Positions 1 to 64,000 of a DNA stretch of 64,000 nucleotides are shown here, piece after piece (the first letter of the stretch is position 1; each line of letters begins with the position of its first letter). The notes beneath the pieces were generated by a model that did no database searches, was not told where the DNA came from, and worked only from the letters and a program-made list of their open reading frames with translations. The DNA is from an uncultured Desulfobacter sp. (GTDB lineage Bacteria; Desulfobacterota; Desulfobacteria; Desulfobacterales; Desulfobacteraceae), in NCBI RefSeq assembly GCF_963665355.1, contig NZ_OY762229.1, forward strand, positions 1,984,001 through 2,048,000, written 5' to 3'. The position numbers were made by a program, and so were the translations under genes.

Positions 1-2369
1 ACAATTTTTTGTGTGCCGTTAAGGCTTGTATATATTTTTCGCGGGTCATTATCTTTATCATTATCGGTGCAAATGACCTGGAAAGATGCGTCCAGAATGG
101 TCTTGGTAGACCGATAATTCTGCCGAAGGCGAATTTGTTCGCAACCGGGAAAATCCTGTTCAAACCGGATAAAAAAACGGCTGTCCGACCCTCTGAATCC
201 GTAAATGGACTGATCGGGGTCTCCGATCACGAAGATGTGGCTTTTTTGTGCAAGAAGTCGTATCAGCCTGTATTGGCCCAGGTTCAGGTCCTGGTATTCA
301 TCCACAAATATAAATTTATACTGATGACGCACCTGTTCAAGCAGGGCCGCATCCCTGGAGAAAAGCTTGAAACAGATGAAGATCAAATCTTCAAAATCTG
401 CCAGGCCGCGTTCTTGAAGAATCCGGTCATAGGCCTGGTATGCCTTGGGCCAGACCGGGTCAAAATCTTCAATGCCAGGCCTTTCATCGTCCTTTGACAT
501 TTCATGAAAAGGTTCCTTTAACTGCTGTTTTTGCCTGCTGATCCAGGCATCAAGTTTTGCCACCGTTTTTTGGAGAACCTTTTTATCCCCTGTCACCTCT
601 TTGACGGCAAGTTTCAGCATGTCAAACCGCAGATCCTCTTCCATGAGTCCGCGCCTGAATTCTGAATAACGCTTGAGCATTTGAAGGCAGAATCCGTGAA
701 AGGTTGCGGCTGTAACAAATTGACCGCCCTGGGGAATAAAGGATTCGATCCGGTCGGAAAGTTCTCCTGCCGCTTTATTTGTGAAAGTCAAAGCCAGGAT
801 ATTTTGTGGTGCCGTCCTGTTTTCCTGGAGTAACCAGGCGATCCTGGCTGTAAGGGTACGGGTTTTTCCTGTGCCCGGCCCTGCCTGGATCACCACGGCC
901 TTTGAGTCGGATTTAACGGCTCTGTCCTGTTCGGGATTCAGTCCGTCCAGGACATGTCCGGGGGTAACGAATGCCGCCTCTCTTTTGGGGGGCAAAGGCA
1001 TTGGTGCATCGTTATTCGTATCCTTTTTATAAACAGGTGATGCACCGGTTGTTGTTTTTGTTTTTTTTCGGGGTGACGGGCCGGAAAACAGGCTTTTTTC
1101 TCCCAGAAATTCTTCTTTTTCCTCCCGGGTAAAGATGTAGACCTTTCCATATTCACCGTCATACCCCGGGTCAATGTGAATATCACCGTCTCTCATTTTT
1201 TGTATGGCCCGGGCCAGCAAGGGGACTCCTGCGTTTTCAATGGTTTCAGGGCAAAGTTGTGTGAGTATGGCAAGCTCAGGTCCCAGGGCATTGACCGCTT
1301 TGTCATAATGTGTGTTTACTTTTTTGGTATTAGGGCCCACCCCAAAAATCTGGGATAGAATATCTGCCAGGGGTACCACATAAGAATGGGGATGCCGGTT
1401 CCCAGGTTTAAACCCCTCGGGCCTGCTGGCAAGTTCCCGGACCCGGTAAAGCACCCCTAGTGTTAAGGGTTTGCCGCATTCGGGGCAGATCCCGCCCAAA
1501 GCCGCGGTCTCGTCGGGATTAAGACACACCCCGCATTTGCGGTGGCCGTCATAGTGGTATTTTCCCTGGTGGGGATACATATCCAGGGTGCCTTGGTAAG
1601 CCCCAAGGTCATGGGTTTTCAGGGCATCCCTCACTGCACCGAAGGCCAGATCCGTATCAAATACCGAAGCGTTCCGGCCCAGAAATCCCGGGGAGTGGGC
1701 ATCGGAGTTGGAGATCAGTCGGACCTTGTCCAGATTTTCCACACGCCAGTTCATGGGGGGATCGGATGACAGGCCGGTCTCGCAGGCAAAGATATGGGTG
1801 CTTAAATCCCCAAAGCACTCTTCAATGGTGTCAAATCCCGACTTGGATCCGAACATGGAAAACCACGGTGTCCAGATATGGGCCGGGACAAAAAAACCCT
1901 GGTCGGATGTCTCCAGCATAATTTCCAGCAGATTCCTTGCATCCAGTCCCAGGATGGGCCGCCCATCGGATTTGATGTTTCCAATGGCATCCAGGCGGGC
2001 ATTGAATTTTTTTGCCGTGTCCAGATCCGGCATATATATCAGGTTATGGTTTTTGCGAACCCTGGCTTCCTTTTTATATATGTTGGATATTTCCGCCTGG
2101 AGAATAAAACGCACAACGCCTTTGCACAGGGGCGGTACTTCAGCATCTATGGGGTGTGCAAGCTCCTTTTTCAACTTGAAAAGCCCGGGCTCGGCAGGTT
2201 CAAGTTTTGTCTCTATTTCCTGGATCCAGGCCGGATGGGTGAAATCCCCGGTTCCCACCAGGGTAATGCCTTTGATTTGAGCGTTGCGATAGATATTTTC
2301 CAAGTCCAGATTTTTGGCCGTGGCCCGGGAATATTTCGAATGGATATGCAGATCTGCTATATATTTCAT
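1..2369 (-). CDS. PHP/zinc-finger nuclease-like domain fused to UvrD/Rep helicase (3' end outside window)
   Basis: About 789 residues are visible and the frame stays open to the left edge, so the C-terminal part lies outside the window. The N-terminus reads MKYIADLHIHSKYSRA, the metal-binding opening of a PHP phosphoesterase. A CxxC...CxxC zinc-binding cluster (CGVC, CPEC) follows near residues 275-300, an arrangement like that of endonuclease Q. The second half is a superfamily 1 helicase: Walker A AGPGTGKT, Walker B FVDEYQD, then RQNYRS motif IV just before the edge. By family knowledge such a protein would nick damaged DNA and unwind it in the cytoplasm; the link to repair is inference. 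I chose the start that opens on the PHP motif; an in-frame ATG ten codons upstream (2399) is possible. It is divergent from the next gene. Confidence 0.85.
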   Translation of the reverse strand, partial: MKYIADLHIHSKYSRATAKNLDLENIYRNAQIKGITLVGTGDFTHPAWIQEIETKLEPAEPGLFKLKKELAHPIDAEVPPLCKGVVRFILQAEISNIYKKEARVRKNHNLIYMPDLDTAKKFNARLDAIGNIKSDGRPILGLDARNLLEIMLETSDQGFFVPAHIWTPWFSMFGSKSGFDTIEECFGDLSTHIFACETGLSSDPPMNWRVENLDKVRLISNSDAHSPGFLGRNASVFDTDLAFGAVRDALKTHDLGAYQGTLDMYPHQGKYHYDGHRKCGVCLNPDETAALGGICPECGKPLTLGVLYRVRELASRPEGFKPGNRHPHSYVVPLADILSQIFGVGPNTKKVNTHYDKAVNALGPELAILTQLCPETIENAGVPLLARAIQKMRDGDIHIDPGYDGEYGKVYIFTREEKEEFLGEKSLFSGPSPRKKTKTTTGASPVYKKDTNNDAPMPLPPKREAAFVTPGHVLDGLNPEQDRAVKSDSKAVVIQAGPGTGKTRTLTARIAWLLQENRTAPQNILALTFTNKAAGELSDRIESFIPQGGQFVTAATFHGFCLQMLKRYSEFRRGLMEEDLRFDMLKLAVKEVTGDKKVLQKTVAKLDAWISRQKQQLKEPFHEMSKDDERPGIEDFDPVWPKAYQAYDRILQERGLADFEDLIFICFKLFSRDAALLEQVRHQYKFIFVDEYQDLNLGQYRLIRLLAQKSHIFVIGDPDQSIYGFRGSDSRFFIRFEQDFPGCEQIRLRQNYRSTKTILDASFQVICTDNDKDNDPRKIYTSLNGTQKI

Positions 2370-2525
2370 GGAACCGGTCCGTGGATGGTTGTTGGTCATT
2401 CAAGTGTCAGGCAAATATGTACATGATTTACCCTTAATTTAAAACCCGGATTCTGATAAATAGTGTCTGGGCAAGAATCACTTATCTAACAATATCTGGA
2501 ACCCCAAGCAGAAAGGAGGGCAATT

Positions 2526-3485
2526 ATGGACGACGCCACAAAAGAAAGAATCAAGGCTTGGACACCTTTTGAACGTCCGGTTGTATCCATTGCAGATACA
2601 CAACATCCCGAGCAAAAAAGATTCCAGGCGTTTGCCCGGCAATGGCAGGAGATATCGGATTCAGTGTCCTGGGCGGACAGCCGTCAACGCGCGGATCTGC
2701 CCGGCTTTTTTCTACAAGATAATATTCTGTATTCAGCCCTGCCTTTGGAACGAGAACTGCCGCCTTTTTTAAAGGGCCTGGATTCCCTTGCCAAGCCCAA
2801 TCCTGATGAGAGGCTCCAAAGCATGGTGGATAATATCGAGAATCCCTGTCGGCTGACCCTATATATTGCCCTGCAATGCCCCCACTGTCCGGGGATGGTT
2901 GAACGGCTTATTCCCCTTGCAGGCGCCTGTGAAAAAATTCACCTTCACATCATCGACGGCTCCCTGTTTCCGGAAAAATCCCAGGAAGACAAGGTTATGG
3001 CAGCCCCCTGTCTGATTCTCGATGAAGATGACCGATGGACCGGGACGGTGTCGGAAGACGAAATTGTGGACATGATCGTCAATAAAAAAAATATGGATCT
3101 GGACACAAAGGCATTGAAAACCATCCTGGAAGATGGACGGGCAGAGTGGATTGCAGAACGGATGATCGCATCCGACCGCCTGTTCAAAGGATTTTCCGGA
3201 CTTCTTTTTCACGAAACCTGGTCTGTGCGTTTAGGCGCCATGGTGGTGGTGGAAGCCCTCGCAGAAAAGGCTCCAGGCCTGTGCGCTGATCTTGAAAAAG
3301 TTTTAATCGAGGCATTCAGTGCCAAAAATGTTCCTGTCCAGGGTGATATCTTATACGCATTGGGAGAAATCGGCACCTGTGATGCCCGGGACTGGATTGC
3401 AGCTGTTCAGCGGACTTTGTCCCACGAAGACCTAAAGGATGCCGCGGATGAAGCCATTCAATCCATTGAAGACAGATTGGGTTGA
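2526..3485 (+). CDS. Thioredoxin-fold protein with CPHC site and C-terminal HEAT-like repeats
   Basis: 319 residues, preceded by a strong ribosome binding site (aggaggg). The central part contains CPHC followed by a thioredoxin-like beta-alpha pattern and a PCLIL segment that fits the cis-proline loop, so this is a disulfide-exchange fold, closest in feel to the N-terminal domain of AhpF or glutaredoxin-like proteins. No signal peptide is visible, so it should act in the cytoplasm. The last ~110 residues carry helical repeats of HEAT/PBS-lyase type (RLGAMVVVEALAEKAP, GDILYALGEIGT). The combination suggests a redox protein with a built-in protein-binding scaffold; the partner is unknown. It stands alone on the plus strand. 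Confidence 0.75.
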   Translation: MDDATKERIKAWTPFERPVVSIADTQHPEQKRFQAFARQWQEISDSVSWADSRQRADLPGFFLQDNILYSALPLERELPPFLKGLDSLAKPNPDERLQSMVDNIENPCRLTLYIALQCPHCPGMVERLIPLAGACEKIHLHIIDGSLFPEKSQEDKVMAAPCLILDEDDRWTGTVSEDEIVDMIVNKKNMDLDTKALKTILEDGRAEWIAERMIASDRLFKGFSGLLFHETWSVRLGAMVVVEALAEKAPGLCADLEKVLIEAFSAKNVPVQGDILYALGEIGTCDARDWIAAVQRTLSHEDLKDAADEAIQSIEDRLG

Positions 3486-3716
3486 GGCCGCAATTAGTAG
3501 TTTTTTTATGCGAAAAATCGCGGTGTGTATTTGGGTCCCATACCTGTTTGCCGGTTACATTTAATAAAATGAGATTTCCTTCTTTGGTTTTTCTGATGTG
3601 TACACAATGCAGATACCTTGTGAACAGTTTTGTAAAATATGAGCCAGGCCTTGCAATGAACAGATTTTTCCGATATGGATAATCCTAAATTTTAATTCGG
3701 AATAGCTACAATTTAA

Positions 3717-3854
3717 GACAAGGCCGTCCATGATGGAGCAGAACTCTTGGATCAGTATTCTGATATTCATGGATATCAGTGGCCAAAGCGCGCTTCTGAC
3801 CAGTATTGGGAAGAGATGTTAAAAGTCATTAAAAACAACGTGTTGAAAGTATAA
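3717..3854 (+). pseudogene. Short coding remnant (C-terminal fragment of unknown gene)
   Basis: An open frame of 45 codons ends in TAA and reads like real protein: ..HDGAELLDQYSDIHGYQWP.. then a basic helical end. It has no start codon, no ribosome binding site and is preceded by an in-frame stop, so it looks like the surviving 3' end of a decayed gene. I do not recognise the family. Confidence 0.35.
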
Positions 3855-3919
3855 TTGCAAGGGGAAAGTGCTTGAAAATATTGGTAAAATTATGTAAAAA
3901 GCAAGTCCCAAATTTTATA

Positions 3920-3948
3920 TTGACAATTTTATATGTATTGTTTATACA
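3920..3948 (+). promoter_or_regulatory. Sigma-70 promoter for sdhCAB
   Basis: TTGACA at 3920-3925, a 17-base spacer and TATACA at 3943-3948: a near-consensus promoter. Transcription would start near 3955, leaving a leader of about 215 bases before sdhC. Confidence 0.65.
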
Positions 3949-4170
3949 TTTTAAGCTTAATTAGTTCGCATGCATTCGACAGGGCTTGATTTTTATGGGT
4001 ATTAGGATGGTTAACATATTAATATATTAGGCAAAAAAGGAGGAAAAAAAGTAATTTGTCGGCACTATTTCGCTGAGTACGATTTAGTATTATTGGGGGT
4101 ATTTAATTTTATTAAAATTAAAGGTAGTATTGCGCAAAGTAGTACTTCCGAATTTAGAAAGGATTAAATT

Positions 4171-4812
4171 ATGAACTGGCTGGTACGAACTTTTAGCTGC
4201 TCTGTTGCCAAAAAGCAGTTTATGGCAGTAACCGGTCTCGCTTTTTGCGGCTTTCTGACAACCCACCTTATTGGTAACCTGTTTGTTTATGGCGGAAAAG
4301 ATGCTTTTAACGCTTATGTTGAGCATCTACATGCACTTGGCGTGCTTGTCCACATCGCTGAAGCAGGTTTGATAATTTTTGCCCTGATCCACATCGGAAT
4401 GGCATTAATTCTCTATTTTCAAAATCTCGCAGCAAGACCTGTTAAATACAAAATGAAGAAAAATGCCGGCGGCCGTACTCTGGCATCGGCAACCATGCCC
4501 TACACGGGACTTTTTATATTGATTTTTATACTGGTCCATCTTGTTTCTATGAAATTTGCCGACCACTCCACCCTAACTACGTTTGATGTCACAGCCGGGG
4601 TTCTTTCCCAGCCTGCGTATCTTGTTTTCTACGTAGTTTCTATGTTGATCGTAGCATTTCATGTAAACCACGGTTTTTGGAGTGCTTTTCAGACCGTTGG
4701 TGCCAGCCATCCGAAGTATATGCCCATCATCAGAGGATTCGGCATACTCTTCAGCTTGATTGTCGGTGTTGGCTTCGGTTTTATTCCAATAGCAATTAAT
4801 ATGGTTTCATAG
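4171..4812 (+). CDS. sdhC: Succinate dehydrogenase/fumarate reductase cytochrome b558 subunit
   Basis: 213 residues with five hydrophobic segments and several membrane histidines (for example TTHLIGN, EHLHALGVLVHIAEAG, IHIGMA, LVHLVSMKF, FHVNHGFW), as in the di-haem cytochrome b of Bacillus/Wolinella-type complexes. It anchors the SdhAB head in the cytoplasmic membrane and passes electrons to or from menaquinone. Menaquinone use is inferred from the family. AAAGGA lies about ten bases before the ATG. It is the first gene of sdhCAB, an order typical of menaquinone-linked enzymes of deltaproteobacteria that run the oxidative TCA cycle on acetate. Confidence 0.93.
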   Translation: MNWLVRTFSCSVAKKQFMAVTGLAFCGFLTTHLIGNLFVYGGKDAFNAYVEHLHALGVLVHIAEAGLIIFALIHIGMALILYFQNLAARPVKYKMKKNAGGRTLASATMPYTGLFILIFILVHLVSMKFADHSTLTTFDVTAGVLSQPAYLVFYVVSMLIVAFHVNHGFWSAFQTVGASHPKYMPIIRGFGILFSLIVGVGFGFIPIAINMVS

Positions 4813-4841
4813 CTATAATCATCAATTAATCAGGGGGATAC

Positions 4842-6758
4842 ATGCAAATTAATTCCAATGTTCCGTCGGGTCCTCTCGAGACCAAATGGGAAAGATATAA
4901 ATTTGATTTAAAACGAGTCAATCCTGCAAATAAAAGAAAATTTGAAATCATAGTTGTGGGAACAGGCCTTGCCGGTGGTTCGGCAGCGGCAACTTTGGCC
5001 GATCTTGGGTATCATGTAAAAAATTTCTGCATCCAGGACACGCCGCGAAGAGCGCACAGTATTGCTGCCCAGGGCGGTATCAACGCAGCCAAAAACTATC
5101 CTGGTGACGGTGACAGTGTATGGAACCTTTTTTATGATACAATCAAGGGCGGCGACTACCGTGCAAGGGAAGCAAATGTTTACCGTCTTGCCGAAAATGC
5201 AAACAATATTATCGACCAGTGTGTTGCCACAGGCGTTCCCTTTGCAAGAGAATACGGCGGACTTCTGGCCAACCGTTCATTCGGTGGTTCCCAGGTTTCC
5301 CGTACATTCTACGCAAGAGGACAGACGGGCCAGCAGCTGCTTCTCGGTGTATACGGTCAGCTAAGCCGTCAGATCGGCCTTGGCGGTGTAGAGATGTTCG
5401 CAAGACGTGATATCCTTGACATCGTTATTATAGACGGTTGTGCCAGAGGCGTTATCTGCCGTAACCTGGTAACAGGTGAAATCGAAAGCCATTCAGCTCA
5501 TGCCGTAGTACTGGCAACAGGCGGTTACGACAATGTATACTTCCTGTCCACTTCCGGTATGCACTCCAACGTTTCCGCATGCTGGGCCGCTTACAAAAAA
5601 GGCGCTGCATTTGCCAACCCCTGTTACACACAGATCCATCCCACATGTATTACCGTACATGGTTCCTATCAGTCCAAACTGACTCTGATGAGTGAGAGTC
5701 TTAGAAATGACGGTAGAGTCTGGGCTCCAATCAAAAAAGGCGATAACCGCAGCCCGGAGCAGATCCCTGAAAACGAAAGAGATTACTACCTGGAACGTAA
5801 ATATCCAAGTTTCGGTAACCTTGTTCCCCGTGACGTTGCTTCACGTAATGCAAAACTTGCATGCGATGAAGGCAGAGGCGTAGGTAACACCGGTCTTGCC
5901 GTGTATCTGGATTTTACCGAAGCCATCAAACGTGACGGCGAACCCGTTATTAGAGCAAAATACGGTAACCTTTTCCAGATGTACCATAAGATTACGGATG
6001 AAGATCCGTATAAAATGCCCATGAAGATCTATCCCGCCATCCATTATGTAATGGGCGGCACCTGGGTCGATTACAACCTGATGACCACCCGTAACGGACT
6101 TTTCTGTCTGGGCGGTGCCAACTTCTCCGACCACGGCGCAAACCGTCTTGGTGCAAGTGCATTGATGCAGGGTCTTTCTGATGGTTACTTCGTTCTTCCG
6201 TACACCATGGGCGGATACCTGGCAACCCAGTCCCTGGTTGATGTAAACACGTCTCACCAGGCCTTTAAAGATGCAGAAAAACAGCTGAATGAAAGAATGA
6301 ACAAGCTGATGAGCATCAAGGGTAAGAGAACTGTTGATGATATCCACAAAGAACTTGGTCTTATCATGTGGGATTACTGTGGCATGGCACGTAATGATGC
6401 GGGTCTGAAAACAGCTATCGAGAAAATTAAGGCACTTCGTGCAGAGTTCTGGGAAAATGTTGATGTCACAGGAAGCAGCAAAGACTTTAACCAGACTCTG
6501 GAAAAAGGCTACAGACTTGCTGATTACCTTGAATTCGGCGAACTTCTGGCCCGTGACGCGCTGATGCGTACAGAATCTTGTGGTGGCCATTTCAGGGAAG
6601 AGTCCCAGACAGAAGAAAACGAAGCCAAGAGAGACGATGAAAATTTCTGCCATGCAGCTGCCTGGGAATATCCGGGAGACGTTGATAAAGACCCGATCCG
6701 GAACACAGAGCCACTTGTTTTTGAGAATGTGAAATTAACGCAAAGGAGCTACAAGTGA
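4842..6758 (+). CDS. sdhA: Succinate dehydrogenase/fumarate reductase flavoprotein subunit
   Basis: 638 residues. The N-terminal dinucleotide-binding loop [17 protein letters not shown] is followed by [15 protein letters not shown], which includes the histidine that normally carries covalent FAD. Substrate-site motifs such as HPTC and the [18 protein letters not shown] segment are present. The protein oxidises succinate to fumarate (or the reverse) on the cytoplasmic face, bound to SdhB. The length matches the Bacillus/Wolinella-type SdhA. It lies 29 bases after sdhC and overlaps the sdhB start. Confidence 0.95.
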
Positions 6759-7525
6759 TGGAAGAAAAATTCATTAATCTAACACTTAAGGTGTGGCGCC
6801 AGAAACAAGGCGAGAAAAAAGGCAAAATGGAAACCTATCAAGCAAAACATATTTCCACGGATGCCTCCTTTCTGGAAATGCTTGATATCGTAAATGACGA
6901 CCTCACCGTTGCCGGTATAGAACCCATTGCCTTTGACCATGACTGCCGCGAGGGTATCTGCGGAATGTGCGGTCAGGTTGTAAACGGATACGCTCACGGA
7001 GAAGAAAAAGGCACGACCCTTTGCCAGTTTCACATGAGGCGTTTCAAAGATGGCGACACAGTATTCATCGAACCCTTCAGAGCAAAAGCGTTCAAGGTTG
7101 TAAAAGACCTTGTTGTGGACAGAAGCGCCTTTGATAAGATCATCCAGGCCGGTGGTTACATCACTGCCAAAGCCGGTGGAGCTCCCGACGCAAATATCTT
7201 CCCGGTTACCTATGAAACTTGTGAGCTTTCCATGAATGCTGCAGAATGTATCGGTTGCGGAGCATGTGTTGCCGCCTGCCCGAACTCTTCTGCAATGCTT
7301 TTCGTCAGTGCCAAGATTTCCCATCTTGCTCTGCTTCCCCAGGGCAGACCTGAGGCAGCAAAACGCGCATTGGCTATGGTAAGAACCATGGACAGCTGCG
7401 GCTTTGGTAACTGCTCAAACGAAAGAGAGTGCGAAGCCTCATGTCCCAAAAACATTTCCATCACCAATATTGCCCGCCTGAACAGAGAGTTCCTGAAAGC
7501 AGGAATCCTTTCCACGGCTATGTAA
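6758..7525 (+). CDS. sdhB: Succinate dehydrogenase/fumarate reductase iron-sulfur subunit
   Basis: 255 residues with the expected three-cluster ligand set: [10 protein letters not shown] plus a later Cys for [2Fe-2S], [12 protein letters not shown], and [20 protein letters not shown] for the [4Fe-4S] and [3Fe-4S] centres. It relays electrons between the SdhA flavin and SdhC. The ATG at 6758 overlaps the sdhA stop (TGATG) and is nine bases from AGGAG. A GTG three bases upstream is also in frame but is less well spaced. A strong terminator follows the gene. Confidence 0.95.
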
Positions 7526-7550
7526 TTTTAGGTTAAATAAGAAATGATTT

Positions 7551-7583
7551 AAAAGGTGGGGTGAAATTTTGCCCCACCTTTTT
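7551..7583 (+). terminator. Intrinsic terminator of sdhCAB
   Basis: AAAAGGTGGGG / CCCCACCTTTTT hairpin with a ten-base loop and a T-run, 25 bases after the sdhB stop. Confidence 0.85.
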
Positions 7584-7597
7584 GAAATTTTATTACT

Positions 7598-8419
7598 GTG
7601 AAATCATCCAATTTAAGCAAATATTTTCAGGAAAACAAATCCCTTTTTGTTATTATTGTGGTGGGTTTGTTTTTACTTGAACTTGAGATATTGGCTCTGG
7701 CAGCCACGACGGCAGGCAAACAGTCTGTCCTTCAGGTGTTCGATAACCAGGGTAACGTCATACATGAATCCAGTGGAAATAATCTGAGTGAGTTTAACAA
7801 AAAGTATTTCGAACAGGTGTTTGGTCCATTGGAAAATTATACTGTCAGGTTAAAACACTACGAGACCCCTTTTCCTTTCCGGGCATGGTTTGTGGCCGCT
7901 ATTTGTGTTCCCATAGGGGCTATGATGCTCTTTGGATTCATTGTCAAGGCCTACCTGACGCTCTTCCATGGTGAGTCGGTATCCAGTGGCGATTCGCAAG
8001 CAACCGGTGAATCAGGGTCTGAAAACAGGCTGGAATCGACTCTGGACCGCATCGGCCGAATGAATATCTTCAATATCGGTTTTCTTGTCTTTGTGGGCGG
8101 GGTTTCGTATTGGATCATCCCCAACATGATCACCTATCTTGGACACATAGGCATTGACTTTTTTGTCCGTTTCAAATGGGTTTACATCGGGGGGGTGTGC
8201 GTTCTTGTCTGTGTGATTCTCTGGGTTGTGTATCTGCGCTACCTGTTGGCCAAAAAGAGCATTGAAAGCCAGACTGAACTCCAAAAACATCGTCTCAGCC
8301 TGGAGTACCATTCCCAATCCGAACTGCCCCTGTTACTAGAAGAACCATCCGACGAAGCCGATGTTATTGAGTATAAACCGGAAGAAGAGCCCCCTTCACC
8401 CCCCTCCTCTGATCAGTGA
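7598..8419 (+). CDS. Membrane protein of unknown function
   Basis: 273 residues from a GTG start just after the sdh terminator; no good ribosome binding site is visible, so the start is uncertain. One hydrophobic segment lies near residues 17-38, then an extracytoplasmic stretch of about 60 residues, then three more segments near 95-120, 150-175 and 185-212. The C-terminal tail is acidic and proline-rich (EEEPPSPPSSDQ). I recognise no motif. Its position suggests it was once co-transcribed with sdhCAB or is expressed by read-through; no role in the complex can be claimed. Confidence 0.7.
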   Translation: MKSSNLSKYFQENKSLFVIIVVGLFLLELEILALAATTAGKQSVLQVFDNQGNVIHESSGNNLSEFNKKYFEQVFGPLENYTVRLKHYETPFPFRAWFVAAICVPIGAMMLFGFIVKAYLTLFHGESVSSGDSQATGESGSENRLESTLDRIGRMNIFNIGFLVFVGGVSYWIIPNMITYLGHIGIDFFVRFKWVYIGGVCVLVCVILWVVYLRYLLAKKSIESQTELQKHRLSLEYHSQSELPLLLEEPSDEADVIEYKPEEEPPSPPSSDQ

Positions 8420-8474
8420 AGTGATACCGGTATGTACCACAAGCCCTGGGTGATCGGAACCAGAGCCTGGGATG

Positions 8475-9893
8475 TCATGGATTAAAACGCCTTTTCAGAA
8501 TGTCTTCCAGCAGGGACGCCACAAGCCTGGAAAAGGACTGTGAATGATTTTTGCCCGACGCTGAATTCTTTTTCCGGCATGCTTTAAAGAACTCCAGACA
8601 AATCCTCACCTGCTTTTGTGTCAACAGTGTTGATATCCCCGCCTTTTCTCCCTTGGAAACTAAATGGGATTCCCTTTGGGGAACATCACGCCGGCCATGG
8701 GCCCGTCGACTCATGTGGGTGTAATAAAGCAGAGCACGATCCAGTAGAATATACAAAAACTGAATATTTTCATTGGGCCCCACCTGAACCCGGTCTCCCC
8801 CGAGGCCTGATGACGCATTGGCCAAACGGCGTATGCCCACCAGGGCGGAGCCTGCACCCAGGGCAGATCCAATGGCCGTGAAAATCCCAAAGGTCAACCC
8901 AGCAGCCGCCGTATCAAGCACCGCTCCAAGGGTTCCTCCCAGAACTGCACCGGCAGTGGCCGCCTGGGCCCGGGTCAGGCCCAGCATCTCCCAGGTCTGG
9001 TCGGAAAACAGATCATGCCTCAAAATGGAACAAGCCGGCAGAGGGTAGTCGTAGAGATGATGGCGGAACAATGAGCGGATATGCCCGAACATTTTTTGTT
9101 CAATATCCCGAATCTTCTCCTGGTATTCCCGGGTCAGATCTTCTTTGAGCGTTACGGGGTCCATGCCGGATTTCAGCCTGCGGGACAAAGAAAAGGTCAG
9201 GGCCTGTTCCATGCCATGGACGATATAGGCACAGGCCATGCGGTTGCGTTTTTCCCACTCCATGTTAAAAGCGTTAATAACGCCTTCCATGAGCGGTTCA
9301 ATGTCCTGGTCAATGGCTTTCAGGCTTTCCAGAAGCCGGATACGCTCGTAAAAATCAGCCTGGTTGGAATTAAAAACCCGCACCACGTTAAAAAATTTGC
9401 GGAACTCCTCCTTCCATGCGGTTGTATTGTCCCGGGTATCTGATTTTGCATTGATTACGGCCATCCTGGGCCGTCCGGTCAGTCTGAGGATCTCCATTTC
9501 GGCCAGATCGTCTTCTCTTACGGGCCGGGAGCCGTCCACCACGTAAATAATTCCTGCGCCATTGGCCACCGGCGTTAACAGTTCGCACTCGTCTGCAAAA
9601 AACGGGTCTTTTTCATGTTCGGTAATAAACCGGGCCACCATGTCCTGTCCGGGGTTTTTCCTAAACCAGGACAGAGTCTGTCTGGGTACCTGAAACCCAG
9701 GCGTATCCACAAACCGGATAACCTGCCTGTCATCCATGGTAACGGAATAGGATTTGGAGACCCTGGTTTCACCGGGTACGGGGCTGACCTGGATACGGTC
9801 GTCCTCGGTCAGGGTTGACACCACCGAGGACTTGCCCTCGTTGGGGTGCCCTAGAACGGCAAATTCAGGAATTTCCATCATGGCGACACCCAT
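8475..9893 (-). CDS. DUF3482-type GTPase
   Basis: 472 residues. The GTPase core has Walker A GHPNEGKSS (residues 15-23), DTPGF (G3) and a G4-like NAKSD. The C-terminal half has a glycine/alanine-rich hydrophobic stretch (TAGAVLGGTLGAVLDTAAAGLTFG) that could insert into or lie on the membrane. This is the DUF3482 arrangement of Era/EngA-like GTPases, whose biology is not established. It overlaps the upstream DUF2868 gene by 16 bases, so the two are translationally coupled and probably act together. Confidence 0.8.
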   Translation of the reverse strand: MGVAMMEIPEFAVLGHPNEGKSSVVSTLTEDDRIQVSPVPGETRVSKSYSVTMDDRQVIRFVDTPGFQVPRQTLSWFRKNPGQDMVARFITEHEKDPFFADECELLTPVANGAGIIYVVDGSRPVREDDLAEMEILRLTGRPRMAVINAKSDTRDNTTAWKEEFRKFFNVVRVFNSNQADFYERIRLLESLKAIDQDIEPLMEGVINAFNMEWEKRNRMACAYIVHGMEQALTFSLSRRLKSGMDPVTLKEDLTREYQEKIRDIEQKMFGHIRSLFRHHLYDYPLPACSILRHDLFSDQTWEMLGLTRAQAATAGAVLGGTLGAVLDTAAAGLTFGIFTAIGSALGAGSALVGIRRLANASSGLGGDRVQVGPNENIQFLYILLDRALLYYTHMSRRAHGRRDVPQRESHLVSKGEKAGISTLLTQKQVRICLEFFKACRKKNSASGKNHSQSFSRLVASLLEDILKRRFNP

Positions 9894-11611
9894 CTTTCAA
9901 TGATCATCAAAGGATCGTTAAGCTGGTTTACAGCACTCTTCCAAACCTGAAAATTCACATCGGAAGGAGCCACATTTTTTTCCCCCACTTCCATTGTCTG
10001 GATCATTACAATCCACAGAGGCGATTCCGGTAACATTTGACGAATTTGAACAAAATAATAGAGCAAACCCCTGATGGGCGGCTGCCAGACTTCCTGGAGC
10101 ACAATGAGCGGCCCCTGACCCAATTTTTCCACCTGGGCGGCTATCTGGTCCTGGTCTTCATCGAAATCAAAATGAATGCCGACTGTTCCGGAAACCTGGA
10201 TCCCAAATTGCTGTTCCAGTCCAGCCAGAATCTGTTCCATATCATTTTCTTCAAACCCCAGGGCCGACCCAAGCACAAGGGCACGGGGTTTAGTCTTCTT
10301 AATACGGGGTTCATCCTCTATTACCGGGGGCTGGGGTGCAGGTGCAGCTTTGGGCTCCGGTGCGGCTTTGGGGTCAGGAGTGGGCTCCGGTTTTGGGTCA
10401 GGCTTAGGCTCTGGCGGATTTATAATTGGTTCAGGTTGAGGAAAAATAACAAGTTTTTCATCTTTCTCAACCATAGGTTCGGGTTCAGGTCTTGGCAGGG
10501 GGGCTCTGAATTCCGCCCGGGATCCTCCGGTTTCTTTAATCTCCATGCCCATGCGGGGCGTACGCATCCGCATGAGAAGGCGCTGGTACCCGGGCTGGGA
10601 AAGGTCAAACCGGGCAAGGGTCGAGGTTCTGGCAGCATATGCCAGGCTCACCAGAACAATTCGTGGAATAAGAGTATACACCACCAGTCCCATGCACAGA
10701 AAGGGCCACCAGGCCGCCAGATGTTCGCTGGCCAGTCCGGAAATACCCTCCTTAAGCACGATACGGCTGCCTTCTATTTGAACGAGGGAGGGTACGAAGA
10801 TATCAGGCATGGCCCAGGACCAGGGAAATGCCATCCAGGTTACCAGGCGGTGTACGCTTTCACCTGAAGTAAACAGTGTGGACTGCCAGCCAAAGGCCAT
10901 ATCCGTAACCGTAATCCTGAAAAAAGTGCCCCCTAACGCCCCTGCAGAAAATCCGAGAGCTCCCAGGGAAAGAGCGATGAATACCGGCCAGAACAAAAGG
11001 CTTTGAAAGGGCCGGGTATCAATACGAAGCAGATCCCCGGCATCCTTTGAAAATTTTGGGAAATGCTTTTGAACAGGCACAGCCCATTTTTGCAGCCGCC
11101 CCCTAAATTTGTCAATGAACAGGCGCATGGACACCCTGTGCATCACACCAGTCAAGCCCGATCCGGCATGGCCTGACCGAAATTGGCGGAATCCCACAAA
11201 CCCCGCAGTCAGACAAAGCAAAGCCGGCAGCAGAATAAACACAGATATAAACAGGGTCACATTTACAGGGCGGCTGCCATGGTAGGCCAAAAACGAATAT
11301 GCGCCAATGGCGCCTGCAGCAAGGCCGCAACCCAAAAACCACCGGGAAGCCCAGGTGTAAAAAGAGTCAAACAACCCACCGGGTGGCCTGGCCCCGGGAC
11401 CGCCGTTGCCGGTCTCCTGGAAAAACAGCCGGCGCCGGTATTTCAACCACTGTCCAATCAGTCCTGGATCATCAAGGCGATCGCCGTTTTTGAGCTGGCG
11501 GAAGATTTCTCTGTCCCGGGACGCAATGGTGTTGGTATCAGCATTTTCCGGCTCGTCATCCAGACCCAGAAAAAAATTAAGATCAATAATGTCTTTTAAA
11601 GGCAGCGTCAT
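9878..11611 (-). CDS. DUF2868 membrane protein, partner of the DUF3482 GTPase
   Basis: 577 residues with about four membrane segments in the N-terminal two thirds (near residues 90-110, 122-142, 210-235 and 300-325). A long Pro/Glu/Lys linker (EPKPDPKPEPTPDPKAAPEP) leads to a C-terminal soluble domain. DUF2868 and DUF3482 genes commonly sit side by side. The linker suggests the C-terminal domain reaches away from the membrane, possibly to the GTPase; that is inference. It is the second gene of a three-gene minus-strand operon. Confidence 0.78.
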   Translation of the reverse strand: MTLPLKDIIDLNFFLGLDDEPENADTNTIASRDREIFRQLKNGDRLDDPGLIGQWLKYRRRLFFQETGNGGPGARPPGGLFDSFYTWASRWFLGCGLAAGAIGAYSFLAYHGSRPVNVTLFISVFILLPALLCLTAGFVGFRQFRSGHAGSGLTGVMHRVSMRLFIDKFRGRLQKWAVPVQKHFPKFSKDAGDLLRIDTRPFQSLLFWPVFIALSLGALGFSAGALGGTFFRITVTDMAFGWQSTLFTSGESVHRLVTWMAFPWSWAMPDIFVPSLVQIEGSRIVLKEGISGLASEHLAAWWPFLCMGLVVYTLIPRIVLVSLAYAARTSTLARFDLSQPGYQRLLMRMRTPRMGMEIKETGGSRAEFRAPLPRPEPEPMVEKDEKLVIFPQPEPIINPPEPKPDPKPEPTPDPKAAPEPKAAPAPQPPVIEDEPRIKKTKPRALVLGSALGFEENDMEQILAGLEQQFGIQVSGTVGIHFDFDEDQDQIAAQVEKLGQGPLIVLQEVWQPPIRGLLYYFVQIRQMLPESPLWIVMIQTMEVGEKNVAPSDVNFQVWKSAVNQLNDPLMIIERWVSP

Positions 11612-11620
11612 GGCCGGGGG

Positions 11621-11926
11621 TTATTCAATAAATTTTATATCAATTTCTTCTGTGTCTTCTTTCTGGGTCATCTCGAATTTGCCGCTTGTGGTGATGGTAA
11701 ACTTCCTTAGAGATCCGGCATTTTTTAATTGTGATTCAAGCTTTTCCACTGTGTCATGTTCACAGTCAGCATTGAAAAACAGTTTTAAATTTTTAGGGTC
11801 GTCGTCATCGAACTGTATCATAAAAGGATTGTGCTCAACGAAAACCAGGTCATCATATGTATACGTGACACTGAGTCCGGTCTCCTGAATAATTTCTGTT
11901 GCTATACCTAACGGTCTGAATTCCAT
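11621..11926 (-). CDS. Small acidic protein heading the DUF2868/DUF3482 operon
   Basis: 101 residues with a very good ribosome binding site (AAGGAG, nine bases from ATG). It is acidic, with predicted beta-strands (LSVTYTYDDLVFVEHNPFMIQF) and no membrane segment or known motif. It lies nine bases upstream of the DUF2868 gene, so it is almost certainly co-transcribed and may be a third component. I do not recognise the family. Confidence 0.7.
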   Translation of the reverse strand: MEFRPLGIATEIIQETGLSVTYTYDDLVFVEHNPFMIQFDDDDPKNLKLFFNADCEHDTVEKLESQLKNAGSLRKFTITTSGKFEMTQKEDTEEIDIKFIE

Positions 11927-12094
11927 GTGTTATCTCCTTATGGGTGCATCTGTAAATGCTTTAATGATGAACCTATGTCAAAATTCGGTTCAATGTCGGA
12001 AATGATAGCATAACCCGGCTGATCCTCATAGCATAACCTAGAAGAATACAGCGATAAAAAGCGACAGAAGACCAACGGGAAAAATTGTTGACCT

Positions 12095-12290
12095 GGGCAT
12101 GAAACAGGTTTACGGTTCCCGTCAACATGGTGTTATTAAATCTATGGCAAACGGAACACGGTGTAAATCCGTGACGGTCCCGCCGCTGTAATGGGGAGTA
12201 TTCGCCCTGTCATGCCACTGGAAAATTTTTCCGGGAAGGCCCGGGGCAGCAAGAGCCCAACCCCCTGAGTCAGAAGACGTGCTTTTGGAT
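12095..12290 (+). promoter_or_regulatory. Cobalamin riboswitch
   Basis: The core contains ggtgtaaatccgtgacgg and tcccgccgctgtaatgggga, then the gccactgg...gggaaggcc helix and the B12-box-like gagtcagaagacgtgc (12267-12282). These are in the order expected of an adenosylcobalamin-sensing RNA. It sits directly upstream of cobT, so cobalamin should repress this gene. A hairpin after the box (12324-12343) lacks a T-run, which favours control of translation. Confidence 0.88.
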
Positions 12291-12323
12291 TTTTGTCATG
12301 CAGAACTTGATGGTAAAGGGTTT

Positions 12324-12371
12324 TGCAGGAAATTATTCCTGCATGCCTGAATAATCATGAATTGCTGCAGG
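12324..12371 (+). promoter_or_regulatory. Alternative hairpins in the cobT leader
   Basis: TGCAGGAA (12324-12331) can pair with TTCCTGCA (12336-12343). The same CCTGCA (12338-12343) can instead pair with a second TGCAGG at 12366-12371, just before the ribosome binding site. The two pairings exclude each other, as expected of a switch platform between riboswitch and start codon. Confidence 0.45.
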
Positions 12372-12392
12372 ACATCTTAATGAGGTGAAACT

Positions 12393-13466
12393 ATGTCTCT
12401 GTTTGAACAGACCCTTTCCATCATCAGCCCCGAACTTAACCAGAACGCTTTTTCAAAGGCCAGGCAACGCCTAAGTGAGCAGGCAAAACCCCCCGGCAGT
12501 CTCGGGATCATGGAAGATATCGGGGCCCGTCTGGCTGCCATCAAAGGGACCATTGACGTCCATTTAACCCATAAATGGATCATCACTTGTGCCGGTGACC
12601 ATGGTGTTGTTGAAGAGGGGGTCAGTGCCTATCCCGCCGAAGTCACCCCCCAGATGGTACTCAATTTTGCCGGGGGCGGGGCATCGGTCAACGTCATCGG
12701 CAAACATGCCGGAGCCCGGGTGAAGGCCGCAGATATCGGTGTGAATTACGATTTTGACCCGGGACTTGATATTTTTCATAAAAAAGTAAAGTACGGCACC
12801 GATAATTTCACAAAGGGGCCTGCCATGACCCGGAAAGAGGCGGTGAAATCCATTGAAGCAGGCATTGAAATCGTCAATGAACTGCACCTCCAAAACCCTG
12901 TGGATCTTCTGGGCACAGGGGATATGGGCATTGGAAATACCACGCCCTCTGCAGCCATCATTGCGGCATTTTCAGGACTGCCCGTGGAGAGCCTGACCGG
13001 CAGGGGTACAGGGGTTGACGATAAAGGCCTGGGCAGAAAGATTGCTGCGATCCAAAAAGGGCTTGAGATAAACCAACCAGACCCCAGGGATCCTCTGGAT
13101 GTGCTGGCGAAGGTCGGGGGGCTTGAAATCGGCGGTTTGGCAGGCCTGGTGCTCGGTGCTGCCGCCAAAGGCATTCCGGTGATCTGTGACGGTCTGATCT
13201 CTACGGCAGGCGCCCTGATCGCCTGCGAGTTGGCCCCGGCAGCCAGAAACTACCTGTTTGCCTCCCACAAATCCGTGGAAATCGGCCATAAATACATGCA
13301 TGACCGATTGGGTCTGGAGCCTTTGATCGACCTGCAATTCCGTCTCGGGGAAGGCACGGGTGCTGCTGTATGCATGGAACTTCTGGATCTTGCCACCCGC
13401 ATCCTTGCTGATATTAAGACCTTTGATGAAGTAGGGGTCTCCAATAGATCATGTTTGGACAACTGA
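12393..13466 (+). CDS. cobT: Nicotinate-nucleotide--dimethylbenzimidazole phosphoribosyltransferase
   Basis: 357 residues, the normal length. It activates the lower ligand base of cobalamin by transferring phosphoribose from nicotinate mononucleotide to dimethylbenzimidazole, giving alpha-ribazole phosphate. Visible motifs are KPPGSLG near the N-terminus, GDHGVVEEGVSAYP, GDMGIGNTTPSAA, and the C-terminal RLGEGTGAA with the catalytic glutamate. The ribosome binding site is tgaggtg. A cobalamin riboswitch precedes it, and no other cob gene is in the window. Confidence 0.95.
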   Translation: MSLFEQTLSIISPELNQNAFSKARQRLSEQAKPPGSLGIMEDIGARLAAIKGTIDVHLTHKWIITCAGDHGVVEEGVSAYPAEVTPQMVLNFAGGGASVNVIGKHAGARVKAADIGVNYDFDPGLDIFHKKVKYGTDNFTKGPAMTRKEAVKSIEAGIEIVNELHLQNPVDLLGTGDMGIGNTTPSAAIIAAFSGLPVESLTGRGTGVDDKGLGRKIAAIQKGLEINQPDPRDPLDVLAKVGGLEIGGLAGLVLGAAAKGIPVICDGLISTAGALIACELAPAARNYLFASHKSVEIGHKYMHDRLGLEPLIDLQFRLGEGTGAAVCMELLDLATRILADIKTFDEVGVSNRSCLDN

Positions 13467-13478
13467 TGTTTTTTGTCA

Positions 13479-13970
13479 CTACCCGTATAAATCCTCGTTG
13501 TCATCCCAACCTTCATAACCAGGATACTGTTCCGGATTTTCCCCCGTGGCCTCAATGACACGGGGATAAGTAACGCCGGGTTGCGGCTTTTTATCTTTGT
13601 GTCGGGTTTTGCTGACCTGAAACACCCAGTTGTCTCCAAAATCGAATAGATAATAGAGCTTCAGGCCGGGGTACATGGGCCAGGCACTGGATATGGGAAC
13701 CCGCTGGTATGTATTGACCGGATGAAAATCTTCCCAGTCCGGGGCTCCGCCCACCACCTGGGCCACGTGCCGGGGATGCCGGCCCAGGTAAAACTCAAAT
13801 AAATGGTCATTATCAAAATCCACAGCTTGTTGGATGGCTTCGTGAAGATCCAGAAACGATGCCCGCCAGTCAATTTCTATCACGCGGACACATGCCGGGT
13901 CTGCGCCCTGAAGTTTGATTTTTAATGTCCATATTTTCTTGGGTTGTTTCAGGTATACAATATTGTTCAT
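13479..13970 (-). CDS. Plasmid pRiA4b ORF-3-like protein
   Basis: 163 residues. The pattern 'IKLQGADPACVRVIEID...FLDLHEAIQ..F.FDNDHLFEFY' followed by 'LKLYYLFDFGDNWVFQV' and 'YPRVIEATGENPEQYPG' is that of the pRiA4b ORF-3 family, also seen in IS1096 TnpR-like passengers. The molecular function is unknown. It is convergent with cobT with only 12 bases between the stops. There are no inverted repeats or transposase nearby, so nothing says it is currently mobile. Confidence 0.75.
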   Translation of the reverse strand: MNNIVYLKQPKKIWTLKIKLQGADPACVRVIEIDWRASFLDLHEAIQQAVDFDNDHLFEFYLGRHPRHVAQVVGGAPDWEDFHPVNTYQRVPISSAWPMYPGLKLYYLFDFGDNWVFQVSKTRHKDKKPQPGVTYPRVIEATGENPEQYPGYEGWDDNEDLYG

Positions 13971-14132
13971 TTTTTTTGCAGGTTCCCCTTTTTTTTAAAT
14001 CTAAAACGGCTCCCCTTATACCTGCAACCCGGCGTAAATGCCAGAATAAAATCATAATTTTTCTTGACATAAATGTGCAATTAAATGATTTTGACGCTAT
14101 CTAAATGTATTAATAAAGTAAGGCAAATCCGC

Positions 14133-15368
14133 ATGAAATTTGACACCTATGCAATCAGCAGCACCCTGAAAAAAAATCTGAGCGCCCAAGGATTTATCAG
14201 GCCCACAGATATTCAATACAAGGCGATTCCCTCTATATTAAAGGGTGAAGACGTCCTGGCCATTGCCCAGACCGGAACCGGCAAAACCGTGGCCTTTGCA
14301 GTGCCGGTCATAGATATCATCCTGAACCTGAAAAAGACAAAAAAAGATTCGGGCATCCAAAGTATTGTCATGGTTCCCACCAGGGAGCTGGCTGTCCAGA
14401 TTCATGAGGTCTTTATGGCGTTGTGTCATAAAACAAGGGTTAAGCCCTTTGCCGTTTTCGGGGGTGTGGAACAGGATGCTCAGATTAAAACACTCATCAA
14501 TGGTGTTGATATTCTGATTGCCACACCGGGACGCATGTTTGACCTGATCAGCCAGAAAGCCATTGATATCCGCCAGGTGAAAGTTTTAATTCTTGATGAA
14601 GCTGATCAAATGCTGGCCAAAGGTTTTTTGGACGATATCCAGTGTATCAAGCGAATGTTGAAACAACGGCACCAGACCCTGTTTTTTTCTGCAACCATCG
14701 ACAAGAACATTAAGAAGCTGGCCTACTCACAGGTAAGCTCCGCTGCCGTACGCATCCAGATATCGCCTGATGATCCGGTATCAAAAAATGTATCCCATTA
14801 TGTGCTTTTTGTGGAGATGGACGATAAACGCTTTTTCCTTCGTAAATTCGTTCGGGAAAATCCGGAGAGCAAAATCCTGGTTTTTGTCAGGACAACCGTA
14901 AGGGCCGAGCGGGTGGCAAAAGCTTTGGAACGAGCGGATATTAGTGCTTTGACCATTTATGGCAAAAAAGACCAGGATGAGCGGCTGGCGGTTTTGACCC
15001 GGTTTAAACAGGGTGATGACAAAATACTGATTGCCACGGATGTTTCAGCCCGGGGCATTGATATCCCCAATGTGGACTATGTGATCAATTATGACCTCCC
15101 GGACCAGAAAGAAATTTATGTTCACAGGGTCGGAAGAACCGGTCGCGGCCGCTCCAGGGGGAAGGCCATATCATTTTGCAGCAGCCAGGAGAAGGATTTG
15201 TTAAAGGAGATTGAAGGCTTTATAGGCAAACCCATAGAAACCGTAAAAGTTTCCAGAGACGAATATGCCTTTACCGTTGAAGTCACAGAGACATCAAAAG
15301 ATATCAGGGAGATGATCCTGGCCAATGAAGAGTGGGAAAAGAAAAAAAGCCGCAGGAAAAAAAAATAG
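14133..15368 (+). CDS. DEAD-box ATP-dependent RNA helicase (RhlE-like)
   Basis: 411 residues from the preferred ATG; a frame extension to 14085 has no better ribosome binding site and lies outside the conserved domain. Motifs appear in order: Q motif near GFIRPTDIQ, motif I AQTGTGKT, PTRELA, TPGR, motif II DEAD, motif III SAT, then ARGIDIP and HRVGRTGR in the second RecA domain. The C-terminus is short and lysine/arginine-rich (KKKSRRKKK), as in RNA-binding tails. It unwinds RNA structure in the cytoplasm, usually in ribosome assembly or cold growth. It stands alone. Confidence 0.92.
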   Translation: MKFDTYAISSTLKKNLSAQGFIRPTDIQYKAIPSILKGEDVLAIAQTGTGKTVAFAVPVIDIILNLKKTKKDSGIQSIVMVPTRELAVQIHEVFMALCHKTRVKPFAVFGGVEQDAQIKTLINGVDILIATPGRMFDLISQKAIDIRQVKVLILDEADQMLAKGFLDDIQCIKRMLKQRHQTLFFSATIDKNIKKLAYSQVSSAAVRIQISPDDPVSKNVSHYVLFVEMDDKRFFLRKFVRENPESKILVFVRTTVRAERVAKALERADISALTIYGKKDQDERLAVLTRFKQGDDKILIATDVSARGIDIPNVDYVINYDLPDQKEIYVHRVGRTGRGRSRGKAISFCSSQEKDLLKEIEGFIGKPIETVKVSRDEYAFTVEVTETSKDIREMILANEEWEKKKSRRKKK

Positions 15369-15405
15369 GAACAAAAACAGCGGGATCCGGAACTTTAAGG
15401 GAAAA

Positions 15406-16074
15406 CTACTCCACAATACCAATGTGCCCTGTTTTTTCAAAATGAACAGCGCAGCGGACCAGCTCACTTGCATGTTTGACATTGAGTTTTTTCTTAATCC
15501 GCTCTCTGTAGGTCCCAATGGTTTTGATGCTTAAAAACAGACGTTCGGCAATTTCCCTGGTTGAAAAGCCTCTGCCGATCAGCTTGAAAACCTGAAGTTC
15601 CCGGTCCGTTAAACGGTCGATGGGACTTTTTTCCCGTGCCTTGGGTGGATTGGACATGGACATCAGGATATGTTCTTTGACTTTTTCGTTGAGATAAATT
15701 TTTCCGGCAAGCAGGAAGTGGATGGCCTTGACAACGGACTCTACGGCCTCCTGTTTCATGATGTAGCCATGGGCCCCGGCAGACAGGGCCCTGGGCGCAT
15801 ATAGATACTCATCATGCATGGAAAGCACCAGCACCGGGATATTGCTGTGCTGCTGTTTTACGTATTTAACCAGATCAAGGCCGTCGGACTGTTTCAAGGA
15901 AAGATCCACAATGATCAAGTCCGGGTTGATAAGATTGATTTCATCAATGGCCTGCTCAACATCCCTGGCACTGCCATAGGCGGCCAGATCGCTTTCCTGA
16001 TTAATCAACTCCGCCAGGCCCAGCCTGAAAATGGGGTGGTCTTCCACCAGTAAAATTTTTTTTTTCTCGGGCAT
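15406..16074 (-). CDS. NarL/FixJ-type response regulator (orphan)
   Basis: 222 residues. The receiver domain has the acidic pair E11-D12, the phospho-acceptor D57 in IIVDLSL and a conserved lysine in GYIMKQE. The C-terminal LuxR-type helix-turn-helix reads LTDREL.V..LIGRGFSTREIAERLFLSIKTIGTYR. It would bind DNA when phosphorylated. No histidine kinase gene is adjacent, so the partner lies elsewhere. It is convergent with the DEAD-box gene. Confidence 0.9.
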   Translation of the reverse strand: MPEKKKILLVEDHPIFRLGLAELINQESDLAAYGSARDVEQAIDEINLINPDLIIVDLSLKQSDGLDLVKYVKQQHSNIPVLVLSMHDEYLYAPRALSAGAHGYIMKQEAVESVVKAIHFLLAGKIYLNEKVKEHILMSMSNPPKAREKSPIDRLTDRELQVFKLIGRGFSTREIAERLFLSIKTIGTYRERIKKKLNVKHASELVRCAVHFEKTGHIGIVE

Positions 16075-16290
16075 ACGCCATCCGTATTGACTTGTGGTAT
16101 TGTTACTTCCTGTATATCATTGACCAGACATGAATGCCAGGTTTTTCAGGCCCGGGATGGATCAGGGACGCCGCATTGTAACAGGGCTGCCGTATGGTGC
16201 TGAATCGCTGATGGGCATGGAGAGTATCGCGACCCAGAAAGCATATTGGAATATGCGCCCGGGGTCGCAATTATTAGAGGTTCCTATGAA

Positions 16291-16932
16291 TTAATTGGCT
16301 TCGGGATAACCACGTTTGGGGTCTACTGAATACGTCCATGGCAACCCTTCGTTCTTCCAGCCACCCAGCACGCGCTTTCCGTCAAATACACTATCTTTGT
16401 TTTTTACTTTATCGCCTTCAAAGCCGCCCATCATGTTGTATGTTTGATCAACCGGCCAGTTGGCCTTTGCCGCTGCTTCGTTGGCCGCTTCACAGGATCG
16501 TCCGCCACTTCTGCACATAAAAATAAGGGTATCGGTTTCAGGATTGAACCGGTTTTTAAGGTCCTGGGCAAAATTTTCATTGGGTATCATGCCATACCCT
16601 TTGCTGGTATGTTTTCCTGTCCAGAATTTCACCGGAACATGATATGCAATAGTGGGATGCCCAACCAGGACATACTCTGGACGGGTTCTAACATCCACAA
16701 TAAAAACATGCTGATCCTCCATGGCCATTTTATATGCCTGGGAGGGTGTGACATCCCCACCTTTATGTCCGTGCTTTTTGACGGGATAGATCACTGTTAC
16801 ATCTTTGGCTGAATCTGACGTAGCAGCTAAGTTAACCGGTTTGGTTAATGATGGGTTTTTAGCGCAGCCTGACGCCGCAATTAAGCTCAGGATCAAAACA
16901 ACGGTCATACAGAAGCAATTACTTTTTTTCAT
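16291..16932 (-). CDS. Rhodanese-domain lipoprotein
   Basis: 213 residues with a lipoprotein signal ending in AASGC and a strong ribosome binding site (aaggagg). The rhodanese domain includes VFIVDVRTRPEYVLVGHP and the active-site loop FMCRSGGRS with the catalytic cysteine. It would be anchored on the periplasmic side and handle sulfane sulfur or bind it; the substrate is unknown. The gene is monocistronic. Such exported rhodaneses are common in sulfur-metabolising bacteria. Confidence 0.85.
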   Translation of the reverse strand: MKKSNCFCMTVVLILSLIAASGCAKNPSLTKPVNLAATSDSAKDVTVIYPVKKHGHKGGDVTPSQAYKMAMEDQHVFIVDVRTRPEYVLVGHPTIAYHVPVKFWTGKHTSKGYGMIPNENFAQDLKNRFNPETDTLIFMCRSGGRSCEAANEAAAKANWPVDQTYNMMGGFEGDKVKNKDSVFDGKRVLGGWKNEGLPWTYSVDPKRGYPEAN

Positions 16933-17190
16933 TTTTAACCTCCTTTTGTAGTTAGTTAAACTAAAATTATAAGTCCATACTTCTTTTTTGAAGGTAAATC
17001 ATTTTGTGATGCTTATACGCATCTCTTTCAAAAATTTATCTTTTAACAACTTAAGAGAAATTTTTATAGCGTCTAATTTTATTTGGTAGAATGCTCACCC
17101 TACGAGTTGCATACTGTGGATACGTTGTCAATTTATTTTCAACGATTTGAAGATTTTATTTTGACAATGGGATTAGGGTGTAATCAGTGT

Positions 17191-18471
17191 TTATGAAATC
17201 AGAAATAGGCTTAGCGTCGGCCAGTAGGTGATGATGAGTACGGACAGCAGCAGCACAAGCATGAACGGGATTGTGGACCGGTAAATTTCAACAATGGGTT
17301 TGTTGAAGCGATAGCCCGCAATGAACAGATTCATGCCCACAGGCGGCGTGAAGTATCCGATCTGCATGTTCGCCAGAAAGATAATCCCCAGATGGACCGG
17401 ATGCACTCCGTACTCCAGGGCCACGGGCAGCATGAGGGGAACCATGATGATGATGGCTGAAAAGATGTCGAGCATGGCCCCCAGGATCAGCAGGAAGATA
17501 TTGAGCAAAATGAGAAACACAAGCTTGCTGGACACAAAAGTTTCGCAGAATTTGAACAGCTTCATGGGGGCTTCGGCATCAATGAGATAATTGGTCAAAG
17601 CTAAAGATACGCCCAGAATCAGCAGGATCCCGCCCACCATGACCATGGATTCCCGAATAATGCCGGGCAGTTTTTTTAACGGCACCTCCCGGTAGATCAA
17701 TACCTCCACCACCAGTACATACATGGCCGTTACTGCGGCGGCCTCGGATACGGCAAAATAGCCCGAATAAATTCCGAAAAATACAAACAGGGGCAGGGGA
17801 ATCTCCCACCCGGCGGCTTTGAGGGCTGACATGCAGTTTCTGACAGAAAACCGGGTTAACGGCATCGAATTTCCCCGGTTGGCCCAGAAACTGTAAACCG
17901 AAAGCATTACAATCATGAGAAGGGCCGGGAGCAGACCGGCCAGAAAGAGATCCTCAATGGATACCTTCTGGCCGCCAATCATCTGCTGGGCAATGATGCC
18001 GTAAAGAATCAGGGGCAGGGAAGGGGGCAGCAACAGGCCTAAACTGCCTGAGGTGGTCACCAGCCCCAGGCTGAAACGATCTGAATATCCGGCCTGGGTC
18101 AGTGCCGGATACAACAGGGCACCCATGGCCACAATGGTCACCCCGGACGCTCCGGTAAACGCCGTGAACAGGGCGCACACCACAAAGGCCACAATGGCAA
18201 GTCCGCCGGGCATCCACCCCAGAAAGGCCTGGGTCAGGGTCACAAGCCGGCGGGAGGTATTGCTCTCCCCAAGAATATATCCGGCGACGGTGAACAAGGG
18301 CAGAGCCAAAAGGATTGGGGTATCTGCAATCCGGTACAGCTCAATGGCCATGACCGACAGATCAATTTCAGACAGGTAAAATCCGTACATGGCCGCAGCA
18401 ATGATCACCGTGAACAAAGGAGCGCCCATGAGGGCAATAACAATCAGTAAACCTATAATTATAAATGTCAT
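17191..18471 (-). CDS. dctM: TRAP transporter large membrane subunit
   Basis: 426 residues and about 12 hydrophobic segments, the standard length of DctM. Typical stretches are GFYLSEIDLSVMAIELYRIADTPILLALPLF, the PPSLPLILYG loop and NMQIGYFTPPVGMNLF near the C-terminus. It forms the sodium-coupled channel for a carboxylate-like substrate delivered by DctP. It is the last gene of tatT-dctP-dctQ-dctM and starts one base after the dctQ stop. The substrate cannot be told from sequence. Confidence 0.92.
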   Translation of the reverse strand: MTFIIIGLLIVIALMGAPLFTVIIAAAMYGFYLSEIDLSVMAIELYRIADTPILLALPLFTVAGYILGESNTSRRLVTLTQAFLGWMPGGLAIVAFVVCALFTAFTGASGVTIVAMGALLYPALTQAGYSDRFSLGLVTTSGSLGLLLPPSLPLILYGIIAQQMIGGQKVSIEDLFLAGLLPALLMIVMLSVYSFWANRGNSMPLTRFSVRNCMSALKAAGWEIPLPLFVFFGIYSGYFAVSEAAAVTAMYVLVVEVLIYREVPLKKLPGIIRESMVMVGGILLILGVSLALTNYLIDAEAPMKLFKFCETFVSSKLVFLILLNIFLLILGAMLDIFSAIIIMVPLMLPVALEYGVHPVHLGIIFLANMQIGYFTPPVGMNLFIAGYRFNKPIVEIYRSTIPFMLVLLLSVLIITYWPTLSLFLIS

Positions 18472-18472
18472 G

Positions 18473-18967
18473 TTATGGCTGCTTCCGGGAGCGGCAATTG
18501 AATACGTTGATCAGATTTTCAAGAAAAAAAAGGGCATATCTGATGGTGATAATACCGAATGCAAAAGGAATCACAAGTTCACACACCCATGTGGGCACCG
18601 AGAAAAAGGCCGTCAATCCGTCTGCTTTTTCCATGAGAACAAACCTTGCACTGTGAAAGGTCATCAGCGCACAGACAATGGTTGTAAACAGGTGGACTGA
18701 AAGACCTGTAAACCGTTTAAGACCCATTGGCAGATATTTGGACGCAATATCAATGCTGATGTGGTTATCTGTTCTTGAGGCCACCATGGCTCCGATGAGT
18801 CCAAGCCAGAGTACCAGTACACGCACCAGGGGATCTGCCCAGACGATACCTGTATCAAAACCGTTTCTTAATACGATCTGAAATACGGCAAGACCGATCA
18901 TGAGCAAAAGAAGACCCACCAGTAGGGCATCTTCGATTTTGTGAAGAATGGAAATCACACGAAACAT
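18473..18967 (-). CDS. dctQ: TRAP transporter small membrane subunit
   Basis: About 164 residues with four membrane segments, the usual DctQ fold (IGLAVFQIVLRNGFDTGIVWADPLVRVLVLWLGLIGA). It binds DctM in the inner membrane. I prefer the start at 18967, which begins just before the first helix and leaves a 19-base gap after dctP. An upstream in-frame ATG at 19021 would overlap dctP by 35 bases and adds no conserved sequence. Confidence 0.88.
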   Translation of the reverse strand: MFRVISILHKIEDALLVGLLLLMIGLAVFQIVLRNGFDTGIVWADPLVRVLVLWLGLIGAMVASRTDNHISIDIASKYLPMGLKRFTGLSVHLFTTIVCALMTFHSARFVLMEKADGLTAFFSVPTWVCELVIPFAFGIITIRYALFFLENLINVFNCRSRKQP

Positions 18968-18986
18968 ATTAGAAAATCGCCGTTGT

Positions 18987-19994
18987 TTACTGGTTTTTGC
19001 GGTATTGCTCAAGCAACGCATTCACCTTGTCTGCCGGTTCTTTGGGAAGATCTTGCTCAACGATCATTTTCCGGGATGCTTTTGCGGCTGCGGCCAGCCA
19101 CTCACCCATCTGTTCCTGTGACGGCGTGATGAACTCAATCCCCTGTTTTTTTAAGGCGTCAATGGCTTTTTCATTATCTTCCCTGTTCAAACGGTCAACC
19201 TCTTTCAACTCCCGATTCATAATTTCATAGACCACTTTCTGGTCCTCCGGTGAAATTTTATGAAATGTGTCCTTATCTATGGCGAAGACGGCATACAGAT
19301 AAATTAACGGCAGATTGGTGATGTACTTTATTTCCGTGTGCCACTGGAGAACAATGGCACCAACAGGAGACGTTCCCACAGTATCGATAAGGCCGGACTG
19401 CAGGCCCGTTCTCACATCCGCCAGGGGCAGGGCAATGGGGGAGACGCCAAAACTGCCCACGGAGTCCACAGACATTTTATCGTTGTCCGGCACCCATATT
19501 TTTCGGCTTCTAAGATCCTCAACGGATGAGATGGCAGATTTTGACATAATGTACGCAAAGCCGCCCCCCATAAGGGTAAAACAGACAAAACCCGCATCAT
19601 CGAGACCTTTGATGATGTACTCATCCATGTGGCTGCGCACATAATCCACCTCTTCCTGGGATTTGAATTTCAAGGGCTGGGCATAAATCTGGTTGCCCGG
19701 GAAAAATGAGGAGAGGCTGCCGGCCATGATTGCTCCGCCCTGGAGCTGGTTTATCCGGATTTTTCGTAAAACAGCCTTGTCATTTCCCATGACCCCACCG
19801 GGATAGAATTTAAATGTCACGCGACGATCCGTAGCATTGGCAACCTGGTCGGCACCTTCGCGCATTTTTTCCATCCACATGGAACCTTCCGGTGAAATTG
19901 TGGCAATTTTTAAGATTACGGCCCGGGCCGTTCCACAAAAAAACGTCAGTATCAGCATAAAAGAAAACAGTTTTAAAACAGGTTTGTTAAACAT
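18987..19994 (-). CDS. dctP: TRAP transporter solute-binding protein
   Basis: 335 residues with a signal peptide (LKLFSFMLILTFFCGTARA) followed by the mature start VILKIATISPEGSMWMEKMREGADQV. The region before GLIDTVGTSPVGAIVLQWH contains the helix that in DctP carries the carboxylate-binding arginine (LADVRTGLQSG). It acts in the periplasm and delivers substrate to DctQM. The frame extends upstream to 20078, but the ATG at 19994 opens directly on the signal peptide. Confidence 0.9.
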   Translation of the reverse strand: MFNKPVLKLFSFMLILTFFCGTARAVILKIATISPEGSMWMEKMREGADQVANATDRRVTFKFYPGGVMGNDKAVLRKIRINQLQGGAIMAGSLSSFFPGNQIYAQPLKFKSQEEVDYVRSHMDEYIIKGLDDAGFVCFTLMGGGFAYIMSKSAISSVEDLRSRKIWVPDNDKMSVDSVGSFGVSPIALPLADVRTGLQSGLIDTVGTSPVGAIVLQWHTEIKYITNLPLIYLYAVFAIDKDTFHKISPEDQKVVYEIMNRELKEVDRLNREDNEKAIDALKKQGIEFITPSQEQMGEWLAAAAKASRKMIVEQDLPKEPADKVNALLEQYRKNQ

Positions 19995-20013
19995 AATTAA
20001 ATTTCTCTTTGCT

Positions 20014-20883
20014 TTAAAAGTAGTCGTCAGCCTCAGCCAGAAGTTTTGCTGCCTGCTGCCGGGCATAGGTATTAACAAGGGTATAGCCGTCTATGTTCGG
20101 ATCTGTCTGCATCACCTCGTTAAGCAGGCGTTGGAAAAGTTGCCGGTCAAAGATCATTTTGGCATACAATTTTGCATATATCACTTTGGCCATGAGATTT
20201 TTGCCCTGGCTGATGGAAATGGCCTTTTCAAAATAGAGCCTTCCCTGTTCAGGTTTTCCTCCCAAAGCCGGGGGCAGAAAGGTGGCAAGGGTGCCCAGAT
20301 ACAAATAGGCCGCTCCGTCCCTGTATGTTTCATCCAGTTCAATGACACGGTTCATGATGGCCTCGATTCTGGAAATATCGGCCAGGGCATTGAAATCATC
20401 CTTATGGGCCATGATCCAGGCCGCCCAGGCATTGCCCAGGGTGAACAGATATGGCAGATCATCTTCTTCCATCTCATTCACAACAGTGCGGAACTTCCCA
20501 AAGGATGCTGCCTTTAAATCACAGGCGTCACTTTGGGCAAAACATATCGCGTTCAGGGCGTAATCCATGGCCTTGTCAGCCAGTTTTCTTTTTCGTTCCC
20601 CGTCCGTGACAAAGACGTCTGAATAGGCCGTATAAAGCTGGGCACCTGAACAAAGCAGATCCGGGGATTCCGGATCCTGGTCAATGAGGCTGTCAACCAT
20701 GATCAGATAAGCAGGTGCTCCGGATTCCACCATGGCCAGGTCATTATTATTCAGGATACTTCTGGACAAAGAGGCCATCATGTCCGATTGGACCCCGCAT
20801 CCCTGGGCCAGGAGAATCATCCCCAAAGACAGCATGCAGAAAACGATGAACTTATCTGTCTTTATATTTAGTTGAGACGGCAT
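20014..20883 (-). CDS. TatT-like TPR lipoprotein of the TRAP system
   Basis: 289 residues with a lipoprotein signal (MILLAQGC). The body is helical and repeat-like, with AAYLYLGTLATFLPPALGGKPEQGRLYFEKAI typical of the TatT (TP0956-like) component that forms complexes with TRAP binding proteins. By analogy it would trimerise at the membrane and hand ligand to DctP. It is 19 bases upstream of dctP and heads the operon, which supports this role. Confidence 0.85.
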   Translation of the reverse strand: MPSQLNIKTDKFIVFCMLSLGMILLAQGCGVQSDMMASLSRSILNNNDLAMVESGAPAYLIMVDSLIDQDPESPDLLCSGAQLYTAYSDVFVTDGERKRKLADKAMDYALNAICFAQSDACDLKAASFGKFRTVVNEMEEDDLPYLFTLGNAWAAWIMAHKDDFNALADISRIEAIMNRVIELDETYRDGAAYLYLGTLATFLPPALGGKPEQGRLYFEKAISISQGKNLMAKVIYAKLYAKMIFDRQLFQRLLNEVMQTDPNIDGYTLVNTYARQQAAKLLAEADDYF

Positions 20884-21039
20884 GAAATTTTATCCTTATT
20901 TTTTATCCCCTTTATCTTGAATTTAGCAGAAGGTATCTTTTTTAAGGGGAAAAATCAACTGTACAGAATGTATGATTCAACATCTGTTTAAACCATGATA
21001 TAGTGAAACACGTTCATTGATTTCCAGAAGAGAGAAAAA

Positions 21040-22536
21040 ATGCCTTTCAAAATGAGATCCATCTTGCTGACGGAACAAAAAAGTCCACGAATATGGGCTG
21101 TTATCCTGTTTTTTATAGTGGTCCTTTCGGCTGCCGCAACGGCGGAAGGACCGGTGGTGCACATCATTCCTGTTTCCGGAACTGTTGAGCCGGGCATGGC
21201 CGCATACCTCAAACGGGTGGTCGCTTCCCTTGAAAAGGATGAATCCAGCATTCTGGTATTTGCCATGGATACTTTTGGGGGACGGGTGGATGCTGCCTTT
21301 GATATTGTGGAGACCATCTGTGCTGTGCCAAGGGAAAGAACCATTGCCTATGTTGAGAAAAAAGCCATTTCCGCAGGCGCGTTGATCGCACTTTGCCCCG
21401 GCACCCTGATCATGGAGGAAAATACCCTTATCGGCGACTGTGCGCCCATTATTCAGACCAGTGAGGGGCACACGGAAGCCGGCGAAAAAATTCAAACTGT
21501 TCTTCGGGCCCAGTTTCGCACCCTGGCCAAGCGAAACAACTATTCTCAAGTACTAGCCGAATCCATGGTGTCCAAATCCATGGAAGTATATAAGGTTATC
21601 CGGGAAAAGCGTTCTGAATACATGGATAAAACCACCTGGCAGGAGCTTTCTGAAAAAGAAAAGGAAAAGATCACCAGCAAAACCACCATTGTAAGCGAAG
21701 GTGAGCTTTTGACCATGGATGATAAAGAAGCTGCTGAGCTTGGGTTCTCCCGTCAAAGTGTCACCACCCTTGACCAGGCCCTTGAAGCCATGGGCTTCGG
21801 CGCATGCCCAAGGGTTTGGGTTTCGGAAAGCTGGTCGGAAACTTTTGTCCGTTGGATCCAGCCGTTTCTGCCGGTTCTCATGATTCTGGGTATCGGTGCC
21901 GTGTATACGGAAATCAAGGCTCCGGGATTTGGTATCCCGGGGATTGTGGGTATAGTCTGCCTGGGATTGGTGTTTTTCAACCAGTACCTTGTGGGACTTG
22001 CCGATTATACGGAAATCCTGGTGTTTATCATCGGTTTTCTGCTCCTTGGCATGGAAGTGTTTGTTCTGCCCGGGTTTGGCATTGCCGGCATCAGCGCCGT
22101 CATTGTCCTGGCCGCAGGCCTTGTGCTCTCTTTCCAGAATTTTGTGCTGCCCGACCCAAGTTTGCCCTGGGAAGGTGAGCTCATGATAAAAAATCTGGGG
22201 CTGGTCATGGGCAGTGCCTTTGGGGCGTTGCTGGTGTCCATGTCTGTGGTGCGCTTTGCCCTGCCCAAACTGTCGAAGGTAATTAAGGGGCCGTATCTGG
22301 ATGCCACACTCCAGGAGTCCCGTGCCGAATCTACTGAGGCTCTGGGTATCTGTGCCGGTGACCAGGGCATTGCCCTGACCACGTTGCGGCCTTCGGGCAA
22401 GGTCCGTATCAGGGACAGAAAAGTTGATGCCGTTACCCAGGGGAATTTTATTGATCCCGGCACACCGGTCCGGGTGGTACGGATCACAGCAGGGCATATA
22501 ATTGTTGAAACGATCATGGAAAAGGGGGAAAAATGA
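21040..22536 (+). CDS. NfeD-family membrane protein with ClpP-class serine protease domain
   Basis: 498 residues. A signal/anchor segment (residues ~18-35) precedes a ClpP-like domain with DTFGGRVDAAFDIV and KKAISAGALIALCP, which carries the probable catalytic serine. Then come four membrane segments (near residues 270-390) and a C-terminal OB-fold NfeD domain (GIALTTLRPSGKVRI). The protease would face outside the cytoplasm. Long NfeD proteins work with SPFH/flotillin partners, and one is encoded two genes downstream. The gene overlaps the next by four bases (ATGA). Confidence 0.88.
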   Translation: MPFKMRSILLTEQKSPRIWAVILFFIVVLSAAATAEGPVVHIIPVSGTVEPGMAAYLKRVVASLEKDESSILVFAMDTFGGRVDAAFDIVETICAVPRERTIAYVEKKAISAGALIALCPGTLIMEENTLIGDCAPIIQTSEGHTEAGEKIQTVLRAQFRTLAKRNNYSQVLAESMVSKSMEVYKVIREKRSEYMDKTTWQELSEKEKEKITSKTTIVSEGELLTMDDKEAAELGFSRQSVTTLDQALEAMGFGACPRVWVSESWSETFVRWIQPFLPVLMILGIGAVYTEIKAPGFGIPGIVGIVCLGLVFFNQYLVGLADYTEILVFIIGFLLLGMEVFVLPGFGIAGISAVIVLAAGLVLSFQNFVLPDPSLPWEGELMIKNLGLVMGSAFGALLVSMSVVRFALPKLSKVIKGPYLDATLQESRAESTEALGICAGDQGIALTTLRPSGKVRIRDRKVDAVTQGNFIDPGTPVRVVRITAGHIIVETIMEKGEK

Positions 22537-23015
22537 GTACCTGGATTCTGCCTTTGGTTCTCCAGATTTTGGCGATGTTTACCATTGCTGTAGAGGTGGT
22601 TGTGCCGTCAATGGGGCTTTTGTCCATCATTGCCCTGGGGCTTTTCGGATATTCCCTTTTCCTTGTGTTCAACGCCTTTTCCATCTCTGTGTTTTACGCG
22701 GTTCTGGGGGCAGATCTTGTCCTTCTTCCTGTGGTGCTCATTATCGGGTTTAAAGTGCTGGCGATTTCTCCTTTGTCTCTGAATAAAAAATTGTCTGCAT
22801 CCGAGGGGGTGGTTTCCCAGTCTCCGGATCTTAAAAACTACCTGGACGGTACCGGCCACAGCACTTCAACCCTTCGTCCCTCCGGAACAGCTTTGATTAA
22901 CGGTGTCCGTCTGGATGTGGTGACGGACGGAGAATTTATAGAGGCAGATACACCTTTAAGAGTCTGCAAAGTCACAGGGAATCAGGTGATCGTCTGCCGC
23001 CGGGACAACATGTGA
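22533..23015 (+). CDS. Short NfeD-family protein
   Basis: 160 residues: about three membrane segments in the first 75 residues, then an OB-fold domain (GTGHSTSTLRPSGTALINGVRLDVVTDGEFIEADTPLRVCKV) that repeats the LRPSG motif of the upstream NfeD. It lacks the protease domain. Such short NfeD proteins pair with flotillins in the membrane. It is translationally coupled to the long nfeD and followed by floA. Confidence 0.85.
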   Translation: MSTWILPLVLQILAMFTIAVEVVVPSMGLLSIIALGLFGYSLFLVFNAFSISVFYAVLGADLVLLPVVLIIGFKVLAISPLSLNKKLSASEGVVSQSPDLKNYLDGTGHSTSTLRPSGTALINGVRLDVVTDGEFIEADTPLRVCKVTGNQVIVCRRDNM

Positions 23016-23065
23016 AGCAACACGCTTAGACGTTTTAACTGATAACTTATAAAAAGGTGATTAAC

Positions 23066-24046
23066 ATGCAAATTATGTCCATTCTTTTCATCATTGCAGG
23101 CATTCTGGGCCTGATACTGGTTTATTTTGCGTTTTCCTACATTGGCCTGTGGATCCAGGCCTTGGTGTCAGGTGCCCGGGTGGGACTGTTCAACATTATT
23201 TTCATGCGTTTCAGAAAAGTTCCTCCCAAACTGATCGTGGAATCCAAAATCATGGCCGTGAAAGCCGGGATTGATATTGCCACGGACAGCCTGGAATCCC
23301 ATTTCCTTGCCGGCGGCAATGTCTCCCGGGTGATCCAGGCGCTGATTGCCGCGGACAAGGCCAATATCGACCTGCCCTTTAACCGGGCCGCGGCCATTGA
23401 CCTTGCCGGGCGCGATGTACTGGAAGCCGTACAGATGTCGGTTAACCCCAAGGTGATTGAAACCCCCATTGTGGCGGCCATGGCCAAGGACGGCATCCAG
23501 CTTAAAGCCATTTCCAGGGTCACGGTGCGGGCCAATATCGACCGCCTGGTGGGCGGTGCCGGCGAAGAGACCATCCTGGCACGTGTGGGTGAGGGTATCG
23601 TTACTACTATTGGGTCGGCCGTCACCCATAAACAGGTGCTGGAAAACCCGGATACCATTTCAAAAACCGTTCTAAGCAAAGGGCTGGACGCCGGCACAGC
23701 CTATGAAATCCTCTCCATTGATATCGCGGACGTGGATGTGGGCAAAAACATCGGTGCAGAGCTGGAAACTGACCGGGCCGAGGCAGACAAGAAGATTGCC
23801 CAGGCCAAGGCCGAGGAAAAGCGGGCCATGGCCTTTGCCCAGGAACAGGAGATGAAGGCCCGTGTCCAGGAAATGCGGGCCAAGGTGGTGGAGGCCGAAG
23901 CCCAGGTGCCTTTGGCCATGGCCGAGGCGTTCAGAAGCGGTAATCTTGGGGTGATGGACTATTATAAAATGCAGAATATCAGTGCGGATACCCGGATGAG
24001 GGAGACCATTGCAACTCCTGAACAGCCGGATGAACCCCAGAAATAA
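23066..24046 (+). CDS. floA: Flotillin-like protein FloA
   Basis: 327 residues from the ATG at 23066, six bases after aaggtg. A membrane-inserted N-terminal segment is followed by the SPFH domain ([34 protein letters not shown]) and an Ala/Glu-rich coiled coil ([26 protein letters not shown]). FloA oligomerises on the inner membrane and organises membrane microdomains. The nfeD-nfeD-floA order is the conserved context. Confidence 0.92.
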
Positions 24047-24073
24047 CATCAACAAAAATAGCAGGATAACAAC

Positions 24074-24676
24074 ATGGATTTTGGTGATTTTATAACTTTG
24101 ATTTTATTTATAGTTTTTATTGTGTCTCCTTTTTTGAAAAGAAAAAAGATCAAACAGGCTCAAAAACCAGTCAAATCAAAGCAGAGCGGGTTTTCTGTCC
24201 TGGGAAAAATAAGTCAAGCACTTAAGGAGGCGGCCCGGGAAATGGAAGCCCAGGCTGAACAGGCCCGGAAAAAAGAGGCAACCGGAAAGCGTAACCGCCT
24301 CCGGGAAGGGAACAACCGCCCCTTTGACCAGGCCGGAGACGAATCTGTAAATCAAACTTTCTGGGATAAAATTGATGACAGGAAAGATGTGGATTTTTCT
24401 CCCGAAAAGACAAACGCGAACGTTTTGGCGCAGATTGAGCCTGTTAATGAAAAACCGCTTTTTATGTCAGCAAAAAAAGAACCCCACAGAAAAGCTCCAA
24501 AGATACCGGAAACAAGGGATTCAAAACCCACAACCCTAAAACATGTTGGGCATGGCGCCATGCAGATCGCTTGTCCCAGAAAAGGTCATAGACATCTGCC
24601 GGCCCGGGTCCGGGGGCTTCAAAAAGCCGTGATCTGGTCGGAAATTCTTGGAAAACCCGTTGCGTTAAGAGATTAG
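24074..24676 (+). CDS. Membrane-anchored basic protein following floA
   Basis: 200 residues. One membrane segment (residues 7-22) is followed by a lysine-rich, probably disordered cytoplasmic region with a coiled-coil stretch (LGKISQALKEAAREMEAQAEQARKK). The C-terminal end LQKAVIWSEILGKPVALRD is compact and looks like a conserved docking peptide. I do not recognise a named family. It lies 27 bases after floA in the same direction, so a role with the flotillin is plausible but unproven. Confidence 0.65.
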   Translation: MDFGDFITLILFIVFIVSPFLKRKKIKQAQKPVKSKQSGFSVLGKISQALKEAAREMEAQAEQARKKEATGKRNRLREGNNRPFDQAGDESVNQTFWDKIDDRKDVDFSPEKTNANVLAQIEPVNEKPLFMSAKKEPHRKAPKIPETRDSKPTTLKHVGHGAMQIACPRKGHRHLPARVRGLQKAVIWSEILGKPVALRD

Positions 24677-24772
24677 GATTCGCTCTGCTTTTACGCATCA
24701 ATATTTGTCATCCGGACATGGGTTCGGGTAAAGACAGCATTTAACACTCTGTTTTAAATGAAAGGAAATACC

Positions 24773-26248
24773 ATGAAAAATCCCGTTGACCAAAGTTACA
24801 AGCTGTATATTGACGGCAAGTGGGTAGATGCCAAAGAAGGAAAAACCTTTACAGTCACATGTCCTGCCAATGGAGAAGTGCTTTCCACCTGCGCCAATGC
24901 GGGTCCGGAAGATGTCGATCTGGCTGTTAGAGCCGCTCAAAAAGCCTTTAAAACCTGGAGCCTGGTATCGCCCCAGGAACGGGCCGGACTGCTTTTAAAA
25001 ATCGCGGATCTCATTGATGAAAAGACAGAGCATCTGGCCATGGTGGAAACCCTGGATAACGGTAAGCCCATCCGGGAGACCCGGAACATTGATGTCCCTC
25101 TGGCCTCAGATCATTTCCGGTATTTTGCCAGTGCTGTACGCACCGAAGAGGGTACCTGTTCCATGATTGACGACAAAACCATGAGCATCGTTCTCAATGA
25201 GCCCATCGGCGTCGTGGGCCAGATTATTCCATGGAACTTTCCCTTTCTCATGGCGGCATGGAAAATTGCTCCGGCCCTTGCCGCAGGAAATACTGTGGTT
25301 ATGAAACCTTCTTCAGACACCAGTTTGAGCCTGCTGGAATTTGCAAAAATTCTGGATACGGTGCTTCCTCCTGGTGTTGTAAACGTGGTTACAGGAGGCG
25401 GTTCATCCACCGGAAATGCCATGCTGAACCATGAAGGGTTTGCAAAACTGGCCTTTACCGGATCCACTGAAGTGGGATACCAGATTGCCGATGCCGCAGC
25501 CAAAAAGTTGATCCCCGCCACCCTGGAACTTGGCGGAAAATCTGCCAATATCTATTTCCCGGACTGTCCCTGGGAAAAAGCGGTGGAAGGTGTGCTTCTA
25601 GGAATTCTTTTCAATCAGGGGCAGGTCTGCTGCGCCGGGTCCAGGGTGTTTATCCACGAGGATATTTATGACAAATTTTTGGCTGAAATTAAGACCCGGT
25701 TTGAATCCGTGAAAGTGGGACTGCCCTGGCAGGAGGATACCATGATGGGCTCCCAGATTAACCAAAGACAGGCGGAAAAGATTCTGGCTTGCGTGGAGGC
25801 CGGCAAAAAAGAGGGTGTCACTGTTGTGACCGGCGGTAAAAAGATCAATGAAGGCGATCTTGCCAAAGGATGCTTTCTGCAACCCACCATTCTGGCTGAT
25901 GTGGCCAACAGCATGACCGTTGCCCAGGACGAAATTTTTGGTCCTGTGGTCTGTGCGATCAAATTCAGGGACGAACAGGAGGTCATTGACATGGCCAATG
26001 ATAATATCTATGGCCTGGGCGGTGCGGTATGGACAAAGGATATCAATAGGGCATTGAGGGTGGCCCGGGCTGTCAGAACCGGGCGTATGTGGGTGAATAC
26101 CTACAACCAGTTGCCGGCTCATACCCCCTTTGGCGGGTACAAAAAATCCGGCATTGGCCGGGAGACCCATAAAATGATGCTGACCCATTACAGCCAGAGC
26201 AAGAATATTTATATCAGCATGGATGAAAGCCCCTTTGGGCTCTATTAA
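24773..26248 (+). CDS. NAD(P)-dependent aldehyde dehydrogenase
   Basis: 491 residues from the ATG preceded by gaaagga. Standard ALDH motifs occur in order: PWNFPFLMAAWKIAPALAAGNTVVMKPS, the TGSTEVGYQI cofactor turn, ELGGKSANI with the general-base glutamate, and FNQGQVCCAGSR with the catalytic cysteine. The nearest groups are betaine-aldehyde and general ALDH2-like enzymes; the substrate cannot be assigned. It is soluble and tetrameric by family. The 3' end overlaps the convergent MFS gene by four bases. Confidence 0.92.
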   Translation: MKNPVDQSYKLYIDGKWVDAKEGKTFTVTCPANGEVLSTCANAGPEDVDLAVRAAQKAFKTWSLVSPQERAGLLLKIADLIDEKTEHLAMVETLDNGKPIRETRNIDVPLASDHFRYFASAVRTEEGTCSMIDDKTMSIVLNEPIGVVGQIIPWNFPFLMAAWKIAPALAAGNTVVMKPSSDTSLSLLEFAKILDTVLPPGVVNVVTGGGSSTGNAMLNHEGFAKLAFTGSTEVGYQIADAAAKKLIPATLELGGKSANIYFPDCPWEKAVEGVLLGILFNQGQVCCAGSRVFIHEDIYDKFLAEIKTRFESVKVGLPWQEDTMMGSQINQRQAEKILACVEAGKKEGVTVVTGGKKINEGDLAKGCFLQPTILADVANSMTVAQDEIFGPVVCAIKFRDEQEVIDMANDNIYGLGGAVWTKDINRALRVARAVRTGRMWVNTYNQLPAHTPFGGYKKSGIGRETHKMMLTHYSQSKNIYISMDESPFGLY

Positions 26249-27540
26249 TCCTTTTTATTTTTTGCAGCCGCCGTCCCTGCGTCTTCGTTTACCCTGGATA
26301 AGATTAAAGATCCCACAACGAAGAATACGGACACAACACCAACTCCGGCGCGCTGGGAGTTGAATTGCTGGGTTAGAAGGCCCAGGAACAGCGGCCCGAA
26401 AAATGCGGTTAATTTGCCTGAAAAGGCAAAAAAACCAAAGAACTGGTTTTCTTTTTCCCGGGGAACGAAGCGGCCGAGCAGGGAACGGCTGGCACTCTGG
26501 TTGGGTCCTGCAAAAAATCCCACAAGTACGCCCGCGGTCCAGAACATGGCCTTGCCGGGCGCACAAGCTGCCAGCACCACGGCCAAGGTTAAAATGATAT
26601 TGGATATCTGGATGGTGGTTTTACCACCCAGTTTGTCGTCAAAAATGCCCATGATCAAAGCGCCTGTGCCTGCAGCCACGTTGAGCACGATGCCAAAGAT
26701 CATGATTTCCTCAAAGGAGAAACCAAAGGTGCCGGCTGCATAAATTCCGCCAAAGGCGAAAATGGTTACAAGACCATCATTGTATATCATTCTTGCAATC
26801 AGCAGTTTAAGAATTTCCCGGTAGGACCTGATATCTTTAAACGTGGTTTTAAGATCGGCAAATGCCGCCCGGACAAGGGCGGCGTTGCCGTTAATTTTTT
26901 TAGGGCTGCGGGATTGGGGTTTTACCAGAATAAACAAAGGAATGGAAAAAACCGTGTACCAAATGGACACCAGGACGCAGGTGGCCCTGATGTTGGCCCC
27001 GGATTCCCGGGGTACACCGAACCAGGGAACTTCCGGATTAATAAAACCGGCCATGGCCACAAACATGGCTAAAAGTCCGCCAATATATCCCACCCCCCAG
27101 CCGATCCCGGAAATCCGTCCAATGGTCTTTTCATTGGAAATATCCGGCAGAAATGCATTGTAAAAGACCATACCCATTTCAAAAGCCAGGTTGGACAGCA
27201 CAAACCAGAATAACGCCTGCCAGACCTGTCCCGGAGTGACAAACCAAAGCATGGCGCAGCCTGCGGCACCGATTATTGTGGATATAAATAAAAAGGTTTT
27301 CCGTGCATTGCCATGATCGGCCAGGGCCCCAAGGAAAGGTGATAAAAAAGCCGCCAGAATGGCCGTCAGCGTCACCCCCCTGGACCAGAGTGCTGTGCCC
27401 CAGATTTTATCCGGTGCAATGGCTGAAACAAAATAGGTGGAGTAAATAAACGTTACAATCAGCGTGGTGTAGGCAGAGTTGGCAAAATCGTACATCACCC
27501 AACCAAATATCTGTTTCTTGTCTGTCCGGGTGCTGGGCAT
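26245..27540 (-). CDS. UMF1/Atg22-like MFS permease
   Basis: 431 residues with 12 membrane segments. The opening GWVMYDFANSAYTTLIVTFIY is the signature of the UMF1 (unknown major facilitator) family related to yeast Atg22. The substrate is unknown. It follows the phospholipase-C-like gene by 18 bases and probably shares its transcript. Confidence 0.88.
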   Translation of the reverse strand: MPSTRTDKKQIFGWVMYDFANSAYTTLIVTFIYSTYFVSAIAPDKIWGTALWSRGVTLTAILAAFLSPFLGALADHGNARKTFLFISTIIGAAGCAMLWFVTPGQVWQALFWFVLSNLAFEMGMVFYNAFLPDISNEKTIGRISGIGWGVGYIGGLLAMFVAMAGFINPEVPWFGVPRESGANIRATCVLVSIWYTVFSIPLFILVKPQSRSPKKINGNAALVRAAFADLKTTFKDIRSYREILKLLIARMIYNDGLVTIFAFGGIYAAGTFGFSFEEIMIFGIVLNVAAGTGALIMGIFDDKLGGKTTIQISNIILTLAVVLAACAPGKAMFWTAGVLVGFFAGPNQSASRSLLGRFVPREKENQFFGFFAFSGKLTAFFGPLFLGLLTQQFNSQRAGVGVVSVFFVVGSLILSRVNEDAGTAAAKNKKD

Positions 27541-27558
27541 AAGTGTGTTTTCCCGTGG

Positions 27559-28542
27559 TTAAAATGGCATTGTAGTTCCCTGGTATAACAGCGGTTTTAT
27601 ATCCTGCTGTCCATACCATGCGCCAAATGTCTTTACCGGCAGGTCCGGGCTGATATCCGGCAGGGCAGTGTCCGCCGGTACCAGAGACTCAAGCTGGTTT
27701 CCATTGCCGGTTTCTTCGCATTCCGTCATTGCCCGCTCAATGGCATCCAGGACTGCAATGGTAGCGGTTGCCGCCTGATGGATCAAGGTCAAAAGGTCGG
27801 TGGAAATATAAGAACCCGAACATGGGTGCCGGTATGTAAGACGGCCTGAAAAAAAAGACAGAAAACAGGGTTTTCCGAAAGGATAAATCAAGCTGGTTAC
27901 AGATTCGGGCAAAGGATGTGAGGTGCCGGCCATCATTATGGTGCCCTTGCGTATGACAGAGGCGCCAAGAAGGGCATGGACCGTTGCATGCCCTTGCACA
28001 GCGTGTTTCAGGAAAGTCGTTTGGGGAAGTTGAGGTAAAAACAGGTCGTTCAGAAGCTCATAGAGTTCTGGCTCTGAACGTGTTGCCTGTCTGGCAACTT
28101 CATACAACCGGGTTTTGCCATGGAACAGATATTGAAAATGAAGATCCATGGCGGTTTCAAAATACCTGTGCCGGTCTGTGGCACCGGTATGAAGCCCCTT
28201 CATACCGGCATAATAATAAACCAGGGGATGAAGGGTTGTGTCCGACATGATGTGGCACACGCAGCCTGCGGCAAGTGCCAGGGCCGCAGGTGAGCGGTGA
28301 TGGTTTAAAAATTTGAGCAGGGGTACAAGGGCTTCTTTGTCTGGCCGGTGAAACGGGTCAGCCAGGGCGCGTATTTGTTGTTTCTGCGGACCCGAAAGGT
28401 AGTAAAACGGCGAATCCGGACACACCGACCCCATGAGAAACACAAAGGGACATTTTTGAATGGGTTGAAAAAACTTTGAAGTTCCGGGCAGATTACGGGT
28501 CACCTGTTGAGCTATGGTAAAATGTGTAATCTCTTTTGGCAT
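27559..28542 (-). CDS. Zinc-dependent phospholipase C-like protein
   Basis: 327 residues. It opens MPKEITHFTIAQ and has spaced histidines and aspartates (GSVCPDSPFY, FHRPDKE, CHIMSDTTLHPLVYY, HRYFETAMDLHF) like the metal ligands of the bacterial zinc-dependent phospholipase C fold. No signal peptide is present, so a secreted toxin role is unlikely. The ribosome binding region is replaced by twelve consecutive Gs ending two bases before the ATG, so expression may vary with tract length. The gene is first in an operon with the MFS permease. Confidence 0.75.
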   Translation of the reverse strand: MPKEITHFTIAQQVTRNLPGTSKFFQPIQKCPFVFLMGSVCPDSPFYYLSGPQKQQIRALADPFHRPDKEALVPLLKFLNHHRSPAALALAAGCVCHIMSDTTLHPLVYYYAGMKGLHTGATDRHRYFETAMDLHFQYLFHGKTRLYEVARQATRSEPELYELLNDLFLPQLPQTTFLKHAVQGHATVHALLGASVIRKGTIMMAGTSHPLPESVTSLIYPFGKPCFLSFFSGRLTYRHPCSGSYISTDLLTLIHQAATATIAVLDAIERAMTECEETGNGNQLESLVPADTALPDISPDLPVKTFGAWYGQQDIKPLLYQGTTMPF

Positions 28543-28544
28543 AT

Positions 28545-28556
28545 CCCCCCCCCCCC
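28545..28556 (-). repeat. G12 homopolymer at the ribosome binding site
   Basis: Twelve Gs on the coding strand lie at -3 to -14 from the ATG at 28542, taking the place of a Shine-Dalgarno sequence. Slipped-strand change of tract length would alter translation of the phospholipase-C-like gene. Confidence 0.85.
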
Positions 28557-28584
28557 TTCAAAAATTTTTATGCAACCTCGGAAT

Positions 28585-29385
28585 TCATCTTGTCAGGCTG
28601 CGGATAAACGGGCCTGTGGCATTCACCCCTTTTTGCTCCACCTCCCGGATAGTCTGGGATCCTACCACGGCAATATCGGCCTTTCCCACAAGAAAATCAA
28701 TGTCTGCTTTCTCCTTCACCCCGAACCCCACGGCCGTGGGCAGTCGGGTGGATTTTTGGCACCGGGCAAGGTATGTTCCCATATCCTGGGAAAACTGTGT
28801 TTCTTTTCCGGTAACTCCTTTTCTTGCCAGGCAGTAAATAAATCCTGTGGCATGGGCGTCAATCATTTTCATCCGCTGGTCTGTGGTTTCAGGAGAAAAG
28901 ATAAATACCGCTGACAGGTCATGTCTGTTCATGGCGGACAGATAATCTGCTGCCTCTTCCGGGGGAAGATCCGGCACAATGGCGCCTTTTACCCCGATTT
29001 CCGACATCCGGTCCGCAAAGGAATCCATGCCGTATTTATAGAGAATATTGCCATAGGTCATGAAAAGAAACGGGATGTCAAAGCTGTCTGATACTTTTTG
29101 GGCAAACTCAAAACATTTTTCCACGGTGGCTCCGTTGTCAAGGGAGGCCTGGTTGGCCTTGAGGATCACCGGTCCGTCCGCCATGGGCTCTGAAAACGGA
29201 ATTTGAAGCTCCATGAGGTCCACGCCGGCTTCCACCATCTGACGGACAATTTCAAAGGATGCGTCAAAAGAGGGGTAACCCATGACAATATGGGTCATCA
29301 ACAGGATATCTTTTTTCTTTCGCTGTTCCCGGATATAGGTTTCCAAAAAGGCGGGGGCGGGTGCCGAAGTCATTGTTTCAGTCAT
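28585..29385 (-). CDS. trpA: Tryptophan synthase alpha subunit
   Basis: 266 residues from the ATG preceded by CAGGAGA. It cleaves indole-3-glycerol phosphate to indole inside the TrpA-TrpB complex. The catalytic glutamate is in LMELQIPFSEPMADGP; the aspartate-bearing loop is GAIVPDLPPEEA, and AVGFGVKEKAD closes the phosphate site. It is coupled to trpB by an eight-base overlap (ATGACTGA). No other trp genes are here. Confidence 0.93.
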   Translation of the reverse strand: MTETMTSAPAPAFLETYIREQRKKKDILLMTHIVMGYPSFDASFEIVRQMVEAGVDLMELQIPFSEPMADGPVILKANQASLDNGATVEKCFEFAQKVSDSFDIPFLFMTYGNILYKYGMDSFADRMSEIGVKGAIVPDLPPEEAADYLSAMNRHDLSAVFIFSPETTDQRMKMIDAHATGFIYCLARKGVTGKETQFSQDMGTYLARCQKSTRLPTAVGFGVKEKADIDFLVGKADIAVVGSQTIREVEQKGVNATGPFIRSLTR

Positions 29386-30607
29386 TTTGATATTCTCCTG
29401 CTTTGGAACAGATAAATTCTTTCCATTTGGGGTCGCCAATGGCATCGGCCACAGTGAAGATGTCTTTATCTCCCCGGCCGGACTGGTTGATAATTATGAT
29501 ATCATCCTTTGACATGTTTCCAGCTTCCTTAAAGGCGCCGGCAAAGGCGTGGGAAGATTCCAGGGCCGGGATTATGCCTTCCAGCTGCATGGTCAGCTTA
29601 AGGGCATCGACCACTTCGGTGTCAGTGGCATATTCAAACCGGGCTTTGCCCTGGTCCCGCATATTGGCAAGAATGGGGGAAACGCCGACATAGTCAAGAC
29701 CTGCAGAGATGGAGTGGGTCTCCTTCATCTGGCCGTCGCTGTTCTGCAGAAAATAGGTTTTATACCCCTGGGCAATGCCGGGACTGGCATCTTCGGAACA
29801 AAGCCGGGAGGCGTGGCGGCCGGATTTAATACCCTCTCCACCGGCTTCCACCCCCACAAGTTCAACCGAATCATCCATAAAACCCTGGAAAAGTCCCATG
29901 GCATTGGAACCGCCCCCCACGCAGGCAAAGACTTTGGACGGCAACCGGTCTTCGGCTTTTAGAATCTGGGCTCTTGCCTCCTTGCCGATAATGGACTGGA
30001 ACCAGGAGACCATTTCGGGGAATGGATGAGGGCCGCAGGCGGTTCCCAAGACATAGTGGGTGGTGTCCATATTGGTCACCCAGTCCCGGAACGCCTCGTT
30101 GATGGCATCTTTTAGAATTCGGGTGCCGTCGGTAACCGGCACCACCGTGGCGCCAAGCTGCTCCATCCAGAAGACATTGGGCCGCTGGCGCAGCACATCC
30201 ACCTCACCCATGTAGATGGTGCAGTCAAAGCCGAATTTGGCGGCCATGGTGGCTGTGGCCACACCGTGCTGGCCGGCACCGGTTTCGGCAATCACCCGTT
30301 TTTTGTTCATCTTTTTGACCAAAAGCCCTTGTCCCATCACATTGTTGGCCTTATGTGCCCCTGTGTGGTTCAGATCTTCACGTTTGATATAGATTTTTGC
30401 CCCGCCAAAATGCCGGGTAAGATTTTCGGCATAGGTTAACGGTGTGGGCCGGCAGGAATAGGTAGCCATCAGGTTTTCGTATTCTTCCCAGAAACGCTTG
30501 TCTTCTTTGGCCTGCCTGAACCGGGCATCCAGCTCGTCAAAGGTGGCCACAAGGATTTCAGGTAAAAACGCCCCGCCAAAGGGGCCGTAATATCCGCGGT
30601 GTTTCAT
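29378..30607 (-). CDS. trpB: Tryptophan synthase beta subunit
   Basis: 409 residues. It condenses indole and serine using PLP bound to the lysine in LNHTGAHKANN. Other markers are EDLNHTGAHK, ETGAGQHGVATA, GGGSNAMG (PLP phosphate loop) and the C-terminal SGRGDKD. The N-terminus (YYGPFGGAFLPEILV) differs somewhat from the commonest YFGEFGGQYVPE form. The gene lies 44 bases downstream of a gntR-type regulator and upstream of trpA. Confidence 0.94.
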   Translation of the reverse strand: MKHRGYYGPFGGAFLPEILVATFDELDARFRQAKEDKRFWEEYENLMATYSCRPTPLTYAENLTRHFGGAKIYIKREDLNHTGAHKANNVMGQGLLVKKMNKKRVIAETGAGQHGVATATMAAKFGFDCTIYMGEVDVLRQRPNVFWMEQLGATVVPVTDGTRILKDAINEAFRDWVTNMDTTHYVLGTACGPHPFPEMVSWFQSIIGKEARAQILKAEDRLPSKVFACVGGGSNAMGLFQGFMDDSVELVGVEAGGEGIKSGRHASRLCSEDASPGIAQGYKTYFLQNSDGQMKETHSISAGLDYVGVSPILANMRDQGKARFEYATDTEVVDALKLTMQLEGIIPALESSHAFAGAFKEAGNMSKDDIIIINQSGRGDKDIFTVADAIGDPKWKEFICSKAGEYQND

Positions 30608-30651
30608 GAATCTGTCTCCATCTTAATAAAAATCTTTATGCAATGTCGGGT

Positions 30652-31377
30652 TCACTTCTGATTTTGAATGGTTTGGGTGAAGGCAAACCGTTCAGTGCGG
30701 CAGAACAGTATGGAATAGACCGCCCCGGGTGCTTGGGGGAAATTGAGCAGACGCCGGACCACCAGGATCGGATCCAGGGCTGACATCTTTAAAAGATTTG
30801 CTCTGGCTTCACCCAGGGTCTCCACCTGGAACTGCTGGGTACCGTCCAGGGGGGAGAGGTAAAAGCGCTCGGAAACCACCCGGGACAAAGACTTTTCTTC
30901 CAGATCCATTCCGTCAATGCCGTCAAACAGGTCCGGATCCATGAAAATATCTTCCAGTAGAACAGGATTTCCATGGGCCGTTGTCAGGCGTGACATGGAA
31001 AAGGCGGGTTTCCCGTGGAAGGGATTTGACACATCACCTGCAACAATCTGCTTTTTTAAAGGTGCGATGATTGTTTTTTGGATGGGTACCCCTTTGGTTG
31101 AAAACGCCTGGGACGTTCCGGCAAGGGAAAATAAATCAATCTGCGGGGGTGGCTCTTTGACAAATGTGCCGGATCCCCTTTTTTTTAAGATAAGGCCTTT
31201 TTGCACAAGCAGCTCCATGGCCTGGCGTACCGTAGGCCGTCCAAGGCCAAAGGTCTTGGCAAGGCTCGTTTCAGAGGGTATCGCTTGGCCGGGAGTATAA
31301 ACGCCTTCCCTGATACGGGCCTCGAGCTGTTCGGCCAGCTGGTAGTAAAGGGGAATGGGAGAATCTGTATTAAGCAT
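30652..31377 (-). CDS. GntR-family regulator (HutC/UTRA type) upstream of trpBA
   Basis: 241 residues. The winged helix (YYQLAEQLEARIREGVYTPGQAIPSETSLAKTFGLGRPTVRQAMELLVQKGLI) is standard GntR, and the remaining ~150 residues match the UTRA ligand-binding fold of the HutC subfamily. It would bind a small effector and an operator near its own promoter. Being first in the transcript with trpBA, it probably controls this operon and perhaps itself. The effector is unknown; control of trp genes by a UTRA regulator would be unusual. Confidence 0.88.
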   Translation of the reverse strand: MLNTDSPIPLYYQLAEQLEARIREGVYTPGQAIPSETSLAKTFGLGRPTVRQAMELLVQKGLILKKRGSGTFVKEPPPQIDLFSLAGTSQAFSTKGVPIQKTIIAPLKKQIVAGDVSNPFHGKPAFSMSRLTTAHGNPVLLEDIFMDPDLFDGIDGMDLEEKSLSRVVSERFYLSPLDGTQQFQVETLGEARANLLKMSALDPILVVRRLLNFPQAPGAVYSILFCRTERFAFTQTIQNQK

Positions 31378-31409
31378 GTCCAGCCTTACGTTAAATTAAC
31401 AATGCCTGG

Positions 31410-31439
31410 ATTGTATGATAGCATTTGTAAAGTTGTCAA
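31410..31439 (-). promoter_or_regulatory. Sigma-70 promoter of gntR-trpBA with repeat elements
   Basis: On the minus strand TTGACA (31439-31434), 18-base spacer, TACAAT (31415-31410). ATGATAGCATTTGT (31415-31428, plus strand) overlaps the spacer, and a close copy ATGATAACATTTTGT lies at 31481-31495 upstream. These two copies are candidate operators for the GntR protein. Confidence 0.6.
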
Positions 31440-31587
31440 GACATTTTAACAGATATCAACGCGCTTGAAAATGCCACGACATGATAACATTTTGTGGTGG
31501 CGTGATGGCAAGAATCCGTCATTGGTCTCTGTGTCCGTAATCAACATTCAATTGCCCCGAACACCATTGACTGATTCTCCTGAGGGA

Positions 31588-32868
31588 TCAGGGAACCAGA
31601 ACCCGTTCCAGTCCAGCCACCATGAAATCCATCTCTTCATCATTGATGACCAGGGGCGGAGAGATACGGATGGTGTGCCCGTGGCTGTCATTGACCACAA
31701 GTCGTTCCTTGAGCAATTTGCGGCAGAATTCCATGGCATTTCCCTCTTTGACTTCAATGCCGATGAAAAGTCCCAAACCCCGGACCTCCTTGACATGGGG
31801 AGAGCGTTTGCCGATATCTTCAATGCGTTTTTTCAGTCGTTTTCCTTTCTCAGCAGATTGCTCGTCCAGCTTTTCATCCATGAATACCTTCAAGGCTGCG
31901 GTACCGGCCACGCAGGCCAGGGGGTAGCCGCCGAATGTGGAACCGTCAGATCCTTTGGAAAAGATCATATCCATAATTTGTGCGTTGGTTATGAACACGG
32001 ATAAAGGAACCAGGCCCCCGGAAAGGGCCTTGCCGAGGATCAGGCCGTCGGGAACAATGCCTTCATGCTCAAAGCAGAACCGTTTGCCGGTACGGCCCAG
32101 GCCCACCTGGATCTCGTCACAGACCAGAAACAGATCTTTTTCGTCTGCAAGTTTTCTGAGTCCTTTGAGGAAACCCCTGGGTGGAATCACCATGCCGCCT
32201 TCACCCTGGAAAGGTTCCACAAGAATACCACAGGTGTTTGACGTAACCGCTTTTTCAGCCGCATCCAGATCACCAAAGGGTACAGAAACAAAGCCCGGAG
32301 TCAGAGGACCGAACCCCTCGTTGTATTTTTTATTGGAAGAAAAAGAGACCACGGAAATGGTACGGCCATGGAAATTGCGGTTAAATACAATTATCTCCTG
32401 TTTGCCGTCTTCAATTCCTTTTTGCTTAAATCCATAGTATCTCATGGCTTTCAGAGCCGTTTCCACCGATTCCACGCCCCCGTTTTTAGCCAGAACCTTG
32501 TTGCCGTGTGCGCCGAATCTTTCACCCAGCTGTGGTGCAAAGGTCGCACATTCTGAAAGAAAGATGCCTAAGGGGTCTGTAAAGACCACATTGGAGATCA
32601 CCGAGGCATAATGGCCGGTGAGTGCACTGATCAGCGCATTGGTAATGGCCGGATGATGGTGTCCCGGGTTTGCAGCCGAGTAGGCGGCAAGGCAGTCCAG
32701 GTATTTATTTCCCTTGTCATCTGTCAGCCAGCAGCCTTGGGCGCGTCTGACCACAAGGTTTATCCTGCTGTAATGATGGGCCCCGAAATTGTCTTCCAGG
32801 TTAAAAATATTATTATCCGGTTCTGTGGAGAACCCATTGTAATTATATATTTTTCTCATGTTTGTCAT
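31588..32868 (-). CDS. rocD: Ornithine--oxo-acid aminotransferase (class III)
   Basis: 426 residues. It moves the delta-amino group of ornithine to 2-oxoglutarate, giving glutamate semialdehyde. Class III markers are AYSAANPGHHHP, NGGVESVETALK, FHGRT, EPFQGEGGM, CDEIQVGLGRTG and LGKALSGG with the PLP lysine. The length and the YSAANPGH block fit ornithine rather than N-acetylornithine aminotransferase, though the two are hard to separate by eye. The small regulator fragment upstream may relate to its control. Confidence 0.83.
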   Translation of the reverse strand: MTNMRKIYNYNGFSTEPDNNIFNLEDNFGAHHYSRINLVVRRAQGCWLTDDKGNKYLDCLAAYSAANPGHHHPAITNALISALTGHYASVISNVVFTDPLGIFLSECATFAPQLGERFGAHGNKVLAKNGGVESVETALKAMRYYGFKQKGIEDGKQEIIVFNRNFHGRTISVVSFSSNKKYNEGFGPLTPGFVSVPFGDLDAAEKAVTSNTCGILVEPFQGEGGMVIPPRGFLKGLRKLADEKDLFLVCDEIQVGLGRTGKRFCFEHEGIVPDGLILGKALSGGLVPLSVFITNAQIMDMIFSKGSDGSTFGGYPLACVAGTAALKVFMDEKLDEQSAEKGKRLKKRIEDIGKRSPHVKEVRGLGLFIGIEVKEGNAMEFCRKLLKERLVVNDSHGHTIRISPPLVINDEEMDFMVAGLERVLVP

Positions 32869-32938
32869 GGCAGCTCACCCCCATTAAATTTTTTTGGTTA
32901 ATAGTCTGGCAGTCTGGTCTATTTGTTGTCCTTTGCGG

Positions 32939-33175
32939 TCAAGGTCCAGCTATATTCAAACTCCTTTGTTGATAGATTCGGCAAGACTCTGTTTGAACAG
33001 TCTCAATATTGTCATCAAATTCACGCCTAAATTGCCGGGCAAATTTTCTGGCGGGCAAAGGCGCATCAAGTGCTGACTGGACTTCGAAGACATATCCCTT
33101 GGCGATGAGGTTGCGAAGCATATCGTAGATCCGGGATCTGGTAATGCCTGGAAACCTGCTGATCTTATGATACAT
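32939..33175 (-). CDS. Short TrmB-like helix-turn-helix protein, probably truncated
   Basis: 78 residues from the ATG at 33175. GITRSRIYDMLRNLIAKGYVFEV is the recognition-helix and wing part of a TrmB-type HTH, followed by PARKFARQFRREFDDNIETVQTE, the start of the usual coiled linker. The first helix of the HTH and the entire C-terminal effector domain are missing. Either this is a decayed regulator or a mini-regulator. A perfect 12-base inverted repeat overlaps the start codon, which favours past or present autoregulation. Confidence 0.5.
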   Translation of the reverse strand: MYHKISRFPGITRSRIYDMLRNLIAKGYVFEVQSALDAPLPARKFARQFRREFDDNIETVQTESCRIYQQRSLNIAGP

Positions 33176-33206
33176 TATGTTGCTTATATATAAACAACAT
33201 AATGTA
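33171..33206. promoter_or_regulatory. Perfect inverted repeat over the TrmB-like start codon
   Basis: TACATTATGTTG (33171-33182), spacer CTTATATATAAA, CAACATAATGTA (33195-33206). The 24-base centre-to-centre symmetry fits a dimeric or tetrameric regulator; the spacer is itself nearly symmetric. It covers the start of the TrmB-like gene. Confidence 0.6.
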
Positions 33207-34010
33207 TGTTGAGCAAAGTTGTCAAGAAACTGAAATGAATAGAGGCAGCGAAAAAAAGTAAAAAGCAAGATAACCCCACAAATTTGTTAAAAAATGTGGA
33301 GTGTCTTGACGAAAATGAAGTTCCTGTCTTACGAAAAGAGGGCTTTTAACCTACGAAAAGGCCTGTATTTTCCTACGAAAGATTAAAACGTCTGAAAGTC
33401 TATCTCTGCCGGAAGTTTCAAATAATTGCAGGCCATAAATTGAAGCTCTGGCAGGAGCCGTATCGCAAAAAAAAAGAGCGAACGTACTTTACTAACTAAA
33501 AAAATATTCGCGATACATGTCTGTTCGGCTCATTTGATAATAAGAATGAATTCAGAATGATAGCTAAGGTCTTTAATTTGACAAATTTAGAATTTCGTTA
33601 GGGATGAAATTTTAATGCTTGACATCCAGCCTGATCATAAGATAGTAGGTAACTATAAATTAGTTTTTATTATTTTATTATTTTCCCACACTTGAAGGTT
33701 TTGTTCAAAGACTGTCAGAAAGACAGTTTATAAAGCTTCATAAGTGATATGCATTCGGCCTTCATTCTTTATCGTGAAGTGTTCGAATGGATAGGTGGGA
33801 AAGAAAAAAGGCAACCGCGGTATAATGACCTGAATTTGTTTGAGTTGCTGTATCTGTATATCGATGACTTGTGAAGCCCGGCCTTAGCGTTAGTGTAAGA
33901 TCTTCTCTGCTGTATAGTAAAACAATTATTCCATCGAAATGTGGTGGGTAAAAATATTGTTCGACAAATAAACATAGTACGAGAGTCTAAACCAAAAAGA
34001 AGGAGGGGAA
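33207..34010. other. Gene-poor region upstream of the acetate permease operon
   Basis: No intact gene is recognisable in these ~800 AT-rich bases. They hold the phased ACGAAA repeats (33308-33380) and several short open frames that read poorly. TTGACATCC at about 33623 may be a -35 element. A weak sigma-54-like GG-N10-GT (TGGGTAAAAATATTGT, ~33944) lacks the -12 C. Confidence 0.5.
33308..33380 (+). repeat. Four (T/G)ACGAAA direct repeats phased at 22 bp
   Basis: GACGAAA at 33308 and TACGAAA at 33330, 33352 and 33374 recur at exactly 22-base intervals, two helical turns. They lie in non-coding DNA between the TrmB-like fragment and actP, as expected of binding sites for a cooperative regulator on one face of the helix. 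Confidence 0.6.
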
Positions 34011-34182
34011 ATGCAAAGCACCATTGGCAGTAGCCGTAGTTACCAGATCAATTTCTTTAAACCTCAAACCGACTTTTCTCAAAAGCGACGTTCCTGTTAT
34101 TGTTATCAGTATCTCCATCTGGGCTGTAGCTGAGTTTGGCTTTCACGTTCTGTTGAAAGCGGTTGGAAAAAGTGCACTGTAG
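34011..34182 (+). pseudogene. Frameshifted small membrane protein gene upstream of DUF485-actP
   Basis: A strong ribosome binding site (aaggagggg) precedes ATG. The frame begins MQSTIGSSRSYQINFFKPQ and stops after 40 codons. From the CAAAAGC run the shifted frame continues as SDVPVIVISISIWAVAEFGFHVLL, a convincing membrane helix, to a TAG at 34180. One base has been lost or gained. The layout suggests a small accessory membrane protein of a sodium:solute symporter, but I cannot name it firmly. Confidence 0.5.
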
Positions 34183-34254
34183 CTAGGATAAACTGTTTTT
34201 GAACACAGGATATCTAAATTAAATTCAACTTGTTTTAGAAAAAGGAGAAAACCT

Positions 34255-34539
34255 ATGTCACATGGGCCTTCAACTGATTGGGGAGAGGACAAAGCGATTG
34301 GCTTTAAAACTAAACTTGGATTGTGGTTATTTCTTATTTACGTCTTGGTTTATATCGGATTCATCTGGGTAAACGTTGCCAGTCCGGAAACAATGGAGGT
34401 AAAGGTTTTTGCCGGTCAAAATCTGGCTGTTGTATATGGCTTTGGCCTGATTATTTTGGCCTTTGTAATGGGAATCATTTACGACATTCTTTGCAGCAAT
34501 AAGGAAGATGAACTCAATGTGGAGGATTCTGACAAATGA
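34255..34539 (+). CDS. DUF485 membrane protein of the acetate permease operon
   Basis: 94 residues with two membrane segments (near 22-42 and 60-83) and an acidic C-terminus, the standard DUF485 (YjcH) form. It precedes actP with a four-base overlap (ATGA), the classic yjcH-actP arrangement. It probably assists the symporter; its exact role is not established. The ribosome binding site aaaaaggag is good. Confidence 0.88.
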   Translation: MSHGPSTDWGEDKAIGFKTKLGLWLFLIYVLVYIGFIWVNVASPETMEVKVFAGQNLAVVYGFGLIILAFVMGIIYDILCSNKEDELNVEDSDK

Positions 34540-36458
34540 TATATAATGCATCCCCGTTCGCTGTCGCAATATTTGTAGCTTTTGTACTTGGTGTACTCTG
34601 GCTGTCATCTTATTTTGCAAAAAAAACAACAACATCAGCAGGGTATTATGCTGCCGGCGGAGATATCCACTGGGCTGTAAACGGTATCGCATTCGCAGGC
34701 GATTATCTTTCAGCCGCGTCCTTCCTTGGCATATGCGGGATGATCGCATTCAGCGGATACGACGGATTTTTATATTCCATCGGTTATCTTGCCGGATGGG
34801 TGGTGGCGCTGTTTATTGTGGCCGAGCCGATGAAACGCCTTGGTAAATACACATTCACAGATGCCCTCAACAATAAATACAATTCCCGGGGTATTCACCT
34901 GACTGCGGCGATCAGTACGCTCATCGTCTCGTTATGCTATCTTGTGCCCCAGATGGTGGGTGCCGGAAGTCTTGTGACCCCACTGCTCGGCATGCCCCAT
35001 TACGTAGGGGTTATCCTTGTGGGCGCCATCGTTATATTTATTGTGGCAACGGCAGGAATGGCATCGACCACTTATGTGCAATTCATAAAAGGCGGCCTTC
35101 TGATCATTGCCTCAAGTATTCTTTCCATTGCCATATTTGTGCATGGCATTAACCAGCAGCCTTCTGAAAGTTATCATAAATTTAAATCCATGAATGCCAC
35201 GGTAACCAATGGAGAGGTTACGGCCATTGACAACCCTGAGTACCAGTTGGCCGGCACTCATAATGATGCCAAACATAACAGTTATGTAAAATTAAACAAA
35301 GAGGGTATAAGTTCATGGTGGCATTTGACGGAAAAAGATGGCAATGCCGTTCTTGAAGAGATGCTTTCAGTTGTACACAGCAAAGACGGCCAGGTGCTTT
35401 ACAATGGGGAGCCCAAGGAAGCCCAGAAGTTCTTCCCGGTCGGCCACGCAAGCAAGATCATCGTTGATGGAAAAGAGGTTACGGAAACAGGAGCCCTTAG
35501 CCCGTTTCAATTTCTGGCAACAATAAATGACAGCACCATTGTCCGCTTCGAGAAGGGATCTTTCACTGCCAATGGCGATAAAGTACAGGTCTGGTATCAG
35601 AATCCCACAGCAGGTAAGGACATCATGACGCCCGGATTAAGATTCAAGGTGAAAAAAGGGGCAACCTTTATGTCCAAGCTGGATTTTGTCTCCCTGATGA
35701 TCGCACTGTTCTTCGGGACTTCGGCACTGCCCCATATTCTGATCCGGTATTATACGGTACCCAGCCCCAAGGCCGCGCGTAAGTCAACAATCCTTGCCAT
35801 CACAGCCATCGGTTTCTTTTATGTCCTGACCCTTTTTATGGGGCTGGGGGCAATGGTTACCGGCGTACTTGATCTTCAGAGCAGTAACATGTCCGGACCT
35901 CTTCTGGCTAAATTTTTCGGTGTCGCATTATTCTCTGTCATATCAGCCATTGCATTTGCAACGGTTCTTGGGACAGTGTCCGGACTTATCGTGGCGGCGT
36001 CCGGTGCCGTTGCCCATGACCTGATTTCCAATTATTTCGGAGTTCCATTGACCGATAAGGGTCAGGTAAAAGCGGGTAAAATATCAGCGGTGGTGGTAGG
36101 CGTATTTGCCATATTGCTGGGTATAGCATTCAAAGGGATAAACGTGTCATTCCTTGTGGGTCTGGCTTTTGCGGTTGCCGCATCGGCAAACCTGCCGGCG
36201 ATTATAATGATGCTGTTCTGGAAAGGGACCACTGCAAAGGGTATTTCCGCATCCATCGTTGTGGGTATCATCAGTGCTTTAACAATTATATTGCTATCGC
36301 CCAAGACCTTTGAGGTGTACGGACTTCCCGCTTCAAGCGCTCCCATATCCATGAACAATCCTGGTATCATATCAATACCGCTCAGCTTTTTAACACTGGT
36401 TGTCGTCTCTTTAATGACAAAGAAAGATGAGGTCGGCAGAGAAAAACAAATTGCATAA
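34536..36458 (+). CDS. actP: Cation/acetate symporter, long form
   Basis: 640 residues with the sodium:solute symporter fold; segments such as AGDYLSAASFLGICGMIAFSGYDGFLYSIGYLAGW and GMASTTYVQFIKGGLLI are typical of ActP. It takes up acetate with a cation. It is some 90 residues longer than the ~550-residue E. coli protein. The excess sits in a hydrophilic stretch of about 175 residues (205-380) between two membrane helices, rich in beta-type sequence. That insert may be an extracytoplasmic module. A strong terminator follows. Confidence 0.92.
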   Translation: MIYNASPFAVAIFVAFVLGVLWLSSYFAKKTTTSAGYYAAGGDIHWAVNGIAFAGDYLSAASFLGICGMIAFSGYDGFLYSIGYLAGWVVALFIVAEPMKRLGKYTFTDALNNKYNSRGIHLTAAISTLIVSLCYLVPQMVGAGSLVTPLLGMPHYVGVILVGAIVIFIVATAGMASTTYVQFIKGGLLIIASSILSIAIFVHGINQQPSESYHKFKSMNATVTNGEVTAIDNPEYQLAGTHNDAKHNSYVKLNKEGISSWWHLTEKDGNAVLEEMLSVVHSKDGQVLYNGEPKEAQKFFPVGHASKIIVDGKEVTETGALSPFQFLATINDSTIVRFEKGSFTANGDKVQVWYQNPTAGKDIMTPGLRFKVKKGATFMSKLDFVSLMIALFFGTSALPHILIRYYTVPSPKAARKSTILAITAIGFFYVLTLFMGLGAMVTGVLDLQSSNMSGPLLAKFFGVALFSVISAIAFATVLGTVSGLIVAASGAVAHDLISNYFGVPLTDKGQVKAGKISAVVVGVFAILLGIAFKGINVSFLVGLAFAVAASANLPAIIMMLFWKGTTAKGISASIVVGIISALTIILLSPKTFEVYGLPASSAPISMNNPGIISIPLSFLTLVVVSLMTKKDEVGREKQIA

Positions 36459-36495
36459 CATGCTGGGACACAAGAAAAAAGGAGAATATTAAACC

Positions 36496-36531
36496 CAAAA
36501 AGGAGAGTGTTTTGCACACTCTCCTTTTTTA
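36496..36531 (+). terminator. Intrinsic terminator of DUF485-actP
   Basis: AAAAAGGAGAGTGT / ACACTCTCCTTTTTT hairpin with a five-base loop and T-run, 38 bases after the actP stop. Confidence 0.88.
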
Positions 36532-36546
36532 ACCACCATCTTTATC

Positions 36547-36576
36547 TTGACAAAAATGATGGAATGTATCTATATA
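36547..36576 (+). promoter_or_regulatory. Sigma-70-like promoter upstream of the MFS remnant
   Basis: TTGACA (36547-36552), 18-base spacer, TATATA (36571-36576). The following ~270 bases up to 36849 hold no gene that I can recognise. Confidence 0.45.
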
Positions 36577-36849
36577 AATTTACATTAGCTAATATATACA
36601 ATTGCACAAACTTTAGAACTGGTTTTATGGATTTTTAAAGAACAGCCTATATAAAAACTTGGGCCTTGCAAAAAACGCTGTGGTCGATTCGGAGGGGCAG
36701 GCGACAGATGATTTGAAGCTCTGGGTTTTTGGTCAGATTAGGCATTTTTCAAGTCACCATTTACTTTGCCCCCCCGGTCGGCTAAATGTGCAGTTAAGCA
36801 TACAAAATGCTTAATTAAATTGCTCAACAAACTAAAGGAGGGGGATCCT

Positions 36850-37190
36850 ATGTCTAGCAATAAAGTTAACAATAGCTGGTTTGTCATCGTTGGTGCTCTT
36901 TTAATTCAGATTGCATTTGGTGTTGTCTGTGCATGGTCTGCTTTTACCAATGTTTTGTCTGATCCTGACGGTGCTTATCAATCCTCGGCACCTCAAATTA
37001 TATGGATTCTATCAGCCGGTCTTTTCTTTTTTGCACAGGCTCTGATCTGGACCGGCATATGTTCTCATTTCCTTTGGTGATAAATGGTTCCCTGATAAAA
37101 AGGAGGCTTCGCCTAGGCACGTCCGCTTGACTGGATATCGTGGGTACTGTGGTTTGGGTCGGCCTCATTCTTATCGGGTTCCGTATAAAT
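36850..37190 (+). pseudogene. Truncated OFA-type (oxalate/formate antiporter-like) MFS transporter
   Basis: After a good ribosome binding site (aaaggaggggg) the frame gives 76 residues: WFVIVGALLIQIAFGVVCAWSAF, the opening helix of OFA-family MFS carriers, and a second helix, then TGA at 37078. Just past the stop another frame reads FGDKWFPDKK, a conserved OFA loop. A further frame holds a hydrophobic piece (TVVWVGLILIGF) near 37150-37190. Most of the ~400-residue carrier has been deleted and the rest is frameshifted. Confidence 0.7.
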
Positions 37191-37198
37191 CTTATATG

Positions 37199-37245
37199 AG
37201 CCCCCTTTTTCAGCTTTATTTTTGATTCTGAAAAAGGGGGGCTTT
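37199..37245. terminator. Bidirectional terminator between MFS remnant and satP
   Basis: AGCCCCCTTTTTCAG and CTGAAAAAGGGGGGCTTTT pair into a long stem with A/T flanks on both sides, between two converging units. Confidence 0.8.
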
Positions 37246-37250
37246 TCCGG

Positions 37251-37814
37251 TTAGGGCAGGCCTATCGGGATAATTGCTCTGTTGTATTGTTCGTTGAGGA
37301 CTTCGGCCATGGCAAGATAAATAGCGCTCAGTCCGCAGATGATGCCTTCAAAACCGGCAATGACTCCGATGAGGTGTGAACCTGTCCAGTCTTTGATTGC
37401 GAGAAGAAAAAACAGTACAGTCAGAGATGCAAAGACAAACTGCAGGCCCCTGTTGGATTTTAATGTTCCGAAAAACATGAACATTGTAAAAATGCCCCAC
37501 ATGAACAGATAGCAGGCCATGAATTTTGCAGGCGTAGGCTCTGCCCAGCCGAGTTTGGGCAGCAGAATAAGTGCCACCAGAGTCAACCAGAAGTGGCCAT
37601 AGGATATGAATGCCGTAACGCCAAACGTATTACCTTTTCTAAATTCAAGAATTCCTGCAATAATCTGGGCCAAGCCCCCGTAAAAAAGGCCCATTGCCAG
37701 AATCATGGAACTGATTTCAAAAAATCCGGCATTATGAATGTTCAAAAGTACAGTTGTCATTCCAAAGCCCATTAACCCGAGAGGTCCCGGATTTGCCAAC
37801 GTTTCGTCTCTCAT
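37251..37814 (-). CDS. satP: Acetate uptake transporter, GPR1/FUN34/YaaH family
   Basis: 187 residues with six membrane segments. The N-terminal NPGPLGLMGFGMTT matches the family's NPAPLGL signature, and GLAQIIAGILEFRKGNTFGVTAFISYGHFWL is the central conserved block. It moves acetate/succinate with protons through the inner membrane. It is a second acetate uptake route besides ActP. A consensus sigma-54 promoter lies 238 bases upstream, and the sigma-54 activator gene is the next gene upstream on the same strand. Confidence 0.92.
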   Translation of the reverse strand: MRDETLANPGPLGLMGFGMTTVLLNIHNAGFFEISSMILAMGLFYGGLAQIIAGILEFRKGNTFGVTAFISYGHFWLTLVALILLPKLGWAEPTPAKFMACYLFMWGIFTMFMFFGTLKSNRGLQFVFASLTVLFFLLAIKDWTGSHLIGVIAGFEGIICGLSAIYLAMAEVLNEQYNRAIIPIGLP

Positions 37815-37902
37815 CTTCTTCTCCTGTCTTCAATTAATAAAAAAAACTATAAAAATATTCTTTTTAAAAACACTCTTCTGTAAACCGGCCCGAAGATTAG
37901 GA

Positions 37903-37913
37903 GGGGGGGGGGG
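37903..37913. repeat. G11 homopolymer in the satP leader
   Basis: Eleven consecutive Gs on the plus strand (C11 in the satP transcript), about 90 bases before the satP start and downstream of the predicted sigma-54 start site. Tract slippage could change leader structure. Confidence 0.7.
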
Positions 37914-38051
37914 CAATCCGTCAGGCTATTCACAGAAAATTTTAAAGCATCTGTAATTCTTTTTTAGTCTCTTTCATAACAAAACTTCAGCAGCAGCTTT
38001 TAACAGGTCACAAAATCAGTTTCATTAAATTAGTAATTGATCATTAACAAT

Positions 38052-38067
38052 AGCAATCATTGTGCCA
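38052..38067 (-). promoter_or_regulatory. Consensus sigma-54 promoter for satP
   Basis: On the minus strand TGGCAC (38067-38062), AATGA, TTGCT (38056-38052): an exact match to TGGCAC-N5-TTGCW. It is oriented towards satP, with transcription expected to begin near 38041 and a ~225-base leader. Confidence 0.8.
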
Positions 38068-38118
38068 CAGGTCTCCTGTGTGCCTTGTATATTGGGGTTG
38101 CTGTGCTGAATATTCAGC
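38066..38118. promoter_or_regulatory. Palindromes next to the satP sigma-54 promoter
   Basis: CACAGG-TCT-CCTGTG (38066-38080) touches the -24 element, and GCTGAATATTCAGC (38105-38118) is a perfect 14-base palindrome about 38 bases further upstream. Either could be an operator or activator site. Confidence 0.45.
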
Positions 38119-38343
38119 CATCTACCCATTATCATTATCAATAATACGTATATTTTAGTTCTGGGCCAAAAAAGTGCTGAGGGGCGAAGTCCTGAACAGG
38201 AAATAGATTGTTTTGGGCATTTTTGACCCAAGGAAAACTATATATTTTATAATATGCTGAAATATAATACTAAAAATGCATGGGCGGTTTTGTCACATTT
38301 TGAGACATGTGGATTTTCGGGCCACCATTTCTCCATAAAGTAA

Positions 38344-38368
38344 CACAAAAAGGTGAGCCCTTTTTGTG
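38344..38368. terminator. Hairpin after the sigma-54 activator gene
   Basis: CACAAAAAGG / CCTTTTTGTG perfect ten-base stem with a five-base loop, ~90 bases past the activator stop. It is a possible terminator of the sensor-activator operon; there is no long external T-run. Confidence 0.45.
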
Positions 38369-38458
38369 GAAATAGATTTTTTTCCGGGCTGTCCTTTATG
38401 TGATCGGGGATGGATGGGGCGGCAGTTTGGTGTGGGCAAAGTATTGTGAAAGAAGGGG

Positions 38459-39889
38459 TTAAATGGCGCTTATGAGCCCGTGGGACAACATTTTGCGATA
38501 AAGCGTTCTGCGGGAAATTCCCAGCTTTTCAGCAGCGTTTTCCCTGTGCCACTTGCAGTGATTAAGGGCGGAAAGGATGAGCTGTTTTTCAAACCGGGCA
38601 GCGGCATCTGTCAGCGGAAGGTCTGTTTCTGAATCGGAAACTGAAATGGCATCCGCGGGTGGTTGGGGTTCAATTACCGGGGGGTCAATGTCCGGGAGAG
38701 CCATAAAATTAAGGTGGTTAAAGGTGACGTACCTGCGCAGAATATTCTGCAGCTCCCTGACATTCCCGGGCCAGTGGTAATTGTACAGCTTTTTTATGTC
38801 TTTTCCGGGCAGGGCATCAAAATGAAGGGGCGATTCCATCTGGCTGAAGAAATAATCAGCAAGCAGAGCAAGATCTTCCTTGCGCTCCCGAAGGGGCGGT
38901 ATATTTATGGGGATTACGTAGAGGCGGTAAAAAAAATCACTGCGCAGGCGCCCTTTTTGAACCTCTTCCCATAGATTCTGGTTACTTGCGGCAACAATCC
39001 TGAAATCGGAATGAAGAACTTCCGTGCTCCCGACTGGTGAATACCCCCCGCCTTCTATTGCCCGCAAAAGCTTAACCTGCATATTCAAGGAGAGCTCTCC
39101 AACTTCATCAAGAAACAGGGTACCGCCCTGGACATGGGAAAGAAAACCCTTTTTGTCGTTGTATGCCCCGGTAAACGCCCCTTTTATATGGCCAAAAAAT
39201 TCGTTTTCCAGAAGGGGTTCAGAAATGGCTCCACAGTTGACAGGGAGGAACGGTGCGTCTTTTCTCGGGCTGGTATCGTGTATGGCCCTTGCAACCAACT
39301 CCTTTCCCACCCCAGATTCACCGTGGATCACAACACTGTCTGCACTGGATGCCGCCCGTATAATTATGTCATAGACCTCCTGCATTTTGGTGCATTTCCC
39401 GATGATATTGCAGAACTTGAAGCGCTCACCCATTGATGACTGCAGCAGTGAATACTGTTGCTGGAGTTGCTCTGATTCCCGCTTTATGGCGTCTTCCTGC
39501 ATTTTGCGAAGCGTAATATCCTGAAGGGTCGTGACGGCGCCTGTGATGTTGCCTTTCTCATCAAAGACAGGGGCAGCCATAAAATATATATACTTGGGCT
39601 TTCCGTTGAAATTTTCAAAATAGTCCGTTGCTTCCCAGGCATTGGGCACAATGCTGGACTCGGCCGGATTTTTTGTGCCATATATTTCAAGGAACTTTTC
39701 GTAGTCCTGCTCGACTACAAGATCGGCCAGAATAGGCCGCTTTTTTGGGTAAAAAATCTTCCACTGATGGTCCGTGCCGATAATTTCTTCGGCACGGACG
39801 CCGGTGAGAACTTCACAAGCTTTGTTCCAAACCTTTACTTTGTGGTCGAGTCCTATGGCAAACTGGGCAATTGGTGTATATTCAAGCAC
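38459..39889 (-). CDS. PAS-domain sigma-54-dependent transcription activator
   Basis: 476 residues. A PAS domain (residues ~1-125, AQFAIGLDHKVKVWNKACEVLTG) precedes an AAA+ sigma-54 activator module: GESGVGKELVA, the sigma-54 contact loop GAFTGA, LDEVGELS, and a Fis-type HTH (NAAEKLGISRRTLYRKML). There is no receiver domain, so it is not a classical two-component partner. The frame begins at a GTG 22 bases after the stop of the Cache-CBS-DUF294 gene, so both are one operon. Sequence upstream of the GTG in the same frame also reads like protein (KDPEQYFIV), so a start at a non-standard codon is possible. It probably drives the sigma-54 promoter of satP. Confidence 0.9.
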   Translation of the reverse strand: MLEYTPIAQFAIGLDHKVKVWNKACEVLTGVRAEEIIGTDHQWKIFYPKKRPILADLVVEQDYEKFLEIYGTKNPAESSIVPNAWEATDYFENFNGKPKYIYFMAAPVFDEKGNITGAVTTLQDITLRKMQEDAIKRESEQLQQQYSLLQSSMGERFKFCNIIGKCTKMQEVYDIIIRAASSADSVVIHGESGVGKELVARAIHDTSPRKDAPFLPVNCGAISEPLLENEFFGHIKGAFTGAYNDKKGFLSHVQGGTLFLDEVGELSLNMQVKLLRAIEGGGYSPVGSTEVLHSDFRIVAASNQNLWEEVQKGRLRSDFFYRLYVIPINIPPLRERKEDLALLADYFFSQMESPLHFDALPGKDIKKLYNYHWPGNVRELQNILRRYVTFNHLNFMALPDIDPPVIEPQPPADAISVSDSETDLPLTDAAARFEKQLILSALNHCKWHRENAAEKLGISRRTLYRKMLSHGLISAI

Positions 39890-39911
39890 AATAAAATACT
39901 GCTCCGGGTCC

Positions 39912-42428
39912 TTATAGCTTTAATTGCAGTTCTTCCTGTAATTTAAGCACTTCTTTGATTATGTTTTTAAGGGTTTCCTGTTCTATTGCTGTAAGGTTAT
40001 TTAAAGAGATGGTGTTTGATGGCCAGTCATTATCAAGGATAAGGCTTACCTGCCACTTTATCCGCAGATGCATGAGAAAATTATACATCTTTTCAATTTC
40101 CTGGGCCTTACTTTCCGAAATTAAATCATATGCCATCAAATAATTTAACCGCAGCATACTGTTTGTCTGTTTGATGGAATGAAACAATGCTTTGGCTCTT
40201 AAATACCCGACAATTGGTATCAGGAACTTTTTAATGTCAACGCGTTGATTGTCAAATGCCGGCTTGCTTGCGGCTACTGTTTTAACCAGTTGTCTGAAAA
40301 ATTCATTTTTACCTTTTAATTCTTCATATATAAAATCAATGAGCGCAGATGACAGTCGCTGGCTTCCAAAAACCAAACGCATGTCAAAAAATAGAGAACC
40401 GTCCAGAACATTTAAGCCAACCGGGTTGTTAATCCATGTTGAAAATATTTTTTGCCATTCATCAATATGGTTGCACCACTCGGGATTGCCTGCCATCAGA
40501 TCGCCTTCGCAACGGGCGTAACCTATCTTATGCAGATTTTCATTGATTATTACCGACAGCCCTAAAAAGTATTCTTTGTTATCATCAGACTGCTCTGCAA
40601 AGATTATGGCATTATCCTGGTCGGTTTTAAGTGTTTGTTCTCCCCGCCCTTCACTTCCCATGGATATGAATGCGAACTCACAAGGAGGCGGCCCTGCTTC
40701 GGCTATTGCCATTTCTATCACCCGCTTGTTTATGGCATCGGCAATGGACGTAATTATGCGTGATACACTGCTGATATTATCCGTACTGGTGAATATTGCC
40801 TGTATGAGTACGGGAACCTTATTATAAATATTGCGCATATCACTGATGACATCACAGCTTTGTATCTCCTGTATTAAAAATGTCAGTGAATTGTGCTGCA
40901 TCTCAAGGCACTTAAGATAACTGATGCTGCCATAAATTTTGTTGTTGTGATTGGTGACCATAAGGTGGGAAATACCATGCTGCTTGAATAACAGCACCGC
41001 TTCGTACAGTAGGGCCCCCTGGTTTATACTGATGACCGGCGATGTCATTAGCTTTACCACCGGGCTTTTCATATTCATTCCACCATTCATTAAACGATTT
41101 CGAAGATCTTTATCGGTTACAACCCCTATTGTTTCATCGCTGCTTCTTACACTTATGATGTCGGTGCGCTTATTCTTCATCAATTCAAGAACATCGCCTA
41201 TGGGTGTGTTTATATCACAATGAATGTTTTCATTTACAAGATTTTTAACCGGCTGGTTCATTAATTGAAGAGAAAGCTGAACATCATCAGATAATTTCTG
41301 GGTATCAAGTCTGAGTCTATGCTTTTCGGTGATATTTTTTATAACAACTATGTATGCTGTGCTATCGGATATAGATGCTGTGCTATCCGATTGTTCAACC
41401 TGTGTGACGTACGCTACAATATGCTGGTAACCTGCTTTATATTGGAGCAGTTCTGTTTCAAAAGCGTGGGTCTGGTTGGGATTTTTGATTCCGGAAACCA
41501 TTTCATCCCAGCTGAGTTTAAACAGTTCTGAAAAATCGGTTCCAACCAGTGATCCTGTTTCATTATCAAGCAAGCTGATAAATTTGCTATTGGCAAATAC
41601 AACCTTACGTTCAACGACCATCAAGGTTCCTTCGGTTGATGCTCCCACAAGGCTTTTATATCTTTGATTGGACAATCTTAATTCATTTACAGCATCTTTA
41701 CGTTTTTCCTCAATTATTCTGGTCTGCTTTAATACATAAATAAGAATGACAATGATAATACCGATGATAAGAACCGATATTCTTAACAACTTATCCCGTA
41801 ACCTTTTGATTTCCTGCCTTACATCATCAAGGTATATGCCGGTGCCTACGATCCAGTTCCACTCCTGATAAGCTTTTACATATGATAGTTTAGGCACTTC
41901 GCGGGACGGATCATTTTTCCTTTGCCAATAGTATTGAATTATCCCCTCGCCTTTTTCATTTACTAAACCAACAGAATCAGCAAATAATTTATTCCCATGC
42001 TTGTCAGCATAATCAAGCAGGTTCTTTCCATTTAAGTCCGAACGATATGGATGATTAATCATTATAGGGTCAGTGGTGGTGATCCAAAAATAATTTTTTT
42101 GCTCACTTCCATACCGCATTCTGCCCACCTCCTCGGTGGCCAGAATTTTAGCTTCGGCCAGTGTTATTTTGCCGGCTTTGTATGACTCATCGTGTTCGGC
42201 CAAAACACTCCAGGCTGTATTGGTTAATTCATGAAGCATTTCCTTTTTTCGGTCCATGACACTGCGTTCAAACATCGGGATGATAATTGCGTAAAACGAA
42301 ACAATAAACATGACTATGCTTACGACACCCAGTACCGTTGATACGACTATCCCCGATGTAAACTTTTCACTATTTTCTTCCACGTTATTGTATATCAACG
42401 TCATCAGTTTGTTGCCCATTACTGTCAT
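39912..42428 (-). CDS. Cache-PAS-CBS-DUF294 membrane nucleotidyltransferase sensor
   Basis: 838 residues. Order of parts: TM1 (~28-52); a Cache_2 sensor outside the cytoplasm (~55-205, with MRYGSEQKNYFWITT..HPYRSDLNGK and WNWIVGTGIYLDD); TM2 (~213-235); PAS (~250-365); two CBS motifs (~400-525, DIISVRSSDETIGVVTDKDL and SHLMVTNHNNKIYGSI). The C-terminal part is a DUF294 nucleotidyltransferase with GSEGRGEQTLKTDQDNAIIF (GS..D-x-D metal site) plus a helical DUF294_C domain. It should sense a small molecule outside and signal by nucleotidyl transfer to an unknown target. A seven-residue tandem duplication (SDSTASI/SDSTAYI) lies in the PAS domain. It is co-transcribed with the sigma-54 activator. 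Confidence 0.88.
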   Translation of the reverse strand: MTVMGNKLMTLIYNNVEENSEKFTSGIVVSTVLGVVSIVMFIVSFYAIIIPMFERSVMDRKKEMLHELTNTAWSVLAEHDESYKAGKITLAEAKILATEEVGRMRYGSEQKNYFWITTTDPIMINHPYRSDLNGKNLLDYADKHGNKLFADSVGLVNEKGEGIIQYYWQRKNDPSREVPKLSYVKAYQEWNWIVGTGIYLDDVRQEIKRLRDKLLRISVLIIGIIIVILIYVLKQTRIIEEKRKDAVNELRLSNQRYKSLVGASTEGTLMVVERKVVFANSKFISLLDNETGSLVGTDFSELFKLSWDEMVSGIKNPNQTHAFETELLQYKAGYQHIVAYVTQVEQSDSTASISDSTAYIVVIKNITEKHRLRLDTQKLSDDVQLSLQLMNQPVKNLVNENIHCDINTPIGDVLELMKNKRTDIISVRSSDETIGVVTDKDLRNRLMNGGMNMKSPVVKLMTSPVISINQGALLYEAVLLFKQHGISHLMVTNHNNKIYGSISYLKCLEMQHNSLTFLIQEIQSCDVISDMRNIYNKVPVLIQAIFTSTDNISSVSRIITSIADAINKRVIEMAIAEAGPPPCEFAFISMGSEGRGEQTLKTDQDNAIIFAEQSDDNKEYFLGLSVIINENLHKIGYARCEGDLMAGNPEWCNHIDEWQKIFSTWINNPVGLNVLDGSLFFDMRLVFGSQRLSSALIDFIYEELKGKNEFFRQLVKTVAASKPAFDNQRVDIKKFLIPIVGYLRAKALFHSIKQTNSMLRLNYLMAYDLISESKAQEIEKMYNFLMHLRIKWQVSLILDNDWPSNTISLNNLTAIEQETLKNIIKEVLKLQEELQLKL

Positions 42429-42457
42429 TAGTTTAATCCCATCATTGCAGAAGTCAT

Positions 42458-42676
42458 TTAAGATTTGCGTTTCAAGGTATCAAATTTTATTTTGCCGGCC
42501 GGGTTGCGGCCCGGCACAACACCCCATCCGACAAGAACAGCTCCACCGACAATTTTTCCCAATGTAACAGTTCGTATGTTGGGGGTAAACATAATTTTTC
42601 CAGTTAAGAATACCCGTTATTTCACCTATGGCCAGCAGATGTGCAGCATTCTGGTAAATATGCCATGTTCGTAGCC
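42458..42676 (-). pseudogene. Remnant of a formate/nitrite-type (FNT) transporter, C-terminal part
   Basis: On the minus strand the frame ending at TAA (42460-42458) reads TVTLGKIVGGAVLVGW, which fits the last helix of FNT channels (..IPVTLGNIIGGAVFVG..). Further upstream GYEHGIFTRMLH matches the GFEHSIANM block but is cut by stops before the last helix. The rest of the gene is gone. It sits 30 bases upstream of the Cache-CBS-DUF294 gene on the same strand, so that operon may once have begun with this transporter. Confidence 0.5.
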
Positions 42677-42966
42677 GGGCCGGGCCTTGTTTTTTAGGTT
42701 TTGTTGATGTCTTCTGCCGGATTTGTAAAAATATAACCATTCGTTTTTATAGTAAAATCTTTTGAACTTGGGATAGAAAAGTAACTTCTAATAAATAGTT
42801 CTTGCATTCGTTAAGGGAAAAAGGTAGAGAGTTCTATCTGGATATCGTTGAGGTAGTGGACCATTTTTCTAACCAAGTACTTTTTTTATACCTATGCACC
42901 CGAAAGGTGCATGAGCAGGATTTAACACAAGATCGGCTGGGTAGCTAAGGAGAAGGAGATCAAAAG
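42677..42966. other. Intergenic region upstream of the DUF3360 permease
   Basis: AT-rich, no gene recognised. ATGCACC/GGTGCAT (42894-42912, five-base loop) forms a small hairpin about 55 bases before the permease start. No confident sigma-70 or sigma-54 promoter was found. Confidence 0.4.
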
Positions 42967-44421
42967 ATGGTAGCGCACAATGGAAAATCGTATTACGAGC
43001 AACGTAAGAAAGCAAGCGAGTTTAAGACACGAGCTGAGTATCTTGACCATGAACTGACTATTATGAAATTTCGTCGCTGGCGGGTCAACCTTCCCTTTCG
43101 GGATTACGGCATCGAGATTGAGGACTGTGTGCCGGCCATTGCCGCCACCATTGGAAAGGTTGTAATGGTAACCGCCATGGTCGCTGCCTTTGCTGACCAA
43201 TTTGGTCTTGCGCCCGATTTTATTGCAGAGAACGTCCGGTATGAGATGCTGATTGCAGGTATTTTCTTTGTCCTGCTTTTTTCAGCATTCCTTAATCCGA
43301 ATTCAAACCTTGCGGGCACGCACGGCCCGATGATTCCCCTTATTCCGATTGTCGCCAAGGCCGGCGGACATCCGTTGGCTCTGGGCATCCTCATCGGTGT
43401 GTTCGGCCTTATTCTGGCCATCACAAAAGGCGGTTCCAAGTTGATGAACCTGACCGGAATCGGCGTTCGGGGGGGGCTTTTAATCTACCTGGGTCTTGTT
43501 GGACTTATCGGACAGATCGGCAAACTTGGAAAATGGGCGACAGCAGGTGGCGTCAGCACGGTTTCCTTTGCGGTCATCGCCGCAACCGTGCTTGTCTATG
43601 CTTATCTGGCGCGTATCCAGAAACGCTGGCTGGCCATCCCTCTTTGTTCCGCCATCGCAGGTATCATCGCATTTACGATGGGTGCTGATTTCTCCTTTTC
43701 CACCCCGCCGGGCCTTCCCCATTTTGATCCCATGTGGTGGTGGGGTACTGATACCGGTTGGAAAATGGGGCTTCCGAACCTAGGCAACTTCATTGCCGTT
43801 ATACCCTTCGCCATTCTGGCCGTTGCCATGTGGTCACCGGATTACCTTGGACACCGGGTATTCCAGGAACTCAACTACCCCAAAGGGGCTGAAAACGTTC
43901 TCATGGACGTGGACGATACCATGATGGTCGCATCTGTTCGCCAGGCCATCGGCTCCTGTCTTGGCGGCGGCAATATTGCCTCTTCCTGGGGTACCTATAT
44001 GATTCCCGCAGCCATCGCCAAGCGTCCTATTCCCGGCGGTGCGTTTCTCACCGGCATTTTCTGTGTCGTAGCAGGTATCCTGGGCTACCCCATGGATCTT
44101 GCCATGTGGGAACCTGTTCTGCGGGTGGCACTTATTGTCGGCGTATTTTTGCCATTGCTTGAAGCAGGTATGCAGATGGTCAGCAACCACAAGGATTCCC
44201 AGAGTGCGGGAACCTGCATTTTTGCCTGCGCCTTTGTAAATCCGGTGTTCGGCTGGGCTGCTGCCATGCTTCTGGACAACCTGGGACTCATCGGCGATAC
44301 TGAACGGGCCAAAACACTCTCATGGAATGAGAAACTTGTCATCCCGGGCATCATGTTTCTGGTTTGTACCATTTCCCTTGGGTTGGTGGGTCAGCTTCCC
44401 GGGATACCCGGCATATTCTAA
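42967..44421 (+). CDS. DUF3360 family putative permease
   Basis: 484 residues with an N-terminal cytoplasmic stretch of ~55 residues and 11-13 hydrophobic segments. NLAGTHGPMIPLIPIVAKAGGHPLALGILIGVFGLILAITKGGSKLMNLTG recalls the NCS2/SulP transporter fold, and the overall pattern is that of DUF3360. The substrate is unknown; its place among acetate transporters and sensors suggests a small anion. The ribosome binding site is aaggagaaggag. A strong terminator follows, and the next gene is one of the Cache-DUF294 sensors. Confidence 0.8.
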   Translation: MVAHNGKSYYEQRKKASEFKTRAEYLDHELTIMKFRRWRVNLPFRDYGIEIEDCVPAIAATIGKVVMVTAMVAAFADQFGLAPDFIAENVRYEMLIAGIFFVLLFSAFLNPNSNLAGTHGPMIPLIPIVAKAGGHPLALGILIGVFGLILAITKGGSKLMNLTGIGVRGGLLIYLGLVGLIGQIGKLGKWATAGGVSTVSFAVIAATVLVYAYLARIQKRWLAIPLCSAIAGIIAFTMGADFSFSTPPGLPHFDPMWWWGTDTGWKMGLPNLGNFIAVIPFAILAVAMWSPDYLGHRVFQELNYPKGAENVLMDVDDTMMVASVRQAIGSCLGGGNIASSWGTYMIPAAIAKRPIPGGAFLTGIFCVVAGILGYPMDLAMWEPVLRVALIVGVFLPLLEAGMQMVSNHKDSQSAGTCIFACAFVNPVFGWAAAMLLDNLGLIGDTERAKTLSWNEKLVIPGIMFLVCTISLGLVGQLPGIPGIF

Positions 44422-44460
44422 AAAAACTCACTGCCGACTGGTCTGCGGCAGCTGTTTATA

Positions 44461-44494
44461 AAAGCCCGCCGATGCTATGCATCGGCGGGCTTTT
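44461..44494 (+). terminator. Intrinsic terminator of the DUF3360 gene
   Basis: AAAGCCCGCCGATGC / GCATCGGCGGGCTTTT, a nearly perfect palindrome with T-run, 40 bases after the stop. Confidence 0.9.
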
Positions 44495-44570
44495 ATATAT
44501 TACACTTTGAAACGCAGTCATTTATATGCTAACTTTTTTTGAGTTGGAAAAACAGCTCAAGGAAACTGCA

Positions 44571-47162
44571 ATGAAACTTGAAGAACATGTAAAGCGCACC
44601 GAAGAACTTTTTGGTATACCAGGACAAGATATACACCAATGGCTTGATGGCTTTTTTGATTCGAGCTCATTTGAGAGACTGCTTTCAGGACAAAGCCCTG
44701 CCAACTATGACCCGTATTCCCATAGAAAATTTCGTCATTGCATTGAGGGGTTGGAAGAAGCCTATGAAAAGTTTGAGGGCAAGTATTCCCGTGAAGAGAT
44801 CAGAAATGTGTTTGAGACACATGTAAAGGACGATTACAGGGGATACCTTCCCAAAAGAGAAGACTTTGAAAACGGAACGTTCACTGAGAAATATCACGAT
44901 TCGGCAGAGGCGGAAGATAAAAAAATATTGAGTTTTGAGGAGCTCACCGATTATTTCCAAGGGGAATCCTACAATTATCAAAAGGTGAAAAGCGAAAGAT
45001 TTTTTAATAGCTTCGGCAGTCGTATATTGCTGCCGACCATATTGGCAATAATACTATTTATCAGTTATATATTTTTTTACGTGGTTCCTTTCTTTGAAGA
45101 TAACATGCTGACCCAGAAAAAGCTGATGGTAAAAGAGCTGACAGCAACGGCAGCAAGCGTAATTACACATTATCAGATACTGGAAGAAAAGGGGGAGCTC
45201 ACCCCTGAAGAGGCCGAACAGCGTACCATAGATGCAATAAAAACCATGCGCTATGACAGTCAGGATAAAAATTACTTCTTCATCATTGATATGACCCCGA
45301 AAATGATACTGCACCCGTATCGCCCGGAGCTGACAGGGCAGGATCTGAGCGACTATACAGACGAAGAAAATAAAAGCGGAAAAAAATTGTTCGTTGAGTT
45401 TGTTCGCATTGTAGAAGCCCATGGAGAGGGGTATTTGAGATATCATTGGCAATGGAAAGATAACCCGGAAAAGAGCGCTGAAAAATTATCCTATGTAAAA
45501 GGAATTCCCAAAAGAGGCTGGATTGTCGGTACAGGTATTTACATTAATGATATTGCAGAGGAAAAAGAAGCTTTGCAGCTGCATATTTTCCAGATCGTCG
45601 GCATTACTGTTGACGGGCTGTTTATGCTGCTGGCCTATTTTCTTTTGCAGAGCAGACGCATTGAAAACGACCGTAAAAAGGCTGAAGCGGGTCTGCAGGA
45701 AGTTAAAGACCGCTATCGTGCTCTGGTGGAGTCTTCAAATGAGGGCTACCTTCTGACTGTGGACGGCAGAATTGTATATTCAAATTTCAAGCTGCAACAA
45801 ATGTTGGGCTTTTCCAATACAGAACTTCATCAAACCGATATCTGGAATATTATATTTCCTGATGTGGAAAGTAACAAAAGGTTAAGAGAGCACCTGGGCA
45901 AGGTGTTTGAAAACGACTCTGATTCAGGAGAGTTTGAGGCTGTTGCTGCTGATTCTGTGGGAAATCATCTTGATGTTATCATTACAACATCCCGCATATT
46001 TCTGACTGAAAAACACGGTCATGTTATTTCTTTGCGTCCCATTGTCCGTAGAAGCTATATTGGGGTTGGAACAGCCACAAATATCCCCACTGATTATAAG
46101 CCTATTCATGATTCTCTTATCAAAAAAATCAGGGAGAGCAATCGGATCGGGCATGTTGTCCAAAACATGAATAAGCTGCCGGCAATTATCCGGGAGATGA
46201 TTGATACAGGGGCCAGGGCGCGGGCTTTGCGTACCGTGATTGGTACGACATATGATGAAGTTATCGTTCGCTGTGTCGAGCTTTCAATAGATGAAATTGG
46301 AGAGCCGCCTGTTGCTTTTGCATTTCTCTCCCTTGGAAGCAATGCAAGGCATGAGATGACCATGTTTTCAGACCAGGATAATGCTATAATTTTTCAAGAT
46401 CAAGACACTGAAGAGACAGCGCCTGACAACATAAGGGCATATTTTCTGAAGCTTGGAGACAAGGTATGCAGCAAGCTCAATGCTTCGGGATATCATTTCT
46501 GTCCGGCAGGTATTATGGCCTTACACCCTAAATGGTGTCTTTCTGAAAAAGAGTGGCATAAGAAACTGAAAAATATAATGAACAGCCCAACACCTGACGG
46601 GTTTCTTGAATTTAATGTATTCTTCGACCTGAAATGTACTTATGGAAATATTGATTTAGCAGGCTCAATACATTCACAAATTCAATTGTTAATGAAGAAA
46701 AACCCTTTATTTATGAGTTACTACGCTAAAAATACTTTGGTGCATAAACCGCCGTTCAGTGTTTTTGGACGGTTAAAAACTGAACGGCAGGATGGCGCAA
46801 GAACCTTGAATCTTAAAGAGGCTCTGCGTCCCATTGAGATTTTTGCAAGAATTTATGCTTTGAAGCATGCCATTATTCCCGCAAATACCATTAAAAGGCT
46901 GAATGCCATTAGGGATAAGGAAGAAGTATCCGAAGAATTCTACAAAGAAACTGTCTATGTGTTTAATTATATATGGCGGCTAAGGTTTTTCAATCAGATC
47001 TTTAAACATACCGATTTGCATAAAGTGGATGATGATTTAGACATTGATGAACTCAATGATTTAGAAGTTGAACACCTGGAGCTCGTTATTTCCAGACTCT
47101 CAATGCTCAGAAGAAAAATCAGTCTTGATTTTATTGAAAGCGTTCCGATAGAAAAAATATAA
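44571..47162 (+). CDS. DUF6915-like / Cache-PAS-DUF294 membrane nucleotidyltransferase sensor
   Basis: 863 residues from the ATG matched by its paralog at 50031; an extension to 44526 lacks that support. The N-terminal ~105 residues (EEHVKRTEELFGIPGQDIHQWLDGFFD..HRKFRHCIEG..FETHVKDDYRGYLP) are cytoplasmic and resemble DUF6915. TM1 is at ~151-173, Cache ~175-320, TM2 ~335-360, PAS ~370-480. CBS domains are absent. The DUF294 core reads GSNARHEMTMFSDQDNAIIF: the DxD aspartates remain but the usual GSxGR has become GSNAR. A helical DUF294_C domain ends the protein. Ligand and target are unknown. Confidence 0.85.
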   Translation: MKLEEHVKRTEELFGIPGQDIHQWLDGFFDSSSFERLLSGQSPANYDPYSHRKFRHCIEGLEEAYEKFEGKYSREEIRNVFETHVKDDYRGYLPKREDFENGTFTEKYHDSAEAEDKKILSFEELTDYFQGESYNYQKVKSERFFNSFGSRILLPTILAIILFISYIFFYVVPFFEDNMLTQKKLMVKELTATAASVITHYQILEEKGELTPEEAEQRTIDAIKTMRYDSQDKNYFFIIDMTPKMILHPYRPELTGQDLSDYTDEENKSGKKLFVEFVRIVEAHGEGYLRYHWQWKDNPEKSAEKLSYVKGIPKRGWIVGTGIYINDIAEEKEALQLHIFQIVGITVDGLFMLLAYFLLQSRRIENDRKKAEAGLQEVKDRYRALVESSNEGYLLTVDGRIVYSNFKLQQMLGFSNTELHQTDIWNIIFPDVESNKRLREHLGKVFENDSDSGEFEAVAADSVGNHLDVIITTSRIFLTEKHGHVISLRPIVRRSYIGVGTATNIPTDYKPIHDSLIKKIRESNRIGHVVQNMNKLPAIIREMIDTGARARALRTVIGTTYDEVIVRCVELSIDEIGEPPVAFAFLSLGSNARHEMTMFSDQDNAIIFQDQDTEETAPDNIRAYFLKLGDKVCSKLNASGYHFCPAGIMALHPKWCLSEKEWHKKLKNIMNSPTPDGFLEFNVFFDLKCTYGNIDLAGSIHSQIQLLMKKNPLFMSYYAKNTLVHKPPFSVFGRLKTERQDGARTLNLKEALRPIEIFARIYALKHAIIPANTIKRLNAIRDKEEVSEEFYKETVYVFNYIWRLRFFNQIFKHTDLHKVDDDLDIDELNDLEVEHLELVISRLSMLRRKISLDFIESVPIEKI

Positions 47163-47205
47163 GAAAAAGCCATCTCTCAAAAGAGTGTTTTGAGAGATGG
47201 CTTTT
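47163..47205. terminator. Bidirectional terminator between two Cache-DUF294 genes
   Basis: AAAAAGCCATCTCTCAAAA / TTTTGAGAGATGGCTTTT with a five-base loop, between convergent genes and overlapping the end of each. Confidence 0.88.
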
Positions 47206-49696
47206 ACCTTCCTTTGAATTCCAAATTCAGCTTTGTCTGCATATCGGAAATTAACGAAAATATCTTCTTTAGTGTTGATTTCTCAATTTCGGTCAAGTTC
47301 TCAATGTTGATCGTATTATCAGGTTTTCTGAATTCGGTTAATGCATTGGTCTGGGTCTCGAAACGTAATCCCATTAAAAAATTGTATGCTTGTTTTAACT
47401 CCTCATACATGGGTTTTTGAATCACGTTTTGATTTAATAATGTTTCGAGGCGACGTAACGTATTGGTTTCAAAAAGTTTCCGCTGTAAAGAGAATACTTT
47501 GATAAACGTAACAACCGGAAGAAGTATCTTTTTAATATCGAATGTTTCGTTATCATCACTGGCAATATTTCCAAACATGTTTAACGGGGATCTGTACTGA
47601 ATCACCGTTTGGGCAAGGTGATAAACAAATATGGCTTTTTTATCAATGAGCAGGTTGACATGTTTTCTTAATTCATCTGTGAAAAAGTTGTCACCATAAA
47701 TACACCTGAAATCGAAAAAAACAGCCGTGTCTATGATGTTTTGAGCTTCAGGGGTGTTAATCCAGCTTGTAAACTGCTTTTTCCAATCCGATAAGCTCAG
47801 CGTGTATTTGGGATTTTTGGCCATTATTTCACCTGCACATAACTCATATCCGACATGGGCCAGGTGATTGTTAACGGTTTCAGCAAACTTCAGGAAGTAG
47901 TTTTTAATTTTTGGGGCATTATCGTCCCCAACATCTTCAAAAATGATGGCATTGTCCTGGTCGGTGGCAATGGTCTGTTCTTTTCTTCCTTCGCTGCCCA
48001 ATGCCACAAAAGCAAATCGGCATGGCGCTTTCCCGTGGTCTTCCAATGCAAATGTTATGATGCGATTTGTCATTGCATCGGATACCGATGTAATAATATG
48101 GGTTATCAATTCAGTTTTATTACCGCTTTCCAATAGTGCGTTAACAAGAACCGGAATTTTGTCATAGATCTTTTTAAGTTCATTAACATTTTCGGCATAT
48201 TCAATTTCACTTAGGATGTAGCTTAACGAATTATGCTGGATCTCAAGGATATCTTCATGGCTGAGGACGCCGATAATCTCGTTATTGTCATTTTTTACAG
48301 CCAGGTGGCTGACATTTTGTTTCCTGAATTCTAAAACAACTTCGTAAAGTAAGGCTGTATTTGAAATGCAAATAATTGGGGAGGTCATCACGTCCACAAG
48401 CAGTGATTTGCCATCTTTGCCTTTTGCCAGGACCCTTTTACGCAAGTCACTGTCATTAACAACCCCAAGCATTTTATCATTGTCTGCAATGAAAATGAGG
48501 TTGGTTTTTTTCCGGTCCATTAGAGAGGCGGCTTCAGTCACTGTTGCCTGCAGGTTGCTTTTTACAATTGGCTTTACAAATTGGGAAATGGGCTGATTCA
48601 TTAATGTCAAGGAGCTTTGAAGTTCTCTGCTTAAATTATGGACAATTTTTTCTGTTTGTTTTTTTCGTGACACATCTTTTGTGACCACGACATAGGCTTC
48701 CTGTCCTTCAAATAAAATTCTTGTCACAGAGATCACAACATCATGAAATACATCTTCACCTTGTTTGACCTGGGTCTCAATGGAAATGGATTGGTTGTTT
48801 TTTGCGATGGACTTTAAAACGTCGCTCCATCTGATACTGAAAATATCCTCAAATTGAGACACAACAAGTTCCTGGTATGTTTTACCGGTCAGCTGTTCAA
48901 ACATGTGGTTGGAAAAAATGATCCGGCTGTCTTTGATCATGATTGTGCCTTCTGATGAAGTTTCCACCAGTGTTTTGTATTTTTGCTTTGATTGTAAAAG
49001 ATCACTTTCGGCCTTTTTACGCCAGACTTCAATTTTAAGGCTTTGCATGATTATGAAAGCAAGGATAAGTATAATGGTTGCTGATATTACCAGTGAAATC
49101 CTTGTTAATCTTTCTTTCAACGCACCGATCTCAGCTTGTACATCATCCAGATAGATACCGGTTCCTATGATCCATCCCCACTTTTGAAAACCTTTTACAT
49201 ATGATAACTTTGGGACAATTTGAGTTGAATCGTCTTTCCATTGCCACATGTAGTTGATAAACCCCTCGTTTTTTGTTTTTACAACTTTGATTGCTTCAAT
49301 AAACAGCCTAACCCCGCGGGGATCTTTATATTCATCCAGCATTTTATTATTCAGTTCGGGGCGATAGGGGTGCATGATCATGACGGGTTTCATGTCAGTA
49401 ATCCAGAAATAATCCTTTCCCTGGGTGCCATATCGCATTTTACCAATTTTTTTAGACGCAAGGCGTTGCGCTTCTTCAAGAGTAATAAGAGACGCTCTGT
49501 ATTCATCGTCATATTCTTTTATTAAACTCCATGCTGTATTGGTCAGCTCCCTGATCATTTCCTTCTTTTTGTTCATCATGTTTTCTTCAAATGATGGTAT
49601 TATGATCACATACATTGACGTAATAAAAAGCAAAATTGTGAGTATGGACGGGATGACAATGGAGAAAAAGAAATTGCGTATGACTTTGTTTGACAT
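47204..49696 (-). CDS. Cache-PAS-CBS-DUF294 membrane nucleotidyltransferase sensor
   Basis: 830 residues, same plan as the protein at 39912: TM1 (~10-33), Cache_2 (~35-188, MRYGTQGKDYFWITDMKPVMIMHPYRPELN..WGWIIGTGIYLDD), TM2 (~198-220), PAS (~240-350), two CBS motifs (~385-510, LIFIADNDKMLGVVNDSDL and SHLAVKNDNNEIIGVLSHED). The DUF294 core is GSEGRKEQTIATDQDNAIIF, followed by the helical C-terminal domain. The catalytic motif is intact. It converges on the gene at 44571 and is divergent from the one at 50031. It has no regulator gene of its own. Confidence 0.86.
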   Translation of the reverse strand: MSNKVIRNFFFSIVIPSILTILLFITSMYVIIIPSFEENMMNKKKEMIRELTNTAWSLIKEYDDEYRASLITLEEAQRLASKKIGKMRYGTQGKDYFWITDMKPVMIMHPYRPELNNKMLDEYKDPRGVRLFIEAIKVVKTKNEGFINYMWQWKDDSTQIVPKLSYVKGFQKWGWIIGTGIYLDDVQAEIGALKERLTRISLVISATIILILAFIIMQSLKIEVWRKKAESDLLQSKQKYKTLVETSSEGTIMIKDSRIIFSNHMFEQLTGKTYQELVVSQFEDIFSIRWSDVLKSIAKNNQSISIETQVKQGEDVFHDVVISVTRILFEGQEAYVVVTKDVSRKKQTEKIVHNLSRELQSSLTLMNQPISQFVKPIVKSNLQATVTEAASLMDRKKTNLIFIADNDKMLGVVNDSDLRKRVLAKGKDGKSLLVDVMTSPIICISNTALLYEVVLEFRKQNVSHLAVKNDNNEIIGVLSHEDILEIQHNSLSYILSEIEYAENVNELKKIYDKIPVLVNALLESGNKTELITHIITSVSDAMTNRIITFALEDHGKAPCRFAFVALGSEGRKEQTIATDQDNAIIFEDVGDDNAPKIKNYFLKFAETVNNHLAHVGYELCAGEIMAKNPKYTLSLSDWKKQFTSWINTPEAQNIIDTAVFFDFRCIYGDNFFTDELRKHVNLLIDKKAIFVYHLAQTVIQYRSPLNMFGNIASDDNETFDIKKILLPVVTFIKVFSLQRKLFETNTLRRLETLLNQNVIQKPMYEELKQAYNFLMGLRFETQTNALTEFRKPDNTINIENLTEIEKSTLKKIFSLISDMQTKLNLEFKGR

Positions 49697-50030
49697 GACG
49701 TATCAGTTCTTTAGTTAGAGGTTAAATTCCCGCTATGCTATGGTTAAACATATCGGTTAAACATTCCTGATGGATTAACTGCAAATTCAGTCGATCTGGA
49801 TAAAGTGTAAAAGACATCTATTTTTATTATAGTTTATTAATAAATTGACAGCCAAGGTAAAGTCAAGGATTAATTATTCAACCATCAGAATTCCGGTTTC
49901 CTGAAAAGTCACCCGGAACAAATGTTTTGGGGAACATATCTTTTGTTTCAACAGACTTTAAAAAGTTGCCTGTTATATGTTAACTATCGACCTTAGAATT
50001 CCTGTGAAAAAATAGATCAAGGGTGCTGAT
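49697..50030. other. Divergent control region between two Cache-DUF294 genes
   Basis: 334 AT-rich bases without a gene. GGTTAAACAT occurs twice, at 49742-49751 and 49755-49764, 13 bases apart, near the minus-strand gene. TTGACA at ~49848 could serve the plus-strand gene, though no good -10 is placed. Confidence 0.4.
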
Positions 50031-52613
50031 ATGAAACTTGAAGAACATGCAAAGCGAACCGAAGACCTTTTTGGTATACCCGGACATGATATTCATAAAT
50101 GGCTTGATGGTTTTTTCGATACAAGATCGTTTGAACGGCTGCTTGCAGGCTACAGTCCGGCAGGGTATGATCCCTATGCCCATAGAAAATATCGTCATTG
50201 CGTTGAGGGATTGGAAGAAGCGTATGAAAAGTTTGAGGGCAAGTACTCTCGTGAAGATATCAAAAAAGTATTTGAAACACATATAAAAGATGACTACAAG
50301 GGATACCTTCCCAAACGAGAAGACTTTGAAAACGGCACGTTCACTGAGAAATATCACATTACCGATGATACTGATGATGAAAAAACATTGAGTTTTGAAG
50401 ATCTTACCGATTATTTCAAAGGGAAATCCTACAATAATCAAAGGAAGAAAACCAAGACATATTCCAATAGTTTCGCCATTCGAATTGTGTTGCCCAGTGT
50501 ATTGGCGATGATACTGTTTATCAGTTATATATTCATTTACGTGATTCCTCTTTTTGAAAATAACATGCTGAACCAGAAAAAGCTGCTTATAAAGGAGCTG
50601 ACAGCAACAGCCGCAAGCGTAATTAACCACTACCAGGAATTAGAAGAAAAGGGTGCGCTTACCCCTGAAGAGGCCAAGCAGAGAACCATAGATGAAATTA
50701 AGGCGATGCGCTATGACAACCGGAACAAAAATTACTTTTTCATCATTGATTACACCCCTAAAATGATAATTCATCCCTATCGTCCGGAGCTCACAGGCAA
50801 GGATTTGAGCAATTATACAGATAAAGAAAACAAAAGTGGCAAAAAGCTGTTCGTGGAGTTCGTTCGCATTGTAAAGTCCAATGGAGAAGGGTATTTGAGA
50901 TATTATTGGCAATGGAAAGATGCCCCGGACAAGACTGCTGAGAAGCTATCCTATGTAAAAGGAATTCCCCAGAGGGGCTGGATTGTCGGCACCGGTGTAT
51001 ATATTAATGACATTGCAGAAGAAATTGATGCTTTTAAGACGCATATTTTTCAAATCTTCGGTGTTATTGCCGACGGTTTGATTTTATTGATAGCCTATTT
51101 TCTCATACAAAGTAAACGGGATGAAAACGACCGTAAAAGAGTTCAGGCTGCTTTAAAAGAAGTGAGAAACCGTTATCGGGCTCTGGTAGAATCTTCCAAT
51201 GAGGGCTATCTTCTGACCGTGGACGGCAAAATCGTATATTCCAATTTCAAGCTGCAGGAATTGTTAGGGTATAGTGCGCCGGAGCTTCATCGCACCGATA
51301 TCTGGAATATAATATTTCCTGATGTGGGAAACAACAGCAGTTTAAAAGAGCACCTGGTCAATGTGTTTAAAAACACCTCGGATGCCGGAGAGTTCGAAGC
51401 TGTTGTAGCTGATTCAGTTGGTAATTATATTGATGTTATTATTACGACATCTCGTATATTCCTATCTGAAAAACACGGTCATATTATTTCTTTTCGTCCC
51501 ATTATCCGTAAAAATTATATCGGGGATGATACTTGCAAAAGCATCCCGGCTGATTACGAACCAATTCATTTTTCCCTTATAGAAGAAATCAGGGCAAGTG
51601 ATAGAATCGGGCATGTTGTCCAGAATATGAATAAGCTGCCGGTGATTATTCGGCACATGATTGATACAGGAGCCAAGTCCGAAGCCATGTGCCGGGTGAT
51701 CGGTACAACGTATGATGAAGTCATTGTGCGTTGTATCGAACTGTCCATAGCTGAAATCGGCCAGCCCCCGGTCAGTTTTGCATTCCTTTCCCTTGGCAGC
51801 AATGCAAGGCACGAGATGACCATGTCATCGGACCAGGATAATGCAATAATTTTTGAAGAGAATACACAAACAGCTTCAGACCAGATAAGGTTATATTTTC
51901 TGAAGCTTGGGGACAGGGTTTGCAGCAAGCTCAATGCGTCTGGTTATCATTTGTCTCCCGGGGGGATTATGGCTCTAAACCCCAAATGGTGTCTTTCAGA
52001 AAAAGAGTGGCATAAAAGACTGAAAAATGTGATGAGCACCCCAACGTCCGACGGGTTTAATGAATTTAATGTATTCTTCGATTTGAAATGTACCTATGGC
52101 AATGTTGATTTGGCAAGCTCCATCAATTCACAAATTCAGTTATTAATGCAGCAGTACCCTCTTTTTATAGGTTACTACGCGAAATATGCCCTGCTATACA
52201 AACCGCCACTTAATGCTTTTGGGGGCCTGAAAACCGAACTGCAGGATGGTGCAAAAACCTTGAATCTTAAGGATGCGTTGCGTCCCATTGAAATGTTTTC
52301 AAGAATTTATGCATTAAAGCATGGAATTGATACTGCAAATACTGTTGAAAGATTGAAGATAATAAAGGAAAAGGACGTAATTCCCGAAGAATTTTACAAA
52401 GAAGCTGTCTATATATTTTATCATATATGGCAGTTAAGGTTTTTCAATCCGATTTTTGAACATACGGGGTTACGCAAAATAAATGATGATTTAGACATTG
52501 AAGAGCTCAATGAATTGGAAGTTGAACATTTAAAACAAGTCATTTCCAAGGTCTCAATGCTTAGAAGAAAAATCAGCCTTGATTTCTTCGGAAGAATTTT
52601 GACAGAAATATGA
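50031..52613 (+). CDS. DUF6915-like / Cache-PAS-DUF294 membrane nucleotidyltransferase sensor
   Basis: 860 residues, a close paralog of the protein at 44571 across its full length, including the DUF6915-like N-terminus (KLEEHAKRTEDLFGIPGHD), two membrane helices, Cache, PAS and a DUF294 core with GSNARHEMTMSSDQDNAIIF. The same Gly-to-Ala change in the nucleotidyltransferase motif is present. The likeness extends to DNA level in long stretches, so the pair looks like a fairly recent duplication. It converges on the AAA-Lon gene. Confidence 0.85.
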   Translation: MKLEEHAKRTEDLFGIPGHDIHKWLDGFFDTRSFERLLAGYSPAGYDPYAHRKYRHCVEGLEEAYEKFEGKYSREDIKKVFETHIKDDYKGYLPKREDFENGTFTEKYHITDDTDDEKTLSFEDLTDYFKGKSYNNQRKKTKTYSNSFAIRIVLPSVLAMILFISYIFIYVIPLFENNMLNQKKLLIKELTATAASVINHYQELEEKGALTPEEAKQRTIDEIKAMRYDNRNKNYFFIIDYTPKMIIHPYRPELTGKDLSNYTDKENKSGKKLFVEFVRIVKSNGEGYLRYYWQWKDAPDKTAEKLSYVKGIPQRGWIVGTGVYINDIAEEIDAFKTHIFQIFGVIADGLILLIAYFLIQSKRDENDRKRVQAALKEVRNRYRALVESSNEGYLLTVDGKIVYSNFKLQELLGYSAPELHRTDIWNIIFPDVGNNSSLKEHLVNVFKNTSDAGEFEAVVADSVGNYIDVIITTSRIFLSEKHGHIISFRPIIRKNYIGDDTCKSIPADYEPIHFSLIEEIRASDRIGHVVQNMNKLPVIIRHMIDTGAKSEAMCRVIGTTYDEVIVRCIELSIAEIGQPPVSFAFLSLGSNARHEMTMSSDQDNAIIFEENTQTASDQIRLYFLKLGDRVCSKLNASGYHLSPGGIMALNPKWCLSEKEWHKRLKNVMSTPTSDGFNEFNVFFDLKCTYGNVDLASSINSQIQLLMQQYPLFIGYYAKYALLYKPPLNAFGGLKTELQDGAKTLNLKDALRPIEMFSRIYALKHGIDTANTVERLKIIKEKDVIPEEFYKEAVYIFYHIWQLRFFNPIFEHTGLRKINDDLDIEELNELEVEHLKQVISKVSMLRRKISLDFFGRILTEI

Positions 52614-52706
52614 GGCCCGGGTCAAAATAAAATGTGCCGGAGAGCAGGCTTGCGTCGACACTTGTGACACTCTATGTTGGCAAAGTATCGAGCCAAATCT
52701 GGTTCA

Positions 52707-55700
52707 TCAAATATAGGTTTGAAATATTTTTTCATGGGAAATGTATTTTTCCCGGCCAGTATCCTGGAGATAGAACCGGATAGCGTTGACCCGTTTGAGT
52801 ATTTCCTCTTCGGCCCGTTTTCTCATAATCTTTTTGGTCTGGACAATATCTTCTTGCAAGTTAGACGTTTTTTCTGAGTCATAGTATCTTTCCATATTAT
52901 ATTTTATTCTGTTTTCAATTAACTCTTCGTTCATTTTATTGTGGGCCTCATCCAGGAAGAGGACTTCGGGCATGAGGTCGGCAAAATGGGTTACAGCAAT
53001 AATATCCTTGTCCCGCTTCCAGTAGCCGATAAGAAATTCAGGCTCAAGGTCCTGGTAGTTCAGCATGGGCATGTACATTCTGCGCAGATACAGCAGCACT
53101 TTTTCGGTTTTTTTCCGGTGCCCGCCGATGATAACAGACCCTCCGATTTCGTTCTTTTTTACCCCTTTGGTCCAGGGTGCACCGGTGATGCCAAAGTCAA
53201 AGCAAAGGGGGATTTGAAGCAACGCCGACAGGGTGTTCAGGGCCAGGGCATACCCTGCGGACGGTCCGCCGACGTTGTAGGACGCGGACAACAGCTGGTG
53301 GTGGATGGAGTACCGCTGGAGGAAATCCCCGAACAGCCATGGGATGCTGATATCCGGGCTCAGGCTCTGGATATAGTTTTTCACCATGGTCAGGGCTTCC
53401 AGGGCAGACTGCTTGGTCATCTTTACGGCCATGTCCATCTGGGCGGTCTGGGCCGAAGGCGTGGCCACGGCACCGGTGACGATGATAGACGCGTTTTCAA
53501 CTCTGCCGGTCAGGCTGGTGGCGATGGGCAATAACATTCCAGTCATGTCATTGGCTCCAACGCCAATGATAAATCCCACCTGGGGTTCCTGGCTCAGCTC
53601 GGCCTCTAAAAATTCGTTAAGCTGTATGGAACCTTTGCGCACGGGGCTTTGGGAAATCTCCCGTCTTGCTGATTCCAGGTGGGCCACAACAAGGGGGTAA
53701 TCCTGTTCCCGGGTAATATGATCCACACTTTCCAGAATCTTGCCGTAATGCTCCACAAAATTTTTCAGGTCGTTTTTTATTTTGGATTTGATCAGGGGCG
53801 GGGCTTTAAGGGCATCAAGAATACCTAGGACGGTTTTAAAATTAAGTTTGACAAAGTTGTATTTTTCATCCTGGGTTGAGGATTTGAGATCCCGAAGTTT
53901 GAGCAGAACTTTAAACTCGGTGCTGCAAAGGGCAATGGCCTTTTCCGTAAACGAAGTATAGTCTGCCGGGGTGTTGCAGATCCCCTGGGCTGTTTCTATG
54001 ATTTTTTCCACCTCAAACTGGCGTTTGTGGGGAACGTTTTCAAATTGCTTTTTGATGATTTCAAAAACATCTTTTTGACGCATATGGCCGGATATTTCCA
54101 GGGTTTTCAATCTTTTGGACCGGATCAGGGCAGGGTCCAGGATATCCAGACGGTTGGTGGTTAAGACGGTGAATACCTTATTCAGAGGAATTTCCCCGTC
54201 AATGATATTTAAAAATTTGTTGGTCAGGGCATCGGACGGATGGCCCCCGGTGCCGCTTCGTTTGGGCGCAAGGGCATCTCCCTCGTCAAAAAATATTACC
54301 GTGGGGGCGATCATTTTTGCGATATCATAGACCTTTTCAAGGTTGGAAACGGCACCGTGCACAGGGCTTGAGGGATCCTGGAGGGCCGAAGGGCTTGTGG
54401 CAATATCATGGACATTGGTATTGGAGGAGAGCCAGGTTCTGACCAGATAGGTTTTGCCCGATCCCGGCGGGCCTGTGAGGACCACGCCTTTGTCTTCGCT
54501 GACGCCGTAATGAAAACAGTTGTTGGCCATCTCGGAGAATTTATCCTTGATGTCGCCCACATATTCCTCCCAGTTCAGGTTGCGATCCATCTGGTCAACC
54601 ACCTTGGCGTAAAGTTCCCCATATACATTTTTGGCCACCAGCTGGAAGGCGTTCCGGATCAGGACGGCATCGTCTAAAAATTCCAGGACAAAATCCCCCT
54701 GCATGGAGATGACAGACTCAATGAGCTTTCTGACATAGGCCGGGGTTATTTTCAGGCTTCTCTCCCTGAAAATGGCATAGATTTTATCTGCCGCATGATC
54801 CAGCTTTTCCGAATCCGGCTTGAACTTGGTGGGGATCTGGTTGCGTTGGATCTCAAGGATAATGATCTTTTTTAAATTTTCCCGGTTCATCCAGTATTTT
54901 GAAATGTCGATAATCACGCCTTTTTCAACAAATCTGCGGTAAATGGCCGCGTCAAACCGGTGGGCCTGGTCAGTGGTGGCAATAAGAAAAAGATCTCTTC
55001 TCCCGTCAATAATTTCATCCAGGATAATGTTGGAGGTATCAATCAGGGTTCTTTGCTGTTTTTCCGTTCCATCCCCTCCACTTCCGGACCCGGATTTTCC
55101 AAATGCCGAATGAGCCTCTTCAATGTGCCGGATCGACGTGACCTTGGGATGGCCCATGGCCCGTTTAAAAAAGTTCCCCGGTTCTCCGGACAGGGCGGTC
55201 TGGTAATCATTGGGAGTGATCACGGACATGTCCACTAAAAAACCTAAATCTTCAAAATCCGTCAGATTATTCATGATCCGTTTTCTAAATATCCTTTTAA
55301 GAATGGGGATTTTTGCCAGACGCCGGTAAAAGTCGGTTTTTTTCTTTTTTGCGATCTGCATGGCAAACTCAGGGTCCACATCTTCAAGCTGGGTGAACAG
55401 GCTGTACCCCCCTAAAATCTCATCCCGTTTTTTACGCCAGTCCACGGTGGGAATCACCTCGTTTCTAAATACCACTTTTTCCAGGGCTTCCCTTGCTGTG
55501 GCGCTTTTCCCCGAACCTGACGTCCCTTCAATGAGCATGATGGGGGCTTTAGGCACATCGGGGTCTTCCAGATGCTCCTTTCTGATATGAACTCTGTAGA
55601 TCTTTTCAAATATTTTTTCTAATTCCACGGGGACATGGAGGTTGGTCAGTTCTCTGTCCAGAACCGCAATGAGGTAATGGTATTCTGCGGTTGTCAGTTC

Positions 55701-56015
55701 TTTTGCAATGATTCTGTTCCAGGAGGCGGCGGGATTGATCTCCCCTGAGTATAAAAATCGTTTTTTCCAGTCTGTCAGAATCTGGGGATTATTGAGAACA
55801 TTCATCCGTTTTTGTTTTCTTTTCATGAAAAAGATAAAGAAGACAAAATTTTTCAGAAAAGAGATCAGGGAATTGGGCTGTTTGTACTGGTTGAGTCTGG
55901 ATCTGACAAATGCCTTGGTGTCGTAAGTCCAGGTTTCCACCATGGTTTCAATTTTATTAATGGCCTCTTCGGGCAGGACAATATGTTTTTTTTCCTTTGT
56001 GGGTCGTTTGGCCAT
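52707..56015 (-). CDS. Double AAA+ ATPase with C-terminal Lon-type protease domain
   Basis: 1102 residues. A hydrophobic patch at ~50-64 (LISFLKNFVFFIFF) may touch the membrane. The first AAA module has EGTSGSGKSA (~163-172) and a long insert with glycine-serine run; the second has GPPGSGKT (~514-521), VIFFDEGD and TTNRLDILDPALIRSKR, similar to FtsH/Cdc48 modules. The last third holds GGPSAGYALAL with the probable Lon-type catalytic serine (~919) and IGGHRKKTEK with the candidate lysine. This order differs from classical Lon, LonB and FtsH. The upstream gene in the operon encodes an SPFH protein, so a membrane-linked protease complex like HflKC-FtsH is likely. Confidence 0.85.
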   Translation of the reverse strand: MAKRPTKEKKHIVLPEEAINKIETMVETWTYDTKAFVRSRLNQYKQPNSLISFLKNFVFFIFFMKRKQKRMNVLNNPQILTDWKKRFLYSGEINPAASWNRIIAKELTTAEYHYLIAVLDRELTNLHVPVELEKIFEKIYRVHIRKEHLEDPDVPKAPIMLIEGTSGSGKSATAREALEKVVFRNEVIPTVDWRKKRDEILGGYSLFTQLEDVDPEFAMQIAKKKKTDFYRRLAKIPILKRIFRKRIMNNLTDFEDLGFLVDMSVITPNDYQTALSGEPGNFFKRAMGHPKVTSIRHIEEAHSAFGKSGSGSGGDGTEKQQRTLIDTSNIILDEIIDGRRDLFLIATTDQAHRFDAAIYRRFVEKGVIIDISKYWMNRENLKKIIILEIQRNQIPTKFKPDSEKLDHAADKIYAIFRERSLKITPAYVRKLIESVISMQGDFVLEFLDDAVLIRNAFQLVAKNVYGELYAKVVDQMDRNLNWEEYVGDIKDKFSEMANNCFHYGVSEDKGVVLTGPPGSGKTYLVRTWLSSNTNVHDIATSPSALQDPSSPVHGAVSNLEKVYDIAKMIAPTVIFFDEGDALAPKRSGTGGHPSDALTNKFLNIIDGEIPLNKVFTVLTTNRLDILDPALIRSKRLKTLEISGHMRQKDVFEIIKKQFENVPHKRQFEVEKIIETAQGICNTPADYTSFTEKAIALCSTEFKVLLKLRDLKSSTQDEKYNFVKLNFKTVLGILDALKAPPLIKSKIKNDLKNFVEHYGKILESVDHITREQDYPLVVAHLESARREISQSPVRKGSIQLNEFLEAELSQEPQVGFIIGVGANDMTGMLLPIATSLTGRVENASIIVTGAVATPSAQTAQMDMAVKMTKQSALEALTMVKNYIQSLSPDISIPWLFGDFLQRYSIHHQLLSASYNVGGPSAGYALALNTLSALLQIPLCFDFGITGAPWTKGVKKNEIGGSVIIGGHRKKTEKVLLYLRRMYMPMLNYQDLEPEFLIGYWKRDKDIIAVTHFADLMPEVLFLDEAHNKMNEELIENRIKYNMERYYDSEKTSNLQEDIVQTKKIMRKRAEEEILKRVNAIRFYLQDTGREKYISHEKIFQTYI

Positions 56016-56194
56016 TTGTTCATCCTTTAAGCATGGAGTAGGTGTTGTCTATAAACCAAAATAAATGATTGACGTGATTCCATCTCTTTGTCCCGGGCTG
56101 ACGCTGGAAATTAATAAGCCGGATCAGCCCAAAACTTTTTTTGGGGGAGCGGTTCTAAATACTTCCTTTGCGTCCCCCTGGCAGGATAGCCGAT

Positions 56195-57148
56195 CTAATC
56201 TGACACTTTGGCTTCTTTTTCGGTTGTGGTGCCTGTGGGAAAGGGTAATGTTATCGCTGGAGACTTTCCGCCATCGTGAAGCACAAAAGTTTTCTGGCTT
56301 GATTCATTCTTTTCATAGGCTGTAGCCCATTTTTGCTGGGAAAGAAATTGAAGCAGATCCGGGTTGACCTGCTGACTTTCCCGGCCGCCCAGGGCAAGGT
56401 GAAGGGACTTGATCCCGTCAAGATAGGCTTTGTAAAGTTTTGCAATCCTCTGGGCTTCCTGGTCGGCGGCATAGTTATCTGCCTCTGCGATGAGCTGGCG
56501 TTTCTTTTTCTCTTCTGTGGCCTCCACAAGCTTGTCGCCGAATCTTGTTTCGTTGAGAACAAAACTGACCACCTCAATACCGTATTTTCCTTCAAGGGTG
56601 GGGCCGTTTTTATTGATGGGGCGGTTTTTCAATGCATGAAAGATCTCTTCTTTTATGGTTTCCCTGTCCGAGATCAGCCTGTTGACCTCTTTGCCCTGCA
56701 GAATATCCTTGGCAATTCCATCGTAGTCCCCCTGGAGAAGGATTTCCGGAGACAAATTTTCAATACCCCAGATTTTCAGATCTTTTATTCTGAATGTCAT
56801 CAAGGCAGATGTCCACAGCGCCACATTTTCCCGGGAAATAATTTTAATGGGTTCCGTGGCACCGCCGATGTACATGTTCTGGTTCATTAAGGGAACCTCT
56901 TTTTCAAGCCGTGTAAAGAAAGGAAGTCTGAAGTGCCAGCCCACATCGGTTACAGCCTCTCTCTTGCCGCCAAATTGTTCAAGAATAACAGCATAGTTGA
57001 ATTTGACCTTGTAGATCACCTGGGTGGAATAGATCACAGCGGCTAAAGAATAAATCAGGGTCAGAGTGATCAGTAAAAATGCGAATCTTCTCATCATGGT
57101 GAAAAATCGCGCCCGCTGCAAAAAAATTTGAGATTGCTGCTCCTTCAT
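56195..57148 (-). CDS. SPFH/Band 7 (HflK/HflC-like) membrane protein
   Basis: 317 residues from the ATG five bases after AAAGGAG. One N-terminal membrane helix (~22-44) is followed by an SPFH domain (YAVILEQFGGKREAVTDVGWHFRLPFFTRLEKEVPLMNQ) and a charged helical part (ATEEKKKRQLIAEADNYAADQEAQRIAKL) typical of HflK/HflC. It should form a ring or cage on the membrane with the bulk outside the cytoplasm. It lies ~180 bases upstream of the AAA-AAA-Lon gene and probably recruits or gates it. Confidence 0.88.
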   Translation of the reverse strand: MKEQQSQIFLQRARFFTMMRRFAFLLITLTLIYSLAAVIYSTQVIYKVKFNYAVILEQFGGKREAVTDVGWHFRLPFFTRLEKEVPLMNQNMYIGGATEPIKIISRENVALWTSALMTFRIKDLKIWGIENLSPEILLQGDYDGIAKDILQGKEVNRLISDRETIKEEIFHALKNRPINKNGPTLEGKYGIEVVSFVLNETRFGDKLVEATEEKKKRQLIAEADNYAADQEAQRIAKLYKAYLDGIKSLHLALGGRESQQVNPDLLQFLSQQKWATAYEKNESSQKTFVLHDGGKSPAITLPFPTGTTTEKEAKVSD

Positions 57149-57169
57149 ACCTGCTCCTTTGCCGTTCAT

Positions 57170-57564
57170 TTAGCGGTTAGTAGCCATTAGGTTTAAGCGG
57201 CTTGCCATTTTTTTTAGATGTTCACGTTCAGTACTAAGATGTTTATTCTTTTTTGATCCGGCAGCTGTTATTCTGATCACCTTTCTGGAAAATGAATTTT
57301 AATCGTGCCGGGACCGTCGGCGAAAAAAATACAATTAAAAAGGTGGATCGTCAGCCTGTAATATTAAAGAAAAGAAACCGGATTAATATAAGGGTTCACT
57401 TATTTAAAAAACTATACATGAAGATATATTAATGGTCAAAAAATATTTATGGATCAGTCTCGTGGAAAGAATAAAAAAGTGGCAGCAAGACAACAGCCCT
57501 GGCATAGATTTTCCATGGTTGTTCTTGGAGTCAATGGCGGAAAAGTATTTTATATTGTCCAAAA
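57170..57564. other. Intergenic region between SPFH gene and pst operon
   Basis: About 395 AT-rich bases. I see no convincing gene or promoter; it must contain the promoter of the SPFH-protease operon. Confidence 0.4.
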
Positions 57565-57604
57565 TAAAAAAGCCCCCGGGAAAAATCTTTCCCCGGGGGC
57601 TTTT
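57565..57604 (-). terminator. Intrinsic terminator of the pst operon
   Basis: GCCCCCGGGGAAAG... stem (AAAAGCCCCCGGGG / CCCGGGGGCTTTTTT on the minus strand) with T-run, 28 bases after the pstB stop. Confidence 0.88.
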
Positions 57605-57632
57605 GTCTGATGGAATAAATAAAGAGGTAGGA

Positions 57633-58460
57633 TCAGGAGAACTCTCCGTGCAGGTATTCTTTGGTCAGTTGCTCCTGGGGGTTTTCAAATAATTCTTTGG
57701 TTGGGCTCATTTCCACAAGATAGCCGGTACGGCCCCCCTTGGAAATATCTACGGCAAAAAAGGCCGTCTGATCAGCCACGCGCACAGCCTGCTGCATGTT
57801 GTGGGTGACAATGGCAACGGTAAACTGTTTTTTCAGTTCCACCATCAGCTCTTCGATCTGGCGGGTGGCAATGGGGTCCAGTGCGGAGCATGGTTCGTCC
57901 ATAAGAAGAACCCGGGGCTCTGTGGCAATGGCCCTGGCAATGCACAGGCGCTGCTGCTGGCCACCGGAAAGGGACAGGCCGTTGTTTTTAAGTTTGTCCT
58001 TTACCTCTTTCCACAGGGCGGCCCCTCTAAGGGCTTTTTCAACCTTTTCGTGCATGTTTCCCTTGTATCGGTTCAAGCGCAGGCCAAAGGCTACGTTTTC
58101 AAAGATGGACATGGAAAACGGGTTGGGCTGCTGGAACACCATGCCGATATTGCGGCGTACCGACACGGGGTCAATATTGCTGTCATAGATATTGATTCCG
58201 TGGAAATGGACATCTCCCACAAACCGGAATCCCCGGATCAGGTCGTTCATTCGGTTTATGCTTTTAAGCACAGTGCTTTTACCGCAGCCTGAGGGGCCGA
58301 TAAAGCCGGTGATCTGGTTTCTTTTTATGGGCACGTGACTGTCCCTGACGGCAAGGAAATCACCGTAAAAAATCTGTTCGGCCTTACAATCCAGGGCAAC
58401 ATCAGCCGGCAGGTCGTTTTCATAGGCTTCGTTCGCATCAACTTGTTTTAATGCTTCCAT
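57633..58460 (-). CDS. pstB: Phosphate ABC transporter ATP-binding protein
   Basis: 275 residues from ATG 58460. Walker A GPSGCGKS, the FQQPNPF segment typical of PstB, the signature LSGGQQQRL and Walker [14 protein letters not shown] are present. It powers phosphate import through PstCA. It lies 34 bases after pstA; the frame reaches upstream into pstA but the ATG at 58460 follows aagggag and matches the family start. Last gene of pstSCAB; no phoU follows in the window. Confidence 0.95.
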
Positions 58461-58494
58461 GAGCGTTAATACTCCCTTGTTCGTGTACTTAAAT

Positions 58495-59373
58495 TTACAG
58501 TTTCGTTTTTCCGCCGATGCTGCGGCTGACAATGTTGAGGACAAATACCAGCACAACAAGAATCAGTGATGCTGCCCAGGCCAGTTCGATAAGATTTTCA
58601 TAGGGGCTGGATGACCAGTTGTAGATCAATACGGCCAGTGAGGCCGTGGGGTCGTTGGGGGCCAGCCAGCTTTCGCTGAAAAGTGCTGTGAACAGCAACG
58701 GTGCTGTTTCTCCGGCGGCCCTGGCCACGGCAAGGACAACACCTGTTATGATGCCGGGCATGGCAACGGGCAATATGACTTTGATCAGGCTTTGGGCCGG
58801 GGTGCATCCCATGCCGTATGCTGCTTCGCGCATGGGGTTGGGTACCATTTTGATGGCTTCTTCAGCCGTGAGCATGACCGTGGGGATCATCAGCAGGGAC
58901 AGGGCAACGCCTCCGGCCCATGCCGAGTAGTGCCCCATGGTAAGAACAACGACGGCGTATGCACAGACACCGGCAATAATAGATGGCAGACCTGTCATGG
59001 TTTTTGCACAGAATCTGGCAATTTCTGAAATTTTGCTGTAAGGGTCCAGTTCTGCCAGATAAATTGCTGCCAGAATGCCAAAGGGAATACTGATCAAACC
59101 TGCAATGCCCACCATGAAGGCGGTGCCTAAAATGGCATTTCCAAAGCCACCCACCCCGGGTGCGTCAAAGGCACCGGGCGGCAGGCTGTAAAACAGTTCA
59201 AAGGTTAATCGTTTGCCGCCCTTGAATAACAGCATAATAAGAACAGAGAATAAGGGGATACATGCCGTGACCGCGCAGACAATGGTGATGGCACTTAAAA
59301 TAATGGATTTAAGTGCTCGTGGTTCCATGGGCTGACGTTCCAGCCGCGGCAGTTGAAGGTTTTCCTGGCTCAT
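58495..59373 (-). CDS. pstA: Phosphate ABC transporter permease PstA
   Basis: 292 residues with six membrane segments and the ABC permease EAA-type loop ([25 protein letters not shown]). It forms the inner-membrane channel with PstC. The gene overlaps pstC by four bases. Confidence 0.94.
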
Positions 59374-60347
59374 CTTTTATTTCCTCCCGGTGTTGTCCTG
59401 GCAACAATGAGAGCGCCTGCAATATTAACGATCAGGGTAATCATCAATAGGGCACAGGCGGCGTACATCAGCGCTCCGGTTTCAAGCCCCACATTTGCTT
59501 CCGGAAAGGTGTTGGCCAGAAGCGCTGCTATTGTATCTGCAGGGGAAAAGAAGGACAGGGTCAGTGTGGGCATACTGCCCACAAGCATGGCAAGGGCCAT
59601 GGTTTCACCAAGCGCCCGGCCAAATCCCAGCACAAGCGCACCGAAAATACCTCCCGAAGCCGTGGGCAGCATGACCCGCAAAATGGCTTCCCAGCGGGTG
59701 GTGCCCATGCCAAAGGCCGCCTCTTTGGTTTTATGTGGTATGGCCTTGAAGGCATCCTGGGAAATGGCTGCAACAGTGGGAAGGATCATGATGGACAGCA
59801 CCAGTGCGGCCGGAAGAAGGCCCAGGCCCGAAAGCCTGGTGGAGAAGAAGGGAATCCAGCCCAAATAATTATGCAGAAAATTGGCAATGGGACGGATAAG
59901 CGGTACCAGAACGTAAATACCCCACAACCCGTATACAACGCTTGGAATGGCGGCAAGCAGCTCAATGATATTTTTTAATGCAAATTCCAGTTTATGTGGA
60001 AGGAAATCCTGGGTGATGAATATTGCAATGGTGATGCCGAAAAAGCCACCAAGAATAAGGGCAAGAAATGAGCTGTAAACTGTCCCCCAAATCTGGGGAA
60101 GGATGCCGAATAAATCTTCACTTGAGTCCCAGGCCGAGGAGAACAGAAAATTAATCCCCAGGTCAGGGAAATACGGCAACGCTTCCCCGCCAATTTTATA
60201 GACGATGAACGCCAGCAGGAAAACAGTGGCCCAGGTAAACGCCCGGGTCAGAAACCTGAATGATTTGTCAAAAAAGATATCGCCTGCAGTGGGCGGTTTG
60301 GATAATGTCCTTCCTCCGACATTCCCCAAAGATTCATTTTCGGCCAT
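59370..60347 (-). CDS. pstC: Phosphate ABC transporter permease PstC
   Basis: 325 residues from the ATG at 60347 (GGAG nine bases upstream). Six membrane segments and the permease loop AAFGMGTTRWEAILRVMLPTASGG are visible. The frame extends upstream through the hairpin after pstS but that part is non-coding. It pairs with PstA. Confidence 0.93.
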   Translation of the reverse strand: MAENESLGNVGGRTLSKPPTAGDIFFDKSFRFLTRAFTWATVFLLAFIVYKIGGEALPYFPDLGINFLFSSAWDSSEDLFGILPQIWGTVYSSFLALILGGFFGITIAIFITQDFLPHKLEFALKNIIELLAAIPSVVYGLWGIYVLVPLIRPIANFLHNYLGWIPFFSTRLSGLGLLPAALVLSIMILPTVAAISQDAFKAIPHKTKEAAFGMGTTRWEAILRVMLPTASGGIFGALVLGFGRALGETMALAMLVGSMPTLTLSFFSPADTIAALLANTFPEANVGLETGALMYAACALLMITLIVNIAGALIVARTTPGGNKR

Positions 60348-60362
60348 TTTTTTTTGTCTCCG

Positions 60363-60403
60363 GATAAAAAACAGGGCACTCCCGTTTAAAGAAGAGTGCC
60401 CCT
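60363..60403 (-). terminator. Terminator/attenuator between pstS and pstC
   Basis: On the minus strand GGGCACTC / GAGTGCCC (arms 60394-60401 and 60374-60381) followed by GTTTTTTAT. It lies just after the pstS stop and would make pstS mRNA far more abundant than pstCAB mRNA. Confidence 0.82.
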
Positions 60404-60423
60404 GGTCAAGCAAGAAGATTGTT

Positions 60424-61455
60424 TTACTGAATGTTTTTGGACGCGGCTCTAACTTTTTCTACAACACTTTTAGGAAGGGGGATGTAACCGGCCTTGTCGG
60501 CAATTTTCTGACCTTCGTCCAGGCAGTATTCAACCATCTGGCGAAGGGCCGTAGCAGTATGTGCATCTTTGTTCTTTTTGTAGAACAGCATCCAGGTAAA
60601 GGTTGCGATGGGGTAGGAGGCATCGCCTTCGGGATCGTTGATGAATACAATCATGTTGTCAGGCAGAACAGCGTTGGCCAGTGCAGCAGCCCCACCTTCA
60701 GGTCCGGGGCATACAAATTTTCCTGCTTTGTTTTCCAGGCATGCCATGGGCAGTTTGTTGAGTTTGGCAAAACCGTATTCGGTGTAACCGATGGCGCCGG
60801 GGGTCTGGCGGATGGCGGAAGACACGCCATCGTTCTTTTTGCCTTTTACCATGTTGGTGGCGGGCCACTGAACCATTTTGCCCTGGCCCACAGCAGATTT
60901 GAAATCAGAAGAGATGGCGCTTAAATGTCCGGTGAAGCCGAAAGTGGTACCGGATTTGTCGGAGCGGACAACAATAGTGATGGGTGTGTCAGGCAGTTTT
61001 ACGCCGGGGTTGGCAGCAGCGATCTTGGAATCATTCCACTTGGTGATTTTGCCCAGAAAAATTTCGGGATATACGTTCCGGGGCAGTTTGATGTCTTCAA
61101 TGCCGGGCAGGTTATATGCAATAACGATTTCACCGGCGGTCATGGGCAGCAACTGAACACCTTCGGGTACCTGATCAATTTCGCTTTGTTTCATGGCTGC
61201 ATCGCTGGCACCGAAATCAACAGTGTGGCCAATGAAGTTTTTGATGCCGGAACCTGAACCAATGGACTGGTAGTCGACTTTGAGTTCACCTTTTGTCTGG
61301 TGTGCAAGGTCTTTAAACCATTCGCTGTAAATTGGTGCGGGGAAGCTGGCACCGGCCCCTGTGATTTTTGTACCTGCAGTTGCGGAGCCTGCAACCATGA
61401 AGGTTGCTGCAACGGCAGCAGATAAAGCAACATTAATTAAAGATTTAAAATTCAT
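60424..61455 (-). CDS. pstS: Periplasmic phosphate-binding protein
   Basis: 343 residues with a signal peptide (LINVALSAAVAATFMVAGSATA). The mature protein opens TKITGAGASFPAPIYSEWF, the PstS signature, and has the SGSGIKNF and RSDKSGTT phosphate-binding loops. It delivers phosphate to PstCA. First gene of the operon; good ribosome binding site (taggaga). Confidence 0.95.
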   Translation of the reverse strand: MNFKSLINVALSAAVAATFMVAGSATAGTKITGAGASFPAPIYSEWFKDLAHQTKGELKVDYQSIGSGSGIKNFIGHTVDFGASDAAMKQSEIDQVPEGVQLLPMTAGEIVIAYNLPGIEDIKLPRNVYPEIFLGKITKWNDSKIAAANPGVKLPDTPITIVVRSDKSGTTFGFTGHLSAISSDFKSAVGQGKMVQWPATNMVKGKKNDGVSSAIRQTPGAIGYTEYGFAKLNKLPMACLENKAGKFVCPGPEGGAAALANAVLPDNMIVFINDPEGDASYPIATFTWMLFYKKNKDAHTATALRQMVEYCLDEGQKIADKAGYIPLPKSVVEKVRAASKNIQ

Positions 61456-61530
61456 CTGTTTCTCCTAAAAGTTAATATTTAAAAACTAAATTTTCGATTA
61501 ATACCTGACATGATTTGTATTTCTACTATT

Positions 61531-61556
61531 GAATTGTTATGATTTTGTTACGATTC
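61531..61556 (-). promoter_or_regulatory. Possible Pho box upstream of pstS
   Basis: On the minus strand GTAACA-AAATC-ATAACA: two TT/GTAACA-like half sites with 11-base period, ~80-95 bases before the pstS start. The spacing fits PhoB tandem sites; the half-site sequence is only moderately close to consensus. Confidence 0.45.
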
Positions 61557-61618
61557 GATGAGGAGAGTGTAAGTCGGAAGGGTGGGGCGGTTTGGACAAT
61601 GTTTTGCAGATTATGGTA

Positions 61619-62290
61619 TCAGGCTTCAGGGGCGCGAATCAGAAGTTCAGGGTTTGCCTGGGCTTCAAGGAATTTTGCAAATTTTTTTTTGATTTTAGGA
61701 AGTTTGTACAATTTTCCCACCAGATCTTTTTTGGTGGCTTTGGCAAGGCTGGAGGGATCAAAATAGGCCTTGGCATTGTCCACTGTCAGGACAAAAGGCG
61801 GTTTGCCTCCCCGGACAAGAATACTGCTCATCAGAAGTGCGCCGGTCCGGTGGTTGCCTTCGAAAAAGAGCTGGGGTTGGCTGACATGAAGAATATACAC
61901 GCCGGCGGCGCGTTTCCATGGTGTGACATGCTTATGGTCCTTTGCCCATATCCGAAGGTCCTTGATGCAGAACTCCTTCTGGCCGTAAAACCGGTCGCTC
62001 GTGGCCAAGATGTGCTGCTCGAAATCCTTTCTTTTTTTTAAGTCCTCTCCGCACAGGACAATATGGTTCAGTTCAAGGAAATGGTGCAGGCCAGTTTGCT
62101 CCAGCATGCTTAAATCCTGGGCAAGCAGGGTGTTGACGTAACGGTAGCCGGCAAGCATGTTCTCCACAATCTCATCGCGCATGGGTTCCCGGCGCATATC
62201 CAGAAAATCGTTAATCTGTTCGAAATTTTTTTGGACCGTCCTAAGATAGTATTCCACTGCCTCAAGATTAATCCTGAATTTAGCAGGCAT
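61619..62290 (-). CDS. Fic-fold protein with altered catalytic motif
   Basis: 223 residues. The Fic core region reads QLFFEGNHRTGALLM where the active family has HPFxxGNGRxxR. The nucleotide-binding Gly-Asn and the arginine remain, but the catalytic histidine is glutamine, so AMP transfer is doubtful. The helical N-terminal half (EYYLRTVQKNFEQINDFLDMRRE) is typical of Fic proteins. No antitoxin-like partner gene is adjacent. It stands alone, upstream of pstS on the same strand's far side and preceded by the radical SAM gene with ~150 bases between. Confidence 0.72.
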   Translation of the reverse strand: MPAKFRINLEAVEYYLRTVQKNFEQINDFLDMRREPMRDEIVENMLAGYRYVNTLLAQDLSMLEQTGLHHFLELNHIVLCGEDLKKRKDFEQHILATSDRFYGQKEFCIKDLRIWAKDHKHVTPWKRAAGVYILHVSQPQLFFEGNHRTGALLMSSILVRGGKPPFVLTVDNAKAYFDPSSLAKATKKDLVGKLYKLPKIKKKFAKFLEAQANPELLIRAPEA

Positions 62291-62442
62291 TTTTCCACCG
62301 TATTGTAATGGTCAACAGATACAAGCCGCCAGAACTGTATTTGTTCTGCCTGCCGTATGTACCATGGGTTAAGCGTACATTAGAGCAGGCCTTTAACTTT
62401 TGTCAAGGCGCAGATTAAATTCTTAACAGCGCTTTCAGAACG

Positions 62443-63858
62443 CTAATAATAGGGGGCAAGCCCCGGGGAAAATTTTTCAAAATGAAAGATTTTTTCTTCC
62501 AATTCGGGATTTAGACCGGGATGCGTCTGATTGGGGTGTGGCTCTTGGGGGAACAAAAAAAAATTTACAAACCAGGGAATTTGGGAACCGGCAATTTGAA
62601 TGCCTTGGTGCTGGTTGTCCTTTTCAATGATGAGCTGCCTGTCTTTATTCAGATGAATCGGCCTGTGCGGGTAGCGCATTGTCGGGGCCGCGCGCAAGGC
62701 TGTTGTATGGTATTTCACCGTCAGGGTCAAGCCTGAGAGATCTTGATCGTCGGGCCACAGACTCCGGGGAAGGGTGATGCCCTCTTCATCGACCTTCCAG
62801 TCTGTTCCTTTTTTACCTTTTGTTTCAAGATATCTTGAGATGCTTGTGATGTGGTCTGATCCTCCTGAAAAGGTCATGGTCCGGATGAAGCCGGTGTCGG
62901 TGATATCCTCCCAGCCATTTTTTATAAGACCTGCATTTCGTTTCCTTGCCGCAGCTTTCTGAAACTGCTGGCGATATGTGAACGCACAGTAGTTGATGGG
63001 CAGGTTAATGCCGTTCTCCAGGCTATGGAGGATAAGTTCCAGTGCTGCAAGTTCGGTTTCAAGCACGGCTACCCCCTGGCCATGTAAAAAGGTGTAGCCC
63101 CTTTTAATCAGTTTGGGCAGGTTGAATTGGGTGCACCTGATTTGGTGGAGGTTGAGGTGATTGACTCCCAGGTCTGCCAGTTTTTGAAGCAGGGGTTTTG
63201 TTCTTCCCAGATCCTCGGGTATTGCAGGAATTTCCACGGTTACAAGGGGGATGATTCCCACGGCTTTTTGCAGGTTGTCCAGGCAATAGTCTACGGCTGA
63301 TAGATCAAAACGGATTTCTTTAAGGCCTTTGTCCCGAAGAGTTTTTAACCGGTCTGTGGTAACAAGGGTGCCGTTGGTGTACATCCAAATATGGGAAAGA
63401 CAGGGGGCATTCTGGCCTAGCACATCTAAAAAACGGCTGATCCTGTCAAAAGTGATCATAGGTTCTCCGCCGCTGAACGCTACCCCTTTGATACCGAATG
63501 TTTTGACATAGTCTGCATAGTCTTCAGGCCGCTCAAATTCAATTGAACTTGTCATTGGAGGGACGTGGTCTTTTTGTGCTGATGGGCAGTAGAAACACTG
63601 GGCATTGCATATTCCGTTTATGAACAGACATGACCAGGTTCCTTGTCCGCAAAGTGTACAACCAGGAGAAATGGATCGGGTATATAGCTTGGTTTCTGAA
63701 AATAGCCGTCCCGCCTGTGGATAGGTGGAGATTTTATCAAGTAAATCCTGGCGCAGTGCTTCGGCAGCCCCGGCTGCCCGGGGCGATAGCCAGTGCATGG
63801 TGTGGTAAAAATCGGGAAATGTTTTGCGGGTTTGATGGATTTGGGCGGCCACGTCCAT
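62443..63858 (-). CDS. Radical SAM protein of unknown function
   Basis: 471 residues. The cluster-binding motif is CNAQCFYC (CxxxCxxC) and GVAFSGGEPMITF is the SAM-binding GGE. Before it, GCTLCGQGTWSC brings three extra cysteines that may bind a metal or second cluster. KEIRFDLSAVDY and HLNLHQIRCTQF fit the barrel. The last ~150 residues form an added C-terminal domain. The substrate is unknown and neighbours give no hint. The start follows AAGGTG by seven bases. Confidence 0.8.
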   Translation of the reverse strand: MDVAAQIHQTRKTFPDFYHTMHWLSPRAAGAAEALRQDLLDKISTYPQAGRLFSETKLYTRSISPGCTLCGQGTWSCLFINGICNAQCFYCPSAQKDHVPPMTSSIEFERPEDYADYVKTFGIKGVAFSGGEPMITFDRISRFLDVLGQNAPCLSHIWMYTNGTLVTTDRLKTLRDKGLKEIRFDLSAVDYCLDNLQKAVGIIPLVTVEIPAIPEDLGRTKPLLQKLADLGVNHLNLHQIRCTQFNLPKLIKRGYTFLHGQGVAVLETELAALELILHSLENGINLPINYCAFTYRQQFQKAAARKRNAGLIKNGWEDITDTGFIRTMTFSGGSDHITSISRYLETKGKKGTDWKVDEEGITLPRSLWPDDQDLSGLTLTVKYHTTALRAAPTMRYPHRPIHLNKDRQLIIEKDNQHQGIQIAGSQIPWFVNFFLFPQEPHPNQTHPGLNPELEEKIFHFEKFSPGLAPYY

Positions 63859-64000
63859 AGGGTTTCACCTTTGCTGTACAGTTGAGTTAAGAGCATGGGA
63901 CGGCTTGCAGGATGGGTGCCAGGGGAACTGTATGTGATTGATTATGAAAGACGTCTTTGCAGATGGATGACTGCTCGTTTGAGATCTAACAGCCTTATTT
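63859..64000. other. Right edge
   Basis: About 140 bases without a recognisable coding or regulatory feature. Confidence 0.4.

Follow-up and report, generated by a model that had tools for sequence, protein, structure and literature searches.

A probable sigma-54 switch for the acetate transporter gene satP beside a putative acetate-sensing membrane nucleotidyltransferase in Desulfobacter

The window that we analysed, by which we mean the whole stretch of 64,000 nucleotides from an uncultured Desulfobacter sp. (contig NZ_OY762229.1), holds a cluster of acetate-related genes whose parts, numbered from the first letter of the window, are these:

34255..36458, + strand: DUF485 gene and ActP-type acetate symporter gene, a pair in the same cluster
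36850..37080, + strand: small protein of 76 aa, similar to the N-terminal part of an MFS transporter
37251..37814, - strand: satP, acetate uptake transporter of 187 aa and the target gene (PF01184, E 1.6e-41; NCBIfam PRK10659 and AceTr_1 above cut-off)
37948..37973, - strand: leader element AAGAGACTAAAAAAGAATTACAGATG in the satP 5' UTR
38067-38052, - strand: sigma-54 -24/-12 promoter TGGCACAATGATTGCT, an exact and conserved match to the consensus TGGCAC-N5-TTGCT
38213..38231, - strand: element B, TTGGGTCAAAAATGCCCAA, probable activator site with a conserved GNGNCA-N5-GYY
38280..38297, - strand: element A, TGTGACAAAACCGCCCAT, which repeats element B's motif 67 nt upstream of B and is likewise a probable activator site
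38459..39889, - strand: EBP1, one-component sigma-54 activator of 476 aa with a GTG start (PAS, AAA and Fis-type HTH domains by Pfam)
39912..42428, - strand: S1, membrane sensor of 838 aa, Cache-(PAS-like)-CBS-CBS-DUF294-DUF294_C, from Pfam matches
42967..44421, + strand: DUF3360 membrane protein (PF11840, E 2.9e-241), divergent from S1 and assumed to be a permease
44526..47162, + strand: S2, Cache-PAS-DUF294 paralogue with an N-terminal extension and no CBS match
47204..49696, - strand: S3, Cache-PAS-CBS-DUF294 paralogue with all seven acetate-pocket residues
50031..52613, + strand: S4, Cache-PAS-DUF294 paralogue with no CBS match

The satP product scores 298.7 bits against the NCBIfam equivalog model PRK10659, 'acetate uptake transporter' (cut-off 297), and an earlier note on this DNA had described an exact sigma-54 promoter pointing at the gene. 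That promoter is indeed present, with a predicted start near 38041, about 227 nt 5' of the satP ATG, and it is the sole exact sigma-54 match in the window, where matches with no more than one mismatch number 3 against 3.08 by chance. Genome-wide there are 19 exact occurrences, against one for the pattern read backwards. Both the -24 and the -12 element are kept across relatives: among 19 distinct activator/satP loci examined in Desulfobacter-like genomes, 18 have the exact promoter and the remaining one differs by a single base. In the window, the 450 nt upstream of ActP, DUF3360, EBP1 and each of S1 to S4 contain no sigma-54 site with up to two mismatches, and the same scan of six relatives (2 to 6 genes each) returned only a two-mismatch site before S3 in L066; the idea that the whole acetate cluster forms one sigma-54 regulon is therefore not supported. 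Between promoter and gene, the leader element follows a pattern present in 7 of 12 first-type and none of 6 second-type loci, with a close variant visible in L154. An 11-codon leader peptide in the same 5' UTR was dropped as a candidate, since visual inspection shows that some loci do not preserve its ATG and frame. The 76-aa protein on the other side of satP matches the N-terminus of the L140 MFS transporter at 30% (E 1e-7) and has no Pfam match; of the 13 first-type loci searched, 11 have it and the MAG contigs L013 and L016 do not, and it is missing from all five second-copy regions.

Further upstream, we think that elements A and B are probable EBP1 sites, a reading built on their spacing and conservation. 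All 12 first-type loci have element B at about -160, and five of the six second-type loci have it at -252 to -266; its pattern TTGGGTCA-N5-GCCCRA, allowing one mismatch, has only two matches in the 5.6 Mb genome, both of them at satP promoters. Element A is found in 12/12 first-type loci, 66-69 nt from element B, and 15 of the 18 columns of its block are conserved (the 99.9% level by column permutation is 13), a test that neither element B alone nor the left part of element A's palindrome passes. Composition-shuffled upstream pieces hold 0.01-0.05 elements each, as measured with a paired-element pattern derived from the same loci as those tested. The paired element replaces a full palindrome, TGTCNCA-N3-TGNGACA, which is complete in just 2 of the 12 first-type loci; its one exact genome match is at satP, and its one-mismatch matches number 16 against 20 in the reversed control.

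EBP1 itself is what had been expected, namely a sigma-54 activator with a PAS domain and no receiver. Pfam finds PAS, Sigma54_activat (PF00158, 205.5 bits), an AAA lid and the Fis-type HTH_8 (PF02954, E 3.7e-14), and the translation, on reading, contains GAFTGA, which we take to be the sigma-54 interaction motif, so that both the AAA+ and the DNA-binding hallmarks of an enhancer-binding protein are in place. A receiver domain (PF00072) is not found in EBP1 by Pfam, and it is therefore not classed as a response regulator; the activators of the more distant loci L138, L139 and L145 do have one. Activators at least 76% identical to EBP1 occur in 10 of the 12 genomes of the genus that were searched. 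The activator/satP unit is moreover present twice in this genome, with the activator adjoining satP in both copies, and promoter conservation, the paired elements and this duplication support, by comparison, sigma-54 control of satP by the neighbouring EBP1.

The second copies bear on whether the sensor next door belongs to the same switch. Across five regions of 20 kb, none of the second-copy loci has a Cache-DUF294 sensor, although their activators have a PAS domain 80-85% identical to that of EBP1 (over the 142 residues compared) and a satP promoter of their own, as might be expected if EBP1 acts alone, its PAS domain sensing an intracellular signal and S1 being an independent neighbour with another output. 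We give this reading somewhat less than an even chance. Gene order bears on it from both sides. In the window strain S1 and EBP1 are separated by 25 nt, sensor stop codon included, which fits the suggestion of one operon, but in 8 loci from 7 other genomes the gap (again with the stop codon, and with the sensor gene of MAG L012 partial at a contig edge) is 162-1320 nt, so that the short gap is peculiar to this strain and a conserved operon is rejected. A sigma-70-like motif, TTGACA-N17/18-TA, counted without a chance control, is present in seven of these eight other gaps, so separate expression of the two genes in relatives is likely, and in G033 and G038 they lie on opposite strands with other genes between, both of which favour an EBP1 that acts alone. 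Against it, 8 of the 11 genomes with EBP1 have S1 upstream of it on the same strand and two more have S1 at a distance of about 4 kb, which puts the pair within some 4 kb in 10 of 11, and sensors of the S1 type recur beside acetate transporters in other families. The sole EBP1 genome without S1, G016, keeps EBP1 and the promoter and lacks any gene of Cache-DUF294 size, but it is not clean proof that the activator functions sensor-free, since transposase-like frames (by eye) separate promoter from satP and interrupt that link. One MAG contig, L013, gave no sensor match in its 1.6 kb upstream of EBP1.

S1 was confirmed as a membrane sensor with a nucleotidyltransferase-type domain, Pfam matching sCache_2, CBS (in two stretches), DUF294 and DUF294_C. 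The PAS domain also ascribed to it was not borne out at E<=0.001; Pfam matches PAS in S2, S3 and S4, S1's three window paralogues, and we infer from this a PAS-like linker in S1. All seven ligand-contact residues of the acetate/C2-C3 receptor PscD are identical in the S1 Cache domain, as in S3, whereas S2 and S4 keep six each, and of the 30 scored sCache_2 domains of the genome only four keep all seven. The periplasmic Cache domain thus looks like a pocket for acetate or a similar C2-C3 acid, which goes some way, on residue identity, towards the proposal that such an acid is sensed outside the cell. At the other end, the motif G591 S592 D603 D605 N606 D682, presumably catalytic, is invariant in 29/29 aligned sequences, and a DUF294 domain with its active-site motif so intact is predicted to transfer a nucleotide to a partner or to make a nucleotide product. 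HisKA and HATPase have no Pfam match in S1, which reaches 90.7 bits against the NCBIfam MctS sensor kinase model (cut-off 700); the Cache regions of S1 to S4 match the N-terminal part of that model at 82-96 bits, and, in contrast to MctS, the four have no kinase.

It had been proposed that S1 nucleotidylates EBP1 directly, in place of a histidine kinase. The intact motif, the adjacency of the two genes and the fact that visual inspection of the listed window ORFs revealed no histidine kinase all speak for this. Outside the genus, however, three of eight Cache-DUF294 loci (L138, L139 and L145) have, besides the sensor, a histidine kinase with a Cache domain and a response regulator of the sigma-54 type, so that Cache-DUF294 is not a simple replacement for the kinase, and no precedent was found in the literature searched. 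Together with the sensor-free second copies, the opposite strands in two genomes and the strain-peculiar gap, this leaves direct nucleotidylation unproven and, to our minds, quite improbable.

The same distant loci bear on the claim of a recurring neighbourhood with acetate transporters, which held at five of the eight, where the sensor gene adjoins SatP, ActP or an MFS transporter of similar type, and not at the other three, where no transporter was found in the available stretch. The neighbouring ActP is the only ActP match of the genome in G397, G136 and G274, and the same holds for SatP in G073, where a sigma-54 site with one mismatch precedes satP by 79 nt; in G169 and G198 the only ActP match, and in G153 SatP, is on another contig. 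Annotated plasmid records agree that DUF294 proteins occur near acetate transporters, as had been stated: in four of six, the DUF294 gene comes shortly after that of an acetate or solute symporter. These surroundings also raise the thought that S1 may act post-transcriptionally, affecting either the transporter or acetate activation, with a phosphoesterase resetting the nucleotidylated target. In four of the eight distant loci the Cache-DUF294 gene shares 1-4 nt with the gene of a calcineurin-like phosphoesterase (domain confirmed by Pfam in L139 and L141), and an exonuclease-type gene adjoins cNMP-CBS-DUF294 genes in L148, L149 and L153 (by domain scan in L153 only) and lies near DUF294 genes in 5/6 of the plasmid records, yet homologues of these partners were not found in the window, in L066-L074 or in L154, and we regard this option as unlikely.

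On balance, we lean towards a sigma-54 satP switch, made of EBP1 and its paired sites, beside an acetate-sensing membrane nucleotidyltransferase, S1, that tunes acetate uptake. EBP1 would bind the two like elements, roughly 145-230 bp upstream of the -24/-12 promoter, and hydrolysis of ATP by its AAA+ domain would enable sigma-54 RNA polymerase to transcribe satP, a step with good comparative support, while the PAS domain would set the activity of this one-component protein. The Cache domain of S1 would bind acetate or a similar acid in the periplasm, its CBS domains would probably respond to adenine nucleotides, and DUF294 would supply the nucleotidyl transfer or the nucleotide product. The most likely role of S1 is to adjust this same acetate-uptake module, via EBP1 or the transporter; any step from S1 to EBP1, like its chemistry, is our inference. 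A bolder thought, which we hold as speculative and would bet against, is that Cache-PAS-CBS-DUF294 proteins form a transmembrane receptor class of their own, the receptor nucleotidyltransferases, in which an acid outside would drive nucleotidyl transfer inside, gated through CBS by adenine-nucleotide status and erased by a phosphoesterase or exonuclease in some lineages; in Desulfobacter the output would feed satP's PAS activator, giving acetate-gated transcription without a phosphorelay.

Parts of this arrangement have known counterparts. Six Desulfovibrio vulgaris enhancer-binding proteins are one-component PAS sigma-54 activators (PMC4641369) that have PAS input, sigma-54 output and the lack of a receiver in common with EBP1, although the available text of that paper does not mention an acetate transporter among the targets of PAS activators. 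The Escherichia coli actP promoter is among the experimentally confirmed RpoN targets (PMC8743547), which makes the promoter part of the satP switch less novel; it serves ActP and not SatP, and the portion of that source at hand mentions neither a dedicated PAS activator nor a Cache-DUF294 sensor. The seven ligand contacts of PscD found in S1 and S3 are also identical in McpP and Adeh_3718, all single-Cache carboxylate receptors in the accessible part of PMC5062169, where PscD and Adeh_3718 appear among the chemotaxis transducers, whereas S1 ends in a nucleotidyltransferase. Another relative in kind is Pflu5625 of the CrbS/R acetate regulon, which has CBS and nucleotidyltransferase domains, a predicted nucleotidylation role and an acetate link, with a cAMP-binding domain where S1 has its Cache input; CrbS itself is an SLC5-kinase and acs has an RpoD-type promoter, unlike the sigma-54 satP system (both from the available sections of PMC5715377). 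The C-terminal domain of DUF294 proteins has been grouped with GlnD and GlnE (PMC3710099, as far as its available text goes), the activity of the DUF294 discussed here being a prediction. Among the titles listed from the open-licence literature searched, none points to a sigma-54 satP circuit, and satP and actP are absent from the accessible text of PMC12316311.

DUF294 genes stand beside acetate or solute transporters in several lineages, yet that literature, in the portions available, names no target or product for DUF294. We think that the value of this locus lies in providing the family with a probable input and an output that can be measured, in the shape of a DUF294 domain fused to a recognisable acetate receptor and standing beside an apparently single-purpose promoter. 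Desulfobacter species are acetate-oxidising sulfate reducers, and the control of their acetate uptake therefore bears on carbon flow in marine sediment.

The earlier note proposed an acetate-sensing circuit in which a membrane sensor acts on a sigma-54 activator, and the activator on satP. Its three genes and promoter were borne out at the positions it had assigned to them; they are listed here with other features of the window.

37251-37814, minus strand: satP, the acetate uptake transporter gene
38067-38052: -24/-12 sigma-54 promoter before satP
38459-39889, minus strand: EBP1, the PAS sigma-54 activator
39912-42428, minus strand: S1, the membrane Cache-CBS-DUF294 sensor
36850-37080, plus strand: small protein of 76 aa, similar to the opening helices of an MFS transporter; 11 of the 13 first-type loci (those like the window's) that were searched have it
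37948-37973: leader element in the long satP 5' UTR, its pattern present in 7 of 12 first-type loci
52707-57169, minus strand: AAA/Lon-like gene and SPFH-type gene (named by eye), adjoining S4, a paralogue of S1
12096-12300, plus strand: cobalamin riboswitch preceding a CobT-like gene (gene named by eye)

The satP product lies above the NCBI cut-off for an acetate uptake transporter, and a Pfam scan gave the activator the order PAS-AAA-HTH, with no match to a receiver. As for the proposed Cache-PAS-CBS-DUF294 sensor, Pfam upheld Cache, CBS and DUF294 (sCache_2, CBS in two stretches, DUF294 and DUF294_C) but not PAS at the E limit of 0.001; we infer a sub-threshold PAS from paralogues in which one is detected, and the CBS domains presumably have ligands. 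Four Cache-DUF294 paralogues, S1 to S4, sit on alternating strands inside 13 kb (39912-52613), S2 and S4 having an additional N-terminal region and no CBS match. The AAA/Lon-like and SPFH-type genes are also mutual neighbours in a MAG locus (L016).

The part joining promoter, activator and satP is well supported by comparison. The pattern TGGCAC-N5-TTGCW has one exact match within the window, where its count with up to one mismatch equals chance expectation; across the 5.64-Mb genome there are 19 exact matches versus 1 for the pattern read backwards, and one of the 19 immediately follows a further activator copy (77% identical to the first) and precedes the genome's other satP gene. On G000 contig 2, two exact sites of like orientation (152756 and 153179) are separated by 423 bp. 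Activators with at least 76% identity occur in 10 of the 12 genus genomes searched, with none at E<=1e-100 in G028 or G058, and the named relatives come from Desulfobacter vibrioformis, D. latus, MAGs labelled D. postgatei and one Desulfobacterales MAG. In a comparison of 14 fetched regions, the window and contigs L013, L014 and L016, from which L010, L011 and L015 (repeats of G022 and G007) and L012 (without satP) were excluded, the exact promoter lies between activator and satP at all 18 distinct loci having both, 12 of the first type and 6 of the second, which carry the second copy. A nineteenth, in G059, has one base changed. In G016 an insertion has put 1797 nt between the exact promoter and satP; transposase-like frames, recognised by eye (L068, 4188-5571 and 8478-11029), occupy the promoter/satP interval and the region upstream of the activator. 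Left uncounted were five further satP loci: three with the exact promoter, probably repeats of MAGs already in the count (L080, L085, L095), one with a one-base variant (L099) and one with 215 nt upstream of satP in hand (L090).

Farther upstream the conserved feature is, on recount, a pair of like elements, GNGNCA-N5-GYY. All 12 first-type loci have two of them, spaced 66-69 nt apart at about -230 and -162 from the -24 box; of the 6 second-type loci, 5 have a single one and the other shows a visible variant outside the pattern. Shuffled upstream pieces gave 0.01-0.05 per locus, a guide only, since the pattern was derived from those same loci. A column permutation, in which relatedness is not taken into account, put two blocks above its 99.9% level of 13: the one holding the farther element (15 of 18 columns) and that of the -24/-12 boxes (15). 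The nearer element (8) and the left-hand portion of a first-guess palindrome (9) fell below the 95% level of 10, and for the second type, where conservation extends over so many columns, the test was uninformative. The pattern TTGGGTCA-N5-GCCCRA, with one mismatch tolerated, has two matches in the genome (reversed control, 3), both at satP promoters, where its presence is by construction; that it occurs nowhere else suggests that the switch is a dedicated one.

Does the sensor go with the activator? Among 11 genomes with a first-type activator, it lies upstream on the same strand in eight (a small gene intervenes in two) and about 4 kb off on the other strand, with S4 in between, in two; the remaining genome, G016, has no sensor. 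Three DUF294 genes occur in that genome (frames of 630, 630 and 879 aa), and Cache-DUF294 is absent near its activator. There was no sensor match in the 1.6 kb upstream of the activator on MAG contig L013, nor in the 20-kb regions of five out of five second-type loci. The earlier note placed sensor and activator in one operon, and co-transcription is plausible in the window strain, where the gap is 25 nt (stop codon counted throughout); it is likely not ancestral, the gaps at eight other loci being 162, 162, 163, 322, 332 (from a MAG contig edge), 431, 1309 and 1320 nt. Seven of these eight contain TTGACA followed by TA after 17 or 18 nt; the gap in G007 has no match. Just ahead of the activator start, a few bases look alike between the window and several relatives, so that the remainder of the gap has probably been lost from the window.

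By sequence, the solved structures closest to the S1 Cache domain are PscD (5g4y) and 4k08, which we take to be Adeh_3718. The seven-contact signature of this pocket is selective, not unique: of 30 sCache_2 domains scored in the genome (32 were found), four carry all seven contacts, namely S1, S3 and one domain each in two other proteins, and the remaining 26 carry 1 to 6. These are the propionate contacts of PscD, identical in McpP and Adeh_3718 according to PMC5062169, which also reports acetate binding at 31 uM. All seven are present in S1 and nine aligned orthologues, in S3 and six, in seven distant full-length Cache-DUF294 proteins, and in the three Cache kinases from neighbouring genes for which an alignment was obtained (L139, L145, L150). 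Proteins lacking the search motif, such as the L138 kinase and an incomplete S3, were excluded from this scoring. In the S2 and S4 types, Phe replaces Trp92. An acetate pocket in S1 is well supported by sequence.

At the output end, an alignment of 29 sequences (27 Cache-DUF294, two without Cache) shows no variation in the nucleotidyltransferase motif or in an Asp farther on, which argues for S1-type DUF294 being an active enzyme. That the sensor is linked to the promoter switch, with nucleotidylation as the chemistry, is a hypothesis. In print, the CrbS/R acetate regulon includes a protein that combines cAMP-binding, CBS and nucleotidyltransferase domains and has no mutant phenotype, and for which a prediction of nucleotidylation is cited (PMC5715377), DUF294_C is grouped with GlnD/GlnE (PMC3710099), and PAS activators are counted in Desulfovibrio (PMC4641369). 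Sigma-54 control of an acetate transporter has precedent, since actP is a confirmed RpoN target in E. coli (PMC8743547). The sections seen mention neither DUF294 nor CBS (PMC4822843) nor the Desulfobacter arrangement (PMC11887813, PMC12316311), and in the accessible open-licence literature we found no description of Cache joined with DUF294 or of a sigma-54 satP switch.

Possible erasers of a nucleotidyl mark are encoded beside some other DUF294 genes. At L139, L141, L142 and L143 the last 1-4 nt of the Cache-DUF294 gene are shared with a calcineurin-like phosphoesterase gene (domain scanned in the first two), and an exonuclease-type gene adjoins cNMP-CBS-DUF294 genes at L148, L149 and L153 (scanned in the last). 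Among six annotated plasmid records of 61, picked non-randomly for spread, an exonuclease gene lies close to DUF294 in five (interrupted by an insertion in one of them), and an acetate or solute symporter is encoded directly upstream in four. No homologue of either enzyme turned up in the window, L066-L074 or L154.

A phylum search of 395 genomes (E<=1e-60, two best candidates per genome scored) gave, in a partial list, at least eight Cache-DUF294 loci outside the genus, representing few independent lineages because five of the eight come from one family (G397, G136, G169, G198, G274). Five of eight have an acetate/monocarboxylate-type transporter within the fetched stretch: SatP at L138, ActP at L139, L141 and L145, and an MFS protein, presumably of the oxalate/formate kind, at L140 (named by eye and similarity) and L145 (domain-scanned); the stretches of L142, L143 and L144 have none. 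The locus transporter is the genome's only ActP match in G397, G136 and G274 and its sole SatP match in G073; the sole ActP match sits on another contig in G169 and G198, as does SatP in G153, and G163 has several ActP-like matches elsewhere. The order in G073 is Cache kinase, sigma-54 response regulator, one-mismatch -24/-12 site, satP, Cache-only frame and Cache-DUF294, and a Cache kinase and sigma-54 response regulator also adjoin at L139 and L145. The version with a PAS activator and no kinase is therefore the Desulfobacter variant.
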